A stretch of 64,000 bases of DNA from Nitrospira sp. Its GTDB lineage: Bacteria; Nitrospirota; Nitrospiria; Nitrospirales; Nitrospiraceae. Both the position numbers and the translations under genes were made by a program. The stretch covers positions 2,563,501 through 2,627,500 of the forward strand of contig BQWY01000001.1 of the NCBI GenBank assembly GCA_036984305.1, read 5' to 3'. A model generated the notes under the pieces. That model had not been told where the DNA came from. It made no database searches and was given only the letters and a program-made list of their open reading frames with translations. Positions 1 to 64,000 of this stretch are shown here, one piece after another (position 1 is the first letter of the stretch; every line of letters begins with the position of its first letter).

Positions 1-497
1 CCGCCTGTCGCATAGACCAAGTCCGGCACTTCGGCTCGCGGCCACCGTCGGGCAAACGCTACCGCCGGCTTCAACCAGGCACATTGCGGGTCTGGATACG
101 CGAAGAGCCCATCGAGCACCAGATGCTTGAGCCCCACGGCCGTACCGCTCTCACCGGTAACGGCGGTTCCGCCGGTGGACGACGGAGACATGTTGCTTTC
201 TCGAACACGGTCTGCCCCTTGCGGTCCACCGATCGACCGGCGCAGCCGATCTCGCCAAGAAATGATCCGTCGAAGTGGATTTCCATGCGGGACGCGGTCG
301 ACTACTATATCCTCGGTTAGTTTTTTCGAAAGCTGGTCATCGACCGGATGCGGGGGATGGACGGAGATCGGATCGGTCGTCAATACCCGAGGCTGCCACC
401 CGTGTTCGCGTAGGTACTTACAAAACGTCAGCGGTCGCATGGCGCCGCTCGCTGCAACGGGGGGGAAGTAATATGCGACGACAAGGACCTTCTTCAT
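1..497 (-). CDS. Glycosyltransferase family 4, N-terminal part (cut by left window edge)
   Basis: The frame opens with ATG at 497 and stays open to the left edge, giving about 165 N-terminal residues. The opening MKKVLVVAYYFPPVAASG, followed by an arginine-proline and a GW-x-P-x-VLTT segment, is typical of the N-terminal Rossmann domain of GT-B glycosyltransferases of the WcaI/PelF-like GT4 group. Such enzymes transfer a sugar from a nucleotide donor to a growing glycan on the cytoplasmic face of the membrane. The donor-binding C-terminal half lies outside the window, so the sugar cannot be guessed. No clear Shine-Dalgarno precedes the ATG. The gene lies 100 bases downstream of the VpsJ-like gene on the same strand and looks like part of the same locus. 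Confidence 0.75.
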   Translation of the reverse strand, partial: MKKVLVVAYYFPPVAASGAMRPLTFCKYLREHGWQPRVLTTDPISVHPPHPVDDQLSKKLTEDIVVDRVPHGNPLRRIISWRDRLRRSIGGPQGADRVRESNMSPSSTGGTAVTGESGTAVGLKHLVLDGLFAYPDPQCAWLKPAVAFARRWPRAEVPDLVYATG

Positions 498-597
498 GTC
501 TGGATGGTCTTGCGATGATAGGGGGACTCCACACGCCGGAGACGTCGACTCGGGTAGGAGTGCATTGCTCGCTCCAACGTGATGCCACTAGAAAACT

Positions 598-1824
598 CTA
601 GACCGATTGATGGGATGCACTCGTCACGGCTCCAACTTGTTCGTCGAGCAACAACGCATCCAGATAGAACTTGGTCGCCCAGTTCAACACCTCAAAGCGA
701 CCGTAGTCTCCATCGAAAGGATGCGATCCTTTGATGCCTCCTCGCAGGCCGCCGTTCCGGCTGACGCAGTTCTGTGTCGCTTTCAGAAAAGTCAGTACGC
801 GCCGTGCCGACTCCAGGAATCGCGGATCACCACCCTTGAGGTGCGCTCGCAACCAGATACCGGCCAACTGGGCATCGCCCGTGAGACAACTCCACGACAC
901 CGTTCCTTGCCATTCCTTGTCTAGGCGGCCGGGGACGCTTCCGTCCTCACGAATGTGTTCCATCAACTTGGTTGCACTGAGTTTCGCTCGGTCGAGATAT
1001 TCCGGCCGATCGAGAAGCTCACCCGCGCCCCAGATGCCCTCGATGGCATAGCTGATCGTATGGAGAAGCGGCGCGGAGGAATCGGTCAGACAGTTGTTGC
1101 GGAACCATCCATTGGCATCCTGTTGCGCGAGACTAAAGCGGATATTCCGCTCCCCCCCTTCGCAAAAACTCCGCTCCTTCGAACACTGCCCCAAGACAAT
1201 CAAGGCCCATCCGACACGAGAGTTGTACGTCGTAGACGTCGGATCGGCGAACTCTGAGTTACCTTTGACCCATCCGCCATCGGGCTGTTGAACCTGCAAC
1301 AGGTACTCTCCAGCCCGCTTGGCAGCCTGTAGATATTTCTCTGACCCGCTTTGCTGATAGGCGGCGACCCATCCGAGAATGACTTGACCGGTATTGAACA
1401 CCGCCGGCGTCGGCTCCTCGTTCAAGACACCACCCATGACCGCACCATTTGGTAATTGGACGTCGATTTCCCAATCCGCCATGGCGAGAGCCCTCGCCGC
1501 TAGGTCGGGATCGTCCAGGTACCGGGCGGCCTCCAAGAACGTCGGAATGATGTACCCGGTCGTTTCCGGATACGACCGTTGCCAACCACGTGCACGGAAA
1601 AACGGATGCCAGGCCGCGCTATAGGCCCGGGACACGCCTCGATCCGGTGTTGCATCTTGCGCGCGCTTGATCCACTCCACCGCTTCCATGATATGAAAGC
1701 GGTTGTCTTTCACGAGGAAGTCGCGCCGCGCTGTTTCGCGGCGCAGTTCCTCGTAGGCCTCCTGATTGTACAGCGAGGACGCCTTCAGGCGATCCTCAAT
1801 GCCGTGCAACACGCGCCGAATCAT
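598..1824 (-). CDS. VpsJ-like alpha/alpha-toroid polysaccharide biosynthesis protein
   Basis: About 408 residues with several helical-hairpin repeats carrying glycine/tryptophan turns (QQPDGGW near residue 185, ANGWFRNN near 240, an R-NGG-LRGG turn near 360). This pattern fits the six-hairpin or terpenoid-cyclase-like alpha/alpha barrels seen in VpsJ-type proteins of exopolysaccharide loci. The biochemical role of the family is poorly known; a glycan-binding or glycan-cleaving role is possible. The longest frame starts at a GTG at 1839, but ATG at 1824 is preceded by GGAGG at 8 bases, so I use 1824. The gene follows the methyltransferase gene by 15 bases. The identification is by fold pattern and context, not by catalytic residues. 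Confidence 0.6.
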   Translation of the reverse strand: MIRRVLHGIEDRLKASSLYNQEAYEELRRETARRDFLVKDNRFHIMEAVEWIKRAQDATPDRGVSRAYSAAWHPFFRARGWQRSYPETTGYIIPTFLEAARYLDDPDLAARALAMADWEIDVQLPNGAVMGGVLNEEPTPAVFNTGQVILGWVAAYQQSGSEKYLQAAKRAGEYLLQVQQPDGGWVKGNSEFADPTSTTYNSRVGWALIVLGQCSKERSFCEGGERNIRFSLAQQDANGWFRNNCLTDSSAPLLHTISYAIEGIWGAGELLDRPEYLDRAKLSATKLMEHIREDGSVPGRLDKEWQGTVSWSCLTGDAQLAGIWLRAHLKGGDPRFLESARRVLTFLKATQNCVSRNGGLRGGIKGSHPFDGDYGRFEVLNWATKFYLDALLLDEQVGAVTSASHQSV

Positions 1825-1839
1825 GGATCCTGCCTCCAC

Positions 1840-2835
1840 TCAGGCTGTCTGCTTGGTCGCCTTCATCACGACTTTTTCCATGACGTAGCGAAGCGGGATC
1901 ATCGAGCCAAACAGCTTCTCGAAGGCGAACGCGCCAGCATAATACGCTCGCAAGAGCCCGGGGGCACGCTTTTCAAGAATCCCGTTCACAAAAAATGCAT
2001 CGAATAGATACTTATGGTATCCGAATCCAACGCCTCGCCCTTGCAACCCGCGCATCCGACTTTTGTTGAGCCAGGCTTTCACTTCAAACCAGTGGTTGTA
2101 GTTGTCGTAATCGAGCCCCCACTCTGAAAACGGAGAGAGAGACCGAAACAACAGCGCGAACGGAGCATTGAAGACCTTCCGAAATCTCGACATTCGGATT
2201 TCTTTCCAGATCGTCTTTGGATTCCACGTATTGTAGAGCTCGAGGATCACATCCCCATTCACACGCGCAACGCGACATAATTCTTGCACGGCTTCTTCTT
2301 GCTTTTTGAGGTGCTGAATGACACGGCAACTGATCACCGTGCCGAACAGGTTACTTTTGAACGGGAGATGTTCCAGTTCGCAGCACACGTGGAAATTGCC
2401 TCGCTTCCGCCGGCGAGCGGCACGCAGCAAATTCAGAGAGGCATCAATTCCGACCGAGACCGTCGATGAGGGCAGGGTTTCCAAAAACCGACCGTTCCCA
2501 CACCCCGCATCAAGTAACAGGTCGAGCTTGTCCTTGTCGAAGTAGTAGGTCAATCCAAATATCTCCGACTCGTGATTGTAGATCCCGAAAATCGTATCCC
2601 CCCCTTCGACGTTGGTATCATAAAGGTGTGCCTTGTCCTCGGAATCCCAGTAGCGCGTGAACAGTTGCTTCATTTCCACTTCGACGTTACACGGGAACAT
2701 GACGGGGATCCCATCTACGATCGGAAACACAAAACGACATGTAGGGCAAGACAACGCTGCTCCATCCTGCCGTAACACGACGTCTCCCTTGCACTTCGGG
2801 CAGCACAGCATCTGGTACAATGCGGTCTCATTCAT
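1840..2835 (-). CDS. Class I SAM methyltransferase with N-terminal zinc-ribbon (Trm112-like)
   Basis: About 331 residues. Residues 10-48 hold a CxxC...CxxC ribbon (Cys12, 15, 30, 33) like the Trm112 module found in front of many glycan and small-molecule methyltransferases. Residues 109-115 (DAGCGNG) form motif I of the SAM-binding Rossmann fold, followed by an acidic strand and an ISCRVIQHL motif near 170. The target is unknown; in this setting it may be a sugar or lipid-linked glycan. A longer frame to 2985 would overlap wecB by about 90 bases; ATG at 2835 has GAGGTG at 8 bases, so I use it. The C-terminal 90 residues are basic and hydrophobic and may touch the membrane. Confidence 0.75.
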   Translation of the reverse strand: MNETALYQMLCCPKCKGDVVLRQDGAALSCPTCRFVFPIVDGIPVMFPCNVEVEMKQLFTRYWDSEDKAHLYDTNVEGGDTIFGIYNHESEIFGLTYYFDKDKLDLLLDAGCGNGRFLETLPSSTVSVGIDASLNLLRAARRRKRGNFHVCCELEHLPFKSNLFGTVISCRVIQHLKKQEEAVQELCRVARVNGDVILELYNTWNPKTIWKEIRMSRFRKVFNAPFALLFRSLSPFSEWGLDYDNYNHWFEVKAWLNKSRMRGLQGRGVGFGYHKYLFDAFFVNGILEKRAPGLLRAYYAGAFAFEKLFGSMIPLRYVMEKVVMKATKQTA

Positions 2836-2894
2836 GGGGATTTCACCTCGTGTTGTAGCAAGGACACGCCGTTCTGTCGCCTCAATGGCCACCG

Positions 2895-4043
2895 CTAGGC
2901 AGCGCTTTCGGACAAACCCCGTCGAGCCGATTTCCACTGCGCCACCAAGATATTTACAATGCGCTCCGCAGCCTGACCATCCCACAAAGGCGGTGGAACG
3001 GGAGGTTGGAGTGGTGTCTCGAGAATCTTGGTAGCTTCAGCGACAATTTTTGAGGGGGATGCTCCGATCACACGGTTCGTACCATGGGTGACCGTTACCG
3101 GGCGTTCTGTATTGTCTCTGAGCGTCAAGCAGGGAACGCCGAGAACCGTCGTTTCCTCCTGCAATCCGCCCGAGTCCGTCAGGACAATCCTGGCATTCGA
3201 TACCAAGGACATGAAATCCAAGTACCCGATTGGATCCATACAATGAATACCCCTTGCAGCTGCGGGGCCATCTCCAAAATGCAAGGATGCTCCAAGCCGG
3301 GTCAACGACTTGAGTGCCGTGATCGTCCTCGGATGTACGGGGAAGACGAGCGGACACCGTTGCGAGACATCAACGAGTGCTTCGACCAAACTTTCCAGCG
3401 TGCGGATATCATCCACGTTTGACGGTCGGTGCAGGGTCACGACACCATACCCCGCTTTATTGAGGCCGAGTTGATCCAGTATCGACGAACGAGCCCACAG
3501 CCGACGCGAAAACTCGAGCGAGTCGATCATGACATTGCCCACGAAGAAGATCTTTTCTCGCGACACTCCCTCGGACAGCAGGTTGCGCTCTCCGCTTTCT
3601 TCCGTTACGAACAAATAGTCACTCACCGCATCGGTCACGACACGGTTGATTTCCTCAGGCATGGCGCGGTCGAAGCTCCGAAGGCCAGCCTCGACGTGCG
3701 CGACTTTGATCTTTAATTTGGTCGCCGTGAGTGCGGCCGCCATCGTGGAATTGACGTCTCCCACGACAAGCACCACATCGGGCCGCTCTTTTTCCAGCAC
3801 GGGCTCCAAACGCTTCATGACTTCAGCCGTCTGTACGGCATGGGTCCCGGATCCTACCTCTAGCGACACATCAGGAGGAGGAATCTCAAGATCCTCGAAA
3901 AATCGGCCGGCCATGCTGGCGTCGTAATGCTGCCCGGTGTGCACGAGTATCGCCTCAATTTCCGGTTGCCTGCGCATGGCTTTCATGAGAGGAGCGATCT
4001 TCATGAAATTGGGCCGTGCACCGACAATGTTGACAATCTTCAT
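2895..4043 (-). CDS. wecB: UDP-N-acetylglucosamine 2-epimerase (non-hydrolysing)
   Basis: 382 residues, the full family length. It interconverts UDP-GlcNAc and UDP-ManNAc in the cytoplasm. The family signatures are all present: GARPNFMKIAP at 8-18, HTGQHYD near 36, HVEAGLRSFDR near 117, VTLHRPSNVDD near 200, a VHPRT strand and the LTDSGGLQEET substrate loop near 290. ATG at 4043 has GAGGATGTC upstream. UDP-GlcNAc would come from GlmU, encoded at the other end of the window. No WecC dehydrogenase is present here, so the UDP-ManNAc is either used directly or oxidised by an enzyme encoded elsewhere. Confidence 0.95.
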   Translation of the reverse strand: MKIVNIVGARPNFMKIAPLMKAMRRQPEIEAILVHTGQHYDASMAGRFFEDLEIPPPDVSLEVGSGTHAVQTAEVMKRLEPVLEKERPDVVLVVGDVNSTMAAALTATKLKIKVAHVEAGLRSFDRAMPEEINRVVTDAVSDYLFVTEESGERNLLSEGVSREKIFFVGNVMIDSLEFSRRLWARSSILDQLGLNKAGYGVVTLHRPSNVDDIRTLESLVEALVDVSQRCPLVFPVHPRTITALKSLTRLGASLHFGDGPAAARGIHCMDPIGYLDFMSLVSNARIVLTDSGGLQEETTVLGVPCLTLRDNTERPVTVTHGTNRVIGASPSKIVAEATKILETPLQPPVPPPLWDGQAAERIVNILVAQWKSARRGLSESAA

Positions 4044-4082
4044 GACATCCTCATTGCGCTCGTCGGGAACTACAGCTCGGAA

Positions 4083-6041
4083 CTACGCGACATGGGCCTC
4101 GCGGGTGTTGACCTGCTCAGAAGCCTTCGCATGCGGCATCCTGCTCCCCTCTTGTCCATGACGGCCACATCCAAGTAGCTCGGCGACCATTTCGAACTCG
4201 GCCACATGAAACAGATCGTGATGCACATCAACCTCTCCTCGCCGGTGACGCTCTAAATCCCGAGCAATCACGTCGACGCGGTAAATGCCTCGTTCCCGCA
4301 CTGCTCGACTCGAGAGCAAATCCGCCATCGGCTCGTATAGGTCGTGCGCAAACCACTTTTGTCCGGCGGTCGGGAACCCCATCTTGTCCGGTCGGAGTCT
4401 CACCGAGTCTGGAATCCGCCCACTCATGGCTTCCCTCAAGAGGTACTTGTTCCAGGGGCCCCGAATCTTCCAATGGGCGGGGAGACCGAAGAGCAGGGAT
4501 ACCAGGCGGTAGTCCATAAACGGCAATCGTGCCTCCACGGAGTGCGCCATGGAATTGCGATCCTCAATCCGGAGATACAGCGGCAGTGGTGAGCTGGTTA
4601 CCGATTGTCTCAAGACTCCGCTGAGGTTCCTGCCTCCCCCCGGTCGACCCTGCCGAGGAAAGTGTTCGGTCAGGTCTCTAACAAACCACGGGTGGTTCTC
4701 TACTTTCCGCCTATGCTTCTGATCGGCGAAACGCCGGTACACAGAGCTGTTGTTGAGAATACCCGCGGCGAGGCTCATTCCCGCGTCTTGCAGCAGACGA
4801 GCGGGGTTTCCTCCATGGACCGCCGCATACTGCTGCACTTCGTTCCAGGCCGTTCCCCATCGCCCCGCTCCTAACAGCTCACGCCAATAGTCGCCAAAAT
4901 AGCTGAAATATCCGCCGATGGTTTCATCGGCTCCTTGGCCATTCAGCACGACTCTAATGCCACTCGTGGCCACCAGCTGCATCAACTGATATCCGACCAC
5001 CGGCGTCAACGTGTGAACGGGCTCGTCCTGGAACCACAACATGCGCCGGAGACTCTGCCACAGGTCTTTCGGGCTTGTTTGCAACTCTCGCAACTGTGCG
5101 CGGGTCTGCGCAATCGTATCCCTGATGTACTGTGATTCGTCGAACTCCTTGGCCATGTAGCAAAAAGCCTGCAGCGGTCCAGAATCCTCCTGATGACTCT
5201 CCGCTCGCTGTCTGGCGGCCGCACAAATAATGGAGGTTGAATCCAGTCCTCCGGACAGACAGACGCCAACCGGCACATCGCTGCGCATGCGCAGACGCAC
5301 GGCGTCCTCGAACAGATCCGCGAAAGTCGCCGGAGGATCCGCCACATGACGAACCGGCAGTTGCTCGAGATTCCAGTAATCCCATTGCTTCCACGCCCCC
5401 TCGGCATTGAGATGGAACGCAACGCCTCTGGGAATCGATTCAATGTCTTCGTAAAAGGTGTCATCCGTGTCGTCCAGGTGTCCCTCGACGAGAAACCGCG
5501 ATGCCACCGCCCAGTTCACGCCACCTTGATACGCCCCTGAGGCCCTGATGGCCTTGATTTCAGACGCAAAGAGGACTTGCTCTCGCGCCCGATGCACGAA
5601 CAGCGGTTTCACTCCAAAGCGATCGCGTGATCCGAACGCCTGTCGATTGTGGCGATCGTAGATGATGAACGCCCACATGCCATTGAGCTTAGCGAGGCAG
5701 TCGGAACCCCAATGTCGATAGGCATTGAGTAACACCTCTGTGTCGCTCTTGGAGCGAAACCGGTAGCCTGCCCCGATGAGTTCCTGCCGCAACTCGACAT
5801 AGTTGTAGATTTCTCCGTTGAAGACAATGACGAATCGGCCGTCATCGCTCAACATCGGCTGATGACCAGCCGGGGAGAGGTCCAGAATGGCAAGCCGTCG
5901 AAAACCAAGGCCTACGGCCCCCTCCACAAATACCCCGCTGTCATCCGGTCCGCGATGGACGAGACTTTCCGTCATCCGACCGAGGATGGCCTGATCGAGT
6001 GGCTTACCTGCTTTGCCGAACACGGCCGCTATGCCGCACAT
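4083..6041 (-). CDS. asnB: Asparagine synthase-like glutamine-hydrolysing amidotransferase
   Basis: 652 residues. Cys2 directly after the initiator is the glutaminase nucleophile, and the class II glutaminase domain covers about 1-215 (GEIYN at 76-80). The synthetase domain carries the ATP-binding SGGLDS loop at 263-268 and a conserved EARLPFMDYRL segment near 520. True asparagine synthetase forms asparagine from aspartate and glutamine. Paralogues of this length within exosortase-type EPS loci are called exosortase-associated amidotransferases and may instead amidate uronic acids or other glycan carboxylates. Context favours the second role, but the sequence alone does not decide. It lies 39 bases upstream of wecB on the same strand. 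Confidence 0.85.
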   Translation of the reverse strand: MCGIAAVFGKAGKPLDQAILGRMTESLVHRGPDDSGVFVEGAVGLGFRRLAILDLSPAGHQPMLSDDGRFVIVFNGEIYNYVELRQELIGAGYRFRSKSDTEVLLNAYRHWGSDCLAKLNGMWAFIIYDRHNRQAFGSRDRFGVKPLFVHRAREQVLFASEIKAIRASGAYQGGVNWAVASRFLVEGHLDDTDDTFYEDIESIPRGVAFHLNAEGAWKQWDYWNLEQLPVRHVADPPATFADLFEDAVRLRMRSDVPVGVCLSGGLDSTSIICAAARQRAESHQEDSGPLQAFCYMAKEFDESQYIRDTIAQTRAQLRELQTSPKDLWQSLRRMLWFQDEPVHTLTPVVGYQLMQLVATSGIRVVLNGQGADETIGGYFSYFGDYWRELLGAGRWGTAWNEVQQYAAVHGGNPARLLQDAGMSLAAGILNNSSVYRRFADQKHRRKVENHPWFVRDLTEHFPRQGRPGGGRNLSGVLRQSVTSSPLPLYLRIEDRNSMAHSVEARLPFMDYRLVSLLFGLPAHWKIRGPWNKYLLREAMSGRIPDSVRLRPDKMGFPTAGQKWFAHDLYEPMADLLSSRAVRERGIYRVDVIARDLERHRRGEVDVHHDLFHVAEFEMVAELLGCGRHGQEGSRMPHAKASEQVNTREAHVA

Positions 6042-6088
6042 ATTTGCATGCTTCCCACGTCGTTGACGGTACCTGATTCCAAATACAC

Positions 6089-7093
6089 TTAGACTGCCTG
6101 GCGGAAGTATTCAATCGTCTTGCGGAGGCCGTCCTCTAGTTCGACCTGCGGCTCCCATCCAAGCAGCGTCTGGGCGCGCCGGATGTCGGGGCGGCGAACT
6201 TTGGGATCGTCAGCCGGCAGCGGGCGATGTTCGATCTTGCTCTTCGATCCCGTCAGGCGAAGCACCAACTCTGCTATTTCCTTGACAGTCAGCTCTCTGG
6301 GATTCCCGATGTTGACTGGATCATGAATCGTGTCGGGTAATGGCTCGCTCGATTTGGTCAAAAATGTAGACCGATCGGTCCGCTGATCCACAGTTTTATC
6401 GGACTCGGCCAGCAGTAGGCCCGTTATGCCACGGACCAAATCGTCCACATAGCAGAAACTCCTCGTTTGGCCGCCGTCGCCGAACACCGTCAACGGCTTG
6501 CCTTGTAGCGCCTGGACGACGAAGTTGGAGACGACCCGACCGTCGTTGGGACGCATACGAGGCCCATAGGTGTTGAAGATACGTACGATTCGAGTATCCA
6601 AGCCATGGTACCTGTGATACGCCATGGTCATTGCTTCGGCGAAGCGTTTGGCTTCGTCGTAGACTCCTCGCGGACTAATGGGATTCACGTTGCCCCAATA
6701 CGACTCTGGCTGTGGATTCACCAACGGATCCCCGTACACCTCCGACGTGCTCGCCAGCAGGAGGCGAGCCCCCTTGGCTTTGGCCAATCCGAGTGCCTTG
6801 TGTGTCCCCAAGGCGCCCACCTTCATCGTAGCGATCGGCATCTCGAGATAATCCTGTGGGCTGGCCGGTGAAGCAAAATGGAGAATTCCATCGAGATGGC
6901 CGTCGATGTGCATGTAATCACACACATTGTATTTGATGAAGCTGAATTGCGGATGACCCATGAGATGCGCAATATTCTCGACACGCCCCGTGATCAGGTT
7001 ATCCATTGCGATGACTTCGTGCCCCTTCCCGATCAAGAGGTCGCTGAGGTGGCTTCCCAAAAATCCTGCACCGCCGGTTATCAGAATTCGCAT
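6089..7093 (-). CDS. UDP-glucuronate decarboxylase-like NAD-dependent epimerase/dehydratase
   Basis: 334 residues of the extended short-chain dehydrogenase family. GGAGFLGSH at 7-15 binds [11 protein letters not shown] near 75 and the STSEVYGDP segment near 115 are typical of UDP-xylose synthases (UXS), and the catalytic YDEAK is near 148. The [10 protein letters not shown] motif follows. UXS enzymes convert UDP-glucuronate to UDP-xylose; some close relatives are UDP-glucuronate or UDP-glucose 4-epimerases, so the product is probable rather than certain. A ten-residue insert near 240 (around [11 protein letters not shown]) is unusual. ATG at 7093 has AAAGGATGACCCC before it. Confidence 0.8.
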
Positions 7094-7152
7094 GGGGTCA
7101 TCCTTTCTTGTCCCATTTCCGTCCTTCGCCGCCCGCTGCCCGTTCGCGCCTC

Positions 7153-8997
7153 TTAATCCAGTTCAAATTCCTTTTGCCAACTCGTATCCTTCTCCACCGC
7201 TGGCTGGTCCGACTTGTACAGCACACAGTTTTCCAGGACCAGCACGTCCATTTCGGTGCGCATGAAACAGCGATACGCGTCTTCCGGGGTGCACACAATC
7301 GGCTCGCCGCGCACATTGAACGACGTATTGACGAGCACGGCATATCCGGTCCGTGCCTCGAAGGCCTTGAGCAGCGCGTAGTACCTGGGGTTCGTGTCCT
7401 CATGGATCGTTTGCACACGGGCCGAGTAATCCAAGTGCGTGACCGCTGGAATGTCGGAGCGGGGTATGTTCAATAGATCGATACCCCACAAACCCTGCTG
7501 GTTTCCCGCCTTGTCCTTCCGCCGCTTCTCCAACACCGGGGCCACGATCAGCATGTACGGACTGTCGGAGCTGAGATCAAAGTAATCTGACACTCGCTCG
7601 CGCAGGACTGACGGTGCGAATGGCCGGAACGACTCCCGATACTTAATCTTCAGATTCATGACCGACTGCATCTTCGGGCTCCTGGCATCTCCGAGAATAC
7701 TGCGACCCCCAAGTGCCCGCGGACCGAACTCCATTCGGCCCTGAAGCCATCCGACCACCTTTTCTTCAGCCAAATCCTTCGCGACCCGATCAACGAGTGC
7801 CGCATGATCGAGACGAATGTATGGCGCACTCTTCGACTTCAGGAATTGCTCGATTTCCTCGTTCGAATACGCCGGACCGAGATAGGCTCCACGCATCTTG
7901 TCGCGCTTGCCATCGGTCATTCGAGGTTTTTCCTCGTATTGGTGCCAGGCAGTCAGCGCGGCACCGAGCGCACCTCCCGCGTCGCCTGCGGCCGGTTGGA
8001 TCCATAAGCCCTTGAAGGGTCCCTCGCGAAGAATCCGCCCGTTCCCCACACAATTGAGCGCAACACCACCGGCCAAGCAAAGGTTTTCAACGCCGGTTTC
8101 TCGATGCAGCGTTCTCGACAGTCGCAGCATGACCTCTTCCGTGACTTCTTGCACCGAGCGTGCCAAGTCCATCTCCCGCTGGCCCAGCTTCGACTCCGGC
8201 TTTCGGGGCGGTCCGCCGAAAACTTCATCGAACTTCCTATTGGTCATGGTCAGCCCGGTACAATAATTGAAATAATCCATGTTCAAGCGAAAAGTCCCGT
8301 CTGGCTTCAAGTCCAGCAGGTGATCGTAAATCGCCTTCACATATTTCGGCTCCCCGTAGGGCGCGAGTCCCATGACCTTGTATTCACCCGAGTTCACCTT
8401 AAAGCCGGTGTAGTATGTGAAGGCTGAATAGAGCAGGCCCAGGGAATGGGGGAACGGGATCTCCCAGAGCGGAGTGAGCTTGTTTCCTTGTCCTTGCCAC
8501 GCGGACGTGGTCGCCCACTCACCGACCCCGTCCATGCACAACACGACGGCGGAGTCATACGGGGACGCAAAAAAAGCCGACGCCGCATGCGACTCATGAT
8601 GCTCCGCAAAGAGCATGGGGGGCAACTCCGCCTTAGCCAACCCGTTGCCATGCACAAGAAATTCCTTTACCAGCAAGCTTCGAAGGAGCAATTTTTCCTT
8701 CATCCATACGGGCATCGCCGCCAGGAACGACTGGATGCCTTTAGGGGCGAATCCGAGATACGTTTCGAGCAGCCGTTCGAATTTGACGAGGGGTTTATCG
8801 TAAAAGACCAAGTACTGCACGTCCTTCAGCCCGATTCCACCCGCTCTCAGGCAGTAGTCCACTGCCCGATGAGGAAATCCCGGATCGTGCTTTTTCCTGG
8901 TAAAGCGCTCTTCCTGCGCCGCTGCGACGATCTCCCCGTCTTGTACCAGCGCGGCCGCGCTATCATGATAGAAGGCTGAGATTCCGAGAATATTCAT
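7153..8997 (-). CDS. Carbamoyltransferase (NodU/CmcH family)
   Basis: 614 residues, full family length. The N-terminal part is a Kae1-like ATPase fold ([18 protein letters not shown], then [14 protein letters not shown] near 130 with the metal-binding histidines, and [13 protein letters not shown] near 310). The C-terminal YrdC-like part begins near 400 ([16 protein letters not shown]). These enzymes make carbamoyl-adenylate from carbamoyl phosphate and ATP and transfer the carbamoyl group to a hydroxyl, as in nodulation factors and cephamycins. Here the likely acceptor is a sugar hydroxyl of the EPS repeat or its nucleotide sugar. ATG at 8997 has AAAGGTGG upstream; 59 bases separate it from the next gene. 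Confidence 0.9.
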
Positions 8998-9033
8998 AGA
9001 CCACCTTTCACCAACGCCCCGATCCCGGGTTGG

Positions 9034-10218
9034 TCATGCAGCTCGACGGATTGCGCCCTCGGCCACCATACGAGCATACAACTCCTCGTACTTCTTGATA
9101 ACCACCCTATAGTCGTAGACGTTCTCCGCCACAGCCAACCCATTTTTACCAATTCTTTCCAAGTAGCTGGAATCGCTCAGAAACTCACGTAGACGATCCG
9201 CGAGAGCATCGGCATCCTCAGATGGAACAAGTACCCCATTGGCTCCGTCGGTTACGAATTCCGGGATCCCCCCCACACGCGTCGCCAGAATAGCTTTGCC
9301 GAAGGTCATGGCCTCCAGGAGGACAATTCCAAATGGTTCTGAGCGCGACGGCAGAACAAAAAATCGACAATCGCGGAACAGCGCAGGAATTTGGGAATTG
9401 GGAACGTCACCAGCAAATACGACATACGGGATAACCCCCAGGTCCTCCGCCATGCTTTTCAACTTCGCTTCCTCGGGCCCGTCGCCGACAATGAGAAACC
9501 GGATCGAGCCGACTACATCACGCACCTTCCGAAGCGCTCGCAGCAATACATCAATTCCCTTCCGATCATACAGCTTCGCGACGGTAAGAACATAGGCGCC
9601 CCCCACAAGCTTTGCCGGCGCTGAAACCTGTTCCGCTCGAGCTCGCAAGCGTTCACAATCGATTCCATATGGCAGATAGGATCGACGTTCCCTGAGGGAG
9701 CCCACTATGCGTTCTGTCTGTCCCATCAGACTGGCCGAATGCGTGAGCAACCAATCGGCCGTTCGCACGATGTGCTTCACAATCGCACGTTCATAGGCAG
9801 GGAGCTTGCCGATGGACAGCACGTCGTCCCCATGCAAACCCACCACCATCTTGGTACCCGTCAGGGCTCTCAAGATTGAAAAGTAGAGCGCAAATGCGAG
9901 TGGGTATTCGACGGACATCACGTCGATCCGCTTCTGTCTCAGGAATTTCCCCAATCGCCAGAGCGTCGGGATCACATACACGGCAAACGCCAACACACTT
10001 CTCAAAGGCGCTTCGGGAACAAACGGCGACCGAAGGTACAGCTCATAGACGCGCTCATCCTGGTTTTGAGCACACTGCTCAATGCGGCGGGCATCTCCAA
10101 GTCTCAGCACATACACGCCATGACCTCGCTCACCGAGAAATCGACGCGCATCTTCAAGAAATGTCGCGACTCCTCCGGTCTGCGGTGTGAAGAAGGGCGT
10201 AATAAACAAGATATTCAT
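9034..10218 (-). CDS. Glycosyltransferase family 4 (GT-B)
   Basis: 394 residues. The N-terminal acceptor domain starts MNILFITPFFTPQTGGVA, with the GG loop of GT4 enzymes. The C-terminal donor domain has VAKLYDRKGIDVLLRA near 215, FVGDGPE-type strand near 250, and a complete EX7E motif (EPFGIVLLE near 310). It transfers a sugar, usually with retention, from a nucleotide donor onto the lipid-linked EPS intermediate at the inner membrane. ATG at 10218 has AGGTGGG upstream. Donor and acceptor cannot be read from the sequence. Confidence 0.9.
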   Translation of the reverse strand: MNILFITPFFTPQTGGVATFLEDARRFLGERGHGVYVLRLGDARRIEQCAQNQDERVYELYLRSPFVPEAPLRSVLAFAVYVIPTLWRLGKFLRQKRIDVMSVEYPLAFALYFSILRALTGTKMVVGLHGDDVLSIGKLPAYERAIVKHIVRTADWLLTHSASLMGQTERIVGSLRERRSYLPYGIDCERLRARAEQVSAPAKLVGGAYVLTVAKLYDRKGIDVLLRALRKVRDVVGSIRFLIVGDGPEEAKLKSMAEDLGVIPYVVFAGDVPNSQIPALFRDCRFFVLPSRSEPFGIVLLEAMTFGKAILATRVGGIPEFVTDGANGVLVPSEDADALADRLREFLSDSSYLERIGKNGLAVAENVYDYRVVIKKYEELYARMVAEGAIRRAA

Positions 10219-10295
10219 CGTGTGCCCACCTGCACCTTTTCTTCTGTCTGTCCGAGCGCGCCCTTCAATATCATGTCACTACGATCGATCGACGA

Positions 10296-11612
10296 TTAGC
10301 CGTGCATTGCAAGCAACCGCGCAACCTCTGATTCATACCGGTCGATGCACCGGCTCCACGACCACTCTTGCCTCACATAATCGGCGGCAGCGGCCCCGTA
10401 TCGCTCCCTCAATTCATCGTGCTGAACCAGTGCGTCGATTGCACCGGCGACATCATCAGGGATCCGATCAACCAAACGTCCGGTTCGACCGTCAACGACC
10501 GATTCGCGGACTCCACCTTCGCGGATGCCCACGACCGGAGTTCCACAAGCCATCGCCTCCAGGGCAACAAGCCCGAAGGGTTCCATGACCGGGACGAAAG
10601 CCAACATGAGGGCCCGGTTATACATTTCAACCAAGCCCCCCTCGGTAGGATTTCGACGAACTTCCAACGTGACGTCCCTTTCCTTGGCCATTCCAATCAC
10701 GCGTTCGGCATAGGCCGGATCCTCTTGATGCGTCAACGCTTCCGGGGTGGCGATGACGACTCGCGGGCGACGGGACACGGGGATCTTCGACACGGCATCA
10801 ATGACCAGATGATGTTGCTTAGCCTCGACGAGACGTCCAGCGGACAAGACTATGGGCTCTCGGCGCAGCCCTAATGGGCGAAACGTTTCGATGTCAACGC
10901 CGTATCGGCACACCACGCAATTACGTCGGACACGTTGGAACATCGCTTCTTTCGAATAGTACGAGTTGGTCATGACGAGGTCCGCACGAGCAACCCCCCA
11001 TCGATCGATTCGCTCTCTTTTACCGGCCCACAGGTCAGTGGCCAGATCACAGGCTCGGCGATAAAGCGACCGATCGTCATTGTTGTCGCTCGGTGACACG
11101 CGATCGTAGCGGGCACCGCTCACTTCGTGACTGTAAAGTACCGTCGGGATTGCCACCATCGCCACCAGAGGCACCGTATAGCTTGGTGAACAGTGATCGA
11201 CGTGGACCACGTCATAGCCACGAGTGGACATGCTGGAGCCCAGACTGCGCAATACCTTGTTGAACGTGCGGCTCTTCAGCGTATCCTGCACCAGCGACGC
11301 CCACACGTGGGCAAGGTAGGGTCGAAGCCGATTGCCGGACCGAGGTACAATGTGACGATACCGCTCTCGCACAAATGGGGTCAGCGGCCAGTGCGCATCA
11401 TTGGGCTCTCCGATCCTGATTATATACTCATCAATGACATGGCCTCGGCGAGCCAATTCTTTCACCATCTCGAACGCGGCTCTCTTGGACCCACCGGAGT
11501 CCCCGGTATGGCACCAGGCAATCTTCCAAGGACCTGTTCCAGATGAGCGCGGGGGGGCCGCGGACAGGTGAACTTCACTGGGCGGCACTGTGTTCGCGTG
11601 ACTTCGTTCCAT
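10296..11612 (-). CDS. Glycosyltransferase family 4 (GT-B)
   Basis: 438 residues. The catalytic fold begins near residue 29 (WKIAWCHTGDSGGSKRA); the first 28 residues are low-complexity and may not be translated, because no Shine-Dalgarno precedes the ATG at 11612. The donor half has VLSAGRLVEAKQHHLVIDA near 260 and an EX7E motif (EPFGLVALE near 350), followed by CGTPVVG. A role in adding one sugar to the EPS repeat unit is likely. It is the second of four GT4 genes in a row, each separated by 49-95 bases. Confidence 0.88.
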   Translation of the reverse strand: MERSHANTVPPSEVHLSAAPPRSSGTGPWKIAWCHTGDSGGSKRAAFEMVKELARRGHVIDEYIIRIGEPNDAHWPLTPFVRERYRHIVPRSGNRLRPYLAHVWASLVQDTLKSRTFNKVLRSLGSSMSTRGYDVVHVDHCSPSYTVPLVAMVAIPTVLYSHEVSGARYDRVSPSDNNDDRSLYRRACDLATDLWAGKRERIDRWGVARADLVMTNSYYSKEAMFQRVRRNCVVCRYGVDIETFRPLGLRREPIVLSAGRLVEAKQHHLVIDAVSKIPVSRRPRVVIATPEALTHQEDPAYAERVIGMAKERDVTLEVRRNPTEGGLVEMYNRALMLAFVPVMEPFGLVALEAMACGTPVVGIREGGVRESVVDGRTGRLVDRIPDDVAGAIDALVQHDELRERYGAAAADYVRQEWSWSRCIDRYESEVARLLAMHG

Positions 11613-11685
11613 GTTATAGACAGATGAGAATCGTTCGAATTCGCCGGAGCAGGGTTTCCATCTGGAGCCCCACTCGTCGCCACCG

Positions 11686-12834
11686 CTAATAAGACAGGAT
11701 AAGTCCCTTCAACTTCTCCATCGATCGTTCAATGTCGAAATGCTCCTCAATTCGACGGCGAGCTGCTTGCCCCATCTTCAGTCGCTCTTGTGCGTGGACC
11801 AACAGGTGCACGATCGCCTGCGCGAGGTCCTCCACAACACCGACCTTGACCAATAATCCCGTTTCTCCATGCACCACGACTTCTCCGGTTCCGCCCACTT
11901 CCGAAACCACGGCCGGAATACCACAGGCCATCGCCTCAAGGAGCGCCAACGGAAGCCCTTCCTTTTCGGAAGATAGTACGAACAGATCTGCCCGATGCAG
12001 ATACGAGCGCACATCGGGTTGTTGGCCAAGCATAGCCACATACGCATCCAGCTTCAATTGTCGGACGAGATCGCGCAGCTCTTGTTCCATCGGCCCGCTG
12101 CCTAGGATCCAGCATCTCCAATTTTGCTGACTCTGGACCACGGTGGCAAGCGCTCGGAGCAGGACGTCGATCCGCTTGACGTGCGAGAGTCGAGCGACAC
12201 AGACCAGTTGAATTTCGCGGGCAGATGCGGCGGTCTCACCTGTACCTCCGTGGGGCACATACCGTCGCAGGTCGATGCCGTTACGTACTGTGACCGTGTT
12301 GCGCTCCAAATAGCCGTATTCGTGAACCAACCGGCGACGAATAGCGTCACTGACACATATGGTTGCATGAGCAAGCCGACTTTGCAGTTTCAACCTCAGC
12401 ATGTATCGACTGCGCCATCCCACGAGCCGCCTCACAAGGTGCTTCGGCCCGCCTCCCTCAACTCGCTCCGGGGCTGGGTCCGGAATGAGATGTTCGATCA
12501 CCATGAGCCGGCGCGCGCTGGTCAGACGAGCCACCACGTAGGCGCCGAGTCGATAATGGTCAAAGACGCCCTTAACGAGCACGATGACATCCGGCCGGAG
12601 GTCGGTGAACTGCTTCCAGAGTGAAAACAGGCTTCGCCGTTGCGTCGATGGTCCTCCAACCACCCTCACGTTAGGACGCTCACCTAGTCGACTCGTATAA
12701 AAGTCTTCCGAGAGGGCAAGGATGATACACTCGACGCTTTCCGGCATGCGAACGACGAGGTCGAGCAGATGATTTTCGGCGCCGCCAAATTCGGGTGTCT
12801 GAATGACGAACAATACCCGCCTGGTCTCGGTCAT
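11686..12834 (-). CDS. Glycosyltransferase family 4 (GT-B)
   Basis: 382 residues. N-terminal RVLFVIQTPEFGGAENHLLD carries the GGAE acceptor-domain loop common in GT4 enzymes. The donor domain shows VARLSHVKRIDVLLRAL near 210 and an EX7E motif (EGLPLALLE near 290) followed by ACGIPAVVSEVGG. This is a standard retaining sugar transferase; the donor is unknown. The ATG at 12834 lacks a good Shine-Dalgarno. It sits in the run of EPS glycosyltransferases and should act on the cytoplasmic, lipid-linked intermediate. Confidence 0.88.
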   Translation of the reverse strand: MTETRRVLFVIQTPEFGGAENHLLDLVVRMPESVECIILALSEDFYTSRLGERPNVRVVGGPSTQRRSLFSLWKQFTDLRPDVIVLVKGVFDHYRLGAYVVARLTSARRLMVIEHLIPDPAPERVEGGGPKHLVRRLVGWRSRYMLRLKLQSRLAHATICVSDAIRRRLVHEYGYLERNTVTVRNGIDLRRYVPHGGTGETAASAREIQLVCVARLSHVKRIDVLLRALATVVQSQQNWRCWILGSGPMEQELRDLVRQLKLDAYVAMLGQQPDVRSYLHRADLFVLSSEKEGLPLALLEAMACGIPAVVSEVGGTGEVVVHGETGLLVKVGVVEDLAQAIVHLLVHAQERLKMGQAARRRIEEHFDIERSMEKLKGLILSY

Positions 12835-12882
12835 CGGTGTCGTGTGCGGTGGGTAGGCGCCCTGCCGTTATTCGAACCGGAA

Positions 12883-14118
12883 TTACGACGATGCAGAATC
12901 CGACCGAAGGAGGTTCAGTGTACGATCAGCGGCACGCTTCCAGGAGAACCATTCAGACGCGAGCTTGAGTGCACCCTTGCCGAGGCGATCCCGCAGTGCG
13001 GCATCGTCTATCACCTGAAGAATGGAATCACTCAGTGCCTCAGGATCGTTGGGCGCACAGAGATATACATTCTCCCGATGGAGAAACGGCTCGTCCAACC
13101 ATGGGCCACGAGTCGCAATCATGGGCAAGCCGTGGGCTGCCATGGAAGAGAATGAACTATTGTTCAATTGTACTCCCTGCACGAACGTAAACACGCCGAT
13201 GTCAGCGGCCTGAATGGAGAGCGACGCCTCTTCCTCCTCCGCCTTGAATTCACCCGTCCATATCGTAGAGCCTTGAAGACCCAACTCCTTGTTGAGGGCG
13301 TACATCCGCTGCACGTAGGATCCTTCCCCGTCTGAATCCAGGCCGAATTTTCCACCAATGAAGAGCAGCTTCACGTGCTGTCTTTTCCGCGTCACGCTGT
13401 GGAAGGCGCGCAACAGGGTTTCGACGCCTTTGGCCGGATAAATATACCCGAGAAACGCGATCACGATGTCGTCCGGACCAACGCCGAGCTTGGTCCTCTG
13501 ACGTTGGCGTGCCTCCGCTCCTCCGCTGAGAGCAATTCGGATATTCGGAGGGGGCGGGATCAAAGTTGTGATTGCCTCGGTTTTGGGAGATTCCTCGAAC
13601 AACGTTATCTGGTGCTGCTTGCACAGAGCGATGACGTGGTTGCTATCACGAAGCAGGGTTCCGAAACTGTATGAAATGTCCCCTGCGCCAGCCCATGGCT
13701 TGATACAGATCTTGCGAAACGACCGAGATAAGAATGGTGTCCGGGCCGGATCGGAGCTCAACGCCACGTTCTCGAACCTCGTTACAAACGGCGTAGATGG
13801 GAGGCGTCGCTTTGCTACCGTGGCGGCAAATGTCACCATAGGATGGTAGTGATACATCAACCCAAGATACATGAGCAGAATCGCATCAGGCGCATTCTGG
13901 CTGAAAAATTTGGACATGCGCGGCATTTCGCTCCACGACCAGTTTTTCATGATCTGATGCACGGAGATCCTCGCATCGCCGTTCCCGTGATTGCCCTGTG
14001 AGGTAAGCACATGAATGTCCAGATTGCGGTCCGCCAAGTGCTTGCACAAATAGGAAGCATTGGTCGCTTCCCCTGCTTGCAGGGGGGGATAGGCCGCCGA
14101 GATGAAGAGAATCCTCAT
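12883..14118 (-). CDS. Glycosyltransferase family 4, variant without EX7E
   Basis: 411 residues with the GT4 opening MRILFISAAYPPLQAGEA and the donor-domain strand VIAFLGYIYPAKGVETLLRA near 220. In place of the usual EX7E the sequence reads QGVQLNNSSFSSMAAHGLPM near 340, so both glutamates are absent. Similar GT4 variants with a hydrophobic-GV-x-RR/NN-S pattern exist, so activity is not excluded, but the donor-site chemistry must differ. The HGLP segment that follows EX7E is retained. It is upstream of three ordinary GT4 genes on the same strand. No strong Shine-Dalgarno is seen. Confidence 0.8.
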   Translation of the reverse strand: MRILFISAAYPPLQAGEATNASYLCKHLADRNLDIHVLTSQGNHGNGDARISVHQIMKNWSWSEMPRMSKFFSQNAPDAILLMYLGLMYHYHPMVTFAATVAKRRLPSTPFVTRFENVALSSDPARTPFLSRSFRKICIKPWAGAGDISYSFGTLLRDSNHVIALCKQHQITLFEESPKTEAITTLIPPPPNIRIALSGGAEARQRQRTKLGVGPDDIVIAFLGYIYPAKGVETLLRAFHSVTRKRQHVKLLFIGGKFGLDSDGEGSYVQRMYALNKELGLQGSTIWTGEFKAEEEEASLSIQAADIGVFTFVQGVQLNNSSFSSMAAHGLPMIATRGPWLDEPFLHRENVYLCAPNDPEALSDSILQVIDDAALRDRLGKGALKLASEWFSWKRAADRTLNLLRSDSASS

Positions 14119-14213
14119 GGTACGTCTGTATTTCCAGCTGAGGCAGAGCGAGCTAGAGGACCCGCGTCCAGTCGCTCACATGGATTTGTGTGAACACGCG
14201 ATACGAATAAATT

Positions 14214-15278
14214 TTAGGTGGCTACTCGCGAATCGCGCTGCCGCCAGGCAAGATAGATCTCCTCGAAGATCGCCCTCAAATCTTTTGTAATGCTCCATGT
14301 CGGATAGTGCGCCTTAATTTTCCTCAAGTCGCTAATGTAGCAGATGTGATCGCCTTCCCTGTTTTTATCGACATACTCAAAGAGCATCTGCTTGCCGGAT
14401 ATGCCCGCGACGATGTCAAACGCCTCGAGAATGGAGCAACTGTTTCCTCGTCCACCACCCAGGTTATAGACTTCTCCACAGCGAGGCGTTTCTATGAAGG
14501 CGCCAATGAGTCGGGCCACATCCAAGGAATGAATATTATCGCGCACTTGCTTGCCCTTGTACCCGTAGACCGTATACCGCTTCCCTTCGATATTGCATTT
14601 AATCAGATAGCTGAGAAACCCATGCAGTTCGACACCCGAGTGATTGGGACCTGTCAGACACCCTCCGCGCAAGCAACACGTCTTCATCCCAAAATATCGT
14701 CCGTACTCCTGGACCATGACGTCGGCGGCGACCTTCGACGCACCGAAGAGGGAGTGTTTGGACCGATCGATTCTCATCATCTCCGTGATGCCCTCGTAGT
14801 CCTCCCCCGACGCATACTCCCATCGCGTCGCCTGCTCCACCAGCGGAAGCTCATTGGGCGCATCGCCGTACACCTTGTTCGTGGACATGTGCACAAATGG
14901 CGCGTCCGGAACCGATTGGCGCGCCGCTTCGAGAAGGTTCATCGTTCCAACCGCATTGGTGTCGAAATCTTCAAAGGGCATTTTGGCCGCAAGATCATGC
15001 GACGGTTGTGCCGCGGTATGCACAATGGCATCGGGCCGCAGCTCCGCCAGGAGGAGCATGACGCCCTTTCTGTCTCGGATGTCGATTTCATGATGCACGA
15101 AATTCGCCAGCTCAGACTGAAGACGACGCTGATTCCACCGAGTGTCCCCGTTCGGCCCGAAAAATTGCGCGCGCCCGTTGTTATCGATGCCGTGGATCCT
15201 CCATCCCTCAGATGAAAAATACGCACATACCTCCGAGCCAATTAGCCCAGAAGATCCGGTCACCAGCATCGTTTTCAT
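14214..15278 (-). CDS. NAD-dependent epimerase/dehydratase (CDP-tyvelose epimerase-like)
   Basis: About 354 residues of the extended SDR family: [11 protein letters not shown] at 6-16 binds NAD, and [12 protein letters not shown] lies near 132. The position of the catalytic YxxxK reads FGASK (in [12 protein letters not shown] near 180), so the usual tyrosine is phenylalanine. [18 protein letters not shown] and [14 protein letters not shown] are strong motifs shared with a widespread group of RfbE-like sugar 2-epimerases. The substrate is probably a nucleotide hexose. The frame extends to a GTG at 15302, but the ATG at 15278 is preceded by GGGAG at 8 bases and places the Rossmann motif at the normal distance. 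Confidence 0.78.
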
Positions 15279-15537
15279 ATCGAATGCTCCCTCAACACTC
15301 ACTGTGAGTGTGCGCGCCTTGATAACGTCAGGATACGCTGTAGTCTACCGGGAACGCGTCGCATCAGGCTCCTGCCGATCCAATCCAAGATACCGTAGAT
15401 GTTCGCGACACTAGCCACCTACGCTGGATCTAGCATAGCATTCTCACATTCACCCGACCAGGACTATCGCCGCTCTCAACCAGCGGATCCACTCGACTGA
15501 ACCCCAGCATCCTTTCCCACAAACCCCGGTTGAGCGA
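15279..15537. other. Intergenic region, 259 bases
   Basis: This gap separates the SGNH gene (stop at 15538) from the epimerase gene. It is one of the few gaps over 200 bases inside the EPS run and could hold an internal promoter reading leftward. I see no coding frame with a ribosome site, no clear hairpin followed by a T run and no convincing -35/-10 pair. Confidence 0.5.
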
Positions 15538-16989
15538 TCAATTCTGACGACTCGAGCGTTGCTTCAGGGAGTCTTGTATGGACCCTCTCAGACACTCCAC
15601 CACGACACGGTTCCCGGACGGCGCATAGTGTTGGCCATGCCCTACCGGCATGAACATGTCAGGCGTGTAGCCATCGGCCATACAGTCTCTGAGATCCACG
15701 TGCGGGATGTTCCCATCTCGAAGAATTGCTTGCCCGATTGGCACCCACGGTAGACGCTCCGGGACTTCATCAACGGAGGGCAAGTAGACAATCAACGAAT
15801 TTGCCCCCGTTGTGGCGACCGCCTTCTGGAACGCACGAAACAATTCTGTATTGACCTCCCGCAGGGCCTGCGCTGAGATTTCTGGACGTTCCGGCTCATG
15901 TAGAGGATAGAGTGAGAGGAGAAGCCTGAACAGATATGAGCTGTAAAAGGGTTTCCAGTCGGCACGACCCCATTCACTGTCCCGGTATTCCCCGTCATAT
16001 TCGATAAAAGGCAACGTCCGTATGGACGGAGCATTAAAGAGGGCTTGCGGCCCGATAAGAGGCGTGTTGAGCTGTTCCAGACGACCGCCTCGCACGACAA
16101 ACCGCGGCTTGGCAAATGGGGTTTCACCACCAGAGAACAGCAAAAAACTATAGATGGACAGCGACCGGACTACGTCATGGTTCACGAATGCCAACACCAC
16201 GAGATCCGGCTTCCATGGCCGAATATCTCTTAGGTAACGCAGGTACATCTGGTCCACCCCGTAACCACCGACGGCGAAGTTCAGCACCTGGCAGTCCGGT
16301 CCCAGTTCCTGCCCGAGGAGATGCACCCACGCGTTCTCTGCCGCCACTTCCTCTCCGAACGTGAACGAGTCGCCGACGAAGGCAATTCGGCACCCAGGAG
16401 ATTCCTTCTCGAGCACTTCGCCTACTGTGGTGCTGCGGAGCCCCTCGGCGCTGCTGCGATAGAGGCCGCTCGAGTCTTGCCGACTCGGGCCAATCGTCCA
16501 TCCCAGATCGCTGTCGTAAATCCAAAACGGGGCTTGTGCTTCGGACCGCTTCAAGATGGCCCGGAAATTGGCTGCTGTGATATCCCATTGGCGCGGGTAC
16601 AAGAGACGACCGGCAATACGGTCCTCGGTATTAGAGGATACCGCTAGGAGCCTGAGTGCAAACTCTCCGACTCCGACGATCCCCATCACGACTGCTGCGT
16701 TGAGAATAATGGCAAAGATCCATTGTCTCGAGCCATTCCGCTGGCTTACTCGGCACTGGTGCACCACGAATGCGATGGCCACAAGCAGAACCACAACGCC
16801 AGCGATACACAGTAGACCCGGACGGCTGGCCAGAAACGTTGTCCAGTCTGATTTCCCCTCCGCCCGGTAGGCCATGAGGAGAATTCCCACGACCAAGGCC
16901 TCCGCTCCGAACAGCACAGGAACGAGCCACACCGTGTGCGTCCCGGCTTGAGACGAGCCAGGCGTCGTCGTAGCAGCTCGCATCCTCAT
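15538..16989 (-). CDS. Membrane-anchored SGNH/GDSL hydrolase-like protein
   Basis: 483 residues. Three predicted membrane helices (about 20-41, 58-77 and 90-114) precede a large domain. SGNH block I is FVGDSFTFG with GDS at 206-208, block II is NFAVGGYG near 237-244, block III appears as VNHD with Asn270, and block V is HYAPSGN with His454. All four catalytic-type residues therefore look present, although block III is not the usual GxND. Relatives act as periplasmic O-acetyl transferases or esterases on exported glycans (AlgX/AlgJ-type roles), which fits the locus. It is clearly related to the next gene upstream, with the same layout and shared segments such as a GPQ/SPRA-IFN motif near 315. 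Confidence 0.75.
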   Translation of the reverse strand: MRMRAATTTPGSSQAGTHTVWLVPVLFGAEALVVGILLMAYRAEGKSDWTTFLASRPGLLCIAGVVVLLVAIAFVVHQCRVSQRNGSRQWIFAIILNAAVVMGIVGVGEFALRLLAVSSNTEDRIAGRLLYPRQWDITAANFRAILKRSEAQAPFWIYDSDLGWTIGPSRQDSSGLYRSSAEGLRSTTVGEVLEKESPGCRIAFVGDSFTFGEEVAAENAWVHLLGQELGPDCQVLNFAVGGYGVDQMYLRYLRDIRPWKPDLVVLAFVNHDVVRSLSIYSFLLFSGGETPFAKPRFVVRGGRLEQLNTPLIGPQALFNAPSIRTLPFIEYDGEYRDSEWGRADWKPFYSSYLFRLLLSLYPLHEPERPEISAQALREVNTELFRAFQKAVATTGANSLIVYLPSVDEVPERLPWVPIGQAILRDGNIPHVDLRDCMADGYTPDMFMPVGHGQHYAPSGNRVVVECLRGSIQDSLKQRSSRQN

Positions 16990-17101
16990 TCGTGCGAGGA
17001 CCGTCCATTTACAATCAGCAGGCGCAGCGACCCAGCCTCACCACGTGCATTGCGAAGGCTCAATGGCGCTGGTTCACATCTCATGGTCTGTTTCACTTGT
17101 T

Positions 17102-18610
17102 TCACACCATGAACGAGCTGAATGGATGTCTACGTTCTCCCATTGTGACCATGTCCCCGAGTGACTTTCCAAATCGGCGCTCAATCTGGGGCACCAAACA
17201 TTCCGCCAAGGCGGCTTCGCCCAGATCGGAGTAATGAGTGCCACCTGTTCGAAATCGTTGGTCCGAAGAAAGCGCATCCAAACACGTCGTACCATCGACA
17301 AAATCAAGGTTGAGGCGGCGAAGAAACTCCGGGCTGTATGGCACCCTTCTATCGGGCCCGTATTCATCTTTCTGGGGCTGATAGAAAATGATGAATGGAA
17401 TCTTCATCTTGTCCATATGCGCAACAAATGCTCTCATGATCGCTTCGTTGATCTCCCGTATTGCCGGCTCGGACACCCCGATAAGAGGATCATCGTATGA
17501 GGGAAACTCAGTCGCTGCCATTCTGAAGAGGTAGGAGCTATAGAGAGGCCCCCATCCTGGATGTTCCCATTGCGACGAGCGATAGCCCCGGTCATATCGA
17601 ATGAATGGCAGCTCGTCGATGGCTTCATGATTGAAAATCGCTCGTGGCGACGGCAGCGGCACATTGACCAGTTCCAGTCGTCCTTCTTTGAGGACAAACC
17701 GTGGGGCGGCCCATGGGCAGTCCCAATCTCTCATGGTCAGAAAACAATACACACCCAGTCCCCGCTCGGGCGCGCCATCGGTGAAACTGAGCACGACCAC
17801 GCTTGGCTTCAGCGCCGGCACGTCCCGTTGCGCAGCCAACAGCATTTGCGCCAAGCTGTATCCTGGCACAGCAATATTGAGGACTTGGCAAGCTGGCCCC
17901 ATCCGCTCCTGGAGATAGAAGCCCATTGTTTGCTCAAACCACTCCTCCCATCCAAATGTATAGGAGTCGCCGAGGAGCACAACCCGGCACGAAGTGGTTG
18001 TCTGATTGTACGAATAGCCCTCACTCGGGGTACGCGCGCCCTCTGGACCGCTCAGCCACCTTCCCCCACTCCCCGATCGGTTCGGCCCTATCTTCCACCC
18101 TAACAGCGAATCCTCGACAAAATAGTTCGGTGTTGTGTCGAATCTGTCGAGCATCGTTGAGTAGGTCGCGACGACGCGATCCCACCCCCGTGGAAGCAGT
18201 AATCGGCTTCCGATTTCCTGTTCCCATGGTCGTTGCACCGTCGCCATCCGCAGGATCAATTCCAAAGCCATGACCGCCGTGCCTATGAGCACGAACGTCA
18301 CCAGTACCGAAGCAGGTTCTCCGTTCCGCCGATGCGCCGCGCGACGGCACTCGAGGGCTAAAAACGCGCTTCCGACGAGTGTGCCACCCATACCCAGTAG
18401 GCAGGCAATCCCTGATGCGCTGACGAGCGCCTGACGCCATGTCGGTTTGGCCGACGCACGGGCTCCCATGAGGATTGCCACCGCTACGCTGCCGGCGATG
18501 ACAGCGACGAATACGACAATCCACCAATTGATCTTTCCTCGACGCACGCTCGTCCGTTCTGTCATCTGCGCAACATCGTGTGGGATTGGCTTGCGCTTGC
18601 CAGTTCTCAC
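17102..18610 (-). CDS. Membrane-anchored SGNH-like protein, probable degenerate active site
   Basis: 502 residues, a paralogue of the neighbouring 15538 gene. Helices are predicted near 28-50, 62-86 and 101-121. Block I is LLGDSYTFG with GDS at 214-216, block II NIAVPGYS near 245, and block V THYSDLG near the C terminus. At block III, where Asn is expected, the sequence is SFTDGAPE (277-282), so the oxyanion-hole Asn seems to be lost. It may have a different chemistry or act as a partner of its paralogue. The start is a GTG at 18610 without a good ribosome site; an ATG at 18565 is possible. A role in decorating or binding the exported polymer is inferred from context. Confidence 0.7.
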   Translation of the reverse strand: MRTGKRKPIPHDVAQMTERTSVRRGKINWWIVVFVAVIAGSVAVAILMGARASAKPTWRQALVSASGIACLLGMGGTLVGSAFLALECRRAAHRRNGEPASVLVTFVLIGTAVMALELILRMATVQRPWEQEIGSRLLLPRGWDRVVATYSTMLDRFDTTPNYFVEDSLLGWKIGPNRSGSGGRWLSGPEGARTPSEGYSYNQTTTSCRVVLLGDSYTFGWEEWFEQTMGFYLQERMGPACQVLNIAVPGYSLAQMLLAAQRDVPALKPSVVVLSFTDGAPERGLGVYCFLTMRDWDCPWAAPRFVLKEGRLELVNVPLPSPRAIFNHEAIDELPFIRYDRGYRSSQWEHPGWGPLYSSYLFRMAATEFPSYDDPLIGVSEPAIREINEAIMRAFVAHMDKMKIPFIIFYQPQKDEYGPDRRVPYSPEFLRRLNLDFVDGTTCLDALSSDQRFRTGGTHYSDLGEAALAECLVPQIERRFGKSLGDMVTMGERRHPFSSFMV

Positions 18611-18627
18611 GAGGAGCAGTTCGGCCG

Positions 18628-19890
18628 TCAGCTTAGCAGTTCCGAGTAAAGTGTATGGTATCTTTCGGCTTGCAAGAGCAGGGGATACTCCGCTTCTGCA
18701 ACGCGCCGAGCTTCCGCGCCCATGCGCCGTCCCAAAGGCGGATCGTTTACCAATCTTTCGATGGCGACGCGCAGTTCGCCGACATCCCCTGGGGTCACGA
18801 GCAATCCCGTTCGATCTGGGCGAACCATGTCGCGCACCCCTCCCACGTCAAACCCGATGACCGGTGTCCCACACGCCATCGCTTCCATGACGGTATTGGG
18901 CAGGTTATCCTGCATCGAAGGGATGACAAATACATCGGCCGCGCTGTACACCATCGACAAGAATCGATCGCTGCCGACATAATTGAGATGAGACCCGTGA
19001 AGCCCGGCCGCCAGTCGAGGAGCATTGTTGCCGACGGACAAGAACCACAGACGCTTGAGAGACTGCGCGGAGGCCGCCAGAGCCTCTGTCAGCAAGGCGA
19101 ACCCTTTTCGCTGATTGTCGACCATTTCGGCCAGAAATAGAATAACCTGTGCGTCCTCGGGGATGCCCAACACATGACGCGCCGACGCACGGTCGCGTGG
19201 AGCAAAATCGTCCAGGTCAAGGCCGTAGGGGATGGTCTCCACACGGAAGCGTGCAAAAATAGGGCTCTGCTTCACCACCTGTCCGAGCCACCGGCTGGGC
19301 GTGACGATACACAGCCTTCGTGCATCGAGACGCTCGAAGATGGCCCGCTTGCGATCCCAGATCTCGCCGGCTAGATCCTGAGGGTCTCGGGAACCCAGTT
19401 GGGGGCACGCTCCGCAACGCTGGGCGAATTTCCCGCACTCCATGTCGTAATGGCAGCCACCCGTCACCGGATTCATATCGTGAAACGTCCACACCAGACA
19501 TGCCCGCGTGGCAGCCGTGGGAAAGAACAGCTCATAGTCTACGTAGGCCGCAATCCAATGCAAATTGATGATGTCGGACGGGGGTACCTGTTGAATCAAC
19601 GCCGCTCCGTACGGGGTGCGGTCTTGGCTAAATAGCTCGAAGCCAGTTGGCTTCGTGGCCGCATAGGGAGCCATGCTTCGCACGATCGTCTTGCGTCTCC
19701 ACCACCTGCGTCCCCGACTGGGGAGATCCATTGGCAGTACGAACTCCGTCACGCGCGGATCCTGGCTCGATCGATACTTCACCATCATCGAGGTGTCCAG
19801 GCCCAGACGGTCCAAGCCTCGATGCAGTCGGTAAGCAGCCAAGGCTGCCCCGCCCTTGACATCGTATGTACTGATGTGTGCGATTCTCAT
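18628..19890 (-). CDS. Glycosyltransferase family 4 (GT-B)
   Basis: 420 residues. The opening MRIAHISTYDVKGGAALAAY and the TFHDMNPVTGGCHYD motif near 125 followed by a cysteine cluster (CGKFAQRCGACPQLG) mark the WcaC/GumH-like GT4 subgroup that carries this Cys-rich loop. The donor domain has VILFLAEMVDNQRKGFALL near 250 and an EX7E-like DNLPNTVME near 340, with Asp in place of the first Glu, then ACGTPVIGFDVGG. The start overlaps the stop of the upstream GT2 gene as TGATG, indicating translational coupling. It should add a sugar to the EPS intermediate. Confidence 0.88.
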   Translation of the reverse strand: MRIAHISTYDVKGGAALAAYRLHRGLDRLGLDTSMMVKYRSSQDPRVTEFVLPMDLPSRGRRWWRRKTIVRSMAPYAATKPTGFELFSQDRTPYGAALIQQVPPSDIINLHWIAAYVDYELFFPTAATRACLVWTFHDMNPVTGGCHYDMECGKFAQRCGACPQLGSRDPQDLAGEIWDRKRAIFERLDARRLCIVTPSRWLGQVVKQSPIFARFRVETIPYGLDLDDFAPRDRASARHVLGIPEDAQVILFLAEMVDNQRKGFALLTEALAASAQSLKRLWFLSVGNNAPRLAAGLHGSHLNYVGSDRFLSMVYSAADVFVIPSMQDNLPNTVMEAMACGTPVIGFDVGGVRDMVRPDRTGLLVTPGDVGELRVAIERLVNDPPLGRRMGAEARRVAEAEYPLLLQAERYHTLYSELLS

Positions 19891-20915
19891 CAGGATTCAA
19901 ACGGCTTGGAATCGTCTCCGGTGCCATGTGTACAGCTCGCCTTTGGAGTCACGGGCCAGATTTTCTTTGCGAGGCGAACCGCACGCTCGTGCAGACCCCA
20001 CCGTAAGGTCGATCCGACTCCCTTGTAGTACTCAGGTATCCATGGCATGGCAAAACCGCCCTGCACCCACCGCAAGAACGGCGCTTGCGCCTGATACATG
20101 CCTTGCCATCGCTCCAAATAGGTTTGCCAGCCCAATCGGGAAAGATGAGGTTTGATCGCCGCCCATTGCTCCGGCTCCTTCGCAGCATACCGCCGGATGG
20201 CCGGATCCTCGTCAAGAAATCTCAGGTACAGGCGCGTATCCTCCGCCAGGCTTGCGCACTTCAACGACCAGCCGAAACTCACAGGGCTGTACCGCCATCG
20301 AAAGCTGCATCGTTGACTGATCGCCACCGATCCTCTCAGGCACAGCTTGATGAGGATCGCATCGTCGGTATGGGTTCCCCCGGGAATATTGGGGTGGCCG
20401 CCATCCTCTTTGACATAGGTGGTTCGACCCAGCACCGTCGCGTAACTTTCAAACCCATATTCTGTCCATGTCCGAATGAAGTCGGGTCCTGTCATAAACT
20501 CCGGGATCTTGGCCGAGGACGAACGCAAGAACTGTCCCGATGTGTCGACCACGTCCACACGAGCCAGCGCCACCGCCACATCAGGCCTCGCTTCCATGAT
20601 GCGTACAAGGTCGGAGACGTAATTCGGACTGAGCATGTCGTCATAATCGAGGAAGGCGAAGTATTCACCCGTGGCGGCCTCGATGAGCTGGTTGTAGTGC
20701 TGTGGTAAGGGTACAGTCGTCGGATTTTGACGGAACCGATACGGACGGGGGTACCATTGCTCCGCTAGCTCTCTGACTTTCGTCCCATTTTCACCATTGT
20801 CCGACAGAATCAATTCGATATCAGGATAGTCCTGCGCGGCGATCGACTTGAGGGCATCCACAACGTAGTCCAGCCGCTTATAGACTGGCACCGCTATTGT
20901 GACCAGCTTGCTCAC
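19890..20915 (-). CDS. Glycosyltransferase family 2 (GT-A)
   Basis: 341 residues. The N-terminal GT-A fold starts LVTIAVPVYKRLDYVVDAL and has the nucleotide-binding ILSDNG at about 35-41 and the metal-binding DxD as FLDYDDMLSP near 94. An ED-type acidic motif follows. It is an inverting-type sugar transferase, the only GT2 in the window. The start is a GTG at 20915 with GAGG seven bases upstream; the stop overlaps the ATG of the downstream GT4 by one base. The C-terminal 90 residues are basic and aromatic, perhaps for membrane contact. Donor unknown. Confidence 0.88.
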   Translation of the reverse strand: MSKLVTIAVPVYKRLDYVVDALKSIAAQDYPDIELILSDNGENGTKVRELAEQWYPRPYRFRQNPTTVPLPQHYNQLIEAATGEYFAFLDYDDMLSPNYVSDLVRIMEARPDVAVALARVDVVDTSGQFLRSSSAKIPEFMTGPDFIRTWTEYGFESYATVLGRTTYVKEDGGHPNIPGGTHTDDAILIKLCLRGSVAISQRCSFRWRYSPVSFGWSLKCASLAEDTRLYLRFLDEDPAIRRYAAKEPEQWAAIKPHLSRLGWQTYLERWQGMYQAQAPFLRWVQGGFAMPWIPEYYKGVGSTLRWGLHERAVRLAKKIWPVTPKASCTHGTGDDSKPFES

Positions 20916-20977
20916 GTGACAGCCTCACAACTTGGTCCGGGCAAGAGTTGCCGCCGATTGGAACGATTCGTGGTGCC

Positions 20978-21910
20978 TTACTGTCTCCCCCGTGCCCTGT
21001 TTGCTTTCGGTAATGCCGTCAATTCCACTGCCGGATGCGGATTCAACCCGCGTACGGCTTCAAGATAGCGATTTTGAATCGCGCTGAGGACCGGAGATTT
21101 CTCGGAAAGGGGAAACCCGTCTATGTGTGTCGCCAACGTAAGTTCATGGAGCGTGCCACACACTCCGATTTCGTCCGCGACCAGGAGTTCAGTCCGATCG
21201 ATTGGCCGGCGAACGAACGCGATGCCCATGGACTGCGCCATGGCTTCCACAATGTCCAAGGTGATACTCTCCAGCGCGCCCTCGGTCGCCGGCGGAGTAA
21301 TGACCGACCCTTCGCGCACCATCAAGAGACACGAGGCCGTAGCCTCAGCCACTCGACCGGACTGATTCAAGAGAATCATATCCTCATGCCCTAAGCGCTT
21401 CCCTTCGATCCGTGCCAAACGGGAAACCTGATAGTTGCTGCTGGTCTTGATGCGGGCGGGCAAGGCCACGTCGCTGCTCCGTCGCCACGTGCTCACCCCC
21501 ATCGGAATCGCCGCCGGAGCCTTCCTATCCTGATGATAGGCGGTCACGACAAGGTCCGCGACAGTATTTTCACCCCAATGTCCGTCCGTCACAAACAACG
21601 TCGTCCGTGCCCACATGTCCCGATCGGGGCTCACCAGCGCTGCAATAAGCTGATCGACTGCATCGGTGTACTGCTGGAATGTATACTCGCACGGAATGTG
21701 CAGCAGTCGAGCCGAGCGCTTCAGACGCTCGAAATGCCGGCGCATCATCAACATTTTGAATTGTCCGTCCGGTTGCCAGTACCCCTTCAGACCCTCAAAG
21801 ACGTTCAATCCTCTCGTGACGGCTTCACATCCGATGTGCAACGAGGCCTCGTCCCATGCCACAAGTGAGCCTTTCATGTAGGCCAATGCTGGTCGTTGTA
21901 ACTGCGCCAC
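20978..21910 (-). CDS. Class IV PLP aminotransferase (branched-chain aminotransferase-like)
   Basis: About 310 residues. The fold-type IV pattern is clear: ALAYMKGSLVAWDEASL at the start, GLNVFEGLKGY near 35, the PLP-lysine Lys155 in PARIKTSSNYQ, and a GRVAEATASCLL loop near 190 that contacts the cofactor phosphate. Relatives are branched-chain amino acid aminotransferases, D-amino acid aminotransferases and aminodeoxychorismate lyases. In an EPS locus it may supply an amino-acid or amino-sugar substituent. The frame extends to 22015, overlapping the next gene by 68 bases; a GTG at 21910 with GGAGG six bases upstream resolves the overlap, so I use it. It lies 37 bases from the nucleotidyltransferase gene. 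Confidence 0.82.
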   Translation of the reverse strand: MAQLQRPALAYMKGSLVAWDEASLHIGCEAVTRGLNVFEGLKGYWQPDGQFKMLMMRRHFERLKRSARLLHIPCEYTFQQYTDAVDQLIAALVSPDRDMWARTTLFVTDGHWGENTVADLVVTAYHQDRKAPAAIPMGVSTWRRSSDVALPARIKTSSNYQVSRLARIEGKRLGHEDMILLNQSGRVAEATASCLLMVREGSVITPPATEGALESITLDIVEAMAQSMGIAFVRRPIDRTELLVADEIGVCGTLHELTLATHIDGFPLSEKSPVLSAIQNRYLEAVRGLNPHPAVELTALPKANRARGRQ

Positions 21911-21947
21911 GATGTCCTCCTCTGGTAAATGACAATACCCTATGGAA

Positions 21948-22754
21948 TCAACGGACGAATCTTGACGCCTGCGCCCAAGCCATGGGCGTGCCCACATCCA
22001 AATATCGACCGCCACGAAAACGGACAGCCTCTACTTGTAATCGTTGTCGAATCGCTGCTTGTATGACGGCGCCCACCGGCACATCGCCCTGCGGGTCAAT
22101 CCGTCGGTTTCCCAGCACGTTGCCCCCACGTCCTTTTCGAATGTCCCCAAGAAATCGGTGAAGAAACGAGGTGAACGTCGGCATCCAGACGGCACAAATC
22201 CAGGCCCATCGCAGACTCGTTCGCTTCGGTTTGAGTTGCAGATTCCGTACACGTCCTGTGCGATCCACGTCAATCATGTCCATGGCTTTGGTATCGTGTG
22301 CGGGATACAGCCCCAGCACCACATCGGCGTCTCCTGCGGCCAGCCTCGCCAGCATATCCGTAAAGACGTTCTGCGGTTGTAAGAGAATGTCGGGGAAGCC
22401 GAACGCCACGACATGGTCGTCGACAAAGGCATGGGCTCGATCGAGCGTGTCCGGTGGTCCCTTGGTGTCGTCGACCACCACATACGCGAGATGCATCCCA
22501 AGCCGGCTCCCATCACCCCAGTATCCGGCGATGTCCCATTTACCTTGACGGAGCACGACGAAGACTTTTCGAATCTCTGCGACCCTGAACTGATCGAGCA
22601 GATATTGGCTGACGACCTTCGGGCGCGCTTCCTCATACCCGTCCAGGGTACCCACACCAACGGGCAAGATCTCCTTGCTGCAGGGTAAGGGAGCGAGCCG
22701 TCGCGAGCGCCCGGCGGCGGGAATCAGTCCTACGACCTGATGGCCCCGTATCAT
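21948..22754 (-). CDS. Sugar nucleotidyltransferase (RmlA-like)
   Basis: 268 residues. The opening VVGLIPAAGRSRRLAPLPCSKEILPVG matches the GxGxR and PKxLLPV motifs of hexose-1-phosphate nucleotidyltransferases, though in a variant form (AAGRSRRL). FGFPDILL near 118 corresponds to the metal-binding region, and DVGTPMAW at the C-terminal end is the typical sugar-binding tail. It should activate a sugar phosphate, or possibly another phosphorylated compound, with NTP. It is shorter than RmlA (about 290). It sits between the PhyH-type oxygenase and the class IV aminotransferase, so the three may work in one route. Confidence 0.8.
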   Translation of the reverse strand: MIRGHQVVGLIPAAGRSRRLAPLPCSKEILPVGVGTLDGYEEARPKVVSQYLLDQFRVAEIRKVFVVLRQGKWDIAGYWGDGSRLGMHLAYVVVDDTKGPPDTLDRAHAFVDDHVVAFGFPDILLQPQNVFTDMLARLAAGDADVVLGLYPAHDTKAMDMIDVDRTGRVRNLQLKPKRTSLRWAWICAVWMPTFTSFLHRFLGDIRKGRGGNVLGNRRIDPQGDVPVGAVIQAAIRQRLQVEAVRFRGGRYLDVGTPMAWAQASRFVR

Positions 22755-22784
22755 GGTCGTTCCAGCAGCAGGCTCGCGAGACGA

Positions 22785-23723
22785 CTAACGGCTGCGATGT
22801 TCGCCCTCATGTTGGTACATCAGCTCCCCTCCATCCCCTGTATCGTCGTCGTACATCGCCACCAGGTCTGCGGGGAGATGGACCAAGTCGGTGGCTCTCA
22901 GATAGTCGCGCATCGTCGTACCCGTGCACTCCTCGTCCACGCGCGGAGCGCCCTTCTTGTTCGCAACATCGTCCAGGTGGACGACCCGAAAATCAATACT
23001 GAATCGAGTCCTTCCCGACGTGTTGGGCACGCTCGAATGCATCTGCGCGCCCGAAAAGAAGATGATGCCGCCCGCTGGCACGATCAACCGGATTTGTGGG
23101 TCCAACTGCACCGGCTCCGTCGGTTTTGGAAGGGGACGCGGGTCCTCCTTCAGAAACTGGCCCACGTGGTCTCCGCGATGCTGCAGGTTCCATTTGTAGT
23201 AGTTGTACCCCTTGGAGCTATTCTTCACCGGATGCCCCCAATAGGCGGGATGAAAGGCCATGGCATTGTCCGACGTAATATCGAAAATGGGGATCCACCA
23301 GTTGATCTGGCAGGCGGGCGCTGAATACCAAGTGTCCCGGTGCGGATGCCACGCATAGGCAATCCCGGTTGTCAGATAGTTGTCGCTCGTGGAGCTGCGC
23401 ATTTTGGGAACGTCGAAGTAGGTCCTCTCCAAGTCGCAGCCCATCTCCACAAAAAGATCACGCATTAATGTCTTGGACTGTGGGTGATGGATGAAGCCCG
23501 GCTTGAGCTTGACGAGCACCTTGGCATAGTCCTCGACCGACATGTGATGTTGAGCCGTTTCTGGATCAAGCGGCTCGAATGCGTCTCGGATAAGACCACG
23601 GGCAAAATCGACAAAAGCCAGCGAACTCTTCCGCGGGGAATAAACGAAGAGCTGCCCCTCAAACAGCGCCGCTCGGCGAGCATCGTCGGACATGTGGGAA
23701 TCATAGTATACGGTATGGTTCAT
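22785..23723 (-). CDS. Phytanoyl-CoA dioxygenase (PhyH)-like Fe(II)/2-oxoglutarate oxygenase
   Basis: 312 residues. The iron-binding facial triad is visible: HxD as His128/Asp130 in AWHPHRDTWYSAP, and the distal His229 in FFSGAQMHSSVPN, followed by an arginine (238 or 240) that would bind 2-oxoglutarate. This class hydroxylates lipids, amino acids, small molecules and sugars. The substrate here is unknown. ATG at 23723 has GGAGGTACAGC upstream, a strong ribosome site. It heads a tight group with the nucleotidyltransferase (30-base gap) and the aminotransferase, and follows the GMC oxidase by 107 bases. Confidence 0.8.
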   Translation of the reverse strand: MNHTVYYDSHMSDDARRAALFEGQLFVYSPRKSSLAFVDFARGLIRDAFEPLDPETAQHHMSVEDYAKVLVKLKPGFIHHPQSKTLMRDLFVEMGCDLERTYFDVPKMRSSTSDNYLTTGIAYAWHPHRDTWYSAPACQINWWIPIFDITSDNAMAFHPAYWGHPVKNSSKGYNYYKWNLQHRGDHVGQFLKEDPRPLPKPTEPVQLDPQIRLIVPAGGIIFFSGAQMHSSVPNTSGRTRFSIDFRVVHLDDVANKKGAPRVDEECTGTTMRDYLRATDLVHLPADLVAMYDDDTGDGGELMYQHEGEHRSR

Positions 23724-23830
23724 GCTGTACCTCCGTCCACGGATTGATTATGGTGTTTCGGGCTTACCCGTGACCGGCCTCACATACACTGCTCACGGTG
23801 ATCTGGGTCCTTTTCACTTGTGCTTTTTTC

Positions 23831-25450
23831 CTATAGCTCGCCCCGTTTAAACGCGCGCACCATGCCCTCCGCTGTCCGGGTCGCTAATGCCGCAATTGTG
23901 AGAGAAGGATTGACCCCGGCTGCCGTGACGAAGACACTGCCATCAGCAACGTACAGATTTCGTACGTCATGCGCCCGCCCCCACGCATTCACGACGGACC
24001 GGTTCGGATCCTTACCCATTCGGCATCCACCCATATAATGAGCCGAGGTGCCTGGAGTATGATTTTCAGGATCAAGCACCTCCACTGACCCTGCAGCCTT
24101 AAAGAGTTCCTTCAACATCGGTGTGAATGCGGAAATCATCTTCCGATCGTTTTCCCGGTGCTCACTGGTAATATGTGGAGCGGGAATCCCCCGATGGTCC
24201 CGCACATCCGGACTGAGCGTCACGGTGTTTCGCTCATCCGGCAACTGCTCCCCACAGGCCGACAACTCGAAACTATGCCCCACGAGATCTCTGATCCTCT
24301 TCTTATACGCGCCCCCCCATCCGACATGGTTCATCGCCACCGCCTGCGGCCAGGACCAATCTTGATTGATCATGACTTGCCATCCGCGTGCAAAGCCCTG
24401 CTTGGCGTTGGTCGCATAAAAGTCTTGCATATACCCACCTCCGGGAGGCCCCATCCACGGATCGACTTGATCACTAAACCGGCCCGTCACAGCGGCGGAG
24501 AGATGTTCCATGAAGTACTTGCCGACGGTCCCGCTCGAATTGGCCAGGCCGTCGGGAAACGATGAAGATGCGCTCAACAGCAACAGTCGCGGTGTCTCGA
24601 CGGCATTGCCTGCCAACACCACCGCCCGCGCCATGAGTTCACGCTCTGTTCCCTCGGCATCGAAATACACGACACCCGTCGCCTTCCCGTCCGTGCCCAT
24701 CCTGATCCTCCGCACCATGCAGAGTGAGCGGATTTCGACCCGGCCGGTTGCTTCCGCCTTCGGCACGTACGTCACATCCATGCTGGATTTGGCTCGCACA
24801 CGACACCCGTATCCGCACACGCCCGCACGGATGCACGCCGGACGCCCGCCCCAGGGTCGAGTGGGAATCGCCAACGGAATTTGCACCCAATGCCACCCCA
24901 GTCTAGCGGCTCCTTGCTGCATGAGGCGGCTTGCACAACTCAGCTCGTGCGGTGGATTTGGGAAGGGCGCGCTCCGTGGTGGATCGAATGGATTAGCCTC
25001 TCGCCCAGTCGGTCCGCTTACTCCCAACTCGTGTTCAACTCTTCCATAATACGGCTCGAGGTCGGCATAGGTGAGCGGCCAATCCTCTCCGACACCGTCT
25101 TCGCTCCTGACGCGGAAATCCGATTCGTGGAAACGCGGGACCTGAGCTTGATAAGCCAGCGTCGAGCCTCCCACGCCTTTCGCCCGTGTAAAGACAAACC
25201 CCTCCGCTCCGCCCACAGTATAGAGGTCCTGCCTGGGATCGAGCGGTTGAAAAAACGTCTTGGTCGCCCGCTTCACGAAATCCGGTTGATCCGTCGCGTA
25301 GTCCTGAGCCGGCTCGTAACGGGGGCCTGCCTCCAACACCACGACTTTTATCCCGGCTTCACCCAATTCCTTCGCCAAGACAGCGCCACCTGCCCCACAG
25401 CCGACAACGATCACGTCAACGGACTCTTTCTTGGGTTCCAGATTCGCCAT
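23831..25450 (-). CDS. GMC-family oxidoreductase (membrane sugar/alcohol dehydrogenase-type flavoprotein)
   Basis: About 539 residues. The FAD-binding motif is VDVIVVGCGAGGAVLAK near 11-27, with an acidic EAGPRYEP after it. A cysteine-containing segment near 210 (RPACIRAGVCGYGC) is typical of gluconate/2-ketogluconate dehydrogenase-like GMC enzymes. The catalytic His-Asn pair of the family appears as TSAHYMGGCRMG and AAGVNPSLTIAAL in the C-terminal quarter. The longest frame starts at 25543; I use ATG at 25450, which overlaps the upstream stop as TAATG. Its partner gene encodes a gluconate 2-dehydrogenase subunit 3-like protein, so the pair probably oxidises a sugar or polyol on the periplasmic side. 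Confidence 0.85.
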   Translation of the reverse strand: MANLEPKKESVDVIVVGCGAGGAVLAKELGEAGIKVVVLEAGPRYEPAQDYATDQPDFVKRATKTFFQPLDPRQDLYTVGGAEGFVFTRAKGVGGSTLAYQAQVPRFHESDFRVRSEDGVGEDWPLTYADLEPYYGRVEHELGVSGPTGREANPFDPPRSAPFPNPPHELSCASRLMQQGAARLGWHWVQIPLAIPTRPWGGRPACIRAGVCGYGCRVRAKSSMDVTYVPKAEATGRVEIRSLCMVRRIRMGTDGKATGVVYFDAEGTERELMARAVVLAGNAVETPRLLLLSASSSFPDGLANSSGTVGKYFMEHLSAAVTGRFSDQVDPWMGPPGGGYMQDFYATNAKQGFARGWQVMINQDWSWPQAVAMNHVGWGGAYKKRIRDLVGHSFELSACGEQLPDERNTVTLSPDVRDHRGIPAPHITSEHRENDRKMISAFTPMLKELFKAAGSVEVLDPENHTPGTSAHYMGGCRMGKDPNRSVVNAWGRAHDVRNLYVADGSVFVTAAGVNPSLTIAALATRTAEGMVRAFKRGEL

Positions 25451-26160
25451 TAGAGGCTCCCGTCCGAGAGAGAACCACAGGCGGTACGACGGCCTGCATA
25501 CCCAAACGGAAAGGGCGGCCCTGAGTACCCCAGTGACGGCCAAGCTTCCGGCATTCCATAATAGATTTCCGCCGTATCGCGGATAACTTGGTCGAACAAC
25601 ACCAGTACGGGGTCTGAAATTCCGACCACACGTCGATAGTATAGGCTGGCAAGTTTACGCCTGACCTTTCCAATTACCGTCTCCGGTGCATCGTCTGCCC
25701 ACAACATATGTCTGGATTCCTCCACAAGGCCGAATAGTCCCGTTTGCATCGACCGCTCCATTGCAGCGAACCGCTTCCCGTGACGACTCTTGGCTAACTC
25801 ATCGATTGCGCGGAGGCCGTCCTGATAGTGCTGCCTGGCACTACCTCCAGAGATGAGATTTTCCTTGAGCCGCTCCGCTACCTTGATCTCGATTGCCCCG
25901 GGACCCGCCTCGTCGGCGGGGATTACAATGTCCGTGAGGGCCTTCAAGGTGCTGAATTCCGAATCCGATAGACAGTCGTCAATCGTGCACGACGCGGCAA
26001 CTGTCTGGTTCAGCTCCTCTCGCCCCGCTCCCCACGACTGAGCAGCGATAAATCCCATCGCCTCGAGACATGTGCGCCCTCCGACTACCACAATGCCAAG
26101 AAGACCCAGTCGCCTGAGAAATCCTCTCCGCCCAACCCCACACCACTTGCCGGCTCGCAT
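25450..26160 (-). CDS. Gluconate 2-dehydrogenase subunit 3-like protein with Tat signal
   Basis: About 236 residues. A twin-arginine signal lies at the N terminus (GRRGFLRRLGLLGIVVVGG), predicting folded export to the periplasm together with the flavoprotein partner. The mature part has LSDSEFSTLKALTDIVIPAD near 85, the hallmark start of the gluconate_2-dh3 domain. This subunit stabilises and targets the GMC flavoprotein. The longest frame uses a GTG at 26199; ATG at 26160 follows a purine-rich stretch and gives a normal-length signal, so it is preferred with modest certainty. No cytochrome subunit gene is adjacent, so the electron acceptor is unclear. Confidence 0.82.
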   Translation of the reverse strand: MRAGKWCGVGRRGFLRRLGLLGIVVVGGRTCLEAMGFIAAQSWGAGREELNQTVAASCTIDDCLSDSEFSTLKALTDIVIPADEAGPGAIEIKVAERLKENLISGGSARQHYQDGLRAIDELAKSRHGKRFAAMERSMQTGLFGLVEESRHMLWADDAPETVIGKVRRKLASLYYRRVVGISDPVLVLFDQVIRDTAEIYYGMPEAWPSLGYSGPPFPFGYAGRRTACGSLSDGSL

Positions 26161-26213
26161 GTCCTCTGTCTCTCTTTCCTGTCGCAATAGGCACGACACT
26201 TCCGCGGCCCTTC

Positions 26214-27536
26214 CTACACTGAGCTTGGTACCTCACGAAGCAGATCACACGCCGTCAACGCCTCGGCAGCCATCCTCACGTCATGAAACGGCAGGGACGC
26301 GCGTTCCGCGATATCCAACAGGGAATGCTGCCCGTCGGACAGATTCAAAACCCAGAGGATCGTGAGTTCCCGTGACTGCTTTTCCTGTTGCCCCGCCACG
26401 GCCCTATACAAACCTCGACGCCCCAACTGCGGTTCGCACTTCGGGTTCTGATTACGGTAGACTCGATTGTGCTCAAGCACTTCTATGGCGGCAAGACACA
26501 GTTCGTAAGAACGCCAGAGCGATTCCGGCTGAATGAAGTCCAAGTTGTCCGCCGACGAATGATATTCTGGATATTCGCCGTGAGGCGTTCGCATGAAGCA
26601 TCCGACCGGAAGGTCGAATCCGGGCGAACAAAACTGGCGTTCATCATATCCATATGGGAAGAAATCGATAACCCTATGAGCCTCTCCCGAATGCGTCAAT
26701 ACGTGCTCCATGGCACGATCGATATCGGCCCTCCCGCGACGGCTTCGCTTGTAGGTGACGCCTCCCCTATCCCCGACACCGGTCAGCACAAGACCATGTT
26801 TGATGCGAGCCACCTCGGCCTCGTTTCGAGCCAACCAGGTGATCGATCCAATTGTGCCAGGGATGAAGAGAAAGCGGTATGAATATCGGGTCCGACGCGT
26901 TGCCAAAGAGCGGGCCAACGCGGTGGCCACGGCGATACCGGACAGATTGTCGTTTGCCAAGGAAGGGTGACACACATGGCAGGACATCAGCACCTCTTCG
27001 GTCGACTGGCCAGCGAGCAGACATTCGCCATAGGTGAGCGATCCCTTTTCCAAGCGGGAGTCGATGCATACATCGTATTCCGCGTCTCGCATGGCGAGGA
27101 GGTGCCGATGGCTCAGACAAAATCCCCAGTTCTCTTTGTAATAGGAGGTCCTGTACGGCACCCAATCCGGATGATCCGGCAAGGTAAACAAATGAGGGCG
27201 AAGCTCGTCCAACGTCATCCTCCCCCGCACCGGCGTGCTGTAGCTCATCACGTGCAGGTTCGAGGAGCGGAAATCCACGATGCGCTCACCGTCTAAATTT
27301 TTGATATAGGCGTCGCTAATGTTCCACTCGAGTGGAACCTTCCAATCGAACACCGGCTCCCCACTCCGCACTTCGTGTAACACGACGGGACATTCAGCCT
27401 GAAGTACCTTTAGAGTGGCACGAACCCCATCTCCGGTAATACTGCGGCAAAAAGGGAAAAGTGAGCGCGCCAACTCGTACATAGACATGCCCGACAGCGC
27501 CGCACCGAAGCCTGGCTGCATACTATCCACGCTCAT
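26214..27536 (-). CDS. Aminopeptidase-like protein with C-terminal winged-helix (DUF4910-type)
   Basis: 440 residues. The pattern ELARSLFPFCRSITGDGVR near the N terminus, SCHVCHPSLANDNLSGI near 190 and ERQFCSPGFDLPVGC near 300 are those of the COG4310/DUF4910 aminopeptidase-like group, in which His, Asp and Glu-type residues resemble the zinc site of M28 peptidases. The C-terminal 80 residues read like a small winged helix. Members recur in O-antigen and EPS loci, but their reaction is not established; a deacylase or amidase acting on a glycan precursor is one possibility. ATG at 27536 overlaps the upstream stop by four bases. Confidence 0.75.
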   Translation of the reverse strand: MSVDSMQPGFGAALSGMSMYELARSLFPFCRSITGDGVRATLKVLQAECPVVLHEVRSGEPVFDWKVPLEWNISDAYIKNLDGERIVDFRSSNLHVMSYSTPVRGRMTLDELRPHLFTLPDHPDWVPYRTSYYKENWGFCLSHRHLLAMRDAEYDVCIDSRLEKGSLTYGECLLAGQSTEEVLMSCHVCHPSLANDNLSGIAVATALARSLATRRTRYSYRFLFIPGTIGSITWLARNEAEVARIKHGLVLTGVGDRGGVTYKRSRRGRADIDRAMEHVLTHSGEAHRVIDFFPYGYDERQFCSPGFDLPVGCFMRTPHGEYPEYHSSADNLDFIQPESLWRSYELCLAAIEVLEHNRVYRNQNPKCEPQLGRRGLYRAVAGQQEKQSRELTILWVLNLSDGQHSLLDIAERASLPFHDVRMAAEALTACDLLREVPSSV

Positions 27537-29053
27537 CCCCCCGCCTCGGCTACCGCGATGTCCCTTGCGAGCCCCGAGCGATCCAGATAGAGCAAGATGG
27601 CCTCCGCGACAACTCGATTACCGGTCGGGTTGTAATGTGTCGGCAACCTGAACGGAAACAGATCCAACGGATCGGGCTGGGCAAGGAACACCGGATGGAG
27701 GTCGACAATGGGAATGTTCAGCGATCGTACTGTCTCCATCACGCGAGCACGATCGGGTTGTCCGCCCACCCCGGGCACGTATCGAGCATGACGTGGGAGA
27801 TATACGAAGATCATCTTACCTCCCCATCCCTCCACTCGACGAAGCGCTTTTTCGAGTATACGCCGAAACAGGGCCAGGTCCGCATCATTCACGGAGGGTT
27901 GAAAGGGCTTCTCCGATGCCAGCGCGACCGCATTCGGTCGTGGCATCAACGAGGACTCTATTACTTCGGCGACATAGGACAACTTGAGCGTTCGCTTCCA
28001 TTTATCGATGTGCTTGAAGGGATGCACCAACTGGTCTCCGAATGCAACCAGTTTTCCGGCGGAGGATCTGGCCCGCTCAGCACTCTCGACATGGGCCATC
28101 AACGCCAGATCGATGCCCTCCTGTTTCGCTTCCAGTTCCTGCGTGAAATCGTCTTCCAGATATCGCCTCATCAACGTGTGTCGCTCTTTCAGAAGGTCAT
28201 ATAGATCATTGCCCTCGAAGTACGACCAGAGAATGAGGCGTGGTTTTCGGCTCGGCAAATATTCCGTAATCGCCGCATATTGGAAGAGCGGCCCAATCCC
28301 ATCGTTTCCCAGATTCAGCGTCCCTGGGAATCGATCACGAAGGATGTCGACGTAGCTTTGACCGGTCTCGACGCACGCTCCATGCACGAAGGAGTCTCCG
28401 ACCACGGCGATCTGTAGCGGCACCTGTCCCCACAGGCCAGGAGGGTTTGCGAACCCGTGCTCATCGCTCTGATAAATGGGGTACGTGCCGTTCTCATTAC
28501 AGTAGACCGTCGGCTTGTTTGCGATGCCTCCTATCGGCAAGACCTCGTGGCCGTTAAGTGTCAACATCGACGGGCGGTCTTGCGTCGGAAAGTTCGCTCC
28601 ATGAAAATGAGTCCACCACTCTCGTATCAGTACCCTGGGAGAGACAGTCGGCCACGCATCGAGTCCGTCCGCTCTCAAATCGGAAAGAACGTCAAGACGG
28701 CTCCTGGTGTCGAACGGCACTCCGAGTCGCCTGGCAGCCTCGGCTCGATCGGTCCGTTCTTCTCCAGACTGGAAGGATACCCATCGTGTGGGAGGCTCGC
28801 TCTCGGTCGATGCGTCGGCAAACGCCAGGAAGAAATTCACCGTGTAGCAGGTCAGCATGATCGCCATCCAAGACAACGCGATGTTTACCTGCCGGGACGA
28901 ATTGAGTAACGATCCACCTGCGAGCAACACGGCAACCATGAGGACGAGAACGTACTTTGGGTCCCACCCGTTGGACAACCACAGCCCGCCGCCCACCATA
29001 GCGCACACAAGCGCGCTCCCGCGTAGTACATATCCGGCTACCCGAGCAATCAT
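27533..29053 (-). CDS. Membrane-anchored SGNH/GDSL hydrolase-like protein
   Basis: About 506 residues. Three hydrophobic segments lie in the first 80 residues, then a long linker and the SGNH domain: VVGDSFVHG with GDS near 219-221, NLGNDGIGP as block II, YFEGNDLYD with a complete GND block III near 281-283, and LPTHYNPTGN as block V near the C terminus. Unlike its two relatives further left, it has all consensus SGNH blocks. A periplasmic O-acylation or deacylation role on the exported polymer is inferred. The frame reaches a GTG at 29092; ATG at 29053 follows GGAAGAG and is preferred, with moderate certainty. Confidence 0.75.
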   Translation of the reverse strand: MIARVAGYVLRGSALVCAMVGGGLWLSNGWDPKYVLVLMVAVLLAGGSLLNSSRQVNIALSWMAIMLTCYTVNFFLAFADASTESEPPTRWVSFQSGEERTDRAEAARRLGVPFDTRSRLDVLSDLRADGLDAWPTVSPRVLIREWWTHFHGANFPTQDRPSMLTLNGHEVLPIGGIANKPTVYCNENGTYPIYQSDEHGFANPPGLWGQVPLQIAVVGDSFVHGACVETGQSYVDILRDRFPGTLNLGNDGIGPLFQYAAITEYLPSRKPRLILWSYFEGNDLYDLLKERHTLMRRYLEDDFTQELEAKQEGIDLALMAHVESAERARSSAGKLVAFGDQLVHPFKHIDKWKRTLKLSYVAEVIESSLMPRPNAVALASEKPFQPSVNDADLALFRRILEKALRRVEGWGGKMIFVYLPRHARYVPGVGGQPDRARVMETVRSLNIPIVDLHPVFLAQPDPLDLFPFRLPTHYNPTGNRVVAEAILLYLDRSGLARDIAVAEAGG

Positions 29054-29103
29054 CCGCCACTCTTCCCGCGTATCAGGTAATTCATCCAGCACGCAGCGAA
29101 TCG

Positions 29104-29637
29104 CTAGGCAGGTTGGAAGTCGGGATATGCCTGATCGCGATCAGAGATAATGCGCGTCTCAATCGGCCAGCGAATTCCAAAAAGAGGATCGTCCCAGCGC
29201 ACACCTCGTGCACTTTCTGGATTATAGAATGCGGACATCTGATAAAACATTTCGGTATGGTCCTCCAATACTTGAAATCCGTGCGCCAACCCTTCGGGAA
29301 TGTATAGCATGGTATGATTGCGAGCGGACAACTCGATGCCGAAATGCTGTAGATACGAAGGAGAGCCCGCTCTGAGGTCGATTATGACGTCGTAGAGTCG
29401 CCCGGCCGAACACCGTACGAGCTTGGCCTCTGCATGCGGAAAGACTTGGTAATGCATCCCCCGGAGAGTGCCTGCATGCACATTCCCTGACAGATTGCAC
29501 TGTACCCACCGTACAGCCAGACCATGTGCAGCGAACTCTTGCTCACAATAGGTGCGCCCAAAAAATCCTCGCTCATCAGAGCGAATCTCCACATCGATCA
29601 CGAACGCACCCCGCAGCGGGGTCTCGCGAAAGATCAC
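29104..29637 (-). CDS. rfbC: dTDP-4-dehydrorhamnose 3,5-epimerase-like (RfbC/RmlC cupin)
   Basis: 177 residues, full length. The cupin motifs are present: FVIDVEIRSDERGFFGRTYCEQEF at the N terminus (seen as two shorter blocks), LRGMHYQ near 60 with the catalytic His, a VRCSAGRLYDVIIDLR strand near 75 and IPEGLAHGFQVL near 118. It epimerises a 4-keto-6-deoxy nucleotide sugar. No rmlA, rmlB or rmlD accompanies it; its neighbours are a C-methyltransferase and an RfbF cytidylyltransferase, so a CDP-linked substrate is plausible. The start is a GTG at 29637 that overlaps the upstream TGA (GTGA). Confidence 0.9.
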   Translation of the reverse strand: MIFRETPLRGAFVIDVEIRSDERGFFGRTYCEQEFAAHGLAVRWVQCNLSGNVHAGTLRGMHYQVFPHAEAKLVRCSAGRLYDVIIDLRAGSPSYLQHFGIELSARNHTMLYIPEGLAHGFQVLEDHTEMFYQMSAFYNPESARGVRWDDPLFGIRWPIETRIISDRDQAYPDFQPA

Positions 29638-30869
29638 GAGTAGACCGTCACCTCAGGAATCGGGACCGCAAATCTTCCGCCCCATTCGCGAATGAACGCC
29701 ATCTGCTGCATGACCTCATCCCGGATATTCCAGGGAAGAATCAACACGTAGTCAGGACGCGTCTCACGAATGCGTTCCGGAGCAAAGATCGGAACGTGCA
29801 CGCCTGGCAAAAAGTGTCCTTGCTTGTATGGACTCCGATCTACCGTGTAGTCCATCAGATCCGTCCGGACGCCACAATAGTTCAGCAGCGTATTCCCTTT
29901 GGCGGGCGCGCCGTATCCCACCACGTGCTTACCCGTTTCTTTGGCCTCAATCAGAAAGGAAAGGACTTTGCGTTTGGTTGATTCCACTCGCGGCCCAAAG
30001 GACAGATAGTGCGACAATGCGCCAAACCCGGCTGACTCCTCTTTGGTTTTGAGCAGAGTCGCGCGTGCACCCTGCTGCTTCTCCCTATCGTCCTCATGAC
30101 AGGCATAGATCCGCAAGGAGCCTCCGTGCGTCGGTAATTCCTCAACGTCAAACAGGCGCAGCCCGTGCCGCGCAAAGACTTTTTCCACGGCCAAGAACGA
30201 GAAATACGAGAAGTGTTCGTGATAAATCGTATCAAACTGATTCAACTCCATGAGCTGCAACAGATGCGGGAATTCCATCGTGACGACACCGCCTGCGCCC
30301 AATAAGACTTTGAGCCCTCGGATGAAATCGTTCAAATCCGGGACGTGAGCCAGCACGTTGTTCCCCACTATCAAGTCGGGCTGCCACCCCTCCGCCCTGA
30401 GATCCACGGCTGTTTTCTCGCCAAAAAACGCTACACGGGTGTTGATACCCTTTTGCCTGGCCACCTCCGCTACATTGGCGGCCGGCTCGATTCCCAATAC
30501 AGGCACCCCACGCTCCACGAAGTTTCTGAGCAAATACCCGTCATTACTGGCAATTTCGATTACTTTCGATCGCTGATTGAGACGTAGGCGGTCGACAATC
30601 ATCTCCACGTAGGCGCGAGCATGCGCGAGCCAGGAGTCCGAGAAGGAGGAAAAATACGCATAGTCGGAAAAAATGTCGTGAGGCGTCGAAAACTGCTCCA
30701 GTTGCACCAACAGGCACTCATGACACACGAAGACATGGAGCGGGTAGAACGGCTCCATCCGGTTTCGCTGTTCGGGCTTTATATAGGAATTGGCCAGCGG
30801 CGACATGCCAAGATCGACAAATGTATGCTCCAACCCGGCGCTACAGGAACGACACTGTGATCTGGTCAT
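29634..30869 (-). CDS. Sugar C-methyltransferase (TylC3-like, Methyltransf_13/14 architecture)
   Basis: About 411 residues in three parts: an N-terminal zinc-binding domain (CRSC at 6-9, then LGMSPLANSYI), a central SAM-binding Rossmann domain (VIEIASNDGYLLRNF near 93 and the IVGNNVLAHVPDLNDF segment near 155) and a C-terminal domain (VVGYGAPAKGNTLLNYCG near 300). This architecture is that of C-methyltransferases that methylate 4-keto sugars at C3 to make branched sugars. An extended frame to 30911 exists, but ATG at 30869 has GGGAG at 8 bases. It is translationally coupled to rfbC downstream. Confidence 0.88.
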   Translation of the reverse strand: MTRSQCRSCSAGLEHTFVDLGMSPLANSYIKPEQRNRMEPFYPLHVFVCHECLLVQLEQFSTPHDIFSDYAYFSSFSDSWLAHARAYVEMIVDRLRLNQRSKVIEIASNDGYLLRNFVERGVPVLGIEPAANVAEVARQKGINTRVAFFGEKTAVDLRAEGWQPDLIVGNNVLAHVPDLNDFIRGLKVLLGAGGVVTMEFPHLLQLMELNQFDTIYHEHFSYFSFLAVEKVFARHGLRLFDVEELPTHGGSLRIYACHEDDREKQQGARATLLKTKEESAGFGALSHYLSFGPRVESTKRKVLSFLIEAKETGKHVVGYGAPAKGNTLLNYCGVRTDLMDYTVDRSPYKQGHFLPGVHVPIFAPERIRETRPDYVLILPWNIRDEVMQQMAFIREWGGRFAVPIPEVTVYS

Positions 30870-30937
30870 GTCGCATTCTCCCTTCATCGAACGCCCAATG
30901 CGCTCGCCCATCGGGGTGGCGCGCCATTCGCCTCACG

Positions 30938-32008
30938 TTACGCTCGTTGGGGCATCCCTGAAGTGGTCATCCACCTCAGCTGATCGGTCAGATGTCCGCC
31001 TTCGCGTAGGCGCCTCAAGGTGACAAGTCGCATGAACTCGCCGGTTCTAAAGTCCGGGTCTTGAAACTTCATGGCAATCAATCCGTCTCGCAGGTCTGCC
31101 ACCGCAGCATGGAGATCCATCTCGGGCAAGAATCCTTGCGCCAACTTTGTAAACACATCGAAACTGACACGGTACGAACGCTTGTCAGGCTGCCCATCCT
31201 TATTGATCGACACCTGAACACCCTGGACCTGTTTGGCTACTGCTTCAGCCAGATCCCTGACTTGGTAGTTCCACACGTCACTGCCAACGTTGACCGTCAA
31301 ACAGGCACCGCCGTCCCGGTGATCTCGTTGAATCGCCCAGTCGATGGCTCTGGCCATATCTTTGACGTGAATCAGTGGGCGCCAGGGTGTCCCGTCACTG
31401 AGAATGTTGATCTGCTTGGACACCAATGCTCCAGCCACAAAGTCGTTGAGCACAAGGTCCAGCCGGAGCCTATCACTCATCCCGCAGGCAGTCGAAAACC
31501 GAAGACAGGTCACGGTAAACGCATCTGAGGCCAAGCTCGCCAGTTCACGTTCGGTCTGGACCTTTGACCTTGCGTAGGCAGTCAGCGGGTTGAGCGCATC
31601 TTCTTCCTTGCGAGGGCCACCCTCAGCAAATCCATACACGCTGCAACTTGAGGCAAATACGAACTTTCTGACCCCAAGTTGCTTGGCCTTGCGCGCGAGT
31701 TCCAGACTGGCCCGGTAGTTGATGTCCAGCGTGATCTCCTCGAACAGCGCTCCCATGGGATCATTCGAAATCGCACACAGGTGAATGACGGCGTCGACTC
31801 CGCGGAGGATATGGTCCGGGACATGTCGTACGTCGCCGAAGTACTGCACATCAGCCAAACTTTCCGGAAACCGCTGTGAGCCGGTAAGACAGTGGGCGAA
31901 GTATCCCATGTCAAATCCGAGTAGTTCAGCGTCAGGGTGACACGACCGCAGACGGCGTACGACCACAGGACCAACGTATCCCATGTTACCCGTGATAAGT
32001 ATTCTCAT
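30938..32008 (-). CDS. NAD-dependent epimerase/dehydratase (nucleotide-sugar reductase or epimerase)
   Basis: 356 residues of the extended SDR family. ITGNMGYVGPVVVRRL at 5-20 binds the cofactor, ASSCSVYGFAEGG near 118 holds the catalytic Ser, and YARSK near 144 is the YxxxK pair. In a cluster with RfbF, a C-methyltransferase and RfbC, it likely performs the 4-ketoreduction or an epimerisation of the branched nucleotide sugar. The substrate is not read from the sequence. ATG at 32008 has GAGGGGGACGA before it. It does not resemble CDP-glucose 4,6-dehydratase (RfbG) in its opening motif. Confidence 0.82.
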   Translation of the reverse strand: MRILITGNMGYVGPVVVRRLRSCHPDAELLGFDMGYFAHCLTGSQRFPESLADVQYFGDVRHVPDHILRGVDAVIHLCAISNDPMGALFEEITLDINYRASLELARKAKQLGVRKFVFASSCSVYGFAEGGPRKEEDALNPLTAYARSKVQTERELASLASDAFTVTCLRFSTACGMSDRLRLDLVLNDFVAGALVSKQINILSDGTPWRPLIHVKDMARAIDWAIQRDHRDGGACLTVNVGSDVWNYQVRDLAEAVAKQVQGVQVSINKDGQPDKRSYRVSFDVFTKLAQGFLPEMDLHAAVADLRDGLIAMKFQDPDFRTGEFMRLVTLRRLREGGHLTDQLRWMTTSGMPQRA

Positions 32009-32017
32009 TCGTCCCCC

Positions 32018-33214
32018 TCAGTTTAACTCGGCCTTGATCCGTTCACAGACGTGCTGGGAGAAAGGTAGTCCGCAGGTGAAGGCCGGCGAAACCGCATTGA
32101 GCACGTGCATGGACTGCCGATCCCCTTGAAGCACAAAGTCCATCTCGAGCTTGCGCTTGCGAATGTCGACCAGTTGCGCACGAATGCCGGGTTTCCCCCA
32201 TTCCCGGAAATGGTCAAGTCGTACGCCCTTTGCCAGTTGGCTAGCCAGCGTCACCATCCGAACCTTTGAATATTTAGTCATTTCTTCAAACGCCAGTCGC
32301 CGAAAATCGAAATTTGCGCTTGCAAGCAGTCCCAGTCCGCGCGTCGCCACTTCCATCAATTCCCCAAGATTGAAGTTGGTCACTCCCCCATAGTGTTCAC
32401 GCCAGAATCCTGGAATCGCGGTCGGACCGATTTTGGCTTTGCCGTTCGCAGACACCGTGAAATGGACTCCAAGAAATGGATTCTTGAGGTTCGGCACCGG
32501 ATAGATATTGGTTCGAATGGATCCAGGAGGCTCACTTGAATAGAGATATAGCCCCTTGAATGGAAGAATTCGGTACTCCTGCGAAAACCCAAACCCGCGT
32601 GCAATGCGGTCGGCGTACAGCCCAGCGGCATTCACGACATACCCAACATCAATTCGCCCATCAGTGGTTTCGACATGACCCGGCTTCCCGCTGATATACC
32701 GGACACCACATGCAATCTGGACGCCTTCTTCAATGGCATCGATTTTCATGGCCCGCATGACCAGGCCAGGGTCCACGGTCGACGTTGCAGGCGAATACAG
32801 TGCTCGCTCGCACGTCTTGACTCTCGGCTCAATTTCGCGGGCCTCCTTTTCCGAGATGTCGTTGATTGGAATGCCATTGGCCCGTCCTCGCCGGAGCAAC
32901 TCGTCAAGACCGTCAAGATCGTGGTAATCCTTCGCAACCACCAGCTTACCGCATCGATTGAGAGGGATGCGTTTGGCCTCGCAGTATTCCGTTAATGCCC
33001 GATTCCCTTGCCACGTGAAACGCGCCTTCAGGCTGTCCGGTGAATAGTAGAATCCCGCATGTAACACCCCGCTATTGCGGCCGCTCGCGTGCAGGCCACA
33101 ATCCAACTCTTTTTCAATGAGATGAACTTTGGCATCGGGGAAGCACCGCCGTAGACCGCGAGCGATGTTCAACCCGATGACCCCACCGCCAATCACGAGG
33201 AAGTCAGGCTGCAC
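32018..33214 (-). CDS. L-2-hydroxyglutarate oxidase-like FAD oxidoreductase (LhgO family)
   Basis: 398 residues, full family length. The FAD motif is FLVIGGGVIGLNIARGL at the N terminus, followed by SGRNSGVLHAGFYY near 46, a block nearly diagnostic of LhgO, and the C-terminal VNAVSPAFTCGLPF. LhgO oxidises L-2-hydroxyglutarate at the membrane. Members also occur inside O-antigen and EPS loci between sugar genes, and here it is bracketed by RfbF (6-base gap) and a sugar epimerase (9-base gap), so an unrecognised glycan or sugar-acid substrate is possible. The start is a GTG at 33214. Confidence 0.85.
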   Translation of the reverse strand: MQPDFLVIGGGVIGLNIARGLRRCFPDAKVHLIEKELDCGLHASGRNSGVLHAGFYYSPDSLKARFTWQGNRALTEYCEAKRIPLNRCGKLVVAKDYHDLDGLDELLRRGRANGIPINDISEKEAREIEPRVKTCERALYSPATSTVDPGLVMRAMKIDAIEEGVQIACGVRYISGKPGHVETTDGRIDVGYVVNAAGLYADRIARGFGFSQEYRILPFKGLYLYSSEPPGSIRTNIYPVPNLKNPFLGVHFTVSANGKAKIGPTAIPGFWREHYGGVTNFNLGELMEVATRGLGLLASANFDFRRLAFEEMTKYSKVRMVTLASQLAKGVRLDHFREWGKPGIRAQLVDIRKRKLEMDFVLQGDRQSMHVLNAVSPAFTCGLPFSQHVCERIKAELN

Positions 33215-33220
33215 GAATGA

Positions 33221-34006
33221 TTACCACAACTTCCAAGGAGCCTTCGCCGATTGCCACAGCTCTTCCAAATAGTTCTTCTCGCGTAGCGTGTCCATGCAGG
33301 ACCAGAAATGATCATGGCGGTAGCCCATGAGCTGGCCTTCTCGGGTGAGCCTCTCAAGCGGCTCTCGTTCCCAACTCGTTGCATCCCCTTCCACATAATC
33401 AATGACACGCCGGTTCATCACGTAGAAGCCCCCATTGATCCACCCCTCACCAACGTGAGGCTTCTCCTTGAACTCCATGATCTGATCACGAATACGATCG
33501 TCGTCGAAAATCATCCGACCGAAGCGGGCTGGGGTGCGCACCGCCGTGACGCTGGCCAACTTTCCATGAGACTCATGAAACTTAACCAGTGCCTGCAGAT
33601 CGATATCCGCAACCCCATCGCCATAGGTAAAACAGAAGGTTTCATCCGGATCGAGCCACTTCTTGAGCCGCTTCAATCGTCCACCTGTCTGAGTGTGCAA
33701 TCCCGTATCGACGAGATGAACCTTCCAATCCTCATGCTGTTTACCGTCGTGGATCGTGGTCTTGCCGCTATCGAGGTCGACTGTGATGTCCTTGTTGAAA
33801 GCATAAAAGTTAAGAAAATAGTCCTTGATCATCTCCCCTTTGTAGCCGAGCGCCACGATAAATTCCTTTACGCCATGCGCCGCATATATTTTCATGATGT
33901 GCCAGAGAATCGGTTTTCCACCGATCTCGACCATGGGTTTGGGGCGCAGATGTGTCTCCTCGGATAGCCTTGTGCCAAGCCCTCCTGCCAGGATTACTGC
34001 CTTCAT
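33221..34006 (-). CDS. rfbF: Glucose-1-phosphate cytidylyltransferase
   Basis: 261 residues, full length. The opening MKAVILAGGLGTRLSEET, then PKPMVEIGGKPILWHIM and FIVALGYKGEMIKDYF, are diagnostic of RfbF. It forms CDP-glucose from CTP and glucose-1-phosphate, the first step of CDP-3,6-dideoxyhexose and related branched-sugar routes. FTYGDGVADID near 128 is the metal site. ATG at 34006 has AGGAGAGTACT upstream. CDP-glucose 4,6-dehydratase (RfbG), normally adjacent, is absent from the window. Confidence 0.95.
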   Translation of the reverse strand: MKAVILAGGLGTRLSEETHLRPKPMVEIGGKPILWHIMKIYAAHGVKEFIVALGYKGEMIKDYFLNFYAFNKDITVDLDSGKTTIHDGKQHEDWKVHLVDTGLHTQTGGRLKRLKKWLDPDETFCFTYGDGVADIDLQALVKFHESHGKLASVTAVRTPARFGRMIFDDDRIRDQIMEFKEKPHVGEGWINGGFYVMNRRVIDYVEGDATSWEREPLERLTREGQLMGYRHDHFWSCMDTLREKNYLEELWQSAKAPWKLW

Positions 34007-34076
34007 AGTACTCTCCTGTCTGGCCTCATCTGTTTAGCATCCGGATGCTTTCGTTCCTCGACACTTCCGCCCCCGC

Positions 34077-34988
34077 TTACGATCTGGATTCATCTACCGC
34101 CAGAAATCTCTCCGTGTCATCAAGATCAATCGCAGCCGACTGCTTATACGCATCCGGTGCGGCGTACAGAGGGTGATCAAAAATATGGAGGGAAAACATC
34201 ATGTCCACCCACCACCATCTGAACTGCGGTGGGATGAAAAACAACAAGCCCCGAATTGCGGAGAGCTTTCGTGAGTCATGTGCTGCGTTGAACTCCGAAA
34301 TAGCCAGCAGCTCGGTGCCGTACTCACTCACATCCTTTCCAATTGCACTCCGGAAGGCACAGGGCAGCCGAGGAATGAGGACGTCATGCTCGGCCTCGAA
34401 GAGGCACATGGCATCTTTGGTTGAACTATACATGCCCGTATCGAAACCAATGAAGGCCACCGGAGAGGGGCGTGCTTGAACAAACGCCGGCATCGTCTGT
34501 TTGAGCAGACCAATGCGAAGATCGGCGCGACGAAGCCGCTTTCGAAGTTCCGCCACATCGCACGGATAATAACCTTCAGACCACTTGTACGGCATGTCCC
34601 GATAATCTTGAGGCTTGGGAATCCCCATTCCCGTGTCGAATCCGTACACGTCGATCCCGATACCTGCCAACGGCTCGCAGAGTTCAGCAGCACGCTCCAT
34701 GGCCACTAAACCTGCGCCTCCCGCAACACCAATCTCAATCACCGAAACCCGAGTATGCCCCAGCACCTTGCCCAGCGCAGCCCCCTGAAGCACACCCCAC
34801 ACATAATGAGGGCGCTTGCAGGCAACCGGATCGTTCATGAGAATTTCCATGCTCTTCCACAACCACTTGTAGCTATTGTCGAACTCAATGGGCTCAAGCT
34901 GGCGCGGACCCTCTCCAGAAGAGTCCTCCTCCTCGAGCCAGCCCCGTACTCTACTTAAGAATGAACGAACTAATCCCTTAATCCCCAT
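34077..34988 (-). CDS. Methyltransferase-fold protein (TylF/class I SAM-like), function unknown
   Basis: About 303 residues. A Rossmann-type stretch VSVIEIGVAGGAGLVAMERAAE near 80-100 resembles SAM motif I, and GIDVYGFDTGMGIPKPQDY near 112 resembles the post-I region of TylF/macrocin O-methyltransferases. PCDVAELRKRL and LLKQTMPAFV follow in the order seen in that group, and an FIGFDTGMYSST strand lies near 178 where a DxD-like metal site could be. The first 35 residues are charged. I cannot name a substrate; a glycan O-methylation is an inference. An overlapping GTG start at 34994 is equally possible. Confidence 0.6.
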   Translation of the reverse strand: MGIKGLVRSFLSRVRGWLEEEDSSGEGPRQLEPIEFDNSYKWLWKSMEILMNDPVACKRPHYVWGVLQGAALGKVLGHTRVSVIEIGVAGGAGLVAMERAAELCEPLAGIGIDVYGFDTGMGIPKPQDYRDMPYKWSEGYYPCDVAELRKRLRRADLRIGLLKQTMPAFVQARPSPVAFIGFDTGMYSSTKDAMCLFEAEHDVLIPRLPCAFRSAIGKDVSEYGTELLAISEFNAAHDSRKLSAIRGLLFFIPPQFRWWWVDMMFSLHIFDHPLYAAPDAYKQSAAIDLDDTERFLAVDESRS

Positions 34989-35046
34989 AGCCACCAGCGT
35001 CCACTTTTTCCTTAGAATTCACCTCAAGACCCATTGAGCACCTCGT

Positions 35047-36330
35047 CTAGCGGTTATGATACGACGTCGTCCACTTGAGCATCGGGCGCATGACACCGAG
35101 CATATCTCCAGTGAAATCCCCTCTCGCCGAATCTCCCGCTAGACTGTCCATGACCTGAAATCCAGCGACCTCCTCCACATAGAACTGCACACGATGCGGC
35201 ACAAGCGAAATGCAGGCAGGACTTACAAAGAAACTCCCTTCCGCCAAAAGATTTCCAGGCACCCACCCGGTTACAACATACCGTCCGACCTGCCGTGGGC
35301 GTCTTCGCCAATCGGGATCCAGGTCAAACGCCTCGAAAAGATGAACCCCTTCTTGGTTCACAAGGACGAAGGCCGGAATGAGAACCCATCCTTCTTCCAG
35401 GACATCAATCTCTATCTCGACAGCAAACGTTTGCCGAATATCGACGGTATGCACAATGTGTCCATCATGCCCCCTGACACGCACCGCACGTAGCCGGGCC
35501 GTGCTATCGCCGGGGGCCGATCCTACGTCAGGCCACTCTCGCACCGGCCCCGTACTGTACCCTGCATGGAGGTAGGTCCCGGCTACCTGTGAAGATGGCC
35601 CATCAGCGATCACCGCCCCCCGATCCAACAAGATGGCACGCTGGCACAATCGTGTCACAGCTTGCATATTATGGGACACAAAAATGACCGTACGGCCCTG
35701 CGCGCCAATGTCGTGCATCTTGTTCATGCACTTTTGCTGAAACTGCGCATCTCCGACTGCGAGCACTTCATCGACAATGAGTATTTCAGGATCGAGGTGG
35801 GCGCCGACCGCAAAGGCGAGCCGAACATACATCCCACTGGAGTACCGCTTTACAGGCGTGTCGATGTACTTTTCAATGTCAGAGAAGGCCACAATTTCGT
35901 CGAATTTCTTGTCGATTTCTTCCTTGTTCATACCAAGGATGATACCGCTGAGGTAAATATTATCCCGTCCCGTCAATTCGGGGTGAAACCCCGTCCCAAC
36001 CTCTAACAAAGTCCCTACACGACCGAAGATCTCTGCTCGCCCGCTGGTGGGCTCCGTGATTCTCGACATGATCTTGAGCAGTGTGCTCTTGCCGGCGCCG
36101 TTGCGCCCAATAATACCAACGACCTCCCCGCGGTTAATCTGAAACGAGACGTCTCTGAGCGACCACACTTCCTCACGGACGGTCGAACGATGCCGCCAGC
36201 CCGCGATTGTCTTGAACAGGGTGCCGACACTACCGCCAACACTTTCGGCAATGGAGTCACTTCCACGCCGACCCACATTGATTACATATTTTTTCGAGAG
36301 CCCATCGGCTCTCAATGCAAGAGATGACAT
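35047..36330 (-). CDS. Polysaccharide ABC transporter ATP-binding protein with C-terminal glycan-binding domain (Wzt-like, copy 1)
   Basis: 427 residues. The ABC domain covers about 1-245: Walker A GRNGAGKST at 75-83, the KpsT/Wzt-type signature YSSGM at 163-167, Walker B LIVDEVLAVGD from 184, and the switch VSHNM near 213. The last about 170 residues form a beta-rich domain like the Wzt C-terminal module that recognises the finished glycan in O9a-type systems. With the Wzm permease it would export the lipid-linked polymer across the inner membrane. It is closely related along its whole length to the next gene upstream, so this is a tandem duplication. ATG at 36330 has AAAGGCATC. Confidence 0.92.
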   Translation of the reverse strand: MSSLALRADGLSKKYVINVGRRGSDSIAESVGGSVGTLFKTIAGWRHRSTVREEVWSLRDVSFQINRGEVVGIIGRNGAGKSTLLKIMSRITEPTSGRAEIFGRVGTLLEVGTGFHPELTGRDNIYLSGIILGMNKEEIDKKFDEIVAFSDIEKYIDTPVKRYSSGMYVRLAFAVGAHLDPEILIVDEVLAVGDAQFQQKCMNKMHDIGAQGRTVIFVSHNMQAVTRLCQRAILLDRGAVIADGPSSQVAGTYLHAGYSTGPVREWPDVGSAPGDSTARLRAVRVRGHDGHIVHTVDIRQTFAVEIEIDVLEEGWVLIPAFVLVNQEGVHLFEAFDLDPDWRRRPRQVGRYVVTGWVPGNLLAEGSFFVSPACISLVPHRVQFYVEEVAGFQVMDSLAGDSARGDFTGDMLGVMRPMLKWTTSYHNR

Positions 36331-36393
36331 GATGCCTTTTTTCGGGTCGGAGTCGACCTTGATTCCAGAATCTACCGCTCACGGCTCCAGAAA

Positions 36394-37710
36394 TCAGGCT
36401 GCCTGCGTCGAACGGCCATATCCCGGCGCTTCCGGGACGTAGTGTGTGTACCACTGCAGCTTGGGTCGCACGACTCCTAACATTTCACCAGAATAGTGTC
36501 CTCGCGCAGAGTCACCTTGGACTTCATCGACCACTTGGAAGGCGATGACCTCTCGCTCGTAGAATTGGACCCGGTGGGGTGTCATTGAAAAGCATGCAGG
36601 GCTGACGAAAAACGTGCCCTCTGGAAGCAGGTTACCTGGAATCCTGACAGAGCTTCGATAACGCCCTCGATTCCGGGGGCGGTGTCTCCATGAAGGGTCC
36701 AAATCGAACGTCTCGAACAAATCAATGCCTTCCTCATTGGTGATCACGACGTTTGGAATGAGCTCTAATCCTGGCTCAAGGACATCAAATTCCATCTCAA
36801 CGAGAAAGTCCCGCCGCACGTCAACGATGTCCCCTGCCGAATCGCCTCCGGTCCTAATCCGAATCGCTCGGAGCCGCGCCGTCGCATCGCCCGGAGCCGT
36901 CTCTACGTCAGACCACTCTCGCACACTTGAGGCGTTTGCCCCAGCATGCAAATAGGCCCCGACCACGTGCCCTGGTCCGCCATCCGCTATTAGTCGCCCC
37001 TGGTCCAGCAACAACACACGACGACACAGGCGCGTGATCGCCTGCATGTTATGCGAGACAAAGATAACCGTGCGCCCTTGATCCCCGATCTCATGCATTT
37101 TGTCCAAACACTTTTTCTGGAACTGCATATCGCCGACGGCCAGCACTTCGTCCACAATCAATACTTCCGGTTCTAGGTGAGCTCCGACCGCGAAGGCAAG
37201 CCGCACGTACATGCCGCTGGAGTATCGTTTAACCGGGGTATCGACGAATTTCCCGATCCCGGCAAACTCAACAATCTCCTCAAACTTTCGATCGATCTCT
37301 GCTTTTCGCATTCCGAGAATGATCCCGCTGAGATAAATATTATCCCGCCCGGTCAGTTCAGGGTGAAATCCCGTTCCAACCTCCAGTAGCGTCCCCACTC
37401 GCCCGTGGATTTCTGCACGTCCCCGAGTCGGCTCTGTGATTCTTGAAAGAATTTTCAGTAGCGTGCTCTTCCCTGCACCGTTCCTACCAATGACACCGAC
37501 GACTTCACCGCGATTGATTTCAAATGAGGCATCCTTCAGTGGCCAAATCTCCTCTCGTCTCAAATCATGAACGGAGGCCCGCCCCAAGCTCCCGAACATA
37601 CGCCGGCACTTGTGCTTTACTCCTTCCGCCAAGGAGTCTACCCGCCGCTCCCCGACTCTGATCACATATTTCTTCGCAATCTGTGTGGCTCGCACTGCGA
37701 TCGAGTTCAT
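36394..37710 (-). CDS. Polysaccharide ABC transporter ATP-binding protein with C-terminal glycan-binding domain (Wzt-like, copy 2)
   Basis: About 438 residues, paralogous to the 35047 gene with the same two-part layout. Walker A (GRNGAGKST), signature (YSSGM) and Walker B (LIVDEVLAVGD) are intact, so both copies should hydrolyse ATP. The C-terminal domain is the more divergent half (ELIPNVVITNEEGIDLFE here versus VLIPAFVLVNQEGVHLFE in copy 1) and ends with an extra tail of about 13 residues. The frame extends to 37761; ATG at 37710 has GAGGG and matches the start of copy 1. It lies directly after the Wzm gene and is the more likely original partner by position. Confidence 0.92.
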   Translation of the reverse strand: MNSIAVRATQIAKKYVIRVGERRVDSLAEGVKHKCRRMFGSLGRASVHDLRREEIWPLKDASFEINRGEVVGVIGRNGAGKSTLLKILSRITEPTRGRAEIHGRVGTLLEVGTGFHPELTGRDNIYLSGIILGMRKAEIDRKFEEIVEFAGIGKFVDTPVKRYSSGMYVRLAFAVGAHLEPEVLIVDEVLAVGDMQFQKKCLDKMHEIGDQGRTVIFVSHNMQAITRLCRRVLLLDQGRLIADGGPGHVVGAYLHAGANASSVREWSDVETAPGDATARLRAIRIRTGGDSAGDIVDVRRDFLVEMEFDVLEPGLELIPNVVITNEEGIDLFETFDLDPSWRHRPRNRGRYRSSVRIPGNLLPEGTFFVSPACFSMTPHRVQFYEREVIAFQVVDEVQGDSARGHYSGEMLGVVRPKLQWYTHYVPEAPGYGRSTQAA

Positions 37711-37812
37711 GGTCCCTCTTGATTTTAGAGCTCCTTGGACGGAGGTCGTCTTGCCAGGCACACACTTGCCGAACGCATCAGATCTTCGCCCGCGTGTTTA
37801 TTTGTCGGGCCT

Positions 37813-38643
37813 TCAAATTACGTCAGCAAAGGTTCGCTCCATTCGATTGAAATACGCCATTCCACCGATCAGGATAAGCCCGATCGCAATCATGTTTTGC
37901 ATCAGCACGAAGGGATCTGGCGGCTGTGCGCCTAGAAGCGTCCACCGAAAACCTTGAATCACCCCTACGATCGGATTCATGCTGTACAGCCATTGCCAGT
38001 CCTTCGGCACAATGCTGACGGGGTACACGATGGGAGAGGCGAACATCCAGACTTGAGTCAACAGCGGAACCAGCGCACCGACATCACGATATCTGACGTA
38101 CAATGCGGCTAACCAAAGGCTGACCGCCGTCGAAATGGTCACAATCATCAGGACAAAGAAAGGCAGCGCTACGATCTGCCAGCCGACCGGTATGCCAAAC
38201 CATATCATCATCGCAAACAGTAAGATAAAGGCGATCCCAAAATCGACCAACCCTCCCAGCGTGGCGGAAAAGGGCACGATCATTCTCGGGAAGTAGACCT
38301 TCGTAATAAGATTTGATTCCGCAACAACACTGAATCCAGCTCGATCCAAACTTTTTGCCACATAACTCCATGGCACTAGCGCTGCATAGGCAAAGATTGG
38401 GTAGGGAATTCCATCCGATGGAAGTCTCGCCAGGTGGCTAAAGACAATGGTAAAGACAATCATCATTGCCAATGGCTGCAACACGGCCCATGCCAATCCG
38501 ACTATCGTCTGGGCATACCGTGCCTTCAGATCTCGCCATGCCAAAAAATACAGCAACTCCCGATATTGCCAGAGTGCTTTCACGCCAAGTCGGAACAACT
38601 GAGTTGATGGCTGAATAATGATCGAGGGGGTCTGGACGCTCAT
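37813..38643 (-). CDS. Polysaccharide ABC transporter permease (Wzm-like)
   Basis: About 276 residues with six predicted membrane helices, beginning after the WRDLKARYAQTIVGLAWAVL segment near 40 that is typical of ABC-2 glycan permeases. Later segments include IVFSHLARLPSDGIPYPIFA and MNPIVGVIQGFRW near 235, both family features. It forms the channel for lipid-linked polysaccharide across the inner membrane, driven by the Wzt-like ATPases encoded next. The frame extends to 38688, but ATG at 38643 has AAGGAG six bases upstream, so I use it. A 408-base leader separates it from the NusG-like gene. Confidence 0.92.
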   Translation of the reverse strand: MSVQTPSIIIQPSTQLFRLGVKALWQYRELLYFLAWRDLKARYAQTIVGLAWAVLQPLAMMIVFTIVFSHLARLPSDGIPYPIFAYAALVPWSYVAKSLDRAGFSVVAESNLITKVYFPRMIVPFSATLGGLVDFGIAFILLFAMMIWFGIPVGWQIVALPFFVLMIVTISTAVSLWLAALYVRYRDVGALVPLLTQVWMFASPIVYPVSIVPKDWQWLYSMNPIVGVIQGFRWTLLGAQPPDPFVLMQNMIAIGLILIGGMAYFNRMERTFADVI

Positions 38644-38731
38644 CACGTTCTCCTTACGTTCCTTCCACGTTGGACGGGAGGCATTCACCTGAAACAGATA
38701 TCTGGCAGTGTATCCTTGACGGCCATCCTCG

Positions 38732-38757
38732 CCTACCCACCGGTAGGGTCATGACCC
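38732..38757 (-). promoter_or_regulatory. Two overlapping palindromes in the wzm leader
   Basis: CCTACC-CACC-GGTAGG (38732-38747) has perfect 6-base arms with a 4-base loop. GGGTCATGACCC (38746-38757) is a perfect 12-base palindrome that shares two bases with it. They start about 90 bases upstream of the wzm ATG. As RNA the two hairpins would compete for the shared bases. No T run follows, so they do not look like a simple terminator. They may be an operator or a pause/attenuation structure. Confidence 0.4.
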
Positions 38758-38858
38758 GCCGCAGCCAGCGGGTACAAATCTATAAGACGCTCTTAAGTGA
38801 GGCAGAATGGTTTCTAGTGAGGAACTCATGAGGCTGGGCCAGCACCCGTAGAACCTGG

Positions 38859-38867
38859 GCTACCGCC
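38859..38867 (-). promoter_or_regulatory. ops-like element (GGCGGTAGC)
   Basis: The minus strand reads GGCGGTAGC, identical to the first nine bases of the enterobacterial ops element (GGCGGTAGCGTG) at which RfaH is recruited to paused polymerase. It lies on the coding strand, 185 bases downstream of a gene for a NusG/RfaH-like protein and 215 bases upstream of wzm, which is the expected type of position. The same 8-base core also occurs elsewhere in the window inside coding sequence (58-66 minus, 4505 plus, 33316 plus), so chance is a real alternative. Confidence 0.35.
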
Positions 38868-39051
38868 CTGCCGGCCTTCACCCGCTCAATGATATTTACC
38901 CCGCCGATTGTTTCGCCACCTCGACTCCAATCAAGAGTGAGCTGGTCGGAACACCTGCAGTATTTCCTTCATGGCCACCCGGCACTCCGGTCGGTTCGGC
39001 GATAGCGGTTCCTACCCGAAGCACAGATACCCAGACCTCTTCAAAACGAAC

Positions 39052-39615
39052 CTAGAGATTAACGATATTGCGGAGATCAACTACAAGCCTCGCCTGATAT
39101 GAGAGCGCATTCAGCAGCAGGACCGCTCGCTGATATCCCGGGATCGCCCGCTCAAAAATTGCTTCAATGCCACGCAGGGGTCCATTCTCAATCCGCACCT
39201 CCTGCCCCGGTGTAAACCGGTTAGCCTCAGTCAGATCCACATATCCGTCCGTCATTCTCGCTTCAATGGCAACCAGTAAATCCTGTTCCACCACAGCGGG
39301 ACGATCTCCGAAAGATACCAAACCCCGTACACCCCGACAGTAAGCCACGGTTCGATGGTCTCGATCGATATCAAACTGCGCAAATAGATATCCAGGAAAT
39401 AGCGGGCCTATGGTGGTCTGAGACCCATCCCTCACGCTTCTATACTCTCTGGTCAAAGGGAAAAAGGTTTTGATTCCGACTCGTTCCAGGTGCACACAGA
39501 CCGACTTCTCTTGATGCGGTTTACACCTCAACACGTACCACGGAAGAAGAGAAGAGCCCTCTACGGCTACTATTTTCATGGCTTGATGGATCATCATACA
39601 GTTGACGCACGTCAT
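39052..39615 (-). CDS. NusG-like transcription antiterminator (RfaH/UpxY type)
   Basis: About 187 residues. The NGN domain begins SLLPWYVLRCKPHQEKSV, with VGIKTFFPLTREYR and GPLFPGYLFAQFD following in the order of NusG paralogues, and a KOW motif appears as FTPGQEVRIENGPLRGIEAIF near the C-terminal end. Specialised NusG paralogues in capsule and EPS operons suppress early termination in long operons, which fits this 46 kb one-strand run. The start is uncertain: the frame reaches a TTG at 39663 that overlaps the upstream stop (TTGA), and ATG codons at 39615 and 39579 are also possible; none has a good ribosome site. Confidence 0.85.
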   Translation of the reverse strand: MTCVNCMMIHQAMKIVAVEGSSLLPWYVLRCKPHQEKSVCVHLERVGIKTFFPLTREYRSVRDGSQTTIGPLFPGYLFAQFDIDRDHRTVAYCRGVRGLVSFGDRPAVVEQDLLVAIEARMTDGYVDLTEANRFTPGQEVRIENGPLRGIEAIFERAIPGYQRAVLLLNALSYQARLVVDLRNIVNL

Positions 39616-39659
39616 CGGCTGGCAGGCAGAGCAACGGACCTGCTCCGTTACTCCGGGCC

Positions 39660-40610
39660 TCAACTTATCGAGGAGGCACGAGCAGCGCCCGATCGTGACT
39701 CGGTCATGCTTGAAGAGGCGACTGTCCCGCTTCCTGCTTGCGCAGTTGCATCGGTTTGGTATAACTCGCGAATCGGCTTAATGACGTCCCGGATGGCTCC
39801 GAAGCTGAATTCTGACAGCAGTTGGATGAGCCGCGGTTCGGTTTTCCGAAGGTTGGTGTAGTGACGCACCCGAGAGAGCCAGGGACCCGTCATTCTCGGT
39901 TGTTCAGGGTCCAGTTCCCACGGATGGAAGTACGTCACCAGTGGGTCGCCCGCACGTTCAGCCTTTCGCAATAACATTCTGAACAACGGATAGGGGCAGA
40001 ATCTAAAATACCCACCACCCGCGATCGGTACCCTGACTCCCCCGAACTCCACGGTCGAGGGCGGCAATTCCCACAAGTCTCCCTTCTCGGTCGACACCTT
40101 GTGTAGAGACGGCGCGGCCCCCGGAATCCCGTAGGTATCGTGGATGACTGGGAAAACACTCGTATCGTACCGATAGCCCTCTTCAACGAGGATTGGCAAC
40201 GCCCATAACGAATCCTTCGTGATTGAGAAGCTTGGTGCTCTATATCCAATGACCTGTCTTCCGCAGAGATCCTCGAGGACACCCTTCGCCTTCTTCACGT
40301 CCTCACGAAATTCGTGAGACAATTGAGAGGTGACCAATTCGTGCGCGTATCCATGAGACGCCACTTCGTGCCCTTCCAACGCGATTCTCTGGACGACAAC
40401 CGGACAACGCTCAGCTACCCAGCCCAAGACAAAAAACGTGGCTCGTAACCCTCTCGCTGCAAGCATGGTCAGAATTTTATCGGTGTTCTCGGTCACGCGG
40501 CTTTCGAACTGATCCCAATGGCGCCGTCGCATCGGCGATGCGAATGCCGAAACCTGAAAATGTTCCTCAATATCGAAGGTCAGGCAATGGGAAGGGGACG
40601 AGTCAGACAT
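39660..40610 (-). CDS. Polysaccharide deacetylase (exosortase/XrtA-associated type)
   Basis: 316 residues of the NodB-fold carbohydrate esterase 4 group. The opening CLTFDIEEHFQVSAF gives the catalytic and metal-binding acidic residue, HGYAHELV near 86 supplies the HxxxH metal pair, IGYRAPSFSI near 122 is motif 3, and a DTSVFPV segment near 150 follows. VPIAGGGYFRFCPYPLF and TYFHPWELDPEQPR are features of the DUF3473-containing deacetylases typical of exosortase-type EPS loci. It would remove acetyl groups from N-acetylated sugars. The last about 35 residues are low-complexity. ATG at 40610 has GAGGTAATTGAGCGT upstream. Confidence 0.9.
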   Translation of the reverse strand: MSDSSPSHCLTFDIEEHFQVSAFASPMRRRHWDQFESRVTENTDKILTMLAARGLRATFFVLGWVAERCPVVVQRIALEGHEVASHGYAHELVTSQLSHEFREDVKKAKGVLEDLCGRQVIGYRAPSFSITKDSLWALPILVEEGYRYDTSVFPVIHDTYGIPGAAPSLHKVSTEKGDLWELPPSTVEFGGVRVPIAGGGYFRFCPYPLFRMLLRKAERAGDPLVTYFHPWELDPEQPRMTGPWLSRVRHYTNLRKTEPRLIQLLSEFSFGAIRDVIKPIRELYQTDATAQAGSGTVASSSMTESRSGAARASSIS

Positions 40611-40618
40611 ACGCTCAA

Positions 40619-41698
40619 TTACCTCGCTCCTTGTCCACAGACGACCACCTTGATTGTCTCGGCTAAAATTCTACAATCTAACCCCAGGGATAAATTCTTT
40701 AGATAATAGAGATCGTATTGTAGCTTGATATGGGAATCCTCCGCAGAGGCCCCGTAACGAAACTGTGTTTGCGCCCAACCCGTGATCCCAGGTCTCACCG
40801 TGTGCCGGAGGTCATAATAGGGAATGCTGCTCCGGAGATCCTGAACAAACACCGGACGCTCCGGCCGTGGTCCCACAAGACTCATTTCGCCCTTCAGTAC
40901 ATTGATCATTTGCGGTATTTCATCCAATCGCCATTTTCGGAGAACCCGTCCGACTCGCGAGATGCGGGGATCCTCCTCCGACGCCCAGCGAGCACCAGAT
41001 TTTTCCGCATCTTTGGACATCGACCGGAACTTCCAGATCATGTATGGTTGACCACGAAGACCGACACGCATCTGCCGATAAAACACCGGGCCGGGAGAAT
41101 CAAGGCGAATCAGCACTCCGATTGCAACCATCAGCGGAGAAAGCACCACGAGTCCTACCAAGGAGACAACAAAATCGATGCAGCGTTTTGCCGTCATCGT
41201 GACGATACGACGACGAAATCCGGTCGAAAAGATGAGCGCGCTCGGTTTCAACAAGTCGATTGATAGGCGTCCTGATTCTTCCTCATAGAGGTGATGCCCA
41301 TCCACAATATCCAGTCCCATGGCCTTCATGTCGAGCAAGGTCTGGACCGGTAGGACGGCACGACGATCCTCCAGGCATACGGCAATTGTATCAATCTGTT
41401 GTCGCTCCGAAATTTCAAAGAGCTGCTCAAAGGTCCCGATCACACTGGAGGACCCAAGACGCTCGCCAACTTGAGCCTGCTCCTTCGCCAAAAACCCAAC
41501 TACCTCCGTGAACCACGCTCCACGTTCATTCAGAACCTGAGACAGGTCACGCGCCAGAGGACCGACACCAAGGATGAGGATACGACGTTTCAGGGTGGGC
41601 AATCGAATCCCTAGCGCGCCCCAGGAAGGAGACAGGCCGGTCGTCAGCACGTTGACCCCTGGATCCGAATCACTTGAGCTGTTCATGATGGGCTTCAT
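40619..41698 (-). CDS. Undecaprenyl-phosphate sugar phosphotransferase (polyprenyl glycosylphosphotransferase), N-terminally short
   Basis: About 359 residues. A CoA-binding-like Rossmann region (RRILILGVGPLARDL) is followed by one membrane helix near 185-205 (SLVGLVVLSPLMVAIGVLI) and the catalytic PHPT domain: PGPVFYRQMRVGLRG, FRSMSKDAE, RRWRLDEIPQ-type KWRLDEIPQMINVLKG, SLVGPRPERP and RPGITGWAQ. It starts each repeat by moving a sugar-1-phosphate onto undecaprenyl phosphate. The four N-terminal membrane helices of typical EpsB/WcaJ enzymes are absent. The start near 41698 or 41686 overlaps the kinase gene by 17-29 bases. Confidence 0.88.
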   Translation of the reverse strand: MKPIMNSSSDSDPGVNVLTTGLSPSWGALGIRLPTLKRRILILGVGPLARDLSQVLNERGAWFTEVVGFLAKEQAQVGERLGSSSVIGTFEQLFEISERQQIDTIAVCLEDRRAVLPVQTLLDMKAMGLDIVDGHHLYEEESGRLSIDLLKPSALIFSTGFRRRIVTMTAKRCIDFVVSLVGLVVLSPLMVAIGVLIRLDSPGPVFYRQMRVGLRGQPYMIWKFRSMSKDAEKSGARWASEEDPRISRVGRVLRKWRLDEIPQMINVLKGEMSLVGPRPERPVFVQDLRSSIPYYDLRHTVRPGITGWAQTQFRYGASAEDSHIKLQYDLYYLKNLSLGLDCRILAETIKVVVCGQGAR

Positions 41699-43997
41699 GG
41701 TAATACATCTGTTGCATGTAATACGGGGTATCCTGCACCTCCAGCCCATTCAGGACTACCGAGATCGGCCCAGGATCGCCCAGAGTCTTCAGTGCTTTTT
41801 GCACGGCATCTCGACCAGTCGTTCCTGCACGGATAACGAGCACCACAACGTCCGCCATACTCGCCAGGACGTTCATATCCGCAAGCGGTAGAATGGGTGG
41901 CGCATCCACAATTACATAATTGAACCGCTCTCGAAGATCGGCCACGAGGTCTGCGACCTGCTGCATCTTCGACAAGGCCGGAGGCCCATCGCCCACTGAG
42001 CCAGCGGACAAGATGGAGAAGCCTAGACCATCGGGATGTTGCAGGCACTCCTCCAACGGCTTGTCGCCGTGAAGCACCTCCGCAAGACCAGGGTGAGACT
42101 CTACCCCCGCGTACACGTGTTGCATCGGACGTTTCAGGTCACAATCCACTAATACAGTTTTCTTGTCCAAGTCACGAGCCAACACATGAGCCAAATTTAG
42201 GGACGTGCAGGACTTCCCCTCTCCCATGAGCGCACTGGTCAATACGATCACCGTGCTCTTCCGTTCACCCGCCATCAATTCCAGCCGTGTGGCAGCTACA
42301 CGGAACTGCTCGGCCACCAACGAGCGAGGTCTCCACAGCGTGACTAGCTCGAGACCAGGAGACAACCTTGAAGACGCAAGCGAGGCACCCTGGCTGTGAC
42401 CATTGGAGTGCTCCACGTCAGCCTTTTCATAATGCGGCAGCAGGCGGCCGGCCTTACCGGATTGCAATAGTGCAGTTGGACGTGGGACCCGTGAGAGAAC
42501 ACCGGTCGACTTCACTGCACCGCCCAAGGCACTTTCGTATTGCGGAATCGTCACCAAAACGGGCAACCCCAAGGTCACTTCTACCTCCTCAGCCGAGAAG
42601 AAACCCCTCCTCAGGAGTTCCAGCCCGACGGCACCACCAAGCCCAAGCGCACATCCGATCGCGAAACCGCTCAACATGATGAACAGAATGTTTGGCTTCT
42701 CCGGCAGGACGGGCAAACTTGCGGGATCGATAATTCTGAATTGAGATCCCTTCTTGCGACGCTCGACATCCCCCGCCAGCGTGGCATGGACCTTTTTCTC
42801 TGACAGCGTTTGATAGTTCTTCTGGAGGTTTTCGTAGTCGCGTTCCAACGCCATCAACCTCTGTTTGTGAATCGGAGCCCGCTCGACACGCGCTTGATAC
42901 CGCTGCATATCGGCCGCGATCCGTGCCTGCTTCACCTTGATCATTTCGGCCTGCTCGAGGAGTTCGTCACGCTGGCGCAGCAAATCCCCGTGATACGAGT
43001 CAATCGCCCTGCCTCTCGGTTTACGACGTACCTCCGTATCTTCAGTCTCAGGCAACTGCCCGACATAGTCTTCCGTGGAAATCGCCTTCAGCTTCTGAAT
43101 CTCTTGTTTGATTTGGATAATATCCGGGTAATTCTCTTTGTAGACCGCCATCAGTCCAAGTAACTGCCGTTCCAGTTCTTTTATGCGAGCTAGCCGAAGA
43201 TCCCGCATGCGACGCGGATTTCCCTCACTTCCCCCCGCTTCATATTCACGGATACTTTTGTCGAGCGACGCCATCCGGAGGCCAACACTTTTGGCCATTT
43301 CATTCTGTGCAGTCTGCTCGGATTCGAGACGGTCCAATATCCGAAGATTGGAGTCCATCTGCTCGGGCAATTCCCCCAGGTGTTGTTGCTTGAACTCGGC
43401 AATCGCCTTTTCTTTCTGCTCTAATTCCACCTTCAGATCATCCAGCTCATGCTGCAAGAATTCCGTCGAGAACTCCGCAATCTCCTCCTTACTGCGCGAG
43501 CTTTCCTGTAGGAACAAATCCGCCAATCTGGTCGTCACATCACGGGCCATCGTGGGGCTCTCGTCCAGAAAGGACAGGGTCAGGAACGTTTGATCCTTAG
43601 CCAATTCAACCTTAATTGCACCACGCATGCGCCCCACCACACCATCTTCATACATGGAACTCGCATTCGCCTTCTTGTATCCATACAGATGGAATTCATC
43701 CGCGACTTGGGTGAGCAAGTCTCTACTCAAGAGAATTTGCCGCATGGCTGTCACCCGCGCGTGCATGGTCGCGGTCCTGTCCAGTGAGCCGTCACTGGTG
43801 GATGATTCGACTCCCTTCACATGGAGTACTTTTTGCTCTTCGACCAGCATGAGCGTCGAGGAACGATAGCTTTTTGGCAAGACTACGCACACGGTCCAGG
43901 CCACGCCAAGGGATAATATAAGGCAACCAAGAACCAACCACTTGCGGTTAAGGATTGCCTTCAGGTAGTCCTGTGGCGTGAGAAGACGTGTGTTCAC
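41670..43997 (-). CDS. Chain-length protein fused to tyrosine kinase (Wzc/BY-kinase, GumC-CpsD type)
   Basis: 775 residues. A Wzz domain with two membrane helices (near 20-40 and 440-465) encloses a long periplasmic coiled coil (about 180-410, rich in E, K and Q). The cytoplasmic kinase has Walker A SALMGEGKS near 610, Walker A' VLVDCDLKRP near 637 and Walker B VIVDAPPILPLAD near 710. The C terminus carries a short tyrosine cluster (TPYYMQQMYYH) suited to autophosphorylation. The protein controls polymer length and couples it to the outer-membrane exporter. The start is a GTG at 43997 with AAAGGACTCAA upstream, overlapping the OMP gene stop by four bases. Confidence 0.93.
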   Translation of the reverse strand: MNTRLLTPQDYLKAILNRKWLVLGCLILSLGVAWTVCVVLPKSYRSSTLMLVEEQKVLHVKGVESSTSDGSLDRTATMHARVTAMRQILLSRDLLTQVADEFHLYGYKKANASSMYEDGVVGRMRGAIKVELAKDQTFLTLSFLDESPTMARDVTTRLADLFLQESSRSKEEIAEFSTEFLQHELDDLKVELEQKEKAIAEFKQQHLGELPEQMDSNLRILDRLESEQTAQNEMAKSVGLRMASLDKSIREYEAGGSEGNPRRMRDLRLARIKELERQLLGLMAVYKENYPDIIQIKQEIQKLKAISTEDYVGQLPETEDTEVRRKPRGRAIDSYHGDLLRQRDELLEQAEMIKVKQARIAADMQRYQARVERAPIHKQRLMALERDYENLQKNYQTLSEKKVHATLAGDVERRKKGSQFRIIDPASLPVLPEKPNILFIMLSGFAIGCALGLGGAVGLELLRRGFFSAEEVEVTLGLPVLVTIPQYESALGGAVKSTGVLSRVPRPTALLQSGKAGRLLPHYEKADVEHSNGHSQGASLASSRLSPGLELVTLWRPRSLVAEQFRVAATRLELMAGERKSTVIVLTSALMGEGKSCTSLNLAHVLARDLDKKTVLVDCDLKRPMQHVYAGVESHPGLAEVLHGDKPLEECLQHPDGLGFSILSAGSVGDGPPALSKMQQVADLVADLRERFNYVIVDAPPILPLADMNVLASMADVVVLVIRAGTTGRDAVQKALKTLGDPGPISVVLNGLEVQDTPYYMQQMYYHEAHHEQLK

Positions 43998-45649
43998 TTG
44001 AGTCCTTTTTCGGGCGAGCCACCGCTCGGGCTCCCTCCTGATCCTGGCAATGTCGAACCGCTGCTTCCGCTTGTTCCACTTGACGGGCCGCTGCTCAGTC
44101 CACCGCTCCTAAAGAATCCTTGTGTCGCCGTGAATACGTATGATAATGACAGCATGACCATCTGCTTAGAAAATTGGTAGGCTCCGTTACCGTCGTTCAC
44201 AGTTGACGGATTTGGACTCGAATCAACGAAGTTTAACCAGCTATGGGTCAGACTTGCTTGCAGATTTGGGGTCACAAGGTAGTTCAGCCCCGCCGTTGTT
44301 CCATAGGTATCAGTTGCAAACACCGAGCTCTGCGATCCGCCCAGGTCCCCGATACTGCGCGCGAAATTGACCCCCAATTGTCCAGTTATCCGGTCTGTGA
44401 GCCCGAACGAGCCCTGTGCACCAAACACATGGGTTTGAATTGGACCGGACTCGGCCACATAACTCGGGAAAATCCCGTAATTGTAGCTCAAGGCAAGAAT
44501 GTACCGTCCTCTCCCTAAAATGGTGCCGGCTGCAATACTTCCCGCCTGTCCCGGAAGCCCTCCGATCGAGCCCGACCTAGCTCCCATACTCGACATGAGC
44601 ATCGGCGACGCAACCATGCGTCCACCGAACGCTCCGGCCGATTCGCCCACCCCTCGTAGCGCCGAAGAAGCCGAGGACCACGTCAACACGGCTGTGACAG
44701 ATGGCTGAATCTGCAAGGGTACGCTCTGTGAAACCCCCGAGTTCATGTTTTCATATGGCTCGAGAACAGTTGCTCCACCGCCCACGGTCGAGGCCAACTC
44801 TCGCGTCCATAGGTGAGACCATGTGCCCGTCGTGGTATGGGTTGTAAACGTACCTGAAGTCGACTGATCAAACGTCGAATAGGCATAGTTCAGTGACAGC
44901 GTATCGTTGAGCGACATTTGTCGATTGAGCCCAGCGGTCACCGTATGCCCCGTTGTGTCGAAGAGTTGGTTTTGAACCGCACTGCTCTCGAGCCCAAACT
45001 GGCCGCCAAAAGTAATATGATTGTAGGAATATCCAAAGGAGAGACTGGTCAACTGCGTCAAGGCATAGCTACCGTTCACGGACCCGGAATACGATGTGAC
45101 CCTGGCACGATTACTAACAAGTCCGGAATCAAAAGGTCCAATCGCTCCCGTTCCGATCGAGCCTGCCGTGCCGAATCCTACGCCACCGAATCCCACACCT
45201 CCACCACCAAAGGCCGATGCCGAGGGCGTAAATTGATACGTTCCGAGAACGGACAGACTGGTAATTCGCTTGGAAATGCGTTTGGCCATTTGCGTGATAT
45301 TGAGGGTTGTAGCGGCGTTGAACCCAGCAAAATCCAGATCCGGGTTATTGATGTATTTTCCGACCACTCCACCGACGGATAATGAGCCGCTCAATGAAGG
45401 ATTTGAATGAACGAGGATCAATTGTGGATTCACGAAGGTGACAAAGTCCTCCGGCGTAATCCCGGGTGCCAAGATCGATTTGGGCGCGTAGAACACGTTC
45501 GTGTCGTATGTCTCGGAGACAGAAACGATCGGGAACAGCCGCGTGTCGGCCCATGCCGATGACAGGCCCCCTGCGACGATTCCCGCTCCGATCGCAACTG
45601 CCAGCCATCCAACCCACCCTACCGCACTACTACGGAACAACGATAACAT
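43994..45649 (-). CDS. Outer-membrane beta-barrel protein, exosortase/EPS-associated
   Basis: 551 residues with a signal peptide (residues 1-35, ending SSAWADT). The mature protein consists of alternating amphipathic strands rich in aromatic, Ser, Thr and Gly residues (for example LNRQMSLNDTLSLNYAYST near 245), the pattern of a large beta-barrel. The opening FPIVSVSETYDTNVFYAP is like that of outer-membrane proteins accompanying exosortase A loci. The C terminus is a Gly/Ser/Pro-rich tail with no terminal aromatic residue, which is unusual for a barrel. It probably provides or supports the outer-membrane passage of the polymer. ATG at 45649 has AAAGGCTGGCG upstream. Confidence 0.8.
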   Translation of the reverse strand: MLSLFRSSAVGWVGWLAVAIGAGIVAGGLSSAWADTRLFPIVSVSETYDTNVFYAPKSILAPGITPEDFVTFVNPQLILVHSNPSLSGSLSVGGVVGKYINNPDLDFAGFNAATTLNITQMAKRISKRITSLSVLGTYQFTPSASAFGGGGVGFGGVGFGTAGSIGTGAIGPFDSGLVSNRARVTSYSGSVNGSYALTQLTSLSFGYSYNHITFGGQFGLESSAVQNQLFDTTGHTVTAGLNRQMSLNDTLSLNYAYSTFDQSTSGTFTTHTTTGTWSHLWTRELASTVGGGATVLEPYENMNSGVSQSVPLQIQPSVTAVLTWSSASSALRGVGESAGAFGGRMVASPMLMSSMGARSGSIGGLPGQAGSIAAGTILGRGRYILALSYNYGIFPSYVAESGPIQTHVFGAQGSFGLTDRITGQLGVNFARSIGDLGGSQSSVFATDTYGTTAGLNYLVTPNLQASLTHSWLNFVDSSPNPSTVNDGNGAYQFSKQMVMLSLSYVFTATQGFFRSGGLSSGPSSGTSGSSGSTLPGSGGSPSGGSPEKGLK

Positions 45650-46226
45650 CGCCAGCCTTTAGAACAAAATTTGCCTCCAGATTTTTCCCCAGGACAATGT
45701 CGTCATAAGGAACTGGAATCTGGACCTGCTTGGGCTCCCCATGCCCATTAGTCACCATGCGAAGCACATGCATCTTGTTCCTGGCGGCGAACTGCGTGAA
45801 TCCTCCGGCGTAAGAAATACCCTGGAGCACCGTTGCAAAGGATTTCAACGTGAACTTCCCGGGGCGGCTCACTTCCCCAAGCACATAGATGTAATAGCTA
45901 TTGATCTCTTTCACTGTAACCGAGACGGTCGGGCTGGACATGAATTCGGCGAGCCCATCTGCGATCCGCTTTGACAGTGCCTGTGCGGTCAAACCGGCGG
46001 CAGGCACGTCGCCGATAAGGGGCATCGAAATTTTCCCGTCCGGTCGAACGATCACTTCCTTCGACAACTCCTGATTACGCCACACATTTACGACAAGCAC
46101 GTCCTCCGGGCCAATCAGGAATTCTGTCGGCGCTGCAAATTTGACAGCGTAATCATCTTGTGGTCCCTGGCACGTCGCCCCCAGCGACAGCAGTGCCGCA
46201 ACCACCAAGCTAAGAAGGATTTGCAT
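45630..46226 (-). CDS. Polysaccharide export protein (Wza/GfcE-like), copy 1
   Basis: About 198 residues. After a signal-like N terminus (MQILLSLVVAALLSLGATC), the export domain starts EFLIGPEDVLVVNVWRNQEL, followed by VRPDGKISMPLIGDVPAAG and a SLBB-like segment (YIYVLGEVSRPGKF near 112). It forms the periplasmic-to-outer-membrane part of the export route. The cysteine at about residue 19 is preceded by GAT, which is a poor lipobox, so lipidation is doubtful. The frame reaches a TTG at 46244; ATG at 46226 has AGAGG and is preferred. The stop overlaps the ATG of the barrel gene by 20 bases. Confidence 0.9.
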   Translation of the reverse strand: MQILLSLVVAALLSLGATCQGPQDDYAVKFAAPTEFLIGPEDVLVVNVWRNQELSKEVIVRPDGKISMPLIGDVPAAGLTAQALSKRIADGLAEFMSSPTVSVTVKEINSYYIYVLGEVSRPGKFTLKSFATVLQGISYAGGFTQFAARNKMHVLRMVTNGHGEPKQVQIPVPYDDIVLGKNLEANFVLKAGDVIVVP

Positions 46227-46305
46227 GCTTGGCTCGCCTCTCAATAAAAACTGTTACTCGGCTGAAGAACTCTCGGCCCGAACTCGGAGAGCACCACTTA
46301 TCGAG

Positions 46306-46986
46306 TTATCGAGTCGGCAACACTACCATCGTCTCAGACGGTACAACGATGAGGTCCCCAGGCTTCAGTTCGATGTTCTGATTTTGTCCATCTCGTATGA
46401 CGATGTCGTCGTAGCTCGCTTTAATCTTCGTGAGCCCCTCCCCTTCCTTACCAAAGCGAAAGACGACAATCTTGTTGCGGGCAGCCACTTGTGTGAATCC
46501 ACCTGCGACGGTCACCGCTTGCAGAAGCGTGAGCTTGCTTTTCAAGGGAAACTTACCGGGCTTGTTGACTTCGCCCAATACATAAATTTGGTAGCTATTC
46601 ACTTCTTTGACGAGGATAGAAACCGTCGGATTCTCCATGTATGCCCTTAGACGGCTGGAAATTTCTTCCGTCAACTGCGTAGCCGTCTTTCCGACGGCGG
46701 ACACGTCACCGACCAATGGCAACGAAATCCTCCCATCCGGCCTCACCTGGACTTGCTTAGACAGATCATTGTTTTTCCAGACAGAGATCTCCAACACGTC
46801 CTCAGGACCCAGTATGTACTCGGGTGTCACGATGAGCTGAGAATTTTCCTTTCCCGCCATTGACGACTTGTGCACACTTGTCGCTGAGCCGGTCGATGCC
46901 GATGTCTGCTCTCCAGATTCAGCGTGTGCGGGACCAACCAACACGGAGAACAGTACCAACAGCATCGTGTGTGCAATGACACTCAT
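46306..46986 (-). CDS. Polysaccharide export protein (Wza-like), copy 2
   Basis: About 226 residues. A signal peptide ends at PAHA-ES (near 24) with no cysteine, so it is a soluble periplasmic or peripheral protein rather than a lipoprotein. The export domain shows YILGPEDVLEISVWKNNDL, VRPDGRISLPLVGDVSAVG and YQIYVLGEVNKPGKF, closely matching copy 1. It is the first gene of the EPS run. ATG at 46986 with AAGGGGGAAGTA upstream is chosen over the longer frame to 47058. Two Wza-type proteins in one locus may stack or serve alternative stages of export. Confidence 0.9.
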   Translation of the reverse strand: MSVIAHTMLLVLFSVLVGPAHAESGEQTSASTGSATSVHKSSMAGKENSQLIVTPEYILGPEDVLEISVWKNNDLSKQVQVRPDGRISLPLVGDVSAVGKTATQLTEEISSRLRAYMENPTVSILVKEVNSYQIYVLGEVNKPGKFPLKSKLTLLQAVTVAGGFTQVAARNKIVVFRFGKEGEGLTKIKASYDDIVIRDGQNQNIELKPGDLIVVPSETMVVLPTR

Positions 46987-47036
46987 TACTTCCCCCTTAC
47001 ACAAGGAATGTGGACAAATACGGCAATATCGGTCCC

Positions 47037-47055
47037 GTCGATCTACCAGATCGAC
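47037..47055. promoter_or_regulatory. 19-base perfect inverted repeat upstream of the EPS run
   Basis: GTCGATCT-ACC-AGATCGAC has perfect 8-base arms around a 3-base centre. It lies 51 bases upstream of the ATG of the first Wza-like gene and just downstream of the candidate extended -10 at 47090-47098. An operator for a dimeric regulator, or a hairpin in the mRNA leader, are both possible. It has no T run after it. Confidence 0.5.
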
Positions 47056-47089
47056 CATGATGCATTAATCTTGAGCCGTCAGCGTAACA

Positions 47090-47098
47090 AGTATATCA
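47090..47098 (-). promoter_or_regulatory. Candidate extended -10 promoter for the EPS run
   Basis: On the minus strand the sequence reads TTGATATACT: TATACT at 47095-47090 preceded by TG at the extended -10 position. The -35 position (TCGGGT) is poor, so an activator would be needed. The start point would give a leader of about 95 bases before the first Wza-like gene. Confidence 0.3.
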
Positions 47099-47323
47099 AG
47101 GATTTCTGAACAACCCGATCTCGAAATTAGTATGTATCTACTGAGCTCTCTCTAGAGAAAAGAGGCACCTGTCGCTTACGCCTCCGAAAGACACTTGTCT
47201 GCTATAGAAACCCGTGATGACGACGCCTCTATCACATACGACATATTCTGGTAGCCTGACAGTGTGCCCCCAAAGGAAACTCCCCTGCGTTGAAACCGAA
47301 CCTCAAGCTCGTTGGTCAGGAAT

Positions 47324-47338
47324 GCAAGTTCGGTGCGC
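47324..47338 (-). promoter_or_regulatory. Weak sigma54-like match
   Basis: The minus strand shows GCGCAC-N5-TTGCA: the -12 element TTGCA and the spacing fit sigma54, but the -24 element lacks the first G of the conserved GG. It would read toward the EPS run with a leader of over 300 bases. Listed because exosortase-type EPS loci are often under sigma54 control; support is weak. Confidence 0.15.
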
Positions 47339-47576
47339 GAAAATGCACACCCGAGTCAAACCCGCTCGACATTACACAATGCCTCTCGTCTAACCTCAAG
47401 GATCATAACGGAATTTCATAGCTGGTTAGAGGTGGCTAGACTTTCCAGTAGCCCCAGTACTTAGAGGTCGACCTAAGGGGCAGAACGTTGAAAAACGATG
47501 ATGATGCAGAGAATAGTCTTTTTATCAGGTGATCACAATACCCCTGCAGGTATCAGTTCAAAAGATGGGCATGAAG

Positions 47577-47605
47577 TTGACTCCCCCGAAAGTGTTAGGT
47601 ATTAT
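47577..47605 (+). promoter_or_regulatory. Sigma70-type promoter for the luxR-type gene
   Basis: TTGACT (47577-47582) and TATTAT (47600-47605) are separated by exactly 17 bases. Each hexamer differs from consensus at one position. Transcription would begin near 47612, about 70 bases before the ATG of the regulator. Confidence 0.7.
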
Positions 47606-47680
47606 TTCCTTTAGGGGGGACGGCCAACGTGGAATGGTCGAAGCTCTCGTTTTTTCAAAAACTTATGAGATAGGACTCTC

Positions 47681-48301
47681 ATGCAAACGTCAAACAGCCT
47701 CGATAGCTCTCCGCAGGGTCAGATGGACACGATCACCGACCAGAGAGCTGGCCCGGGAATTATTGTGCTCTCCTCTTCCCTTCAATTGTTGCATATGAAC
47801 CGCCAGGCTTCTGAGTTATGCAAAAAAATCAACAAGGTGGAGCACTCAGGTGACAACTCAAAACAGGCGCACGGAGTCCTGCCGACTGCACTCACCGAGC
47901 TTTCGTCTGAGATTATTAAGGCTCTCACCGTACGCACAGAGGCTAAAGATTGGGAACAGTTTGAAGTCAAACGTCTCGCTGGCGCATCGGAGCAACCTAT
48001 TCTCCTACGTGGTTTCGGATTGCCTGATCGGGGCGGTATCAGCAATTCCCGCCTTGTCATTACCATGGAAGAGGTCGGGCGCCGTCAACAATTCAATACG
48101 GATCAGGCTAAGGAACGATTTCAGTTGACCAACCGCGAACAGGCGGTAGTCGAACATCTCGCAAAGGGATGGACAAACAAAGAGATCGCCAATGCCCTCA
48201 ACATTACCGAACAAACAGTGAAAGAACACATCAAGCACATTATGAGAAAGACTAACTCCACCACTCGCACTGGAATTCTTGCGCAGATTTTTCGATCCTA
48301 A
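47681..48301 (+). CDS. LuxR-family transcriptional regulator with PAS-like N-terminal region
   Basis: 206 residues. The C-terminal HTH (about 147-203) has the LuxR signature LTNREQAVVEHLAKGWTNKE followed by IANALNITEQTVKEHIKHI, with the helix pair intact. The N-terminal 130 residues (GIIVLSSSLQLLHMNRQA near 26, then RLVITMEEVGRRQQ near 124) look like a small PAS-type sensor, without a receiver Asp. It stands divergent to the EPS run and is probably its regulator. ATG at 47681 has ATAGGACTCTC upstream. It does not contain an autoinducer-binding domain that I can see, so quorum sensing should not be assumed. Confidence 0.85.
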   Translation: MQTSNSLDSSPQGQMDTITDQRAGPGIIVLSSSLQLLHMNRQASELCKKINKVEHSGDNSKQAHGVLPTALTELSSEIIKALTVRTEAKDWEQFEVKRLAGASEQPILLRGFGLPDRGGISNSRLVITMEEVGRRQQFNTDQAKERFQLTNREQAVVEHLAKGWTNKEIANALNITEQTVKEHIKHIMRKTNSTTRTGILAQIFRS

Positions 48302-48324
48302 AAAGCATTGGACTGTACTATAAA

Positions 48325-48340
48325 ATCCACACCTGTGGAT
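48325..48340. promoter_or_regulatory. 16-base perfect palindrome after the luxR-type gene
   Basis: ATCCACA-CC-TGTGGAT has perfect 7-base arms with a 2-base centre. It lies 24 bases after the stop of the regulator. With the second palindrome 8 bases further on, it may be an operator pair or a weak terminator; there is no T run. Confidence 0.45.
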
Positions 48341-48347
48341 CATTCAT

Positions 48348-48365
48348 ATCACACCCTGGTGTGAT
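48348..48365. promoter_or_regulatory. 18-base perfect palindrome upstream of the lipoprotein gene
   Basis: ATCACACC-CT-GGTGTGAT has perfect 8-base arms with a 2-base centre. It is 98 bases upstream of the lipoprotein ATG. Its outer half-sites (ATC...GAT) resemble the palindrome at 48325-48340, and the centres are 24 bases apart, about two helical turns, which suits cooperative binding. Confidence 0.45.
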
Positions 48366-48462
48366 GCCTGTCTCTTCTAAACGCCGCTCGTTTCATTTCA
48401 TTTTATTTTCAGCTACTTATAGATTCGAGCCGTCTGGCCTCCCTATTGCTTCATGCTAGGGT

Positions 48463-48993
48463 ATGAAGCGCACTACAATTGGTTTGAGCTGGATAGCCCC
48501 CATTATCGTCTGTGCTTTGTCTCTTCCTGGATGTCAAACTGGTCTCAATACCCTACAGAGCGAAAAGTCAGCGGGTACTGAGTTCGGGGCCCTGTGGACC
48601 ACTTACCGTGCATGTCGAACCAGCGATGATTTGCAGACAGTCACGACCCACGTCGATTCACTTAGAAAGCTCGTCCCCACTTCTCTGACTTCCAAGTCTG
48701 GGGTTGTCACAGACTCCAATTCCTTTCAATTCGCCTCATTGTTCAAGGCGAATGAACCACGGCTTTCGGCTGACCCGCAGGTCATGGCCCTGGACTGTTG
48801 GCTTCACGCGGGCCACCTTGCTGCGGCCACCGGACAACACGAACTTGCTTTCGCACTTTACTCAGAGGTACTCCGCTCGCCTCGGACACCGGCAACCCAT
48901 TACTACCTCGGCGTCGCCCAAGCTCGGCTCATGACGCTTCCCGGATCGCTCCACGCCTCCCACGTCGCGTCGTCTTCTTACCCTCCAAACTGA
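48463..48993 (+). CDS. Small lipoprotein, function unknown
   Basis: 176 residues. A short basic N terminus and a hydrophobic stretch lead to a lipobox LPGC with Cys24, so it should be lipidated. The rest contains LDCWLHAGHLAAATGQHELAFALY near 110-133 and YYLGVAQARL near 147, which read like a TPR-type helical pair. I do not recognise a family. It is on the same strand as the luxR-type gene, after two palindromes, and may belong to the same control circuit. Its stop is 27 bases from the convergent glgA stop. Confidence 0.7.
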   Translation: MKRTTIGLSWIAPIIVCALSLPGCQTGLNTLQSEKSAGTEFGALWTTYRACRTSDDLQTVTTHVDSLRKLVPTSLTSKSGVVTDSNSFQFASLFKANEPRLSADPQVMALDCWLHAGHLAAATGQHELAFALYSEVLRSPRTPATHYYLGVAQARLMTLPGSLHASHVASSSYPPN

Positions 48994-49020
48994 CCCCCCA
49001 CCTCGCAACCTTTCACACTG

Positions 49021-50514
49021 TCACGACCGTGTGGCTACTGCCTCATACGCCTTTGCATATTGCCTGGCCGACTCTTCCCAACTGAAGTCAACCTGCATCC
49101 CCCTCAGAATGAGGTTCGACCACAGTACCTTGCTTCTGTATTTGGTGAGCGCAGAGTCGATGACTGTCGCCAACGCCGTCCCTGAAGGTTCATCGAACAG
49201 GAAACCAGTTGACTTCCGTCGTCTGGGAGAGTCCGCCACGCCTACGACAGTATCCGCTAATCCACCTGTGCGTCGAACGATGGGAACAGTCCCATACCGA
49301 AGGCTGTACAATTGCGTCAGTCCGCATGGCTCGTAGCGTGACGGAACGAGGAACATATCCGCCCCTGCCTGAATACGGTGTGACAGCCCTTCGTCGAATT
49401 TAATGAACACTTTCACCTTGTCGGCATGCCGCGCCTCTAACGCCGAGAGCTGGGCTTCGAGATCAGGGTCTCCCGTCCCGAGCACGACCAGTTGCACCTC
49501 TCGTTCAAGGACTATCGAGGCCGCGTCTATAACCAGATCAATCCCCTTTTGCGAAACGAGCCGTGATACCACTGCCAATAAAGGGACCTTGCGTATCGGC
49601 AATCCGCATTCTTCCTGAAGCGCAGATTTGCAAGTAGCCTTGCCGCTTCGATCCGCAATCGAGTACCTTGCAGCAATCCATGGGTCCGTCTCCGGATTCC
49701 ATACGACCGTATCTATGCCGTTCACGATTCCAGTGAGGTGGTCACCCCGCTCGCGGAGCACGCCCTCGAGCCCAAATCCGTATTCGGCTGTTTGAATTTC
49801 ACGACAATAAGTCGGGCTCACCGTTGTGAGTGCGTCGGCAAAAATGATCCCCCCCTTCAGAACATTGACGGACCCATAAAATTCGAGCGTGCGGGGCGTA
49901 AAACGATCCAGAGGCAACCCGAGAGACTCGAACTGTTCACCAGGGAATATGCCTTGGTATCCAATATTATGAATGGTCAGAAGCGTGCGCGTGACCGACA
50001 CGCGCGAGCGATTCGACACCTCGGATTTGAGGTACACGGGCAACAGACTGGTTTGCCAATCGTGGCCATGCACCACATCCGGGATCCACCCGTCCACTTT
50101 CTCCCAGAGAGCCATCAATTCAAGAACAGCGCTGCAAAAAAAGGCGAACCGGGCCAGATTGTCCGGATAATCTTTCCCGGATTCCTGATACAGCCCGGAC
50201 CGTGCATAGTACTCATCCTTTCTAATAGTGAAAAACTTCGGCCGTCTATTGCCTTCTGCACCCATCGCGCGGAGTGCGACTTCTTCCGCTGTTGCCGTTC
50301 CAGTCATCAGCCCTCTGCGCACATCCAGCATATGGGGGCCTATGACACTCACAACGTGATTCCCGATAGAGGAATACCGAGGCAACACGATACGAACATC
50401 ATGCCCAAGCTCAGCCAGGGCGAACGACAAGCCCGAAACCATGTCCGCCAAACCACCGGTCTTCGCCAGCGGGGACACTTCGGAGGTTACCATGAGGATC
50501 TTTAAGGGCTTCAT
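49021..50514 (-). CDS. glgA: Glycogen synthase (ADP-glucose type)
   Basis: 497 residues, full length for bacterial GT5 glycogen synthases. SEVSPLAKTGGLADM near 11-25 holds the KTGGL substrate motif. HDWQTSLLPVYL near 155, TIHNIGYQGIFP near 186, and the donor-side VSRLVSQKGIDLV near 320 and PSRYEPCGLTQLY near 395 (with EX7E as EPCGLTQLY) are all conserved. It elongates alpha-1,4-glucan from ADP-glucose in the cytoplasm. It starts the housekeeping part of the window and is not coupled to EPS genes. ATG at 50514 lacks a strong ribosome site. No other glg gene is adjacent. Confidence 0.95.
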   Translation of the reverse strand: MKPLKILMVTSEVSPLAKTGGLADMVSGLSFALAELGHDVRIVLPRYSSIGNHVVSVIGPHMLDVRRGLMTGTATAEEVALRAMGAEGNRRPKFFTIRKDEYYARSGLYQESGKDYPDNLARFAFFCSAVLELMALWEKVDGWIPDVVHGHDWQTSLLPVYLKSEVSNRSRVSVTRTLLTIHNIGYQGIFPGEQFESLGLPLDRFTPRTLEFYGSVNVLKGGIIFADALTTVSPTYCREIQTAEYGFGLEGVLRERGDHLTGIVNGIDTVVWNPETDPWIAARYSIADRSGKATCKSALQEECGLPIRKVPLLAVVSRLVSQKGIDLVIDAASIVLEREVQLVVLGTGDPDLEAQLSALEARHADKVKVFIKFDEGLSHRIQAGADMFLVPSRYEPCGLTQLYSLRYGTVPIVRRTGGLADTVVGVADSPRRRKSTGFLFDEPSGTALATVIDSALTKYRSKVLWSNLILRGMQVDFSWEESARQYAKAYEAVATRS

Positions 50515-50563
50515 CCGAAATCACTAGGCAGGGGGAACCATCAACATGGAGATGACCAGCCCG

Positions 50564-51046
50564 TTAAGGTCGTTTCCCCGATCCTTCGAGCCGAGTCCTG
50601 AACAAGGAGTCGCGTTGCCATTGCTTTCCCAGCGCATGAATTGCCTCGGGTGGCATGTGTTCATGGTAGACCAGTCGATCCTCGTAAAATCCCAGTAGCG
50701 TTTCGCGATCCGCGTACGCGAGAAACAGACCGTCCCCCAGGACCATTGATAGGTCCCACTCCTTCGGGTATTCGCCGAGGCCGACTCGAAACTCCGGTAT
50801 CCAATTGCCAGTGGTCAACGGATAAAACTGCGTTCTTTGCACGAGCGAATAATCCGGCGTTCCCCACTCCTTCAATACGGCCTCGCTCACAATCTGATGG
50901 TGACGCCATTCGCCTCGCGCCACCATCCCGGTTTGTTCGTCCAGCGACGGCAACCTAGAACAGGCCACGGCCAGCACCATGCCAAGCAAGACACCCGCCG
51001 CCCTACAAACTTTGAACTGTCGCATCCGTGGACGCCGGCGCTCCAT
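50564..51046 (-). CDS. Small lipoprotein, function unknown
   Basis: About 160 residues. A basic N terminus and hydrophobic stretch lead to LAVACS with Cys29 as lipidation site. The mature part has TPDYSLVQRTQFYPLTTGNW near 65-85 and LFLAYADRETLLGFYEDRLV near 110-130; I do not recognise the family. The frame runs to 51181, but ATG at 51046 has AGGAGG at 9 bases and gives a proper lipoprotein signal. It lies 25 bases after the DUF971 gene and likely shares its transcript. Confidence 0.7.
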   Translation of the reverse strand: MERRRPRMRQFKVCRAAGVLLGMVLAVACSRLPSLDEQTGMVARGEWRHHQIVSEAVLKEWGTPDYSLVQRTQFYPLTTGNWIPEFRVGLGEYPKEWDLSMVLGDGLFLAYADRETLLGFYEDRLVYHEHMPPEAIHALGKQWQRDSLFRTRLEGSGKRP

Positions 51047-51071
51047 TTCCACAGACCTCCTGGTTGCATTG

Positions 51072-51431
51072 TTACAAAAGGCGGCGACTTCTTGTTGATT
51101 CAGGTTGAACGGAGCAGCATAGCCGACACTGACACAGTTTTCGTAGAAACGGGAAAGAATAAATACCGGTATCGTGGCCATCGCCGAACGTAAAGCGTAG
51201 CGCGTAACGTCCCACGGGCTCTACATCCTTCATCATAATGAGCAGTGGCACATCATCGGACTTGAGCTTCAGTTCCCCCGTCCATTCATCAGTGCACGCG
51301 GCACAAGGGCAATGCAGTCGTAGATGACGGACGGGATAGACCCCCGCATGTCCGTCCGACCAATCGATTCCCAAGACACCATTTTCGATCCATCGCATGT
51401 CTCGGGGTTCCAACGCCGCGGTGTTCGTCAC
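51072..51431 (-). CDS. DUF971 domain protein
   Basis: 119 residues, the usual size of stand-alone DUF971 proteins, which resemble the N-terminal domain of gamma-butyrobetaine hydroxylase. The pattern GVLGIDWSDGHAGVYPVRHL followed by LHCPCAACTDEWTG is the family core; the cysteines may bind metal. An extra Cys-rich tail (LCQCRLCC) is present. Members are linked to iron-sulfur or ParA-like (Mrp) proteins in other genomes, but none is adjacent here. It sits between recO and the small lipoprotein gene. Confidence 0.8.
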   Translation of the reverse strand: MTNTAALEPRDMRWIENGVLGIDWSDGHAGVYPVRHLRLHCPCAACTDEWTGELKLKSDDVPLLIMMKDVEPVGRYALRFTFGDGHDTGIYSFPFLRKLCQCRLCCSVQPESTRSRRLL

Positions 51432-51482
51432 TCCCGTTTCCTCCTCCCACCCGGGCCGAATGTAATCCTCACCGCTGCCGTA

Positions 51483-52232
51483 TCACGATCGACATAAATC
51501 CGCGACAACCGGCAATCGACGCCCGGCAATCGTTTCGATATATCGTGCAACAGCCGTTTCCAACTCGTATCGAACCCGCCCCGCTGCTCGCAACCGCGGC
51601 CACATGGTACCAGGCAACCTCACAGCCTGCTGAAGCATCGCCAAGCTACCCGGCGACAAGGAGACGCAATGGAGTGGTTGTCGCATCATGCAAATTGCGC
51701 ACAACAACCCCCCCGCTTTAGGCGAGAAATGGCCTCCCGCCCGCGCGAGAAGCTTACCGCATCCCGCGCACTGGTCCATTTGCGGCCGGAACCCGGTATG
51801 CCCCATCATCCGGACTTGAAAGACGAGCGCCGTCATGGATGGATCGCTTCCTTCTTGAAGCGTTCGAAGTCCCATCAACAATGTATCGAACACGGGTGGG
51901 TCTGGATCTCCGTCGGCGGTCATCGCCGACACCGTGTTCACCATACGTGCCGCGGCAGACAGCATCGCCAAATTCTCACGAAATTCCAAGAACGGCTCCG
52001 TAACATCTACCTGGCGAATTCGATAGAGCGTATCGTTGGGTTTCTCGAACAGATGCATCGTCGAATAAACGAATGGGTCAAGCCCGCTGCCGAACTGACT
52101 TTTCATCCGCCTGGCCCCACGCGCGATCCCACGTATTTTTCCGTGCCGTAAGGTATACACGGTCGCAATCCGATCCGCCTCACCCCACTTGCGACTCTTG
52201 AGTCCGATGGCTGGTGTGCTGAGTAGCGGCAT
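51483..52232 (-). CDS. recO: DNA repair protein RecO
   Basis: About 249 residues. The N-terminal OB fold is LSTPAIGLKSRKWGEADRI, then LRHGKIRGIARGARR near 34. The C-terminal part has a CxxC pair (QCAGCGK near 155 and LLCAICM near 175) for zinc. RecO loads RecA with RecF/RecR at gaps and anneals ssDNA. The frame reaches a GTG at 52286 that overlaps the mgtE stop by four bases; ATG at 52232 gives the normal family length and is preferred, with modest certainty. Confidence 0.9.
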   Translation of the reverse strand: MPLLSTPAIGLKSRKWGEADRIATVYTLRHGKIRGIARGARRMKSQFGSGLDPFVYSTMHLFEKPNDTLYRIRQVDVTEPFLEFRENLAMLSAAARMVNTVSAMTADGDPDPPVFDTLLMGLRTLQEGSDPSMTALVFQVRMMGHTGFRPQMDQCAGCGKLLARAGGHFSPKAGGLLCAICMMRQPLHCVSLSPGSLAMLQQAVRLPGTMWPRLRAAGRVRYELETAVARYIETIAGRRLPVVADLCRS

Positions 52233-52282
52233 GACAATGACGAGGTTGTGTCGACTTCTCGTCGAAACCGAGAGACCTACAC

Positions 52283-53746
52283 TCACCGCAAGTATTCGAT
52301 TAACAGTGTGGCCAGCGACAGATAGATCGTAATGCCGGTTATATCGTTTGCGGTCGTCACAAACGGCCCCGCTGCGACAGCTGGATCGATGCCATTACGT
52401 TTCAGAACAATCGGCATGAAGGTAGCCATACTCGTCGATACTAAGAATGCCGCAACCAAGGATGTTCCCACCACCATCCCCAAGTACCCATGTCCGTGCC
52501 AAATCCACCCGATCAATGTCAGCAGGACGCCGCAGGCCAACCCCAAGAGCAAGGCCACCCGTATTTCGCGCAGGAAGACCTTCCACACGTCCGTCAGCTC
52601 GATCAAGCCAGTGGCCAACCCTCGAATGATCAGCGTGGACGACTGAAGGCCGACGTTGCCTCCCATCGCCGCAATAACCGGTATGAAACTGACCACGGCC
52701 ACAACTTCCTGCAGCGTGTATCTGAAGTACCACAGAATGGCGCCCGAGAGCAGGCTGCCGAAGAGATTCGTGAAGAGCCAGGGAAACCGCGTACGCGCCG
52801 CGCTCAGGCTGGACGATTTCGACAGCAGGTCTTCTTCCAACGCCCCGGCCATTTTCAACATGTCTTCGGTCGCTTCTTCGCGAATAACATCCACGACGTC
52901 GTCCACTGTAATGATGCCCACCAATCGCCCGTCTTTTTCCGTTACAGGAATAGCGAGCAGGTTATAGCTCGCCACCTGCCGTGCCACCTCCTCCTGGTCC
53001 ATGTCTACGTCGACACTGATCACGTCCCGTGTCATGATGTTCTTCAGCGCCGTCTGCGGCGGTACGGTTAGCAGCTGACGTAGAGACAGGACACCCACCA
53101 AGCGCTCGTCACGATCCCTGACGTAGAGGTAGAACACATTTTTGGCGTCACTGGCCTCCTGCAAGCGATGGATCGCCTCCTGCGCGGTCGTGTCGTCGGA
53201 CAACGAAAAAAACTCCGTTGTCATGATACCGCCGGCGGTATCCTTGGGATGCTGTAAGATCCCAGCGACCTCGGTCGACACCTCTGCCTTCATGAGCGCC
53301 AACACGTCCTGTGCCCGCTCCTCCGGCAGGACGCCCAGAATGTATGCCACATCGTCCGGTTCCTGATCCTTGAGCAACCAGGCCAGATCGGGAGCCTGCA
53401 AATCGGCCAATACCGCCGTAATGCTGTCGGCATCGAGCTCACTCAAGACCAACCCTCGTTGCTTTTCGCCTCGGACCAGTTCGAAGATGGTGCGTTTATC
53501 CTTCACAACCGATAGATGTGTGATCACCTTCGCGATATCCGCCGGGTGCAGCTTTCCGAGCATGCGGGTCAGATTGGTGATCGCTCCGCGTCGGAGCAGT
53601 CGCTCGATCCCCTCAAGCAACAGGTCGAACTTAGACGGTCCCTGCTCACCAATCTGGACTCGGCTGACGGGAACAGAGGCGTGCGTCGACTCCCCACCTA
53701 CGTCGTTAGGGTCAACGGCTCGACGACCTGTTGACGATTGCGACAT
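52283..53746 (-). CDS. mgtE: Magnesium transporter MgtE
   Basis: About 487 residues. The MgtE_N superhelical domain (about 45-165) is followed by a CBS pair (about 170-290: IMTRDVISVDVDMDQEEVA, then GIITVDDVVDVI), a connecting helix and five membrane helices near the end, with the conserved P-x-A-A/V-GPF motif (DPAVAAGPFVTTAND). It is a Mg2+-gated Mg2+ channel of the inner membrane. A much longer frame (to 53938) overlaps era; ATG at 53746 lies just after the era stop and is preferred. Confidence 0.93.
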   Translation of the reverse strand: MSQSSTGRRAVDPNDVGGESTHASVPVSRVQIGEQGPSKFDLLLEGIERLLRRGAITNLTRMLGKLHPADIAKVITHLSVVKDKRTIFELVRGEKQRGLVLSELDADSITAVLADLQAPDLAWLLKDQEPDDVAYILGVLPEERAQDVLALMKAEVSTEVAGILQHPKDTAGGIMTTEFFSLSDDTTAQEAIHRLQEASDAKNVFYLYVRDRDERLVGVLSLRQLLTVPPQTALKNIMTRDVISVDVDMDQEEVARQVASYNLLAIPVTEKDGRLVGIITVDDVVDVIREEATEDMLKMAGALEEDLLSKSSSLSAARTRFPWLFTNLFGSLLSGAILWYFRYTLQEVVAVVSFIPVIAAMGGNVGLQSSTLIIRGLATGLIELTDVWKVFLREIRVALLLGLACGVLLTLIGWIWHGHGYLGMVVGTSLVAAFLVSTSMATFMPIVLKRNGIDPAVAAGPFVTTANDITGITIYLSLATLLIEYLR

Positions 53747-53748
53747 GT

Positions 53749-54633
53749 TCAGTACCCCAATTCCACCAGCATCTGCTCGTCTTCCCGCCACGATTCTCGC
53801 ACCTTGACCCACAGCTGCAGGAACACTTTCATTCCAAATACTCGTTCCATGTCCAGGCGCGCACCGATTCCAATCGTCTTCAAGCGCGCTCCGCCTTGGC
53901 CAATGAGGATGGCCTTCTGTGCGGTACGCTCCACCCATACGGTCGCCGCAACCCGTGCGAGCCGGCCCTCTTCGCGAAACTCCTCGATTGACACGGCGAC
54001 CGAATGCGGTACCTCCTCGTAGGTCTGGTGGAGCACTTGCTCGCGGATATATTCTCCGGCCAAGGCACGCATCGATTGATCCGTGAGCGTGTCCTCCGGA
54101 TACAGGACCTCATCGTTCGGCAACATCCCGATCGTCGCGTCCACGAGGCGATCGAGATTGACCCCGGTTTTTGCCGAGACCGGCACAAGTGCTGCCCAGT
54201 CGTGCACCTTGCTGAAGGCATCGAGCATCGGCAGCAACGCAGGTTTGCGCACACAGTCCACTTTGTTCACTACAAGCAGTGCCGGCCGTGGCCGCTTGGT
54301 CAGCGCACGCCGCACAGCCTGCATCACGGCTCGATCCTTCGTCGGCGATCCCATCGCCGCATCGGTGACCACATACAGAATGTCGGCGTCGTCGACCGCA
54401 TCCAACGCGCTCCGTACCATCCGCGCATTCAGTCGATGCGTGGGCTCGTGGAGTCCGGGCGTATCCAGATACCCAATCTGGGCGTCCGCGCGATGCATGA
54501 CGCCGAGAATTCGCTGGCGGGTCGTCTGCGACTTATTCGATACGATCGAGATTTTCTCACCCAGCAGCCGATTGAGCAACGTCGACTTGCCGACGTTGGA
54601 ACGCCCGATCAGCACCACCGTTCCAGATTTCAT
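53749..54633 (-). CDS. era: GTPase Era
   Basis: 294 residues. G1 is GRSNVGKST near 9-17, G2/effector region SQTTRQRI, G3 DTPG, and G4 NKVD near 122; the C-terminal KH domain carries IGQGGARLKTIG near 245. It binds the 3' end of 16S rRNA and checkpoints 30S assembly. The start ATG overlaps the stop of the ftsB-like gene (ATGA), and mgtE follows three bases after the stop, so these genes form a unit. Confidence 0.96.
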   Translation of the reverse strand: MKSGTVVLIGRSNVGKSTLLNRLLGEKISIVSNKSQTTRQRILGVMHRADAQIGYLDTPGLHEPTHRLNARMVRSALDAVDDADILYVVTDAAMGSPTKDRAVMQAVRRALTKRPRPALLVVNKVDCVRKPALLPMLDAFSKVHDWAALVPVSAKTGVNLDRLVDATIGMLPNDEVLYPEDTLTDQSMRALAGEYIREQVLHQTYEEVPHSVAVSIEEFREEGRLARVAATVWVERTAQKAILIGQGGARLKTIGIGARLDMERVFGMKVFLQLWVKVRESWREDEQMLVELGY

Positions 54634-54989
54634 TGCACGCCGGCTTTCGTCTCCGCTGCGGGAGGCGCCGGAGGAGCCAATTGATAGACCGTTTCTCCCT
54701 TACGCACGAAACCCAACTGCTCCCGAGCCAATTCTTCCAGCCGCTCTGGATCGTGCCGCAATCGGTCAACTTCCAGCTTCATTCGCGCGTTGCCTCGCCG
54801 AAGATCATCAATTTCCTGCTCCAACTGCGAGACCTGATGTCGCAAATTCCAATAGCGGGGAAAGCCCATGTCATCGAAGAAGAACGAAACGACAAGCAAC
54901 ACCACGATGATCCCCCCCAACAGCAGTCCCCATTCCCAAACCTGCTGTTGCCGTCCCAGATCAGCCCGACCGCGATTGCGCTTGATCAT
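54630..54989 (-). CDS. Septum formation initiator protein (FtsB/DivIC-like)
   Basis: About 119 residues: a basic N terminus, one membrane helix (about 20-42, WGLLLGGIIVVLLVVSFFF), then a coiled coil with VSQLEQEIDDLRRGNARMKL and the LRHDPERLEELAREQLGFV motif, which is diagnostic of FtsB/DivIC. It works with FtsL and FtsQ in the divisome. The longer frame to 55415 is in a different frame from eno over their shared bases and is rejected. Start ATG at 54989 is 18 bases after the eno stop. Confidence 0.9.
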   Translation of the reverse strand: MIKRNRGRADLGRQQQVWEWGLLLGGIIVVLLVVSFFFDDMGFPRYWNLRHQVSQLEQEIDDLRRGNARMKLEVDRLRHDPERLEELAREQLGFVRKGETVYQLAPPAPPAAETKAGVQ

Positions 54990-55006
54990 GAAAGGCGATC
55001 GTGTCC

Positions 55007-56314
<1,308 letters not shown>

Positions 56315-56351
56315 TTATGACCAACATAGAACCGTGAGCGCTTGTGACAGG

Positions 56352-57782
56352 TTAGGCGCCAAGGGCACGTCTCAGCAGTTCATTGACCTTTCCGGGGTTG
56401 GCTTTTCCTCCGGATGCCTTCATCACCTGTCCAACCAGGAATCCCAGAACTTGATGCTTGCCACTCCGATATTGCTCGACCTGTTGGTGATTGGTTGCCA
56501 TCACTTCCTGAACGATCTGTGACAGAGCACGTTCATCCGACACTTGCGTCAGACCTTTTTCTTGAACTAAGTCTTCGGCTGATTTCCCGGACGAATAGTA
56601 TTCCGGGAACACGTCACGTGCAGCTTTCAAACTCAGCGTGCCCTGCTCCACCAACTTGAGCCACGCGATTAACCGCTCGGGCGTAACCGGCGACCGATCC
56701 GGTGTGATGTCGGCCTGATTCCATTCCCGCAACACCTCGCCCATCACCCAATTACTGATCGTTTTCGGGTGCGGGAACAGCCGCACGCACGCTTCAAAGT
56801 ATTCCGCATGGGCCTTCGTACTTGTCAGCACACCGGCGTCATAATCTGGGAGCCCATATTCATTCACGAAGCGTTCCTGCTTCGCCGCAGGCGATTCCGG
56901 CAACGCGTGTCGCAGCTCTTCGATCCACTCCTGTTCCAAGCGTAACGGAACCAGGTCGGGGTCCGGGAAATAGCGATAGTCGTGGGCTTCCTCCTTGCTA
57001 CGCATGACGCAGGTTTGGCCACGGTCCACATCCCAAAGTCGAGTCTCTTGGACGATCGACCCTCCCTCGTCGAGGACCTTCGTCTGCCGCTTGATCTCGT
57101 ATTCCAACGCGTCCTTCACGATCTTGAAGGAATTGATGTTCTTCAGCTCGACCTTGGTGCCGAACTCCTTTTGGCCCCTGGGCCGGAGCGACAGGTTCGG
57201 CTCGCATCGAAAATTACCCTCTTCCATATTCCCGTCACACACCTCCAGATACATGAGCACATCGCGGAGATTCTTCAGGTAGGCGACGACGTCGTCGGCC
57301 GAACCCAAATCCGGTTCGGTTACGATCTCCAACAACGGCGTACCCGCACGGTTGAGGTCAACGCGGCTCGAGGTAATCCCCGTCTCGTGCACATTCTTGC
57401 CGGCATCCTCTTCGAGATGCGCACGTCGTATGCGGATCCGCTTCGGGGTTTCACCAACGCGAATGTCCAGCCAGCCATGCTCGCAAATCGGCGACTCGTA
57501 CTGTGAGATCTGGTATCCCTTTGGCAAGTCGGGGTAGAAGTAATGTTTCCGCGCGAACCGGTTCGGGATTCCGATCGCGCAGTGGAGAGCGAGCCCCGCC
57601 CGTACCGCCATTTCAATCGCGGCCTTATTGATGACGGGGAGACTACCGGGCAGCCCAAGGCACACGGGGCAGACATGCGAGTTCGGCGGGGCGCCGAAGG
57701 CCGTGCTGCATCCGCAGAACATCTTCGAGCGCGTCCTCAGTTGCGCATGGACCTCGACCCCGATGACGACCTCGAAATTCAC
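56352..57782 (-). CDS. gatB: Aspartyl/glutamyl-tRNA amidotransferase subunit B
   Basis: 476 residues, full length. [20 protein letters not shown] and the cysteine pair near [16 protein letters not shown] mark the GatB catalytic kinase domain with its zinc site; the C-terminal YqeY-like tail helices are intact. With GatA and GatC it converts Glu-tRNA(Gln) and, in many bacteria, Asp-tRNA(Asn) to the amidated forms. The start is a GTG at 57782 with GGAGGAGC before it, overlapping the stop of the YtxH gene by four bases. Confidence 0.96.
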
Positions 57783-58114
57783 GCTCCTCCCTGTCCCCCT
57801 TCGAAGCGCTCGCGTTCGCGGCGCATCGCCTCACGTCCGGCTTGGAAGGCTTCGCTCAACACCGATTTTTGGGACTCGACGAACCGGCGACCTTTCTCCG
57901 CGACGGTATCCGCAACTTCCTCAAACGCTTCGCCGGCGCGGCCCGCCAGGTCATGGAGCTCGCCCTCCGCACGTCGCGCGTAGGTCCGCAATTGCTCGCG
58001 CGTCTGCTCGCCCGAACGTGGGGCAAGCAACAGCGCGGCAACCGCGCCCATCGTCGCCCCGGTTAAGAACGCCAACAAGACATCTCCAGCCGATGGTCCT
58101 CGATTATCCGCCAT
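57779..58114 (-). CDS. YtxH domain protein
   Basis: 111 residues. One membrane helix lies near the N terminus ([22 protein letters not shown] followed by [10 protein letters not shown], the YtxH signature). The rest is an amphipathic, Ala/Glu/Arg-rich helix to a tail with ERFEGGQGG. Members are small envelope proteins linked to stress; their function is not settled. The start overlaps the DUF948 gene by 11 bases and its ribosome site (GGAGGG) is inside that gene. Confidence 0.85.
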
Positions 58115-58511
58115 TGCAGCACCCTCCTTGTGAATGAAACCGCTCTTTCACGACGGCCGAAGCCGCCTTGACGCCGGCCACCATGCTCATGAGATTGCCC
58201 AGCATGGAGCCTCCGGAGCCGCGTACCAGACTGTGAACCTGATGCACCGTGTCACCGACCTCGCCCACGGCGTGCAGCAGGGCGGCCGCGTGCCCCATGC
58301 CATTCTTCGCCTCATCCGTGAGGCTATTGACGTTCTGAATGGTCGTGCGAACCTCTGCCAACAAAACAGGAAGTTCCGTATTCAATCGCCCGAGCATGTG
58401 GGCCAATTCCTGCGTCGTGGCTCGCACCTGGAGGAGCGTCGGCACAAGAAACGCCACCAGCGCCGCAAACGCCACCGCAGCGATGAGAGCCGCAATTTCC
58501 ATTCCCGCCAT
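58104..58511 (-). CDS. DUF948 domain protein
   Basis: 135 residues. An N-terminal membrane helix (about 3-25) is followed by an amphipathic helix with VLLAEVRTTIQNVNSLTDEA near 50-70, the DUF948 core. Pairing with a YtxH protein is common and suggests a shared envelope role. ATG at 58511 has AGGAGGCGACT upstream. The C terminus ends in a Gly/Cys-rich stretch (GGCCNGG) that overlaps the next gene's start. Confidence 0.85.
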   Translation of the reverse strand: MAGMEIAALIAAVAFAALVAFLVPTLLQVRATTQELAHMLGRLNTELPVLLAEVRTTIQNVNSLTDEAKNGMGHAAALLHAVGEVGDTVHQVHSLVRGSGGSMLGNLMSMVAGVKAASAVVKERFHSQGGCCNGG

Positions 58512-58530
58512 AGTCGCCTCCTTCTCTTCC

Positions 58531-60000
58531 CTACCGCAGGTTCGGACGCTTCGTGTGCCACGGCGTCACTTGCTCGTAGGCATTCGCCGTCCGGAGAATG
58601 GTCTCCTCTTCGAATGCGCGTCCGATCAATTGCATGCCAATGGGCAGCCCGTTGACGCTCAACCCGCACGGAAGTGCGATGGCCGGCAACCCTGCGAGAT
58701 TAACTGAAATCGTGTAAACATCGGACAGGTACATTTGCAAGGGGTCGGATGCCTTCTCCCCGATTTTGAACGCCGGCGTCGGTGTCACTGGGGTGACGAT
58801 CACATCCACCTCGTTGAACGCGGCATCGAAATCCTGTTTGATCAACGTTCGTACGGCCTGTGCCTTACCGTAGTAGGCGTCGTAGTAGCCGGCACTCAGC
58901 ACATAGGTCCCGAGCATGATACGCCGCTTGACCTCGGCTCCAAACCCTGCCTGCCGCGTGTCGAAATATTGCGCTATCAAGTCTTTGCTTTCACTCGCCC
59001 GGAACCCGAAACGCACCCCATCATAGCGCGCAAGATTCGAACTGGCTTCCGCCGTCGCTAGAATATAGTAAGTGGCCACCGCCGCCCCGGTCATGGGAAG
59101 TTTGATCTCCTTGATATCCCCACCCAATTCCTGCAGCTCAGCCAACGCGGCGCGCACAGCGGCGTCTACTTCCGGGTCTAACCCCTCCCCGAAGTACTCC
59201 ATTGGCACACCGATCCGAATTTTCCGCAGGTCTTTTCGCTTGAAGGCCCGTGTAAAATCAGGGACCGCTACGTCGGCGGACGTCGAATCCTTCGGATCGT
59301 GTCCGGCGATCACATTCAACAACATCGCCGCATCAGGAACACACTTGGTAATGGGACCGATTTGATCCAACGACGAGGCAAACGCCACCAACCCGTAGCG
59401 GGAAACGCGCCCATAGGTCGGTTTCAGCCCCACCACTCCGCAGAACGCTGCGGGCTGGCGAATAGAGCCGCCGGTATCGGAGCCCAATGCGGCAGCGCAC
59501 TCGTCGGCCGCCACGGCGGCCGCCGAACCACCGCTCGAACCTCCCGGAACGCACTGCAGGTTCCACGGGTTGCGAGTAGGCCCGAAGATGGAGTGTTCCG
59601 TCGACGACCCCATGGCGAACTCGTCCAGATTTGTTTTTCCCAACAACAGCGCACCGTGCGCGCGCAGCTTGGCGACCACCGTGGCATCGTACGGCGGCAC
59701 AAACCGCCTCAGCATGTCGGACGCGCAGGTCGTCGGGATGCCTTCGGTACAAATGTTGTCCTTGACGGCGATAGGCATACCCATCATGGGCCGGGTCTTC
59801 CGCCAGCCCTTCAGCGACTCATCCAGCTGCTCCGCTTGCGCAGCCACCGCGTCCTTGGTGGTCGTGAGATACGCTTTGACCTTCGGCTCAACCTGATTGA
59901 TGCGAAGAAAATAGGCGCGGACGATCTCGCGTGCACTCACGTCGGCACCCGTAAACCTCGCCTGTAACTCTTGCAGCGTGAGCTTATGTGCCGATGTCAT
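58531..60000 (-). CDS. gatA: Glutamyl-tRNA(Gln) amidotransferase subunit A
   Basis: 489 residues, full length. The amidase-signature triad is visible: Lys in VKDNICTEG near 78, the cis-Ser in GGSSGGSAAA near 155 and the nucleophile Ser in SDTGGSIRQPA near 177. GatA frees ammonia from glutamine for the GatB kinase site. It overlaps the panD stop by four bases (ATGA type, TAATG). The last 30 residues are normal. gatB, in the same operon region, is about 0.75 kb further left. Confidence 0.97.
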   Translation of the reverse strand: MTSAHKLTLQELQARFTGADVSAREIVRAYFLRINQVEPKVKAYLTTTKDAVAAQAEQLDESLKGWRKTRPMMGMPIAVKDNICTEGIPTTCASDMLRRFVPPYDATVVAKLRAHGALLLGKTNLDEFAMGSSTEHSIFGPTRNPWNLQCVPGGSSGGSAAAVAADECAAALGSDTGGSIRQPAAFCGVVGLKPTYGRVSRYGLVAFASSLDQIGPITKCVPDAAMLLNVIAGHDPKDSTSADVAVPDFTRAFKRKDLRKIRIGVPMEYFGEGLDPEVDAAVRAALAELQELGGDIKEIKLPMTGAAVATYYILATAEASSNLARYDGVRFGFRASESKDLIAQYFDTRQAGFGAEVKRRIMLGTYVLSAGYYDAYYGKAQAVRTLIKQDFDAAFNEVDVIVTPVTPTPAFKIGEKASDPLQMYLSDVYTISVNLAGLPAIALPCGLSVNGLPIGMQLIGRAFEEETILRTANAYEQVTPWHTKRPNLR

Positions 60001-60359
60001 AACGACGCTTTCTGGGCGATGTGGTTTTTTTCGTCCAGCAAGATAATCCGAGGGCGATGTCGCTTGGCTTCATCCTCTGGAAAATATTCGTAACAGAAGA
60101 TGATGATCTTATCTCCGACGACCGCCTTTCTGGCCGTAGGACCGTTCAAGACAACCTCTCCACTGCCGCGTCTCCCCGCCATTGCATAGGTGGAGAATCG
60201 CTCGCCATTGTTCAGATTGGAGATCACAATGAATTCGTAAGGCAGAATCCCCGCCGCTTCCAGCAGCTCCTCGTCGACGGTGAGACTGCCCTCATATTCA
60301 AGATTGGCATCCGTCACGATGGCCCGATGAATCTTGGACCGAAGCATCTGTCGAAACAT
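59997..60359 (-). CDS. panD: Aspartate 1-decarboxylase
   Basis: 120 residues. The self-cleavage site is YEGSLTVD at 22-29, where Gly24-Ser25 would be cut to make the pyruvoyl group; NLNNGERFSTYAM near 48-60 and NGPTARKAVVGDKIII near 72 are conserved. It makes beta-alanine for pantothenate and CoA. It lies between gatC and gatA in one run. ATG at 60359 has GAGGATGACAG. No other pan gene is adjacent. Confidence 0.95.
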   Translation of the reverse strand: MFRQMLRSKIHRAIVTDANLEYEGSLTVDEELLEAAGILPYEFIVISNLNNGERFSTYAMAGRRGSGEVVLNGPTARKAVVGDKIIIFCYEYFPEDEAKRHRPRIILLDEKNHIAQKASL

Positions 60360-60415
60360 CTGTCATCCTCGCTCTATCGTTTGGGCCCTGCACGGTTGTT
60401 GCCGACAAAGCCGTA

Positions 60416-60709
60416 TTACCTCGATTCAATGATCTTGGGAACCCGGAACATGCCCTCGTCTGTATCCGGCGCACTCCCAAGGGCTTGCTCGGGAGACAAC
60501 GACGGTTCGACGCTATCGTCCCGACATACGTTGACGACGTCCCGCACCGTCGCAGTCGGATCCACCCCCTCGGTACTGATCGCTTTCAATTGCTCGACAT
60601 AGTCGAGAATGGTGCTGAGTTGCTCCGCGAGGAGCGCCTGTTCTTTTTCGTCCACGCGCAACCGTGCCAGCGTGGCCACTTTCTCGACTTCCTCTTTCGC
60701 AATTCGCAT
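60416..60709 (-). CDS. gatC: Aspartyl/glutamyl-tRNA amidotransferase subunit C
   Basis: About 97 residues. MRIAKEEVEKVATLARLRVD at the start, DYVEQLKAISTEGVDPTATV near 37-56 and the C-terminal FRVPKIIESR are the GatC pattern. It clasps GatA and GatB. ATG at 60709 has GAGGAG upstream; a second ATG at 60742, closer to the glmS stop, would add 11 residues. With panD and gatA downstream it forms one unit. Confidence 0.93.
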   Translation of the reverse strand: MRIAKEEVEKVATLARLRVDEKEQALLAEQLSTILDYVEQLKAISTEGVDPTATVRDVVNVCRDDSVEPSLSPEQALGSAPDTDEGMFRVPKIIESR

Positions 60710-60748
60710 CGCCTTGCGCTCCTCACCAAGTATGGTCGACATTCCCGT

Positions 60749-62578
60749 CTATTCGACGGTCACACTTTTTGCCAAATTGCGCGGCTGGTCCACGTCAGCC
60801 CCACGGAGAATGGCAATGTGGTACGCCAGCAATTGCAACGGAATGGTGAACAAGATCGGCGACAGCAACGGGTGCGTGTCCGGAATGGTAAACACCGCGT
60901 CGGCCGTTCTTCCCAATTCTCGTTCTCCTTCCGCCACGAACGCAATGACCGGAGCTCGCCGGGCCTTGACCTCCATGAGATTGCTCACGGTCTTCTCGTA
61001 CAATCGGTCCCGTGGCGCCAACACCACGACGGGCATGTCCTTGTCGATCAGCGCAATAGGCCCGTGCTTCATCTCGCCCGCCGCATAACCCTCGGCATGA
61101 ATATAGGAAATCTCCTTCAGCTTCAACGCGCCTTCCAGGGCGATCGGATAGTTGATCCCTCTGGCCAGATACAGGAAGTTTGGCTTCTTATAGTAGCGTT
61201 TGGCAATGGCCACGATTTCCGCCTCACGCGAGAGAATACTCTTGACCAACGCGGGCAGCGCAACCAGGCGTTCCAGCCATGCCTTGCCGTCCTGCCTCGA
61301 CAATACGCCCCGCACCCGCCCCAGATGCAATGCGAGCATGTAGAGCGCGGTCAGTTGGCTCGTGAACGCCTTGGTGGAGGCGACGCCGATTTCAGGACCG
61401 CAGTGAGTATAGAGCACGCCATCAGACTCTCGCGCGAGCGTACTCCCCACCACGTTCACGATGGAAACAACTCGCGCGCCTTTCTCCTTGGCTTCGCGCG
61501 CTGCCGCCAGGGTATCCGCCGTTTCTCCGGATTGGGACACGGTCACAAACAGATCATTCTTCTCCACCAGCGGATCGCGATAGCGGAATTCGGACGCAAT
61601 ATCCACTTGCACAGGCGTGCGAACCATTTCCTCGAGGAGATACTTACCGACCAGCCCGGCATGCCACGACGTCCCGCATGCCACGATCCAGATACGCCCG
61701 ACGGCGGCGAACTGCTCGTTCGTCAATCCGATGTCGGGCAAATCTGCCTCACCGTCCTCGAATGAATATCGCCCGCGCATCGTGTCGAGAATGGTTTGAG
61801 GCTGTTCGTAAATCTCCTTCAGCATGAAATGGGGATAGCCGCTCTTCTCCGCCGCCGCCGCATCCCAGGTGACCTTGGTGGGCGTGCGTGACATCGGATG
61901 ACCGTTCCGATCCGTGACCGCCACGTCGGACACGGTGACTTCTGCGACGTCCCCCTCTTCCAAATAGAACACGTCACGAGTGTGATCCAGCATGGCCATG
62001 ACGTCGGACGCGACCAACGCCGCCCCCTTCATCTGTCCCACGACCAATGGGCAACCGGACCGGGCGGCAACGATGCGCCCAGGTTCACGCTCGGAGATCA
62101 CGGCGATGGCGTAGCTGCCGTGAATTTCCTTCGTCGCCGCCCGGACGGCATCGGCCAGCGACACACCCTTCTTCACGTGTTTGGTGATGAGGTGGGCCAC
62201 CACTTCCGTATCGGTTTCGGAACCGAATTTGAACCCGTCCCGTTCCAACTGTTGCCGAAGTTGCACATAATTTTCGATGATGCCGTTGTGCACGAGGACG
62301 CACCCTTCGGACCGATGGGGATGCGCATTCTGTTCCGACGGCTTGCCATGCGTGGCCCAGCGCGTGTGGCCAATGCCGATATGGCCCGCCAGGCTCTTGG
62401 CTTGAAGCGCTTTTTCCAAGTTCGCCAGTTTTCCCACACTGCGGCGAACGTCGATCTTGTCCCCTTGAAGCACCGCCACTCCGGCCGAATCGTAGCCCCG
62501 GTATTCCAATCGCTTGAGGCCGCCGATCAAAATGGGAACGGCATTCTCAGTGCCCACATACCCGACAATGCCACACAT
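60749..62578 (-). CDS. glmS: Glutamine-fructose-6-phosphate aminotransferase (isomerizing)
   Basis: About 609 residues, full length. Cys1 after the initiator Met (MCGIVGYVG) is the glutaminase nucleophile. Two SIS domains follow, with the ACGTSWHAGLVGKYLLE block near 300 and SQSGETADT near 350 for fructose-6-phosphate. It makes glucosamine-6-phosphate, the first step to UDP-GlcNAc. ATG at 62578 is 4 bases after the glmU stop, so the two are in one operon. A longer frame to 62704 overlaps glmU and is rejected. Confidence 0.97.
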   Translation of the reverse strand: MCGIVGYVGTENAVPILIGGLKRLEYRGYDSAGVAVLQGDKIDVRRSVGKLANLEKALQAKSLAGHIGIGHTRWATHGKPSEQNAHPHRSEGCVLVHNGIIENYVQLRQQLERDGFKFGSETDTEVVAHLITKHVKKGVSLADAVRAATKEIHGSYAIAVISEREPGRIVAARSGCPLVVGQMKGAALVASDVMAMLDHTRDVFYLEEGDVAEVTVSDVAVTDRNGHPMSRTPTKVTWDAAAAEKSGYPHFMLKEIYEQPQTILDTMRGRYSFEDGEADLPDIGLTNEQFAAVGRIWIVACGTSWHAGLVGKYLLEEMVRTPVQVDIASEFRYRDPLVEKNDLFVTVSQSGETADTLAAAREAKEKGARVVSIVNVVGSTLARESDGVLYTHCGPEIGVASTKAFTSQLTALYMLALHLGRVRGVLSRQDGKAWLERLVALPALVKSILSREAEIVAIAKRYYKKPNFLYLARGINYPIALEGALKLKEISYIHAEGYAAGEMKHGPIALIDKDMPVVVLAPRDRLYEKTVSNLMEVKARRAPVIAFVAEGERELGRTADAVFTIPDTHPLLSPILFTIPLQLLAYHIAILRGADVDQPRNLAKSVTVE

Positions 62579-62582
62579 GCCG

Positions 62583-64000
62583 TTATGCCCTCCTCTTCTT
62601 CTTGGATGAGGGACGCGGTGCACCCGTCGTCGCCGATGATTTCGGACGCGCCTTCTTGGCGGACGCATCGCCCTTCCTCTCAGAGGGAGCCGCTTGCAAC
62701 GCATTCCGGCGTTTCGCAGCCCACCCCGGCCGAATCACTTGCGGAGCGCGGCCGATTGCGAGTGCATCGGGCGGCACGTTCAGCGTCACGGTCGTCCCCG
62801 CCGCAATGAGGGCTCCCTGACCGACCGTGACCGGCGCTATCAGTTGCGTGTCGCTCCCGATGAACACTCCGTCGCCGATCACCGTTCGATGCTTGTGCAT
62901 CCCATCATAGTTACAGGTAATGGTCCCCGCACCGATGTTCACTCCGCTCCCAACCACGGCGTCGCCCAGGTAACTCAGATGATTGGCTTTGGAACCCTTT
63001 CCCAACTCGGTTTTCTTCATCTCCACGAAATTCCCGACCTTGGCCTTTTGCCGCACGACCACGCCCGGACGCAGGTGTACGAACGGCCCGACGGCCGTCT
63101 CGTCCTCCAGAGTGGCTTCCCGGAGAACGCAAGAATCCAATACCTCAACGCGATTCCTCACCACACAATCGGACACCCGCGTATGAGATCGGATCACGCA
63201 ATCTTCCCCGATCGTGGTTCGCCCTTCCAGCGAGACGTGCGGATACAGGACGGTGTCTCGCCCAATTACGACATCCGCATCGATCCACGTCGTGGGGGGA
63301 TCGATCAGGGTCACTCCCGCTGCCATCCACCTCGACCGGATCCGGTCACGAATGGTCCGTTCCGCCTCCGCCAGTTGTGCACGTGTGTTGACCCCAAGCC
63401 CTTCCGACGCCTCACGGAGTTGCACCGCGGACACACGGCGCCTTTCGGCGACGGCCATCGCGAGAATATCCGTCAAATAGTATTCGCCCTGCGCATTGTT
63501 CGGCCGCAAGCGGTCCAGGGCCGCGAATAGAAATCCCCCGTCGACCAGGTACGTGCCGACGTTGATCTCGCGCAGGGCCGCCTCCATCGGGGTGGCGTCC
63601 TTATCCTCTACGATCCGCAGCACCGCGGCACTCTTGTGCGCCGCGTCTCGCGGGTCGACGTCGGCTCGTACCACACGGCCATATCCCGAAGGGTCGTCCA
63701 ACGCAGCGGTCAGGATCGTGACGGTCGCCCCCTCCTTGCGATGCGTATCCAGCAATTCGCGGACCGTGTCTTCCCGCAGAAGGGGCGTGTCGCCGTTCAG
63801 AATCAGATAGTGCTGCGGAGTCCGCGGGAGGCCGGCAAAAACCGTGCGAGCCTGCATCACGGCATGGCCAGTTCCCAATTGCATCGGTTGATCGACCACG
63901 TGAAGCGCCGCGTGCGCCTTCAACACCTCGCGTACGCGATCGCCCTGGTGTCCCACCACAACCGCCACGCCGGCGTCGCCGAATCGCTCCGCGAGCTCAA
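62583..64000 (-). CDS. glmU: N-acetylglucosamine-1-phosphate uridyltransferase/glucosamine-1-phosphate acetyltransferase, cut by right window edge
   Basis: The visible part, 471 residues, starts inside the uridyltransferase domain (ELAERFGDAGVAVVVGHQGD at the edge) and continues as QLGTGHAVMQA and LNGDTPLL, then the left-handed beta-helix acetyltransferase domain (NFVEMKKTELGKGSKANHLSY near 330, then GAGTITCNYDGMHKH). The first about 65 residues, including the GxGTRM loop, lie beyond the edge. It makes UDP-GlcNAc, the donor for WecB and cell-wall synthesis. The last about 40 residues form a Lys/Arg/Ala/Ser-rich tail not part of the core fold. Confidence 0.96.
   Translation of the reverse strand, partial: ELAERFGDAGVAVVVGHQGDRVREVLKAHAALHVVDQPMQLGTGHAVMQARTVFAGLPRTPQHYLILNGDTPLLREDTVRELLDTHRKEGATVTILTAALDDPSGYGRVVRADVDPRDAAHKSAAVLRIVEDKDATPMEAALREINVGTYLVDGGFLFAALDRLRPNNAQGEYYLTDILAMAVAERRRVSAVQLREASEGLGVNTRAQLAEAERTIRDRIRSRWMAAGVTLIDPPTTWIDADVVIGRDTVLYPHVSLEGRTTIGEDCVIRSHTRVSDCVVRNRVEVLDSCVLREATLEDETAVGPFVHLRPGVVVRQKAKVGNFVEMKKTELGKGSKANHLSYLGDAVVGSGVNIGAGTITCNYDGMHKHRTVIGDGVFIGSDTQLIAPVTVGQGALIAAGTTVTLNVPPDALAIGRAPQVIRPGWAAKRRNALQAAPSERKGDASAKKARPKSSATTGAPRPSSKKKRRA

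Follow-up and report, generated by a model that had tools for sequence, protein, structure and literature searches.

A flavin dehydrogenase gene pair with a Tat-type signal in an ABC-dependent polysaccharide locus of Nitrospira: possible oxidation of the exported glycan

The window analysed here, a stretch of 64,000 nucleotides from Nitrospira sp., carries a two-gene flavin dehydrogenase inside a polysaccharide locus, raising the question of what such a pair would oxidize there and where its electrons would go. The sequence-only reading had described the two products as a GMC flavoprotein and a gluconate 2-dehydrogenase subunit 3-like partner, and both Pfam assignments lie above cut-off: GMC_oxred_N scores 67 bits and GMC_oxred_C 100 bits in the catalytic protein, and Gluconate_2-dh3 (PF13618) scores 56 bits against a cut-off of 23.4 in the small subunit. 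The TAATG coupling and the twin-arginine signal of the partner that it reported are both present (Table 1). Both genes lie on the minus strand, a detail absent from that reading. Translation of the small subunit starts at the ATG at 26160 or at an alternative GTG at 26199, with the stop at 25450–25452. Neither a signal peptide nor a membrane segment is predicted for the GMC protein, as is expected for the passenger in Tat 'hitchhiker' export (PMC6719666). Two matches to TatC are found in the host genome, and the pair is probably exported to the periplasm through the Tat system. A syntenic locus in the relative G032 keeps the pair (identity 76% for the GMC protein and 38% for the small subunit), and the arrangement is therefore not a matter of chance.

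Table 1. Positions of the gene pair, its predicted functional residues and the surrounding locus in the window.
Feature	Position	Strand	Evidence
GMC flavoprotein, catalytic subunit, 539 aa from ATG	23831..25450	minus	Pfam and structure matches
Gluconate 2-dehydrogenase subunit 3-type small subunit with Tat-type signal	25450..26160	minus	Pfam (PF13618)
TAATG overlap joining both genes	25448..25452	minus	Sequence
Twin-arginine motif region GRRGFLRR, near small-subunit start	26110..26130	minus	Arginine codons 26125–26130 and 26110–26115
C206, C212, C216 (C-x5-C-x3-C), predicted 3Fe-4S ligands	24803..24835	minus	Alignment to BcGDH
His471 in HYMGGCRMG	24038..24040	minus	Alignment
Asn514 in NPSLT	23909..23911	minus	Alignment; coordinate from next residue, Pro 515
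DUF4910/DUF2172 protein, left edge of insertion site	26214..27536	minus	Pfam
PhyH-like protein, right edge of insertion site	22785..23723	minus	22.7 bits, cut-off 22
AlgX-like SGNH protein, one predicted membrane segment	27533..29092	minus	Below Pfam cut-off
Sugar cassette: RmlC, C-methyltransferase, epimerase, L-2-hydroxyglutarate-oxidase-like protein, glucose-1-phosphate cytidylyltransferase	29104..34006	minus	Profiles
ABC exporter: two Wzt-like ATPases and Wzm-like permease	35047..38688	minus	Profiles
NusG-like protein, deacetylase, initiating sugar transferase, Wzz/AAA, 551-aa protein without Pfam family, two Poly_export/SLBB (Wza-like) proteins	39052..47058	minus	Profiles
Carbamoyltransferase, glycosyltransferases, epimerase, GDSL/SGNH proteins, class IV aminotransferase, nucleotidyltransferase	7153..22754	minus	Profiles

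The best solved relatives of the GMC protein by sequence are fructose dehydrogenase (E 1.8e-72) followed by the FAD glucose dehydrogenase of B. cepacia (BcGDH). A predicted model of the protein (mean pLDDT 87.6) gave the same two enzymes in Foldseek, the top nine matches being seven fructose dehydrogenase and two BcGDH chains with TM scores of 0.86–0.89. His471 and Asn514 occupy the positions of the first and second residues of the GMC catalytic pair. In the alignment, Cys206, Cys212 and Cys216 have the same spacing as Cys212, Cys218 and Cys222 of BcGDH, the 3Fe-4S ligands named in PMC6719666, and Ile207 occupies the position of BcGDH Cys213, which forms an inter-subunit disulfide. With the cluster spacing and the catalytic histidine and asparagine kept, the pair is expected to function as a periplasmic flavin dehydrogenase. 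The small-subunit model (mean pLDDT 78) has no fold match in the PDB at E ≤ 0.001 and its sequence has no convincing relative there; its kinship thus rests on PF13618.

The polysaccharide locus is a minus-strand stretch covering about 6 to 47 kb of the window, and it contains all the parts of an ABC-dependent system, namely a Wzm permease, a Wzt ATPase, glycosyltransferases and an outer-membrane export protein. Within the sugar cassette, the glucose-1-phosphate cytidylyltransferase scores above the TIGR02623 cut-off and RmlC above that of TIGR01221. The statement of the earlier reading that all neighbours are glycan genes is mostly borne out, although DUF4910, PhyH and the class IV aminotransferase are linked to glycans by context only. 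For DUF4910, a role in modified polysaccharide synthesis is proposed from gene neighbourhoods in PMC4000134. The host encodes three identical 429-residue NxrB-like frames that match the type II DMSO reductase beta model below cut-off and have nitrite oxidoreductase subunit B as their best solved match (E 3.6e-177). The organism thus looks like a nitrite oxidizer of the Nitrospira kind, which makes a sugar-catabolic role for the pair less likely.

Comparison with related loci indicates that the pair is an insert between the DUF4910 and PhyH genes. A search of 395 genomes found DUF4910 relatives in 78; seven of these 78 have a GMC match at E ≤ 1e-60 and 71 have no strong GMC match, the DUF4910 and GMC draws being taken as the same genomes because their sizes and tallies are equal. 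Twenty further DUF4910 places in 20 genomes were inspected, with the four known to adjoin the pair left out and the second host locus and that of G399 included. Wzm was seen in 18 of them and a GMC or small-subunit match in none. In ten of these 20 pair-free loci DUF4910 is followed by PhyH, and there the gap between the two matches is 32–100 bases, against 2,491 bases in the window. In G264, from the genus of G428, a 374-residue protein with one membrane segment occupies the slot after the nucleotidyltransferase. The possibility that the pair performs one step in making the C-methyl sugar was considered and rejected, since all 20 further loci lack it. The core sugar is therefore probably made without the pair, which looks like an optional decoration gene set.

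The pairing itself is ordinary: of 105 loci with a GMC gene that were examined, 99 also contain a small-subunit match. GMC matches were found at E ≤ 1e-60 in 21 of the 395 genomes drawn from the phylum, at E ≤ 1e-90 in six of 175 from the host family and at E ≤ 1e-100 in nine of 230 from the class of G428; the three draws overlap, and only the best few candidates per genome were scored. The in-depth search covered the host phylum. Eighty loci from elsewhere, collected with two short patterns on genome contigs and none recognized as belonging to the host phylum, serve as background only. Among viral contigs, 41 pattern matches included no relative of the pair. In a careful tree of 48 rows the window groups with G032, G002 and G399 (support 100/99), and a second group comprises G361, G396, G428, G523 and G540 (support 100/99). 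The twin-arginine motif is present in the small subunits of all nine members. A quick tree with seven of the nine joined the two groups with support 96; the careful tree with all nine does not resolve them as one clade and an AU test does not reject it (p 0.31). Since the groups are not established as one clade, the independent events behind the distribution described below may be only two.

Genes of at least two glycan families are found next to the pair in seven of the eight other members of these groups, or eight of nine with the window (4/4 in the window's group with the window counted, 4/5 in the second). Both Wzm and Wzt are present in all eight glycan-linked members. The exception is G396, in which no glycan gene is found on a 9-kb contig that carries MopE/GDSL and fn3 genes. 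Elsewhere the association is rare. None of the 21 other pair loci of the phylum has a glycan context by the thresholds used and one (G263) has it without the identity thresholds; among the 80 background loci the single case is L077, with Wzm/Wzt on the other strand. The G263 pair (L152), which falls outside both groups, has GT1, carbamoyltransferase and epimerase-type matches nearby and probably does lie in a glycan locus. A Fisher test gives p values of 1.5e-6, 1.3e-5 when G263 is counted and 3.9e-5 when G263 is counted and the window left out, for rows that are related rather than independent. The context probes were taken from the window's own locus and are thus biased towards its lineage; the thresholds were chosen once initial results had been seen, and for several loci of the two groups a longer stretch was read than for the others. 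Relatives on plasmids have the pair beside ABC sugar importers or a GH15 gene.

The proposed tie between a flavin dehydrogenase with a Tat partner and a glycan locus thus recurs in the two groups closest to the window pair. Across the wider family the pair lies mostly outside such loci, an outcome that the sequence-only reading had named as refuting its proposal; this is not the case in the window's lineage. The link also persists where the genes are rearranged: the two pair genes of G002 are separated by a GT2 glycosyltransferase gene, and G428 has the gene order RfbF, oxidase, epimerase, aminotransferase, methyltransferase, RmlC, DUF4910, nucleotidyltransferase, small subunit, GMC, Wzm and Wzt. 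The constant partner of the pair is the exporter and not DUF4910, because DUF4910 and the pair occupy different contigs in G399 and no match to DUF4910 was obtained for G361.

The earlier observation that no cytochrome gene adjoins the pair is correct for the frames of at least 100 residues in the window, among which no cytochrome c gene was seen. Three of these frames contain CxxCH, namely DUF4910 (one motif) and two plus-strand frames opposite called minus-strand genes. The absence had been taken as an argument for a polymer substrate, and this argument fails: a cytochrome candidate, defined as a same-strand frame with two CxxCH motifs or a short frame with one, lies within 3.5 kb in only 12 of 80 relatives, some of whose loci are cut by contig ends. 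The lack of a neighbouring cytochrome is ordinary in this GMC subfamily and was therefore rejected as a clue to substrate. The suggested genome search for the partner cytochrome, made with one Pantoea cytochrome subunit as the query, returned no gluconate-dehydrogenase-type (tri-haem) match at E 0.001. PF13442 has 35 matching places in the host genome. A Blastocatellia pair (L041) is adjoined by a protein with five CxxCH motifs; this protein has two host relatives (E 2.8e-26 and 1.3e-13), each in a frame with five CxxCH. It also has two relatives in each of G032, G002 and G399, and matches are weaker or absent in G428, G361, G396 and G247 (none in G361). The host five-CxxCH proteins, whose genes are far from the pair, are possible electron acceptors.

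The small subunits of the second group suggest an electron destination. Two CxxCH motifs are present at the C-terminal end in all five and in none of 96 others; a first scan had found the di-haem tail in three of 99 small subunits, all in the second group, to which G523 and G540 were added. The tails give only sub-cut-off Pfam matches, to cytochrome c7/c3-type models, and no such tail is found in the window or its group. Two of these loci, those of G361 and G523, have further genes next to the pair, for a second GMC-like protein, a 4Fe-4S protein and a membrane protein; they precede the pair in G361 and follow it in G523. The G523 membrane protein scores above cut-off for both DmsC (31.6 bits) and NrfD (25.9 bits), and that of G361 matches DmsC weakly (15.8 bits), hinting that the electrons of the second group may be routed to the membrane and respiration.

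Taken together, these results favour, with a probability of roughly one half, the reading that the pair oxidizes the exported glycan or a periplasmic precursor of it as an optional decoration. The export, cofactors, activity, substrate, product and acceptor inferred for it would be as follows. The small subunit would carry both proteins through the Tat system, and the GMC subunit would take a hydride from a hydroxyl of the Wzm/Wzt-exported glycan or of its periplasmic precursor, which would thereby gain a keto or aldehyde group. Electrons would pass from FAD to the 3Fe-4S cluster and on to a c-type cytochrome, which in the second group would be the two haems on the small subunit's own tail and in the window's group could be a separate cytochrome. 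The oxidation would lie outside the core sugar pathway. A broader and more tentative proposal is that of a respiration-wired glycan maturation, in which flavin dehydrogenases of ABC-export loci would act on the exported polymer once in the periplasm, oxidizing it and feeding its electrons into the respiratory chain. In one lineage this transfer would run through two c-type haems fused to the small subunit and, in two loci, a neighbouring 4Fe-4S and DmsC/NrfD-like membrane module.

The substrate might instead be a free or turnover-released sugar, polyol or cyclitol in the periplasm, with the electrons again going to respiration; the place of the pair in the locus would then reflect where the sugar comes from rather than a modification of the polymer. 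Free fructose and glucose give the closest solved enzymes their names, most members of the subfamily are found away from glycan loci, and the importers and GH15 gene beside the plasmid relatives would fit such a role. However, this reading appears unlikely given that exporter and biosynthesis genes are linked to the pair in eight of nine members, that no importer or catabolic gene was recognized among the locus proteins scanned and that the host looks chemolithoautotrophic.

The surroundings of the pair, with class IV aminotransferase, PhyH, L-2-hydroxyglutarate-oxidase-like and AlgX-like genes, could also suggest that the pair oxidizes some non-sugar component of the exported material or of its carrier, for example an acyl, amino-acid or lipid group attached by these genes, and GMC enzymes oxidize many alcohols. 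This is improbable, as the aminotransferase, PhyH and oxidase genes are also found in loci without the pair and the nearest solved enzymes act on sugars. That the pair is optional, and that a second pair from another clade occurs elsewhere in the host genome, would be in keeping with a generic sugar dehydrogenase that moved by chance into a variable operon slot and has no functional tie to its neighbours. Yet the link is preserved in two supported groups despite differing families and gene orders, and the ligand and catalytic residues are kept, making such a chance passenger very improbable.

Extracytoplasmic tailoring of polysaccharides is known to include acylation, epimerization and the action of the copper oxidase GlxA, and keto or aldehyde groups can cross-link or bind metals. 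If oxidation of the exported glycan or its precursor is correct, a respiration-coupled flavin dehydrogenase in capsule or exopolysaccharide loci would add keto/aldehyde oxidation to this repertoire. Loci that differ by the pair make it possible to test this genetically in a direct way, and the di-haem small subunits indicate a possible destination of the electrons; for this family, a missing neighbouring cytochrome should be read as no clue to the substrate. Literature searches, covering few subscription journals, gave nothing on point among the matches listed, whether for GMC enzymes with exopolysaccharide or capsule, for glucoside 3-dehydrogenase, for Nitrospira or for oxidized polysaccharide.

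Among known systems, the closest by sequence and fold is the fructose dehydrogenase of Gluconobacter (7w2j; TM 0.88–0.89 for the window model), an enzyme with a cytochrome subunit and a free-sugar substrate. BcGDH (6a2u, 8grj) shares the combination of a Tat small subunit with a GMC catalytic subunit and the C-x5-C-x3-C arrangement for 3Fe-4S, at a TM score of about 0.86 and an identity of about 30%. It differs in having a tri-haem beta subunit, for which no counterpart adjoins the pair or is found in the genome with the query used, and in the disulfide cysteine that is Ile in the window protein; unlike BcGDH, the window pair lies in a glycan-export operon. The pair is not described as a full three-subunit complex because the cytochrome subunit was sought and not found, and by sequence it would work like the gamma–alpha part of the known FAD sugar dehydrogenase complexes. 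The second GMC/PF13618 pair of the host (L011) and its relative L042 belong to the same families and have a Tat-type motif and the Fe-S cysteines. They form a supported clade separate from the window pair, and their neighbours are PqqD, transglutaminase-like, ATP-grasp, HPr-kinase-like and nucleotidyltransferase genes, with no match to the glycan probes. GlxA/CslA of Streptomyces offers a reported precedent, in which an enzyme of sugar-oxidase type acts together with a glycan synthase. GlxA is a radical copper oxidase with a cellulose-synthase-like partner, whereas the window combines a flavin enzyme with an ABC exporter.

In one group of pairs the PF13618 small subunit carries two CxxCH motifs in its C-terminal tail at all five loci (L209, L143, L145, L144 and L210), and no description of such a tail was among the papers listed by a single literature search on the small subunit and haem. 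Two genomes also encode, next to the pair, a second GMC-like protein together with a 4Fe-4S protein and a membrane protein of DmsC/NrfD-like type. An NxrB-like beta subunit is encoded three times in the host genome (at loci L221, L222 and L223), each time with the same protein sequence.

The sugar cassette of the window is seen repeatedly with the Wzm/Wzt exporter genes in the phylum of the host, its recurring genes being those for a cytidylyltransferase, an epimerase, a C-methyltransferase, RmlC and DUF4910, with an L-2-hydroxyglutarate-oxidase-like gene in some cases. A second glycan-export locus of the same genome (L243) contains the DUF4910 and PhyH genes without the GMC/PF13618 pair.

Locations of the redox, glycan and second-pair features
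Feature	Locus	Positions
Second GMC-like, 4Fe-4S and DmsC/NrfD-like genes	L143	13859-17174
Second GMC-like, 4Fe-4S and DmsC/NrfD-like genes	L209	9948-13227
Second glycan-export locus, host genome	L243 (G000:C1:1916001-1935900)	
Sugar cassette with DUF4910	window	26214-34006
Second GMC/PF13618 pair with neighbours, host genome	L011 (G000:C1:1384501-1404500)	8852-16981

On an Acidobacteriaceae contig (L077), Wzm/Wzt genes on the opposite strand adjoin a pair of a different clade, and a pair that belongs to neither of the two glycan-linked groups and lies amid glycosyltransferase and carbamoyltransferase-like genes (L152; G263:C48:26001-45900) is perhaps another glycan-linked case.

The second pair of the host genome neighbours genes for Transglut_core3 (transglutaminase-like), ATP-grasp, PqqD, HPr-kinase-like and NTP_transf_5 proteins, a set that looks like a peptide-modification cluster. 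A similar gene set is found in Bacterium HR37 (L042), the GMC proteins of the two loci being 60% identical.
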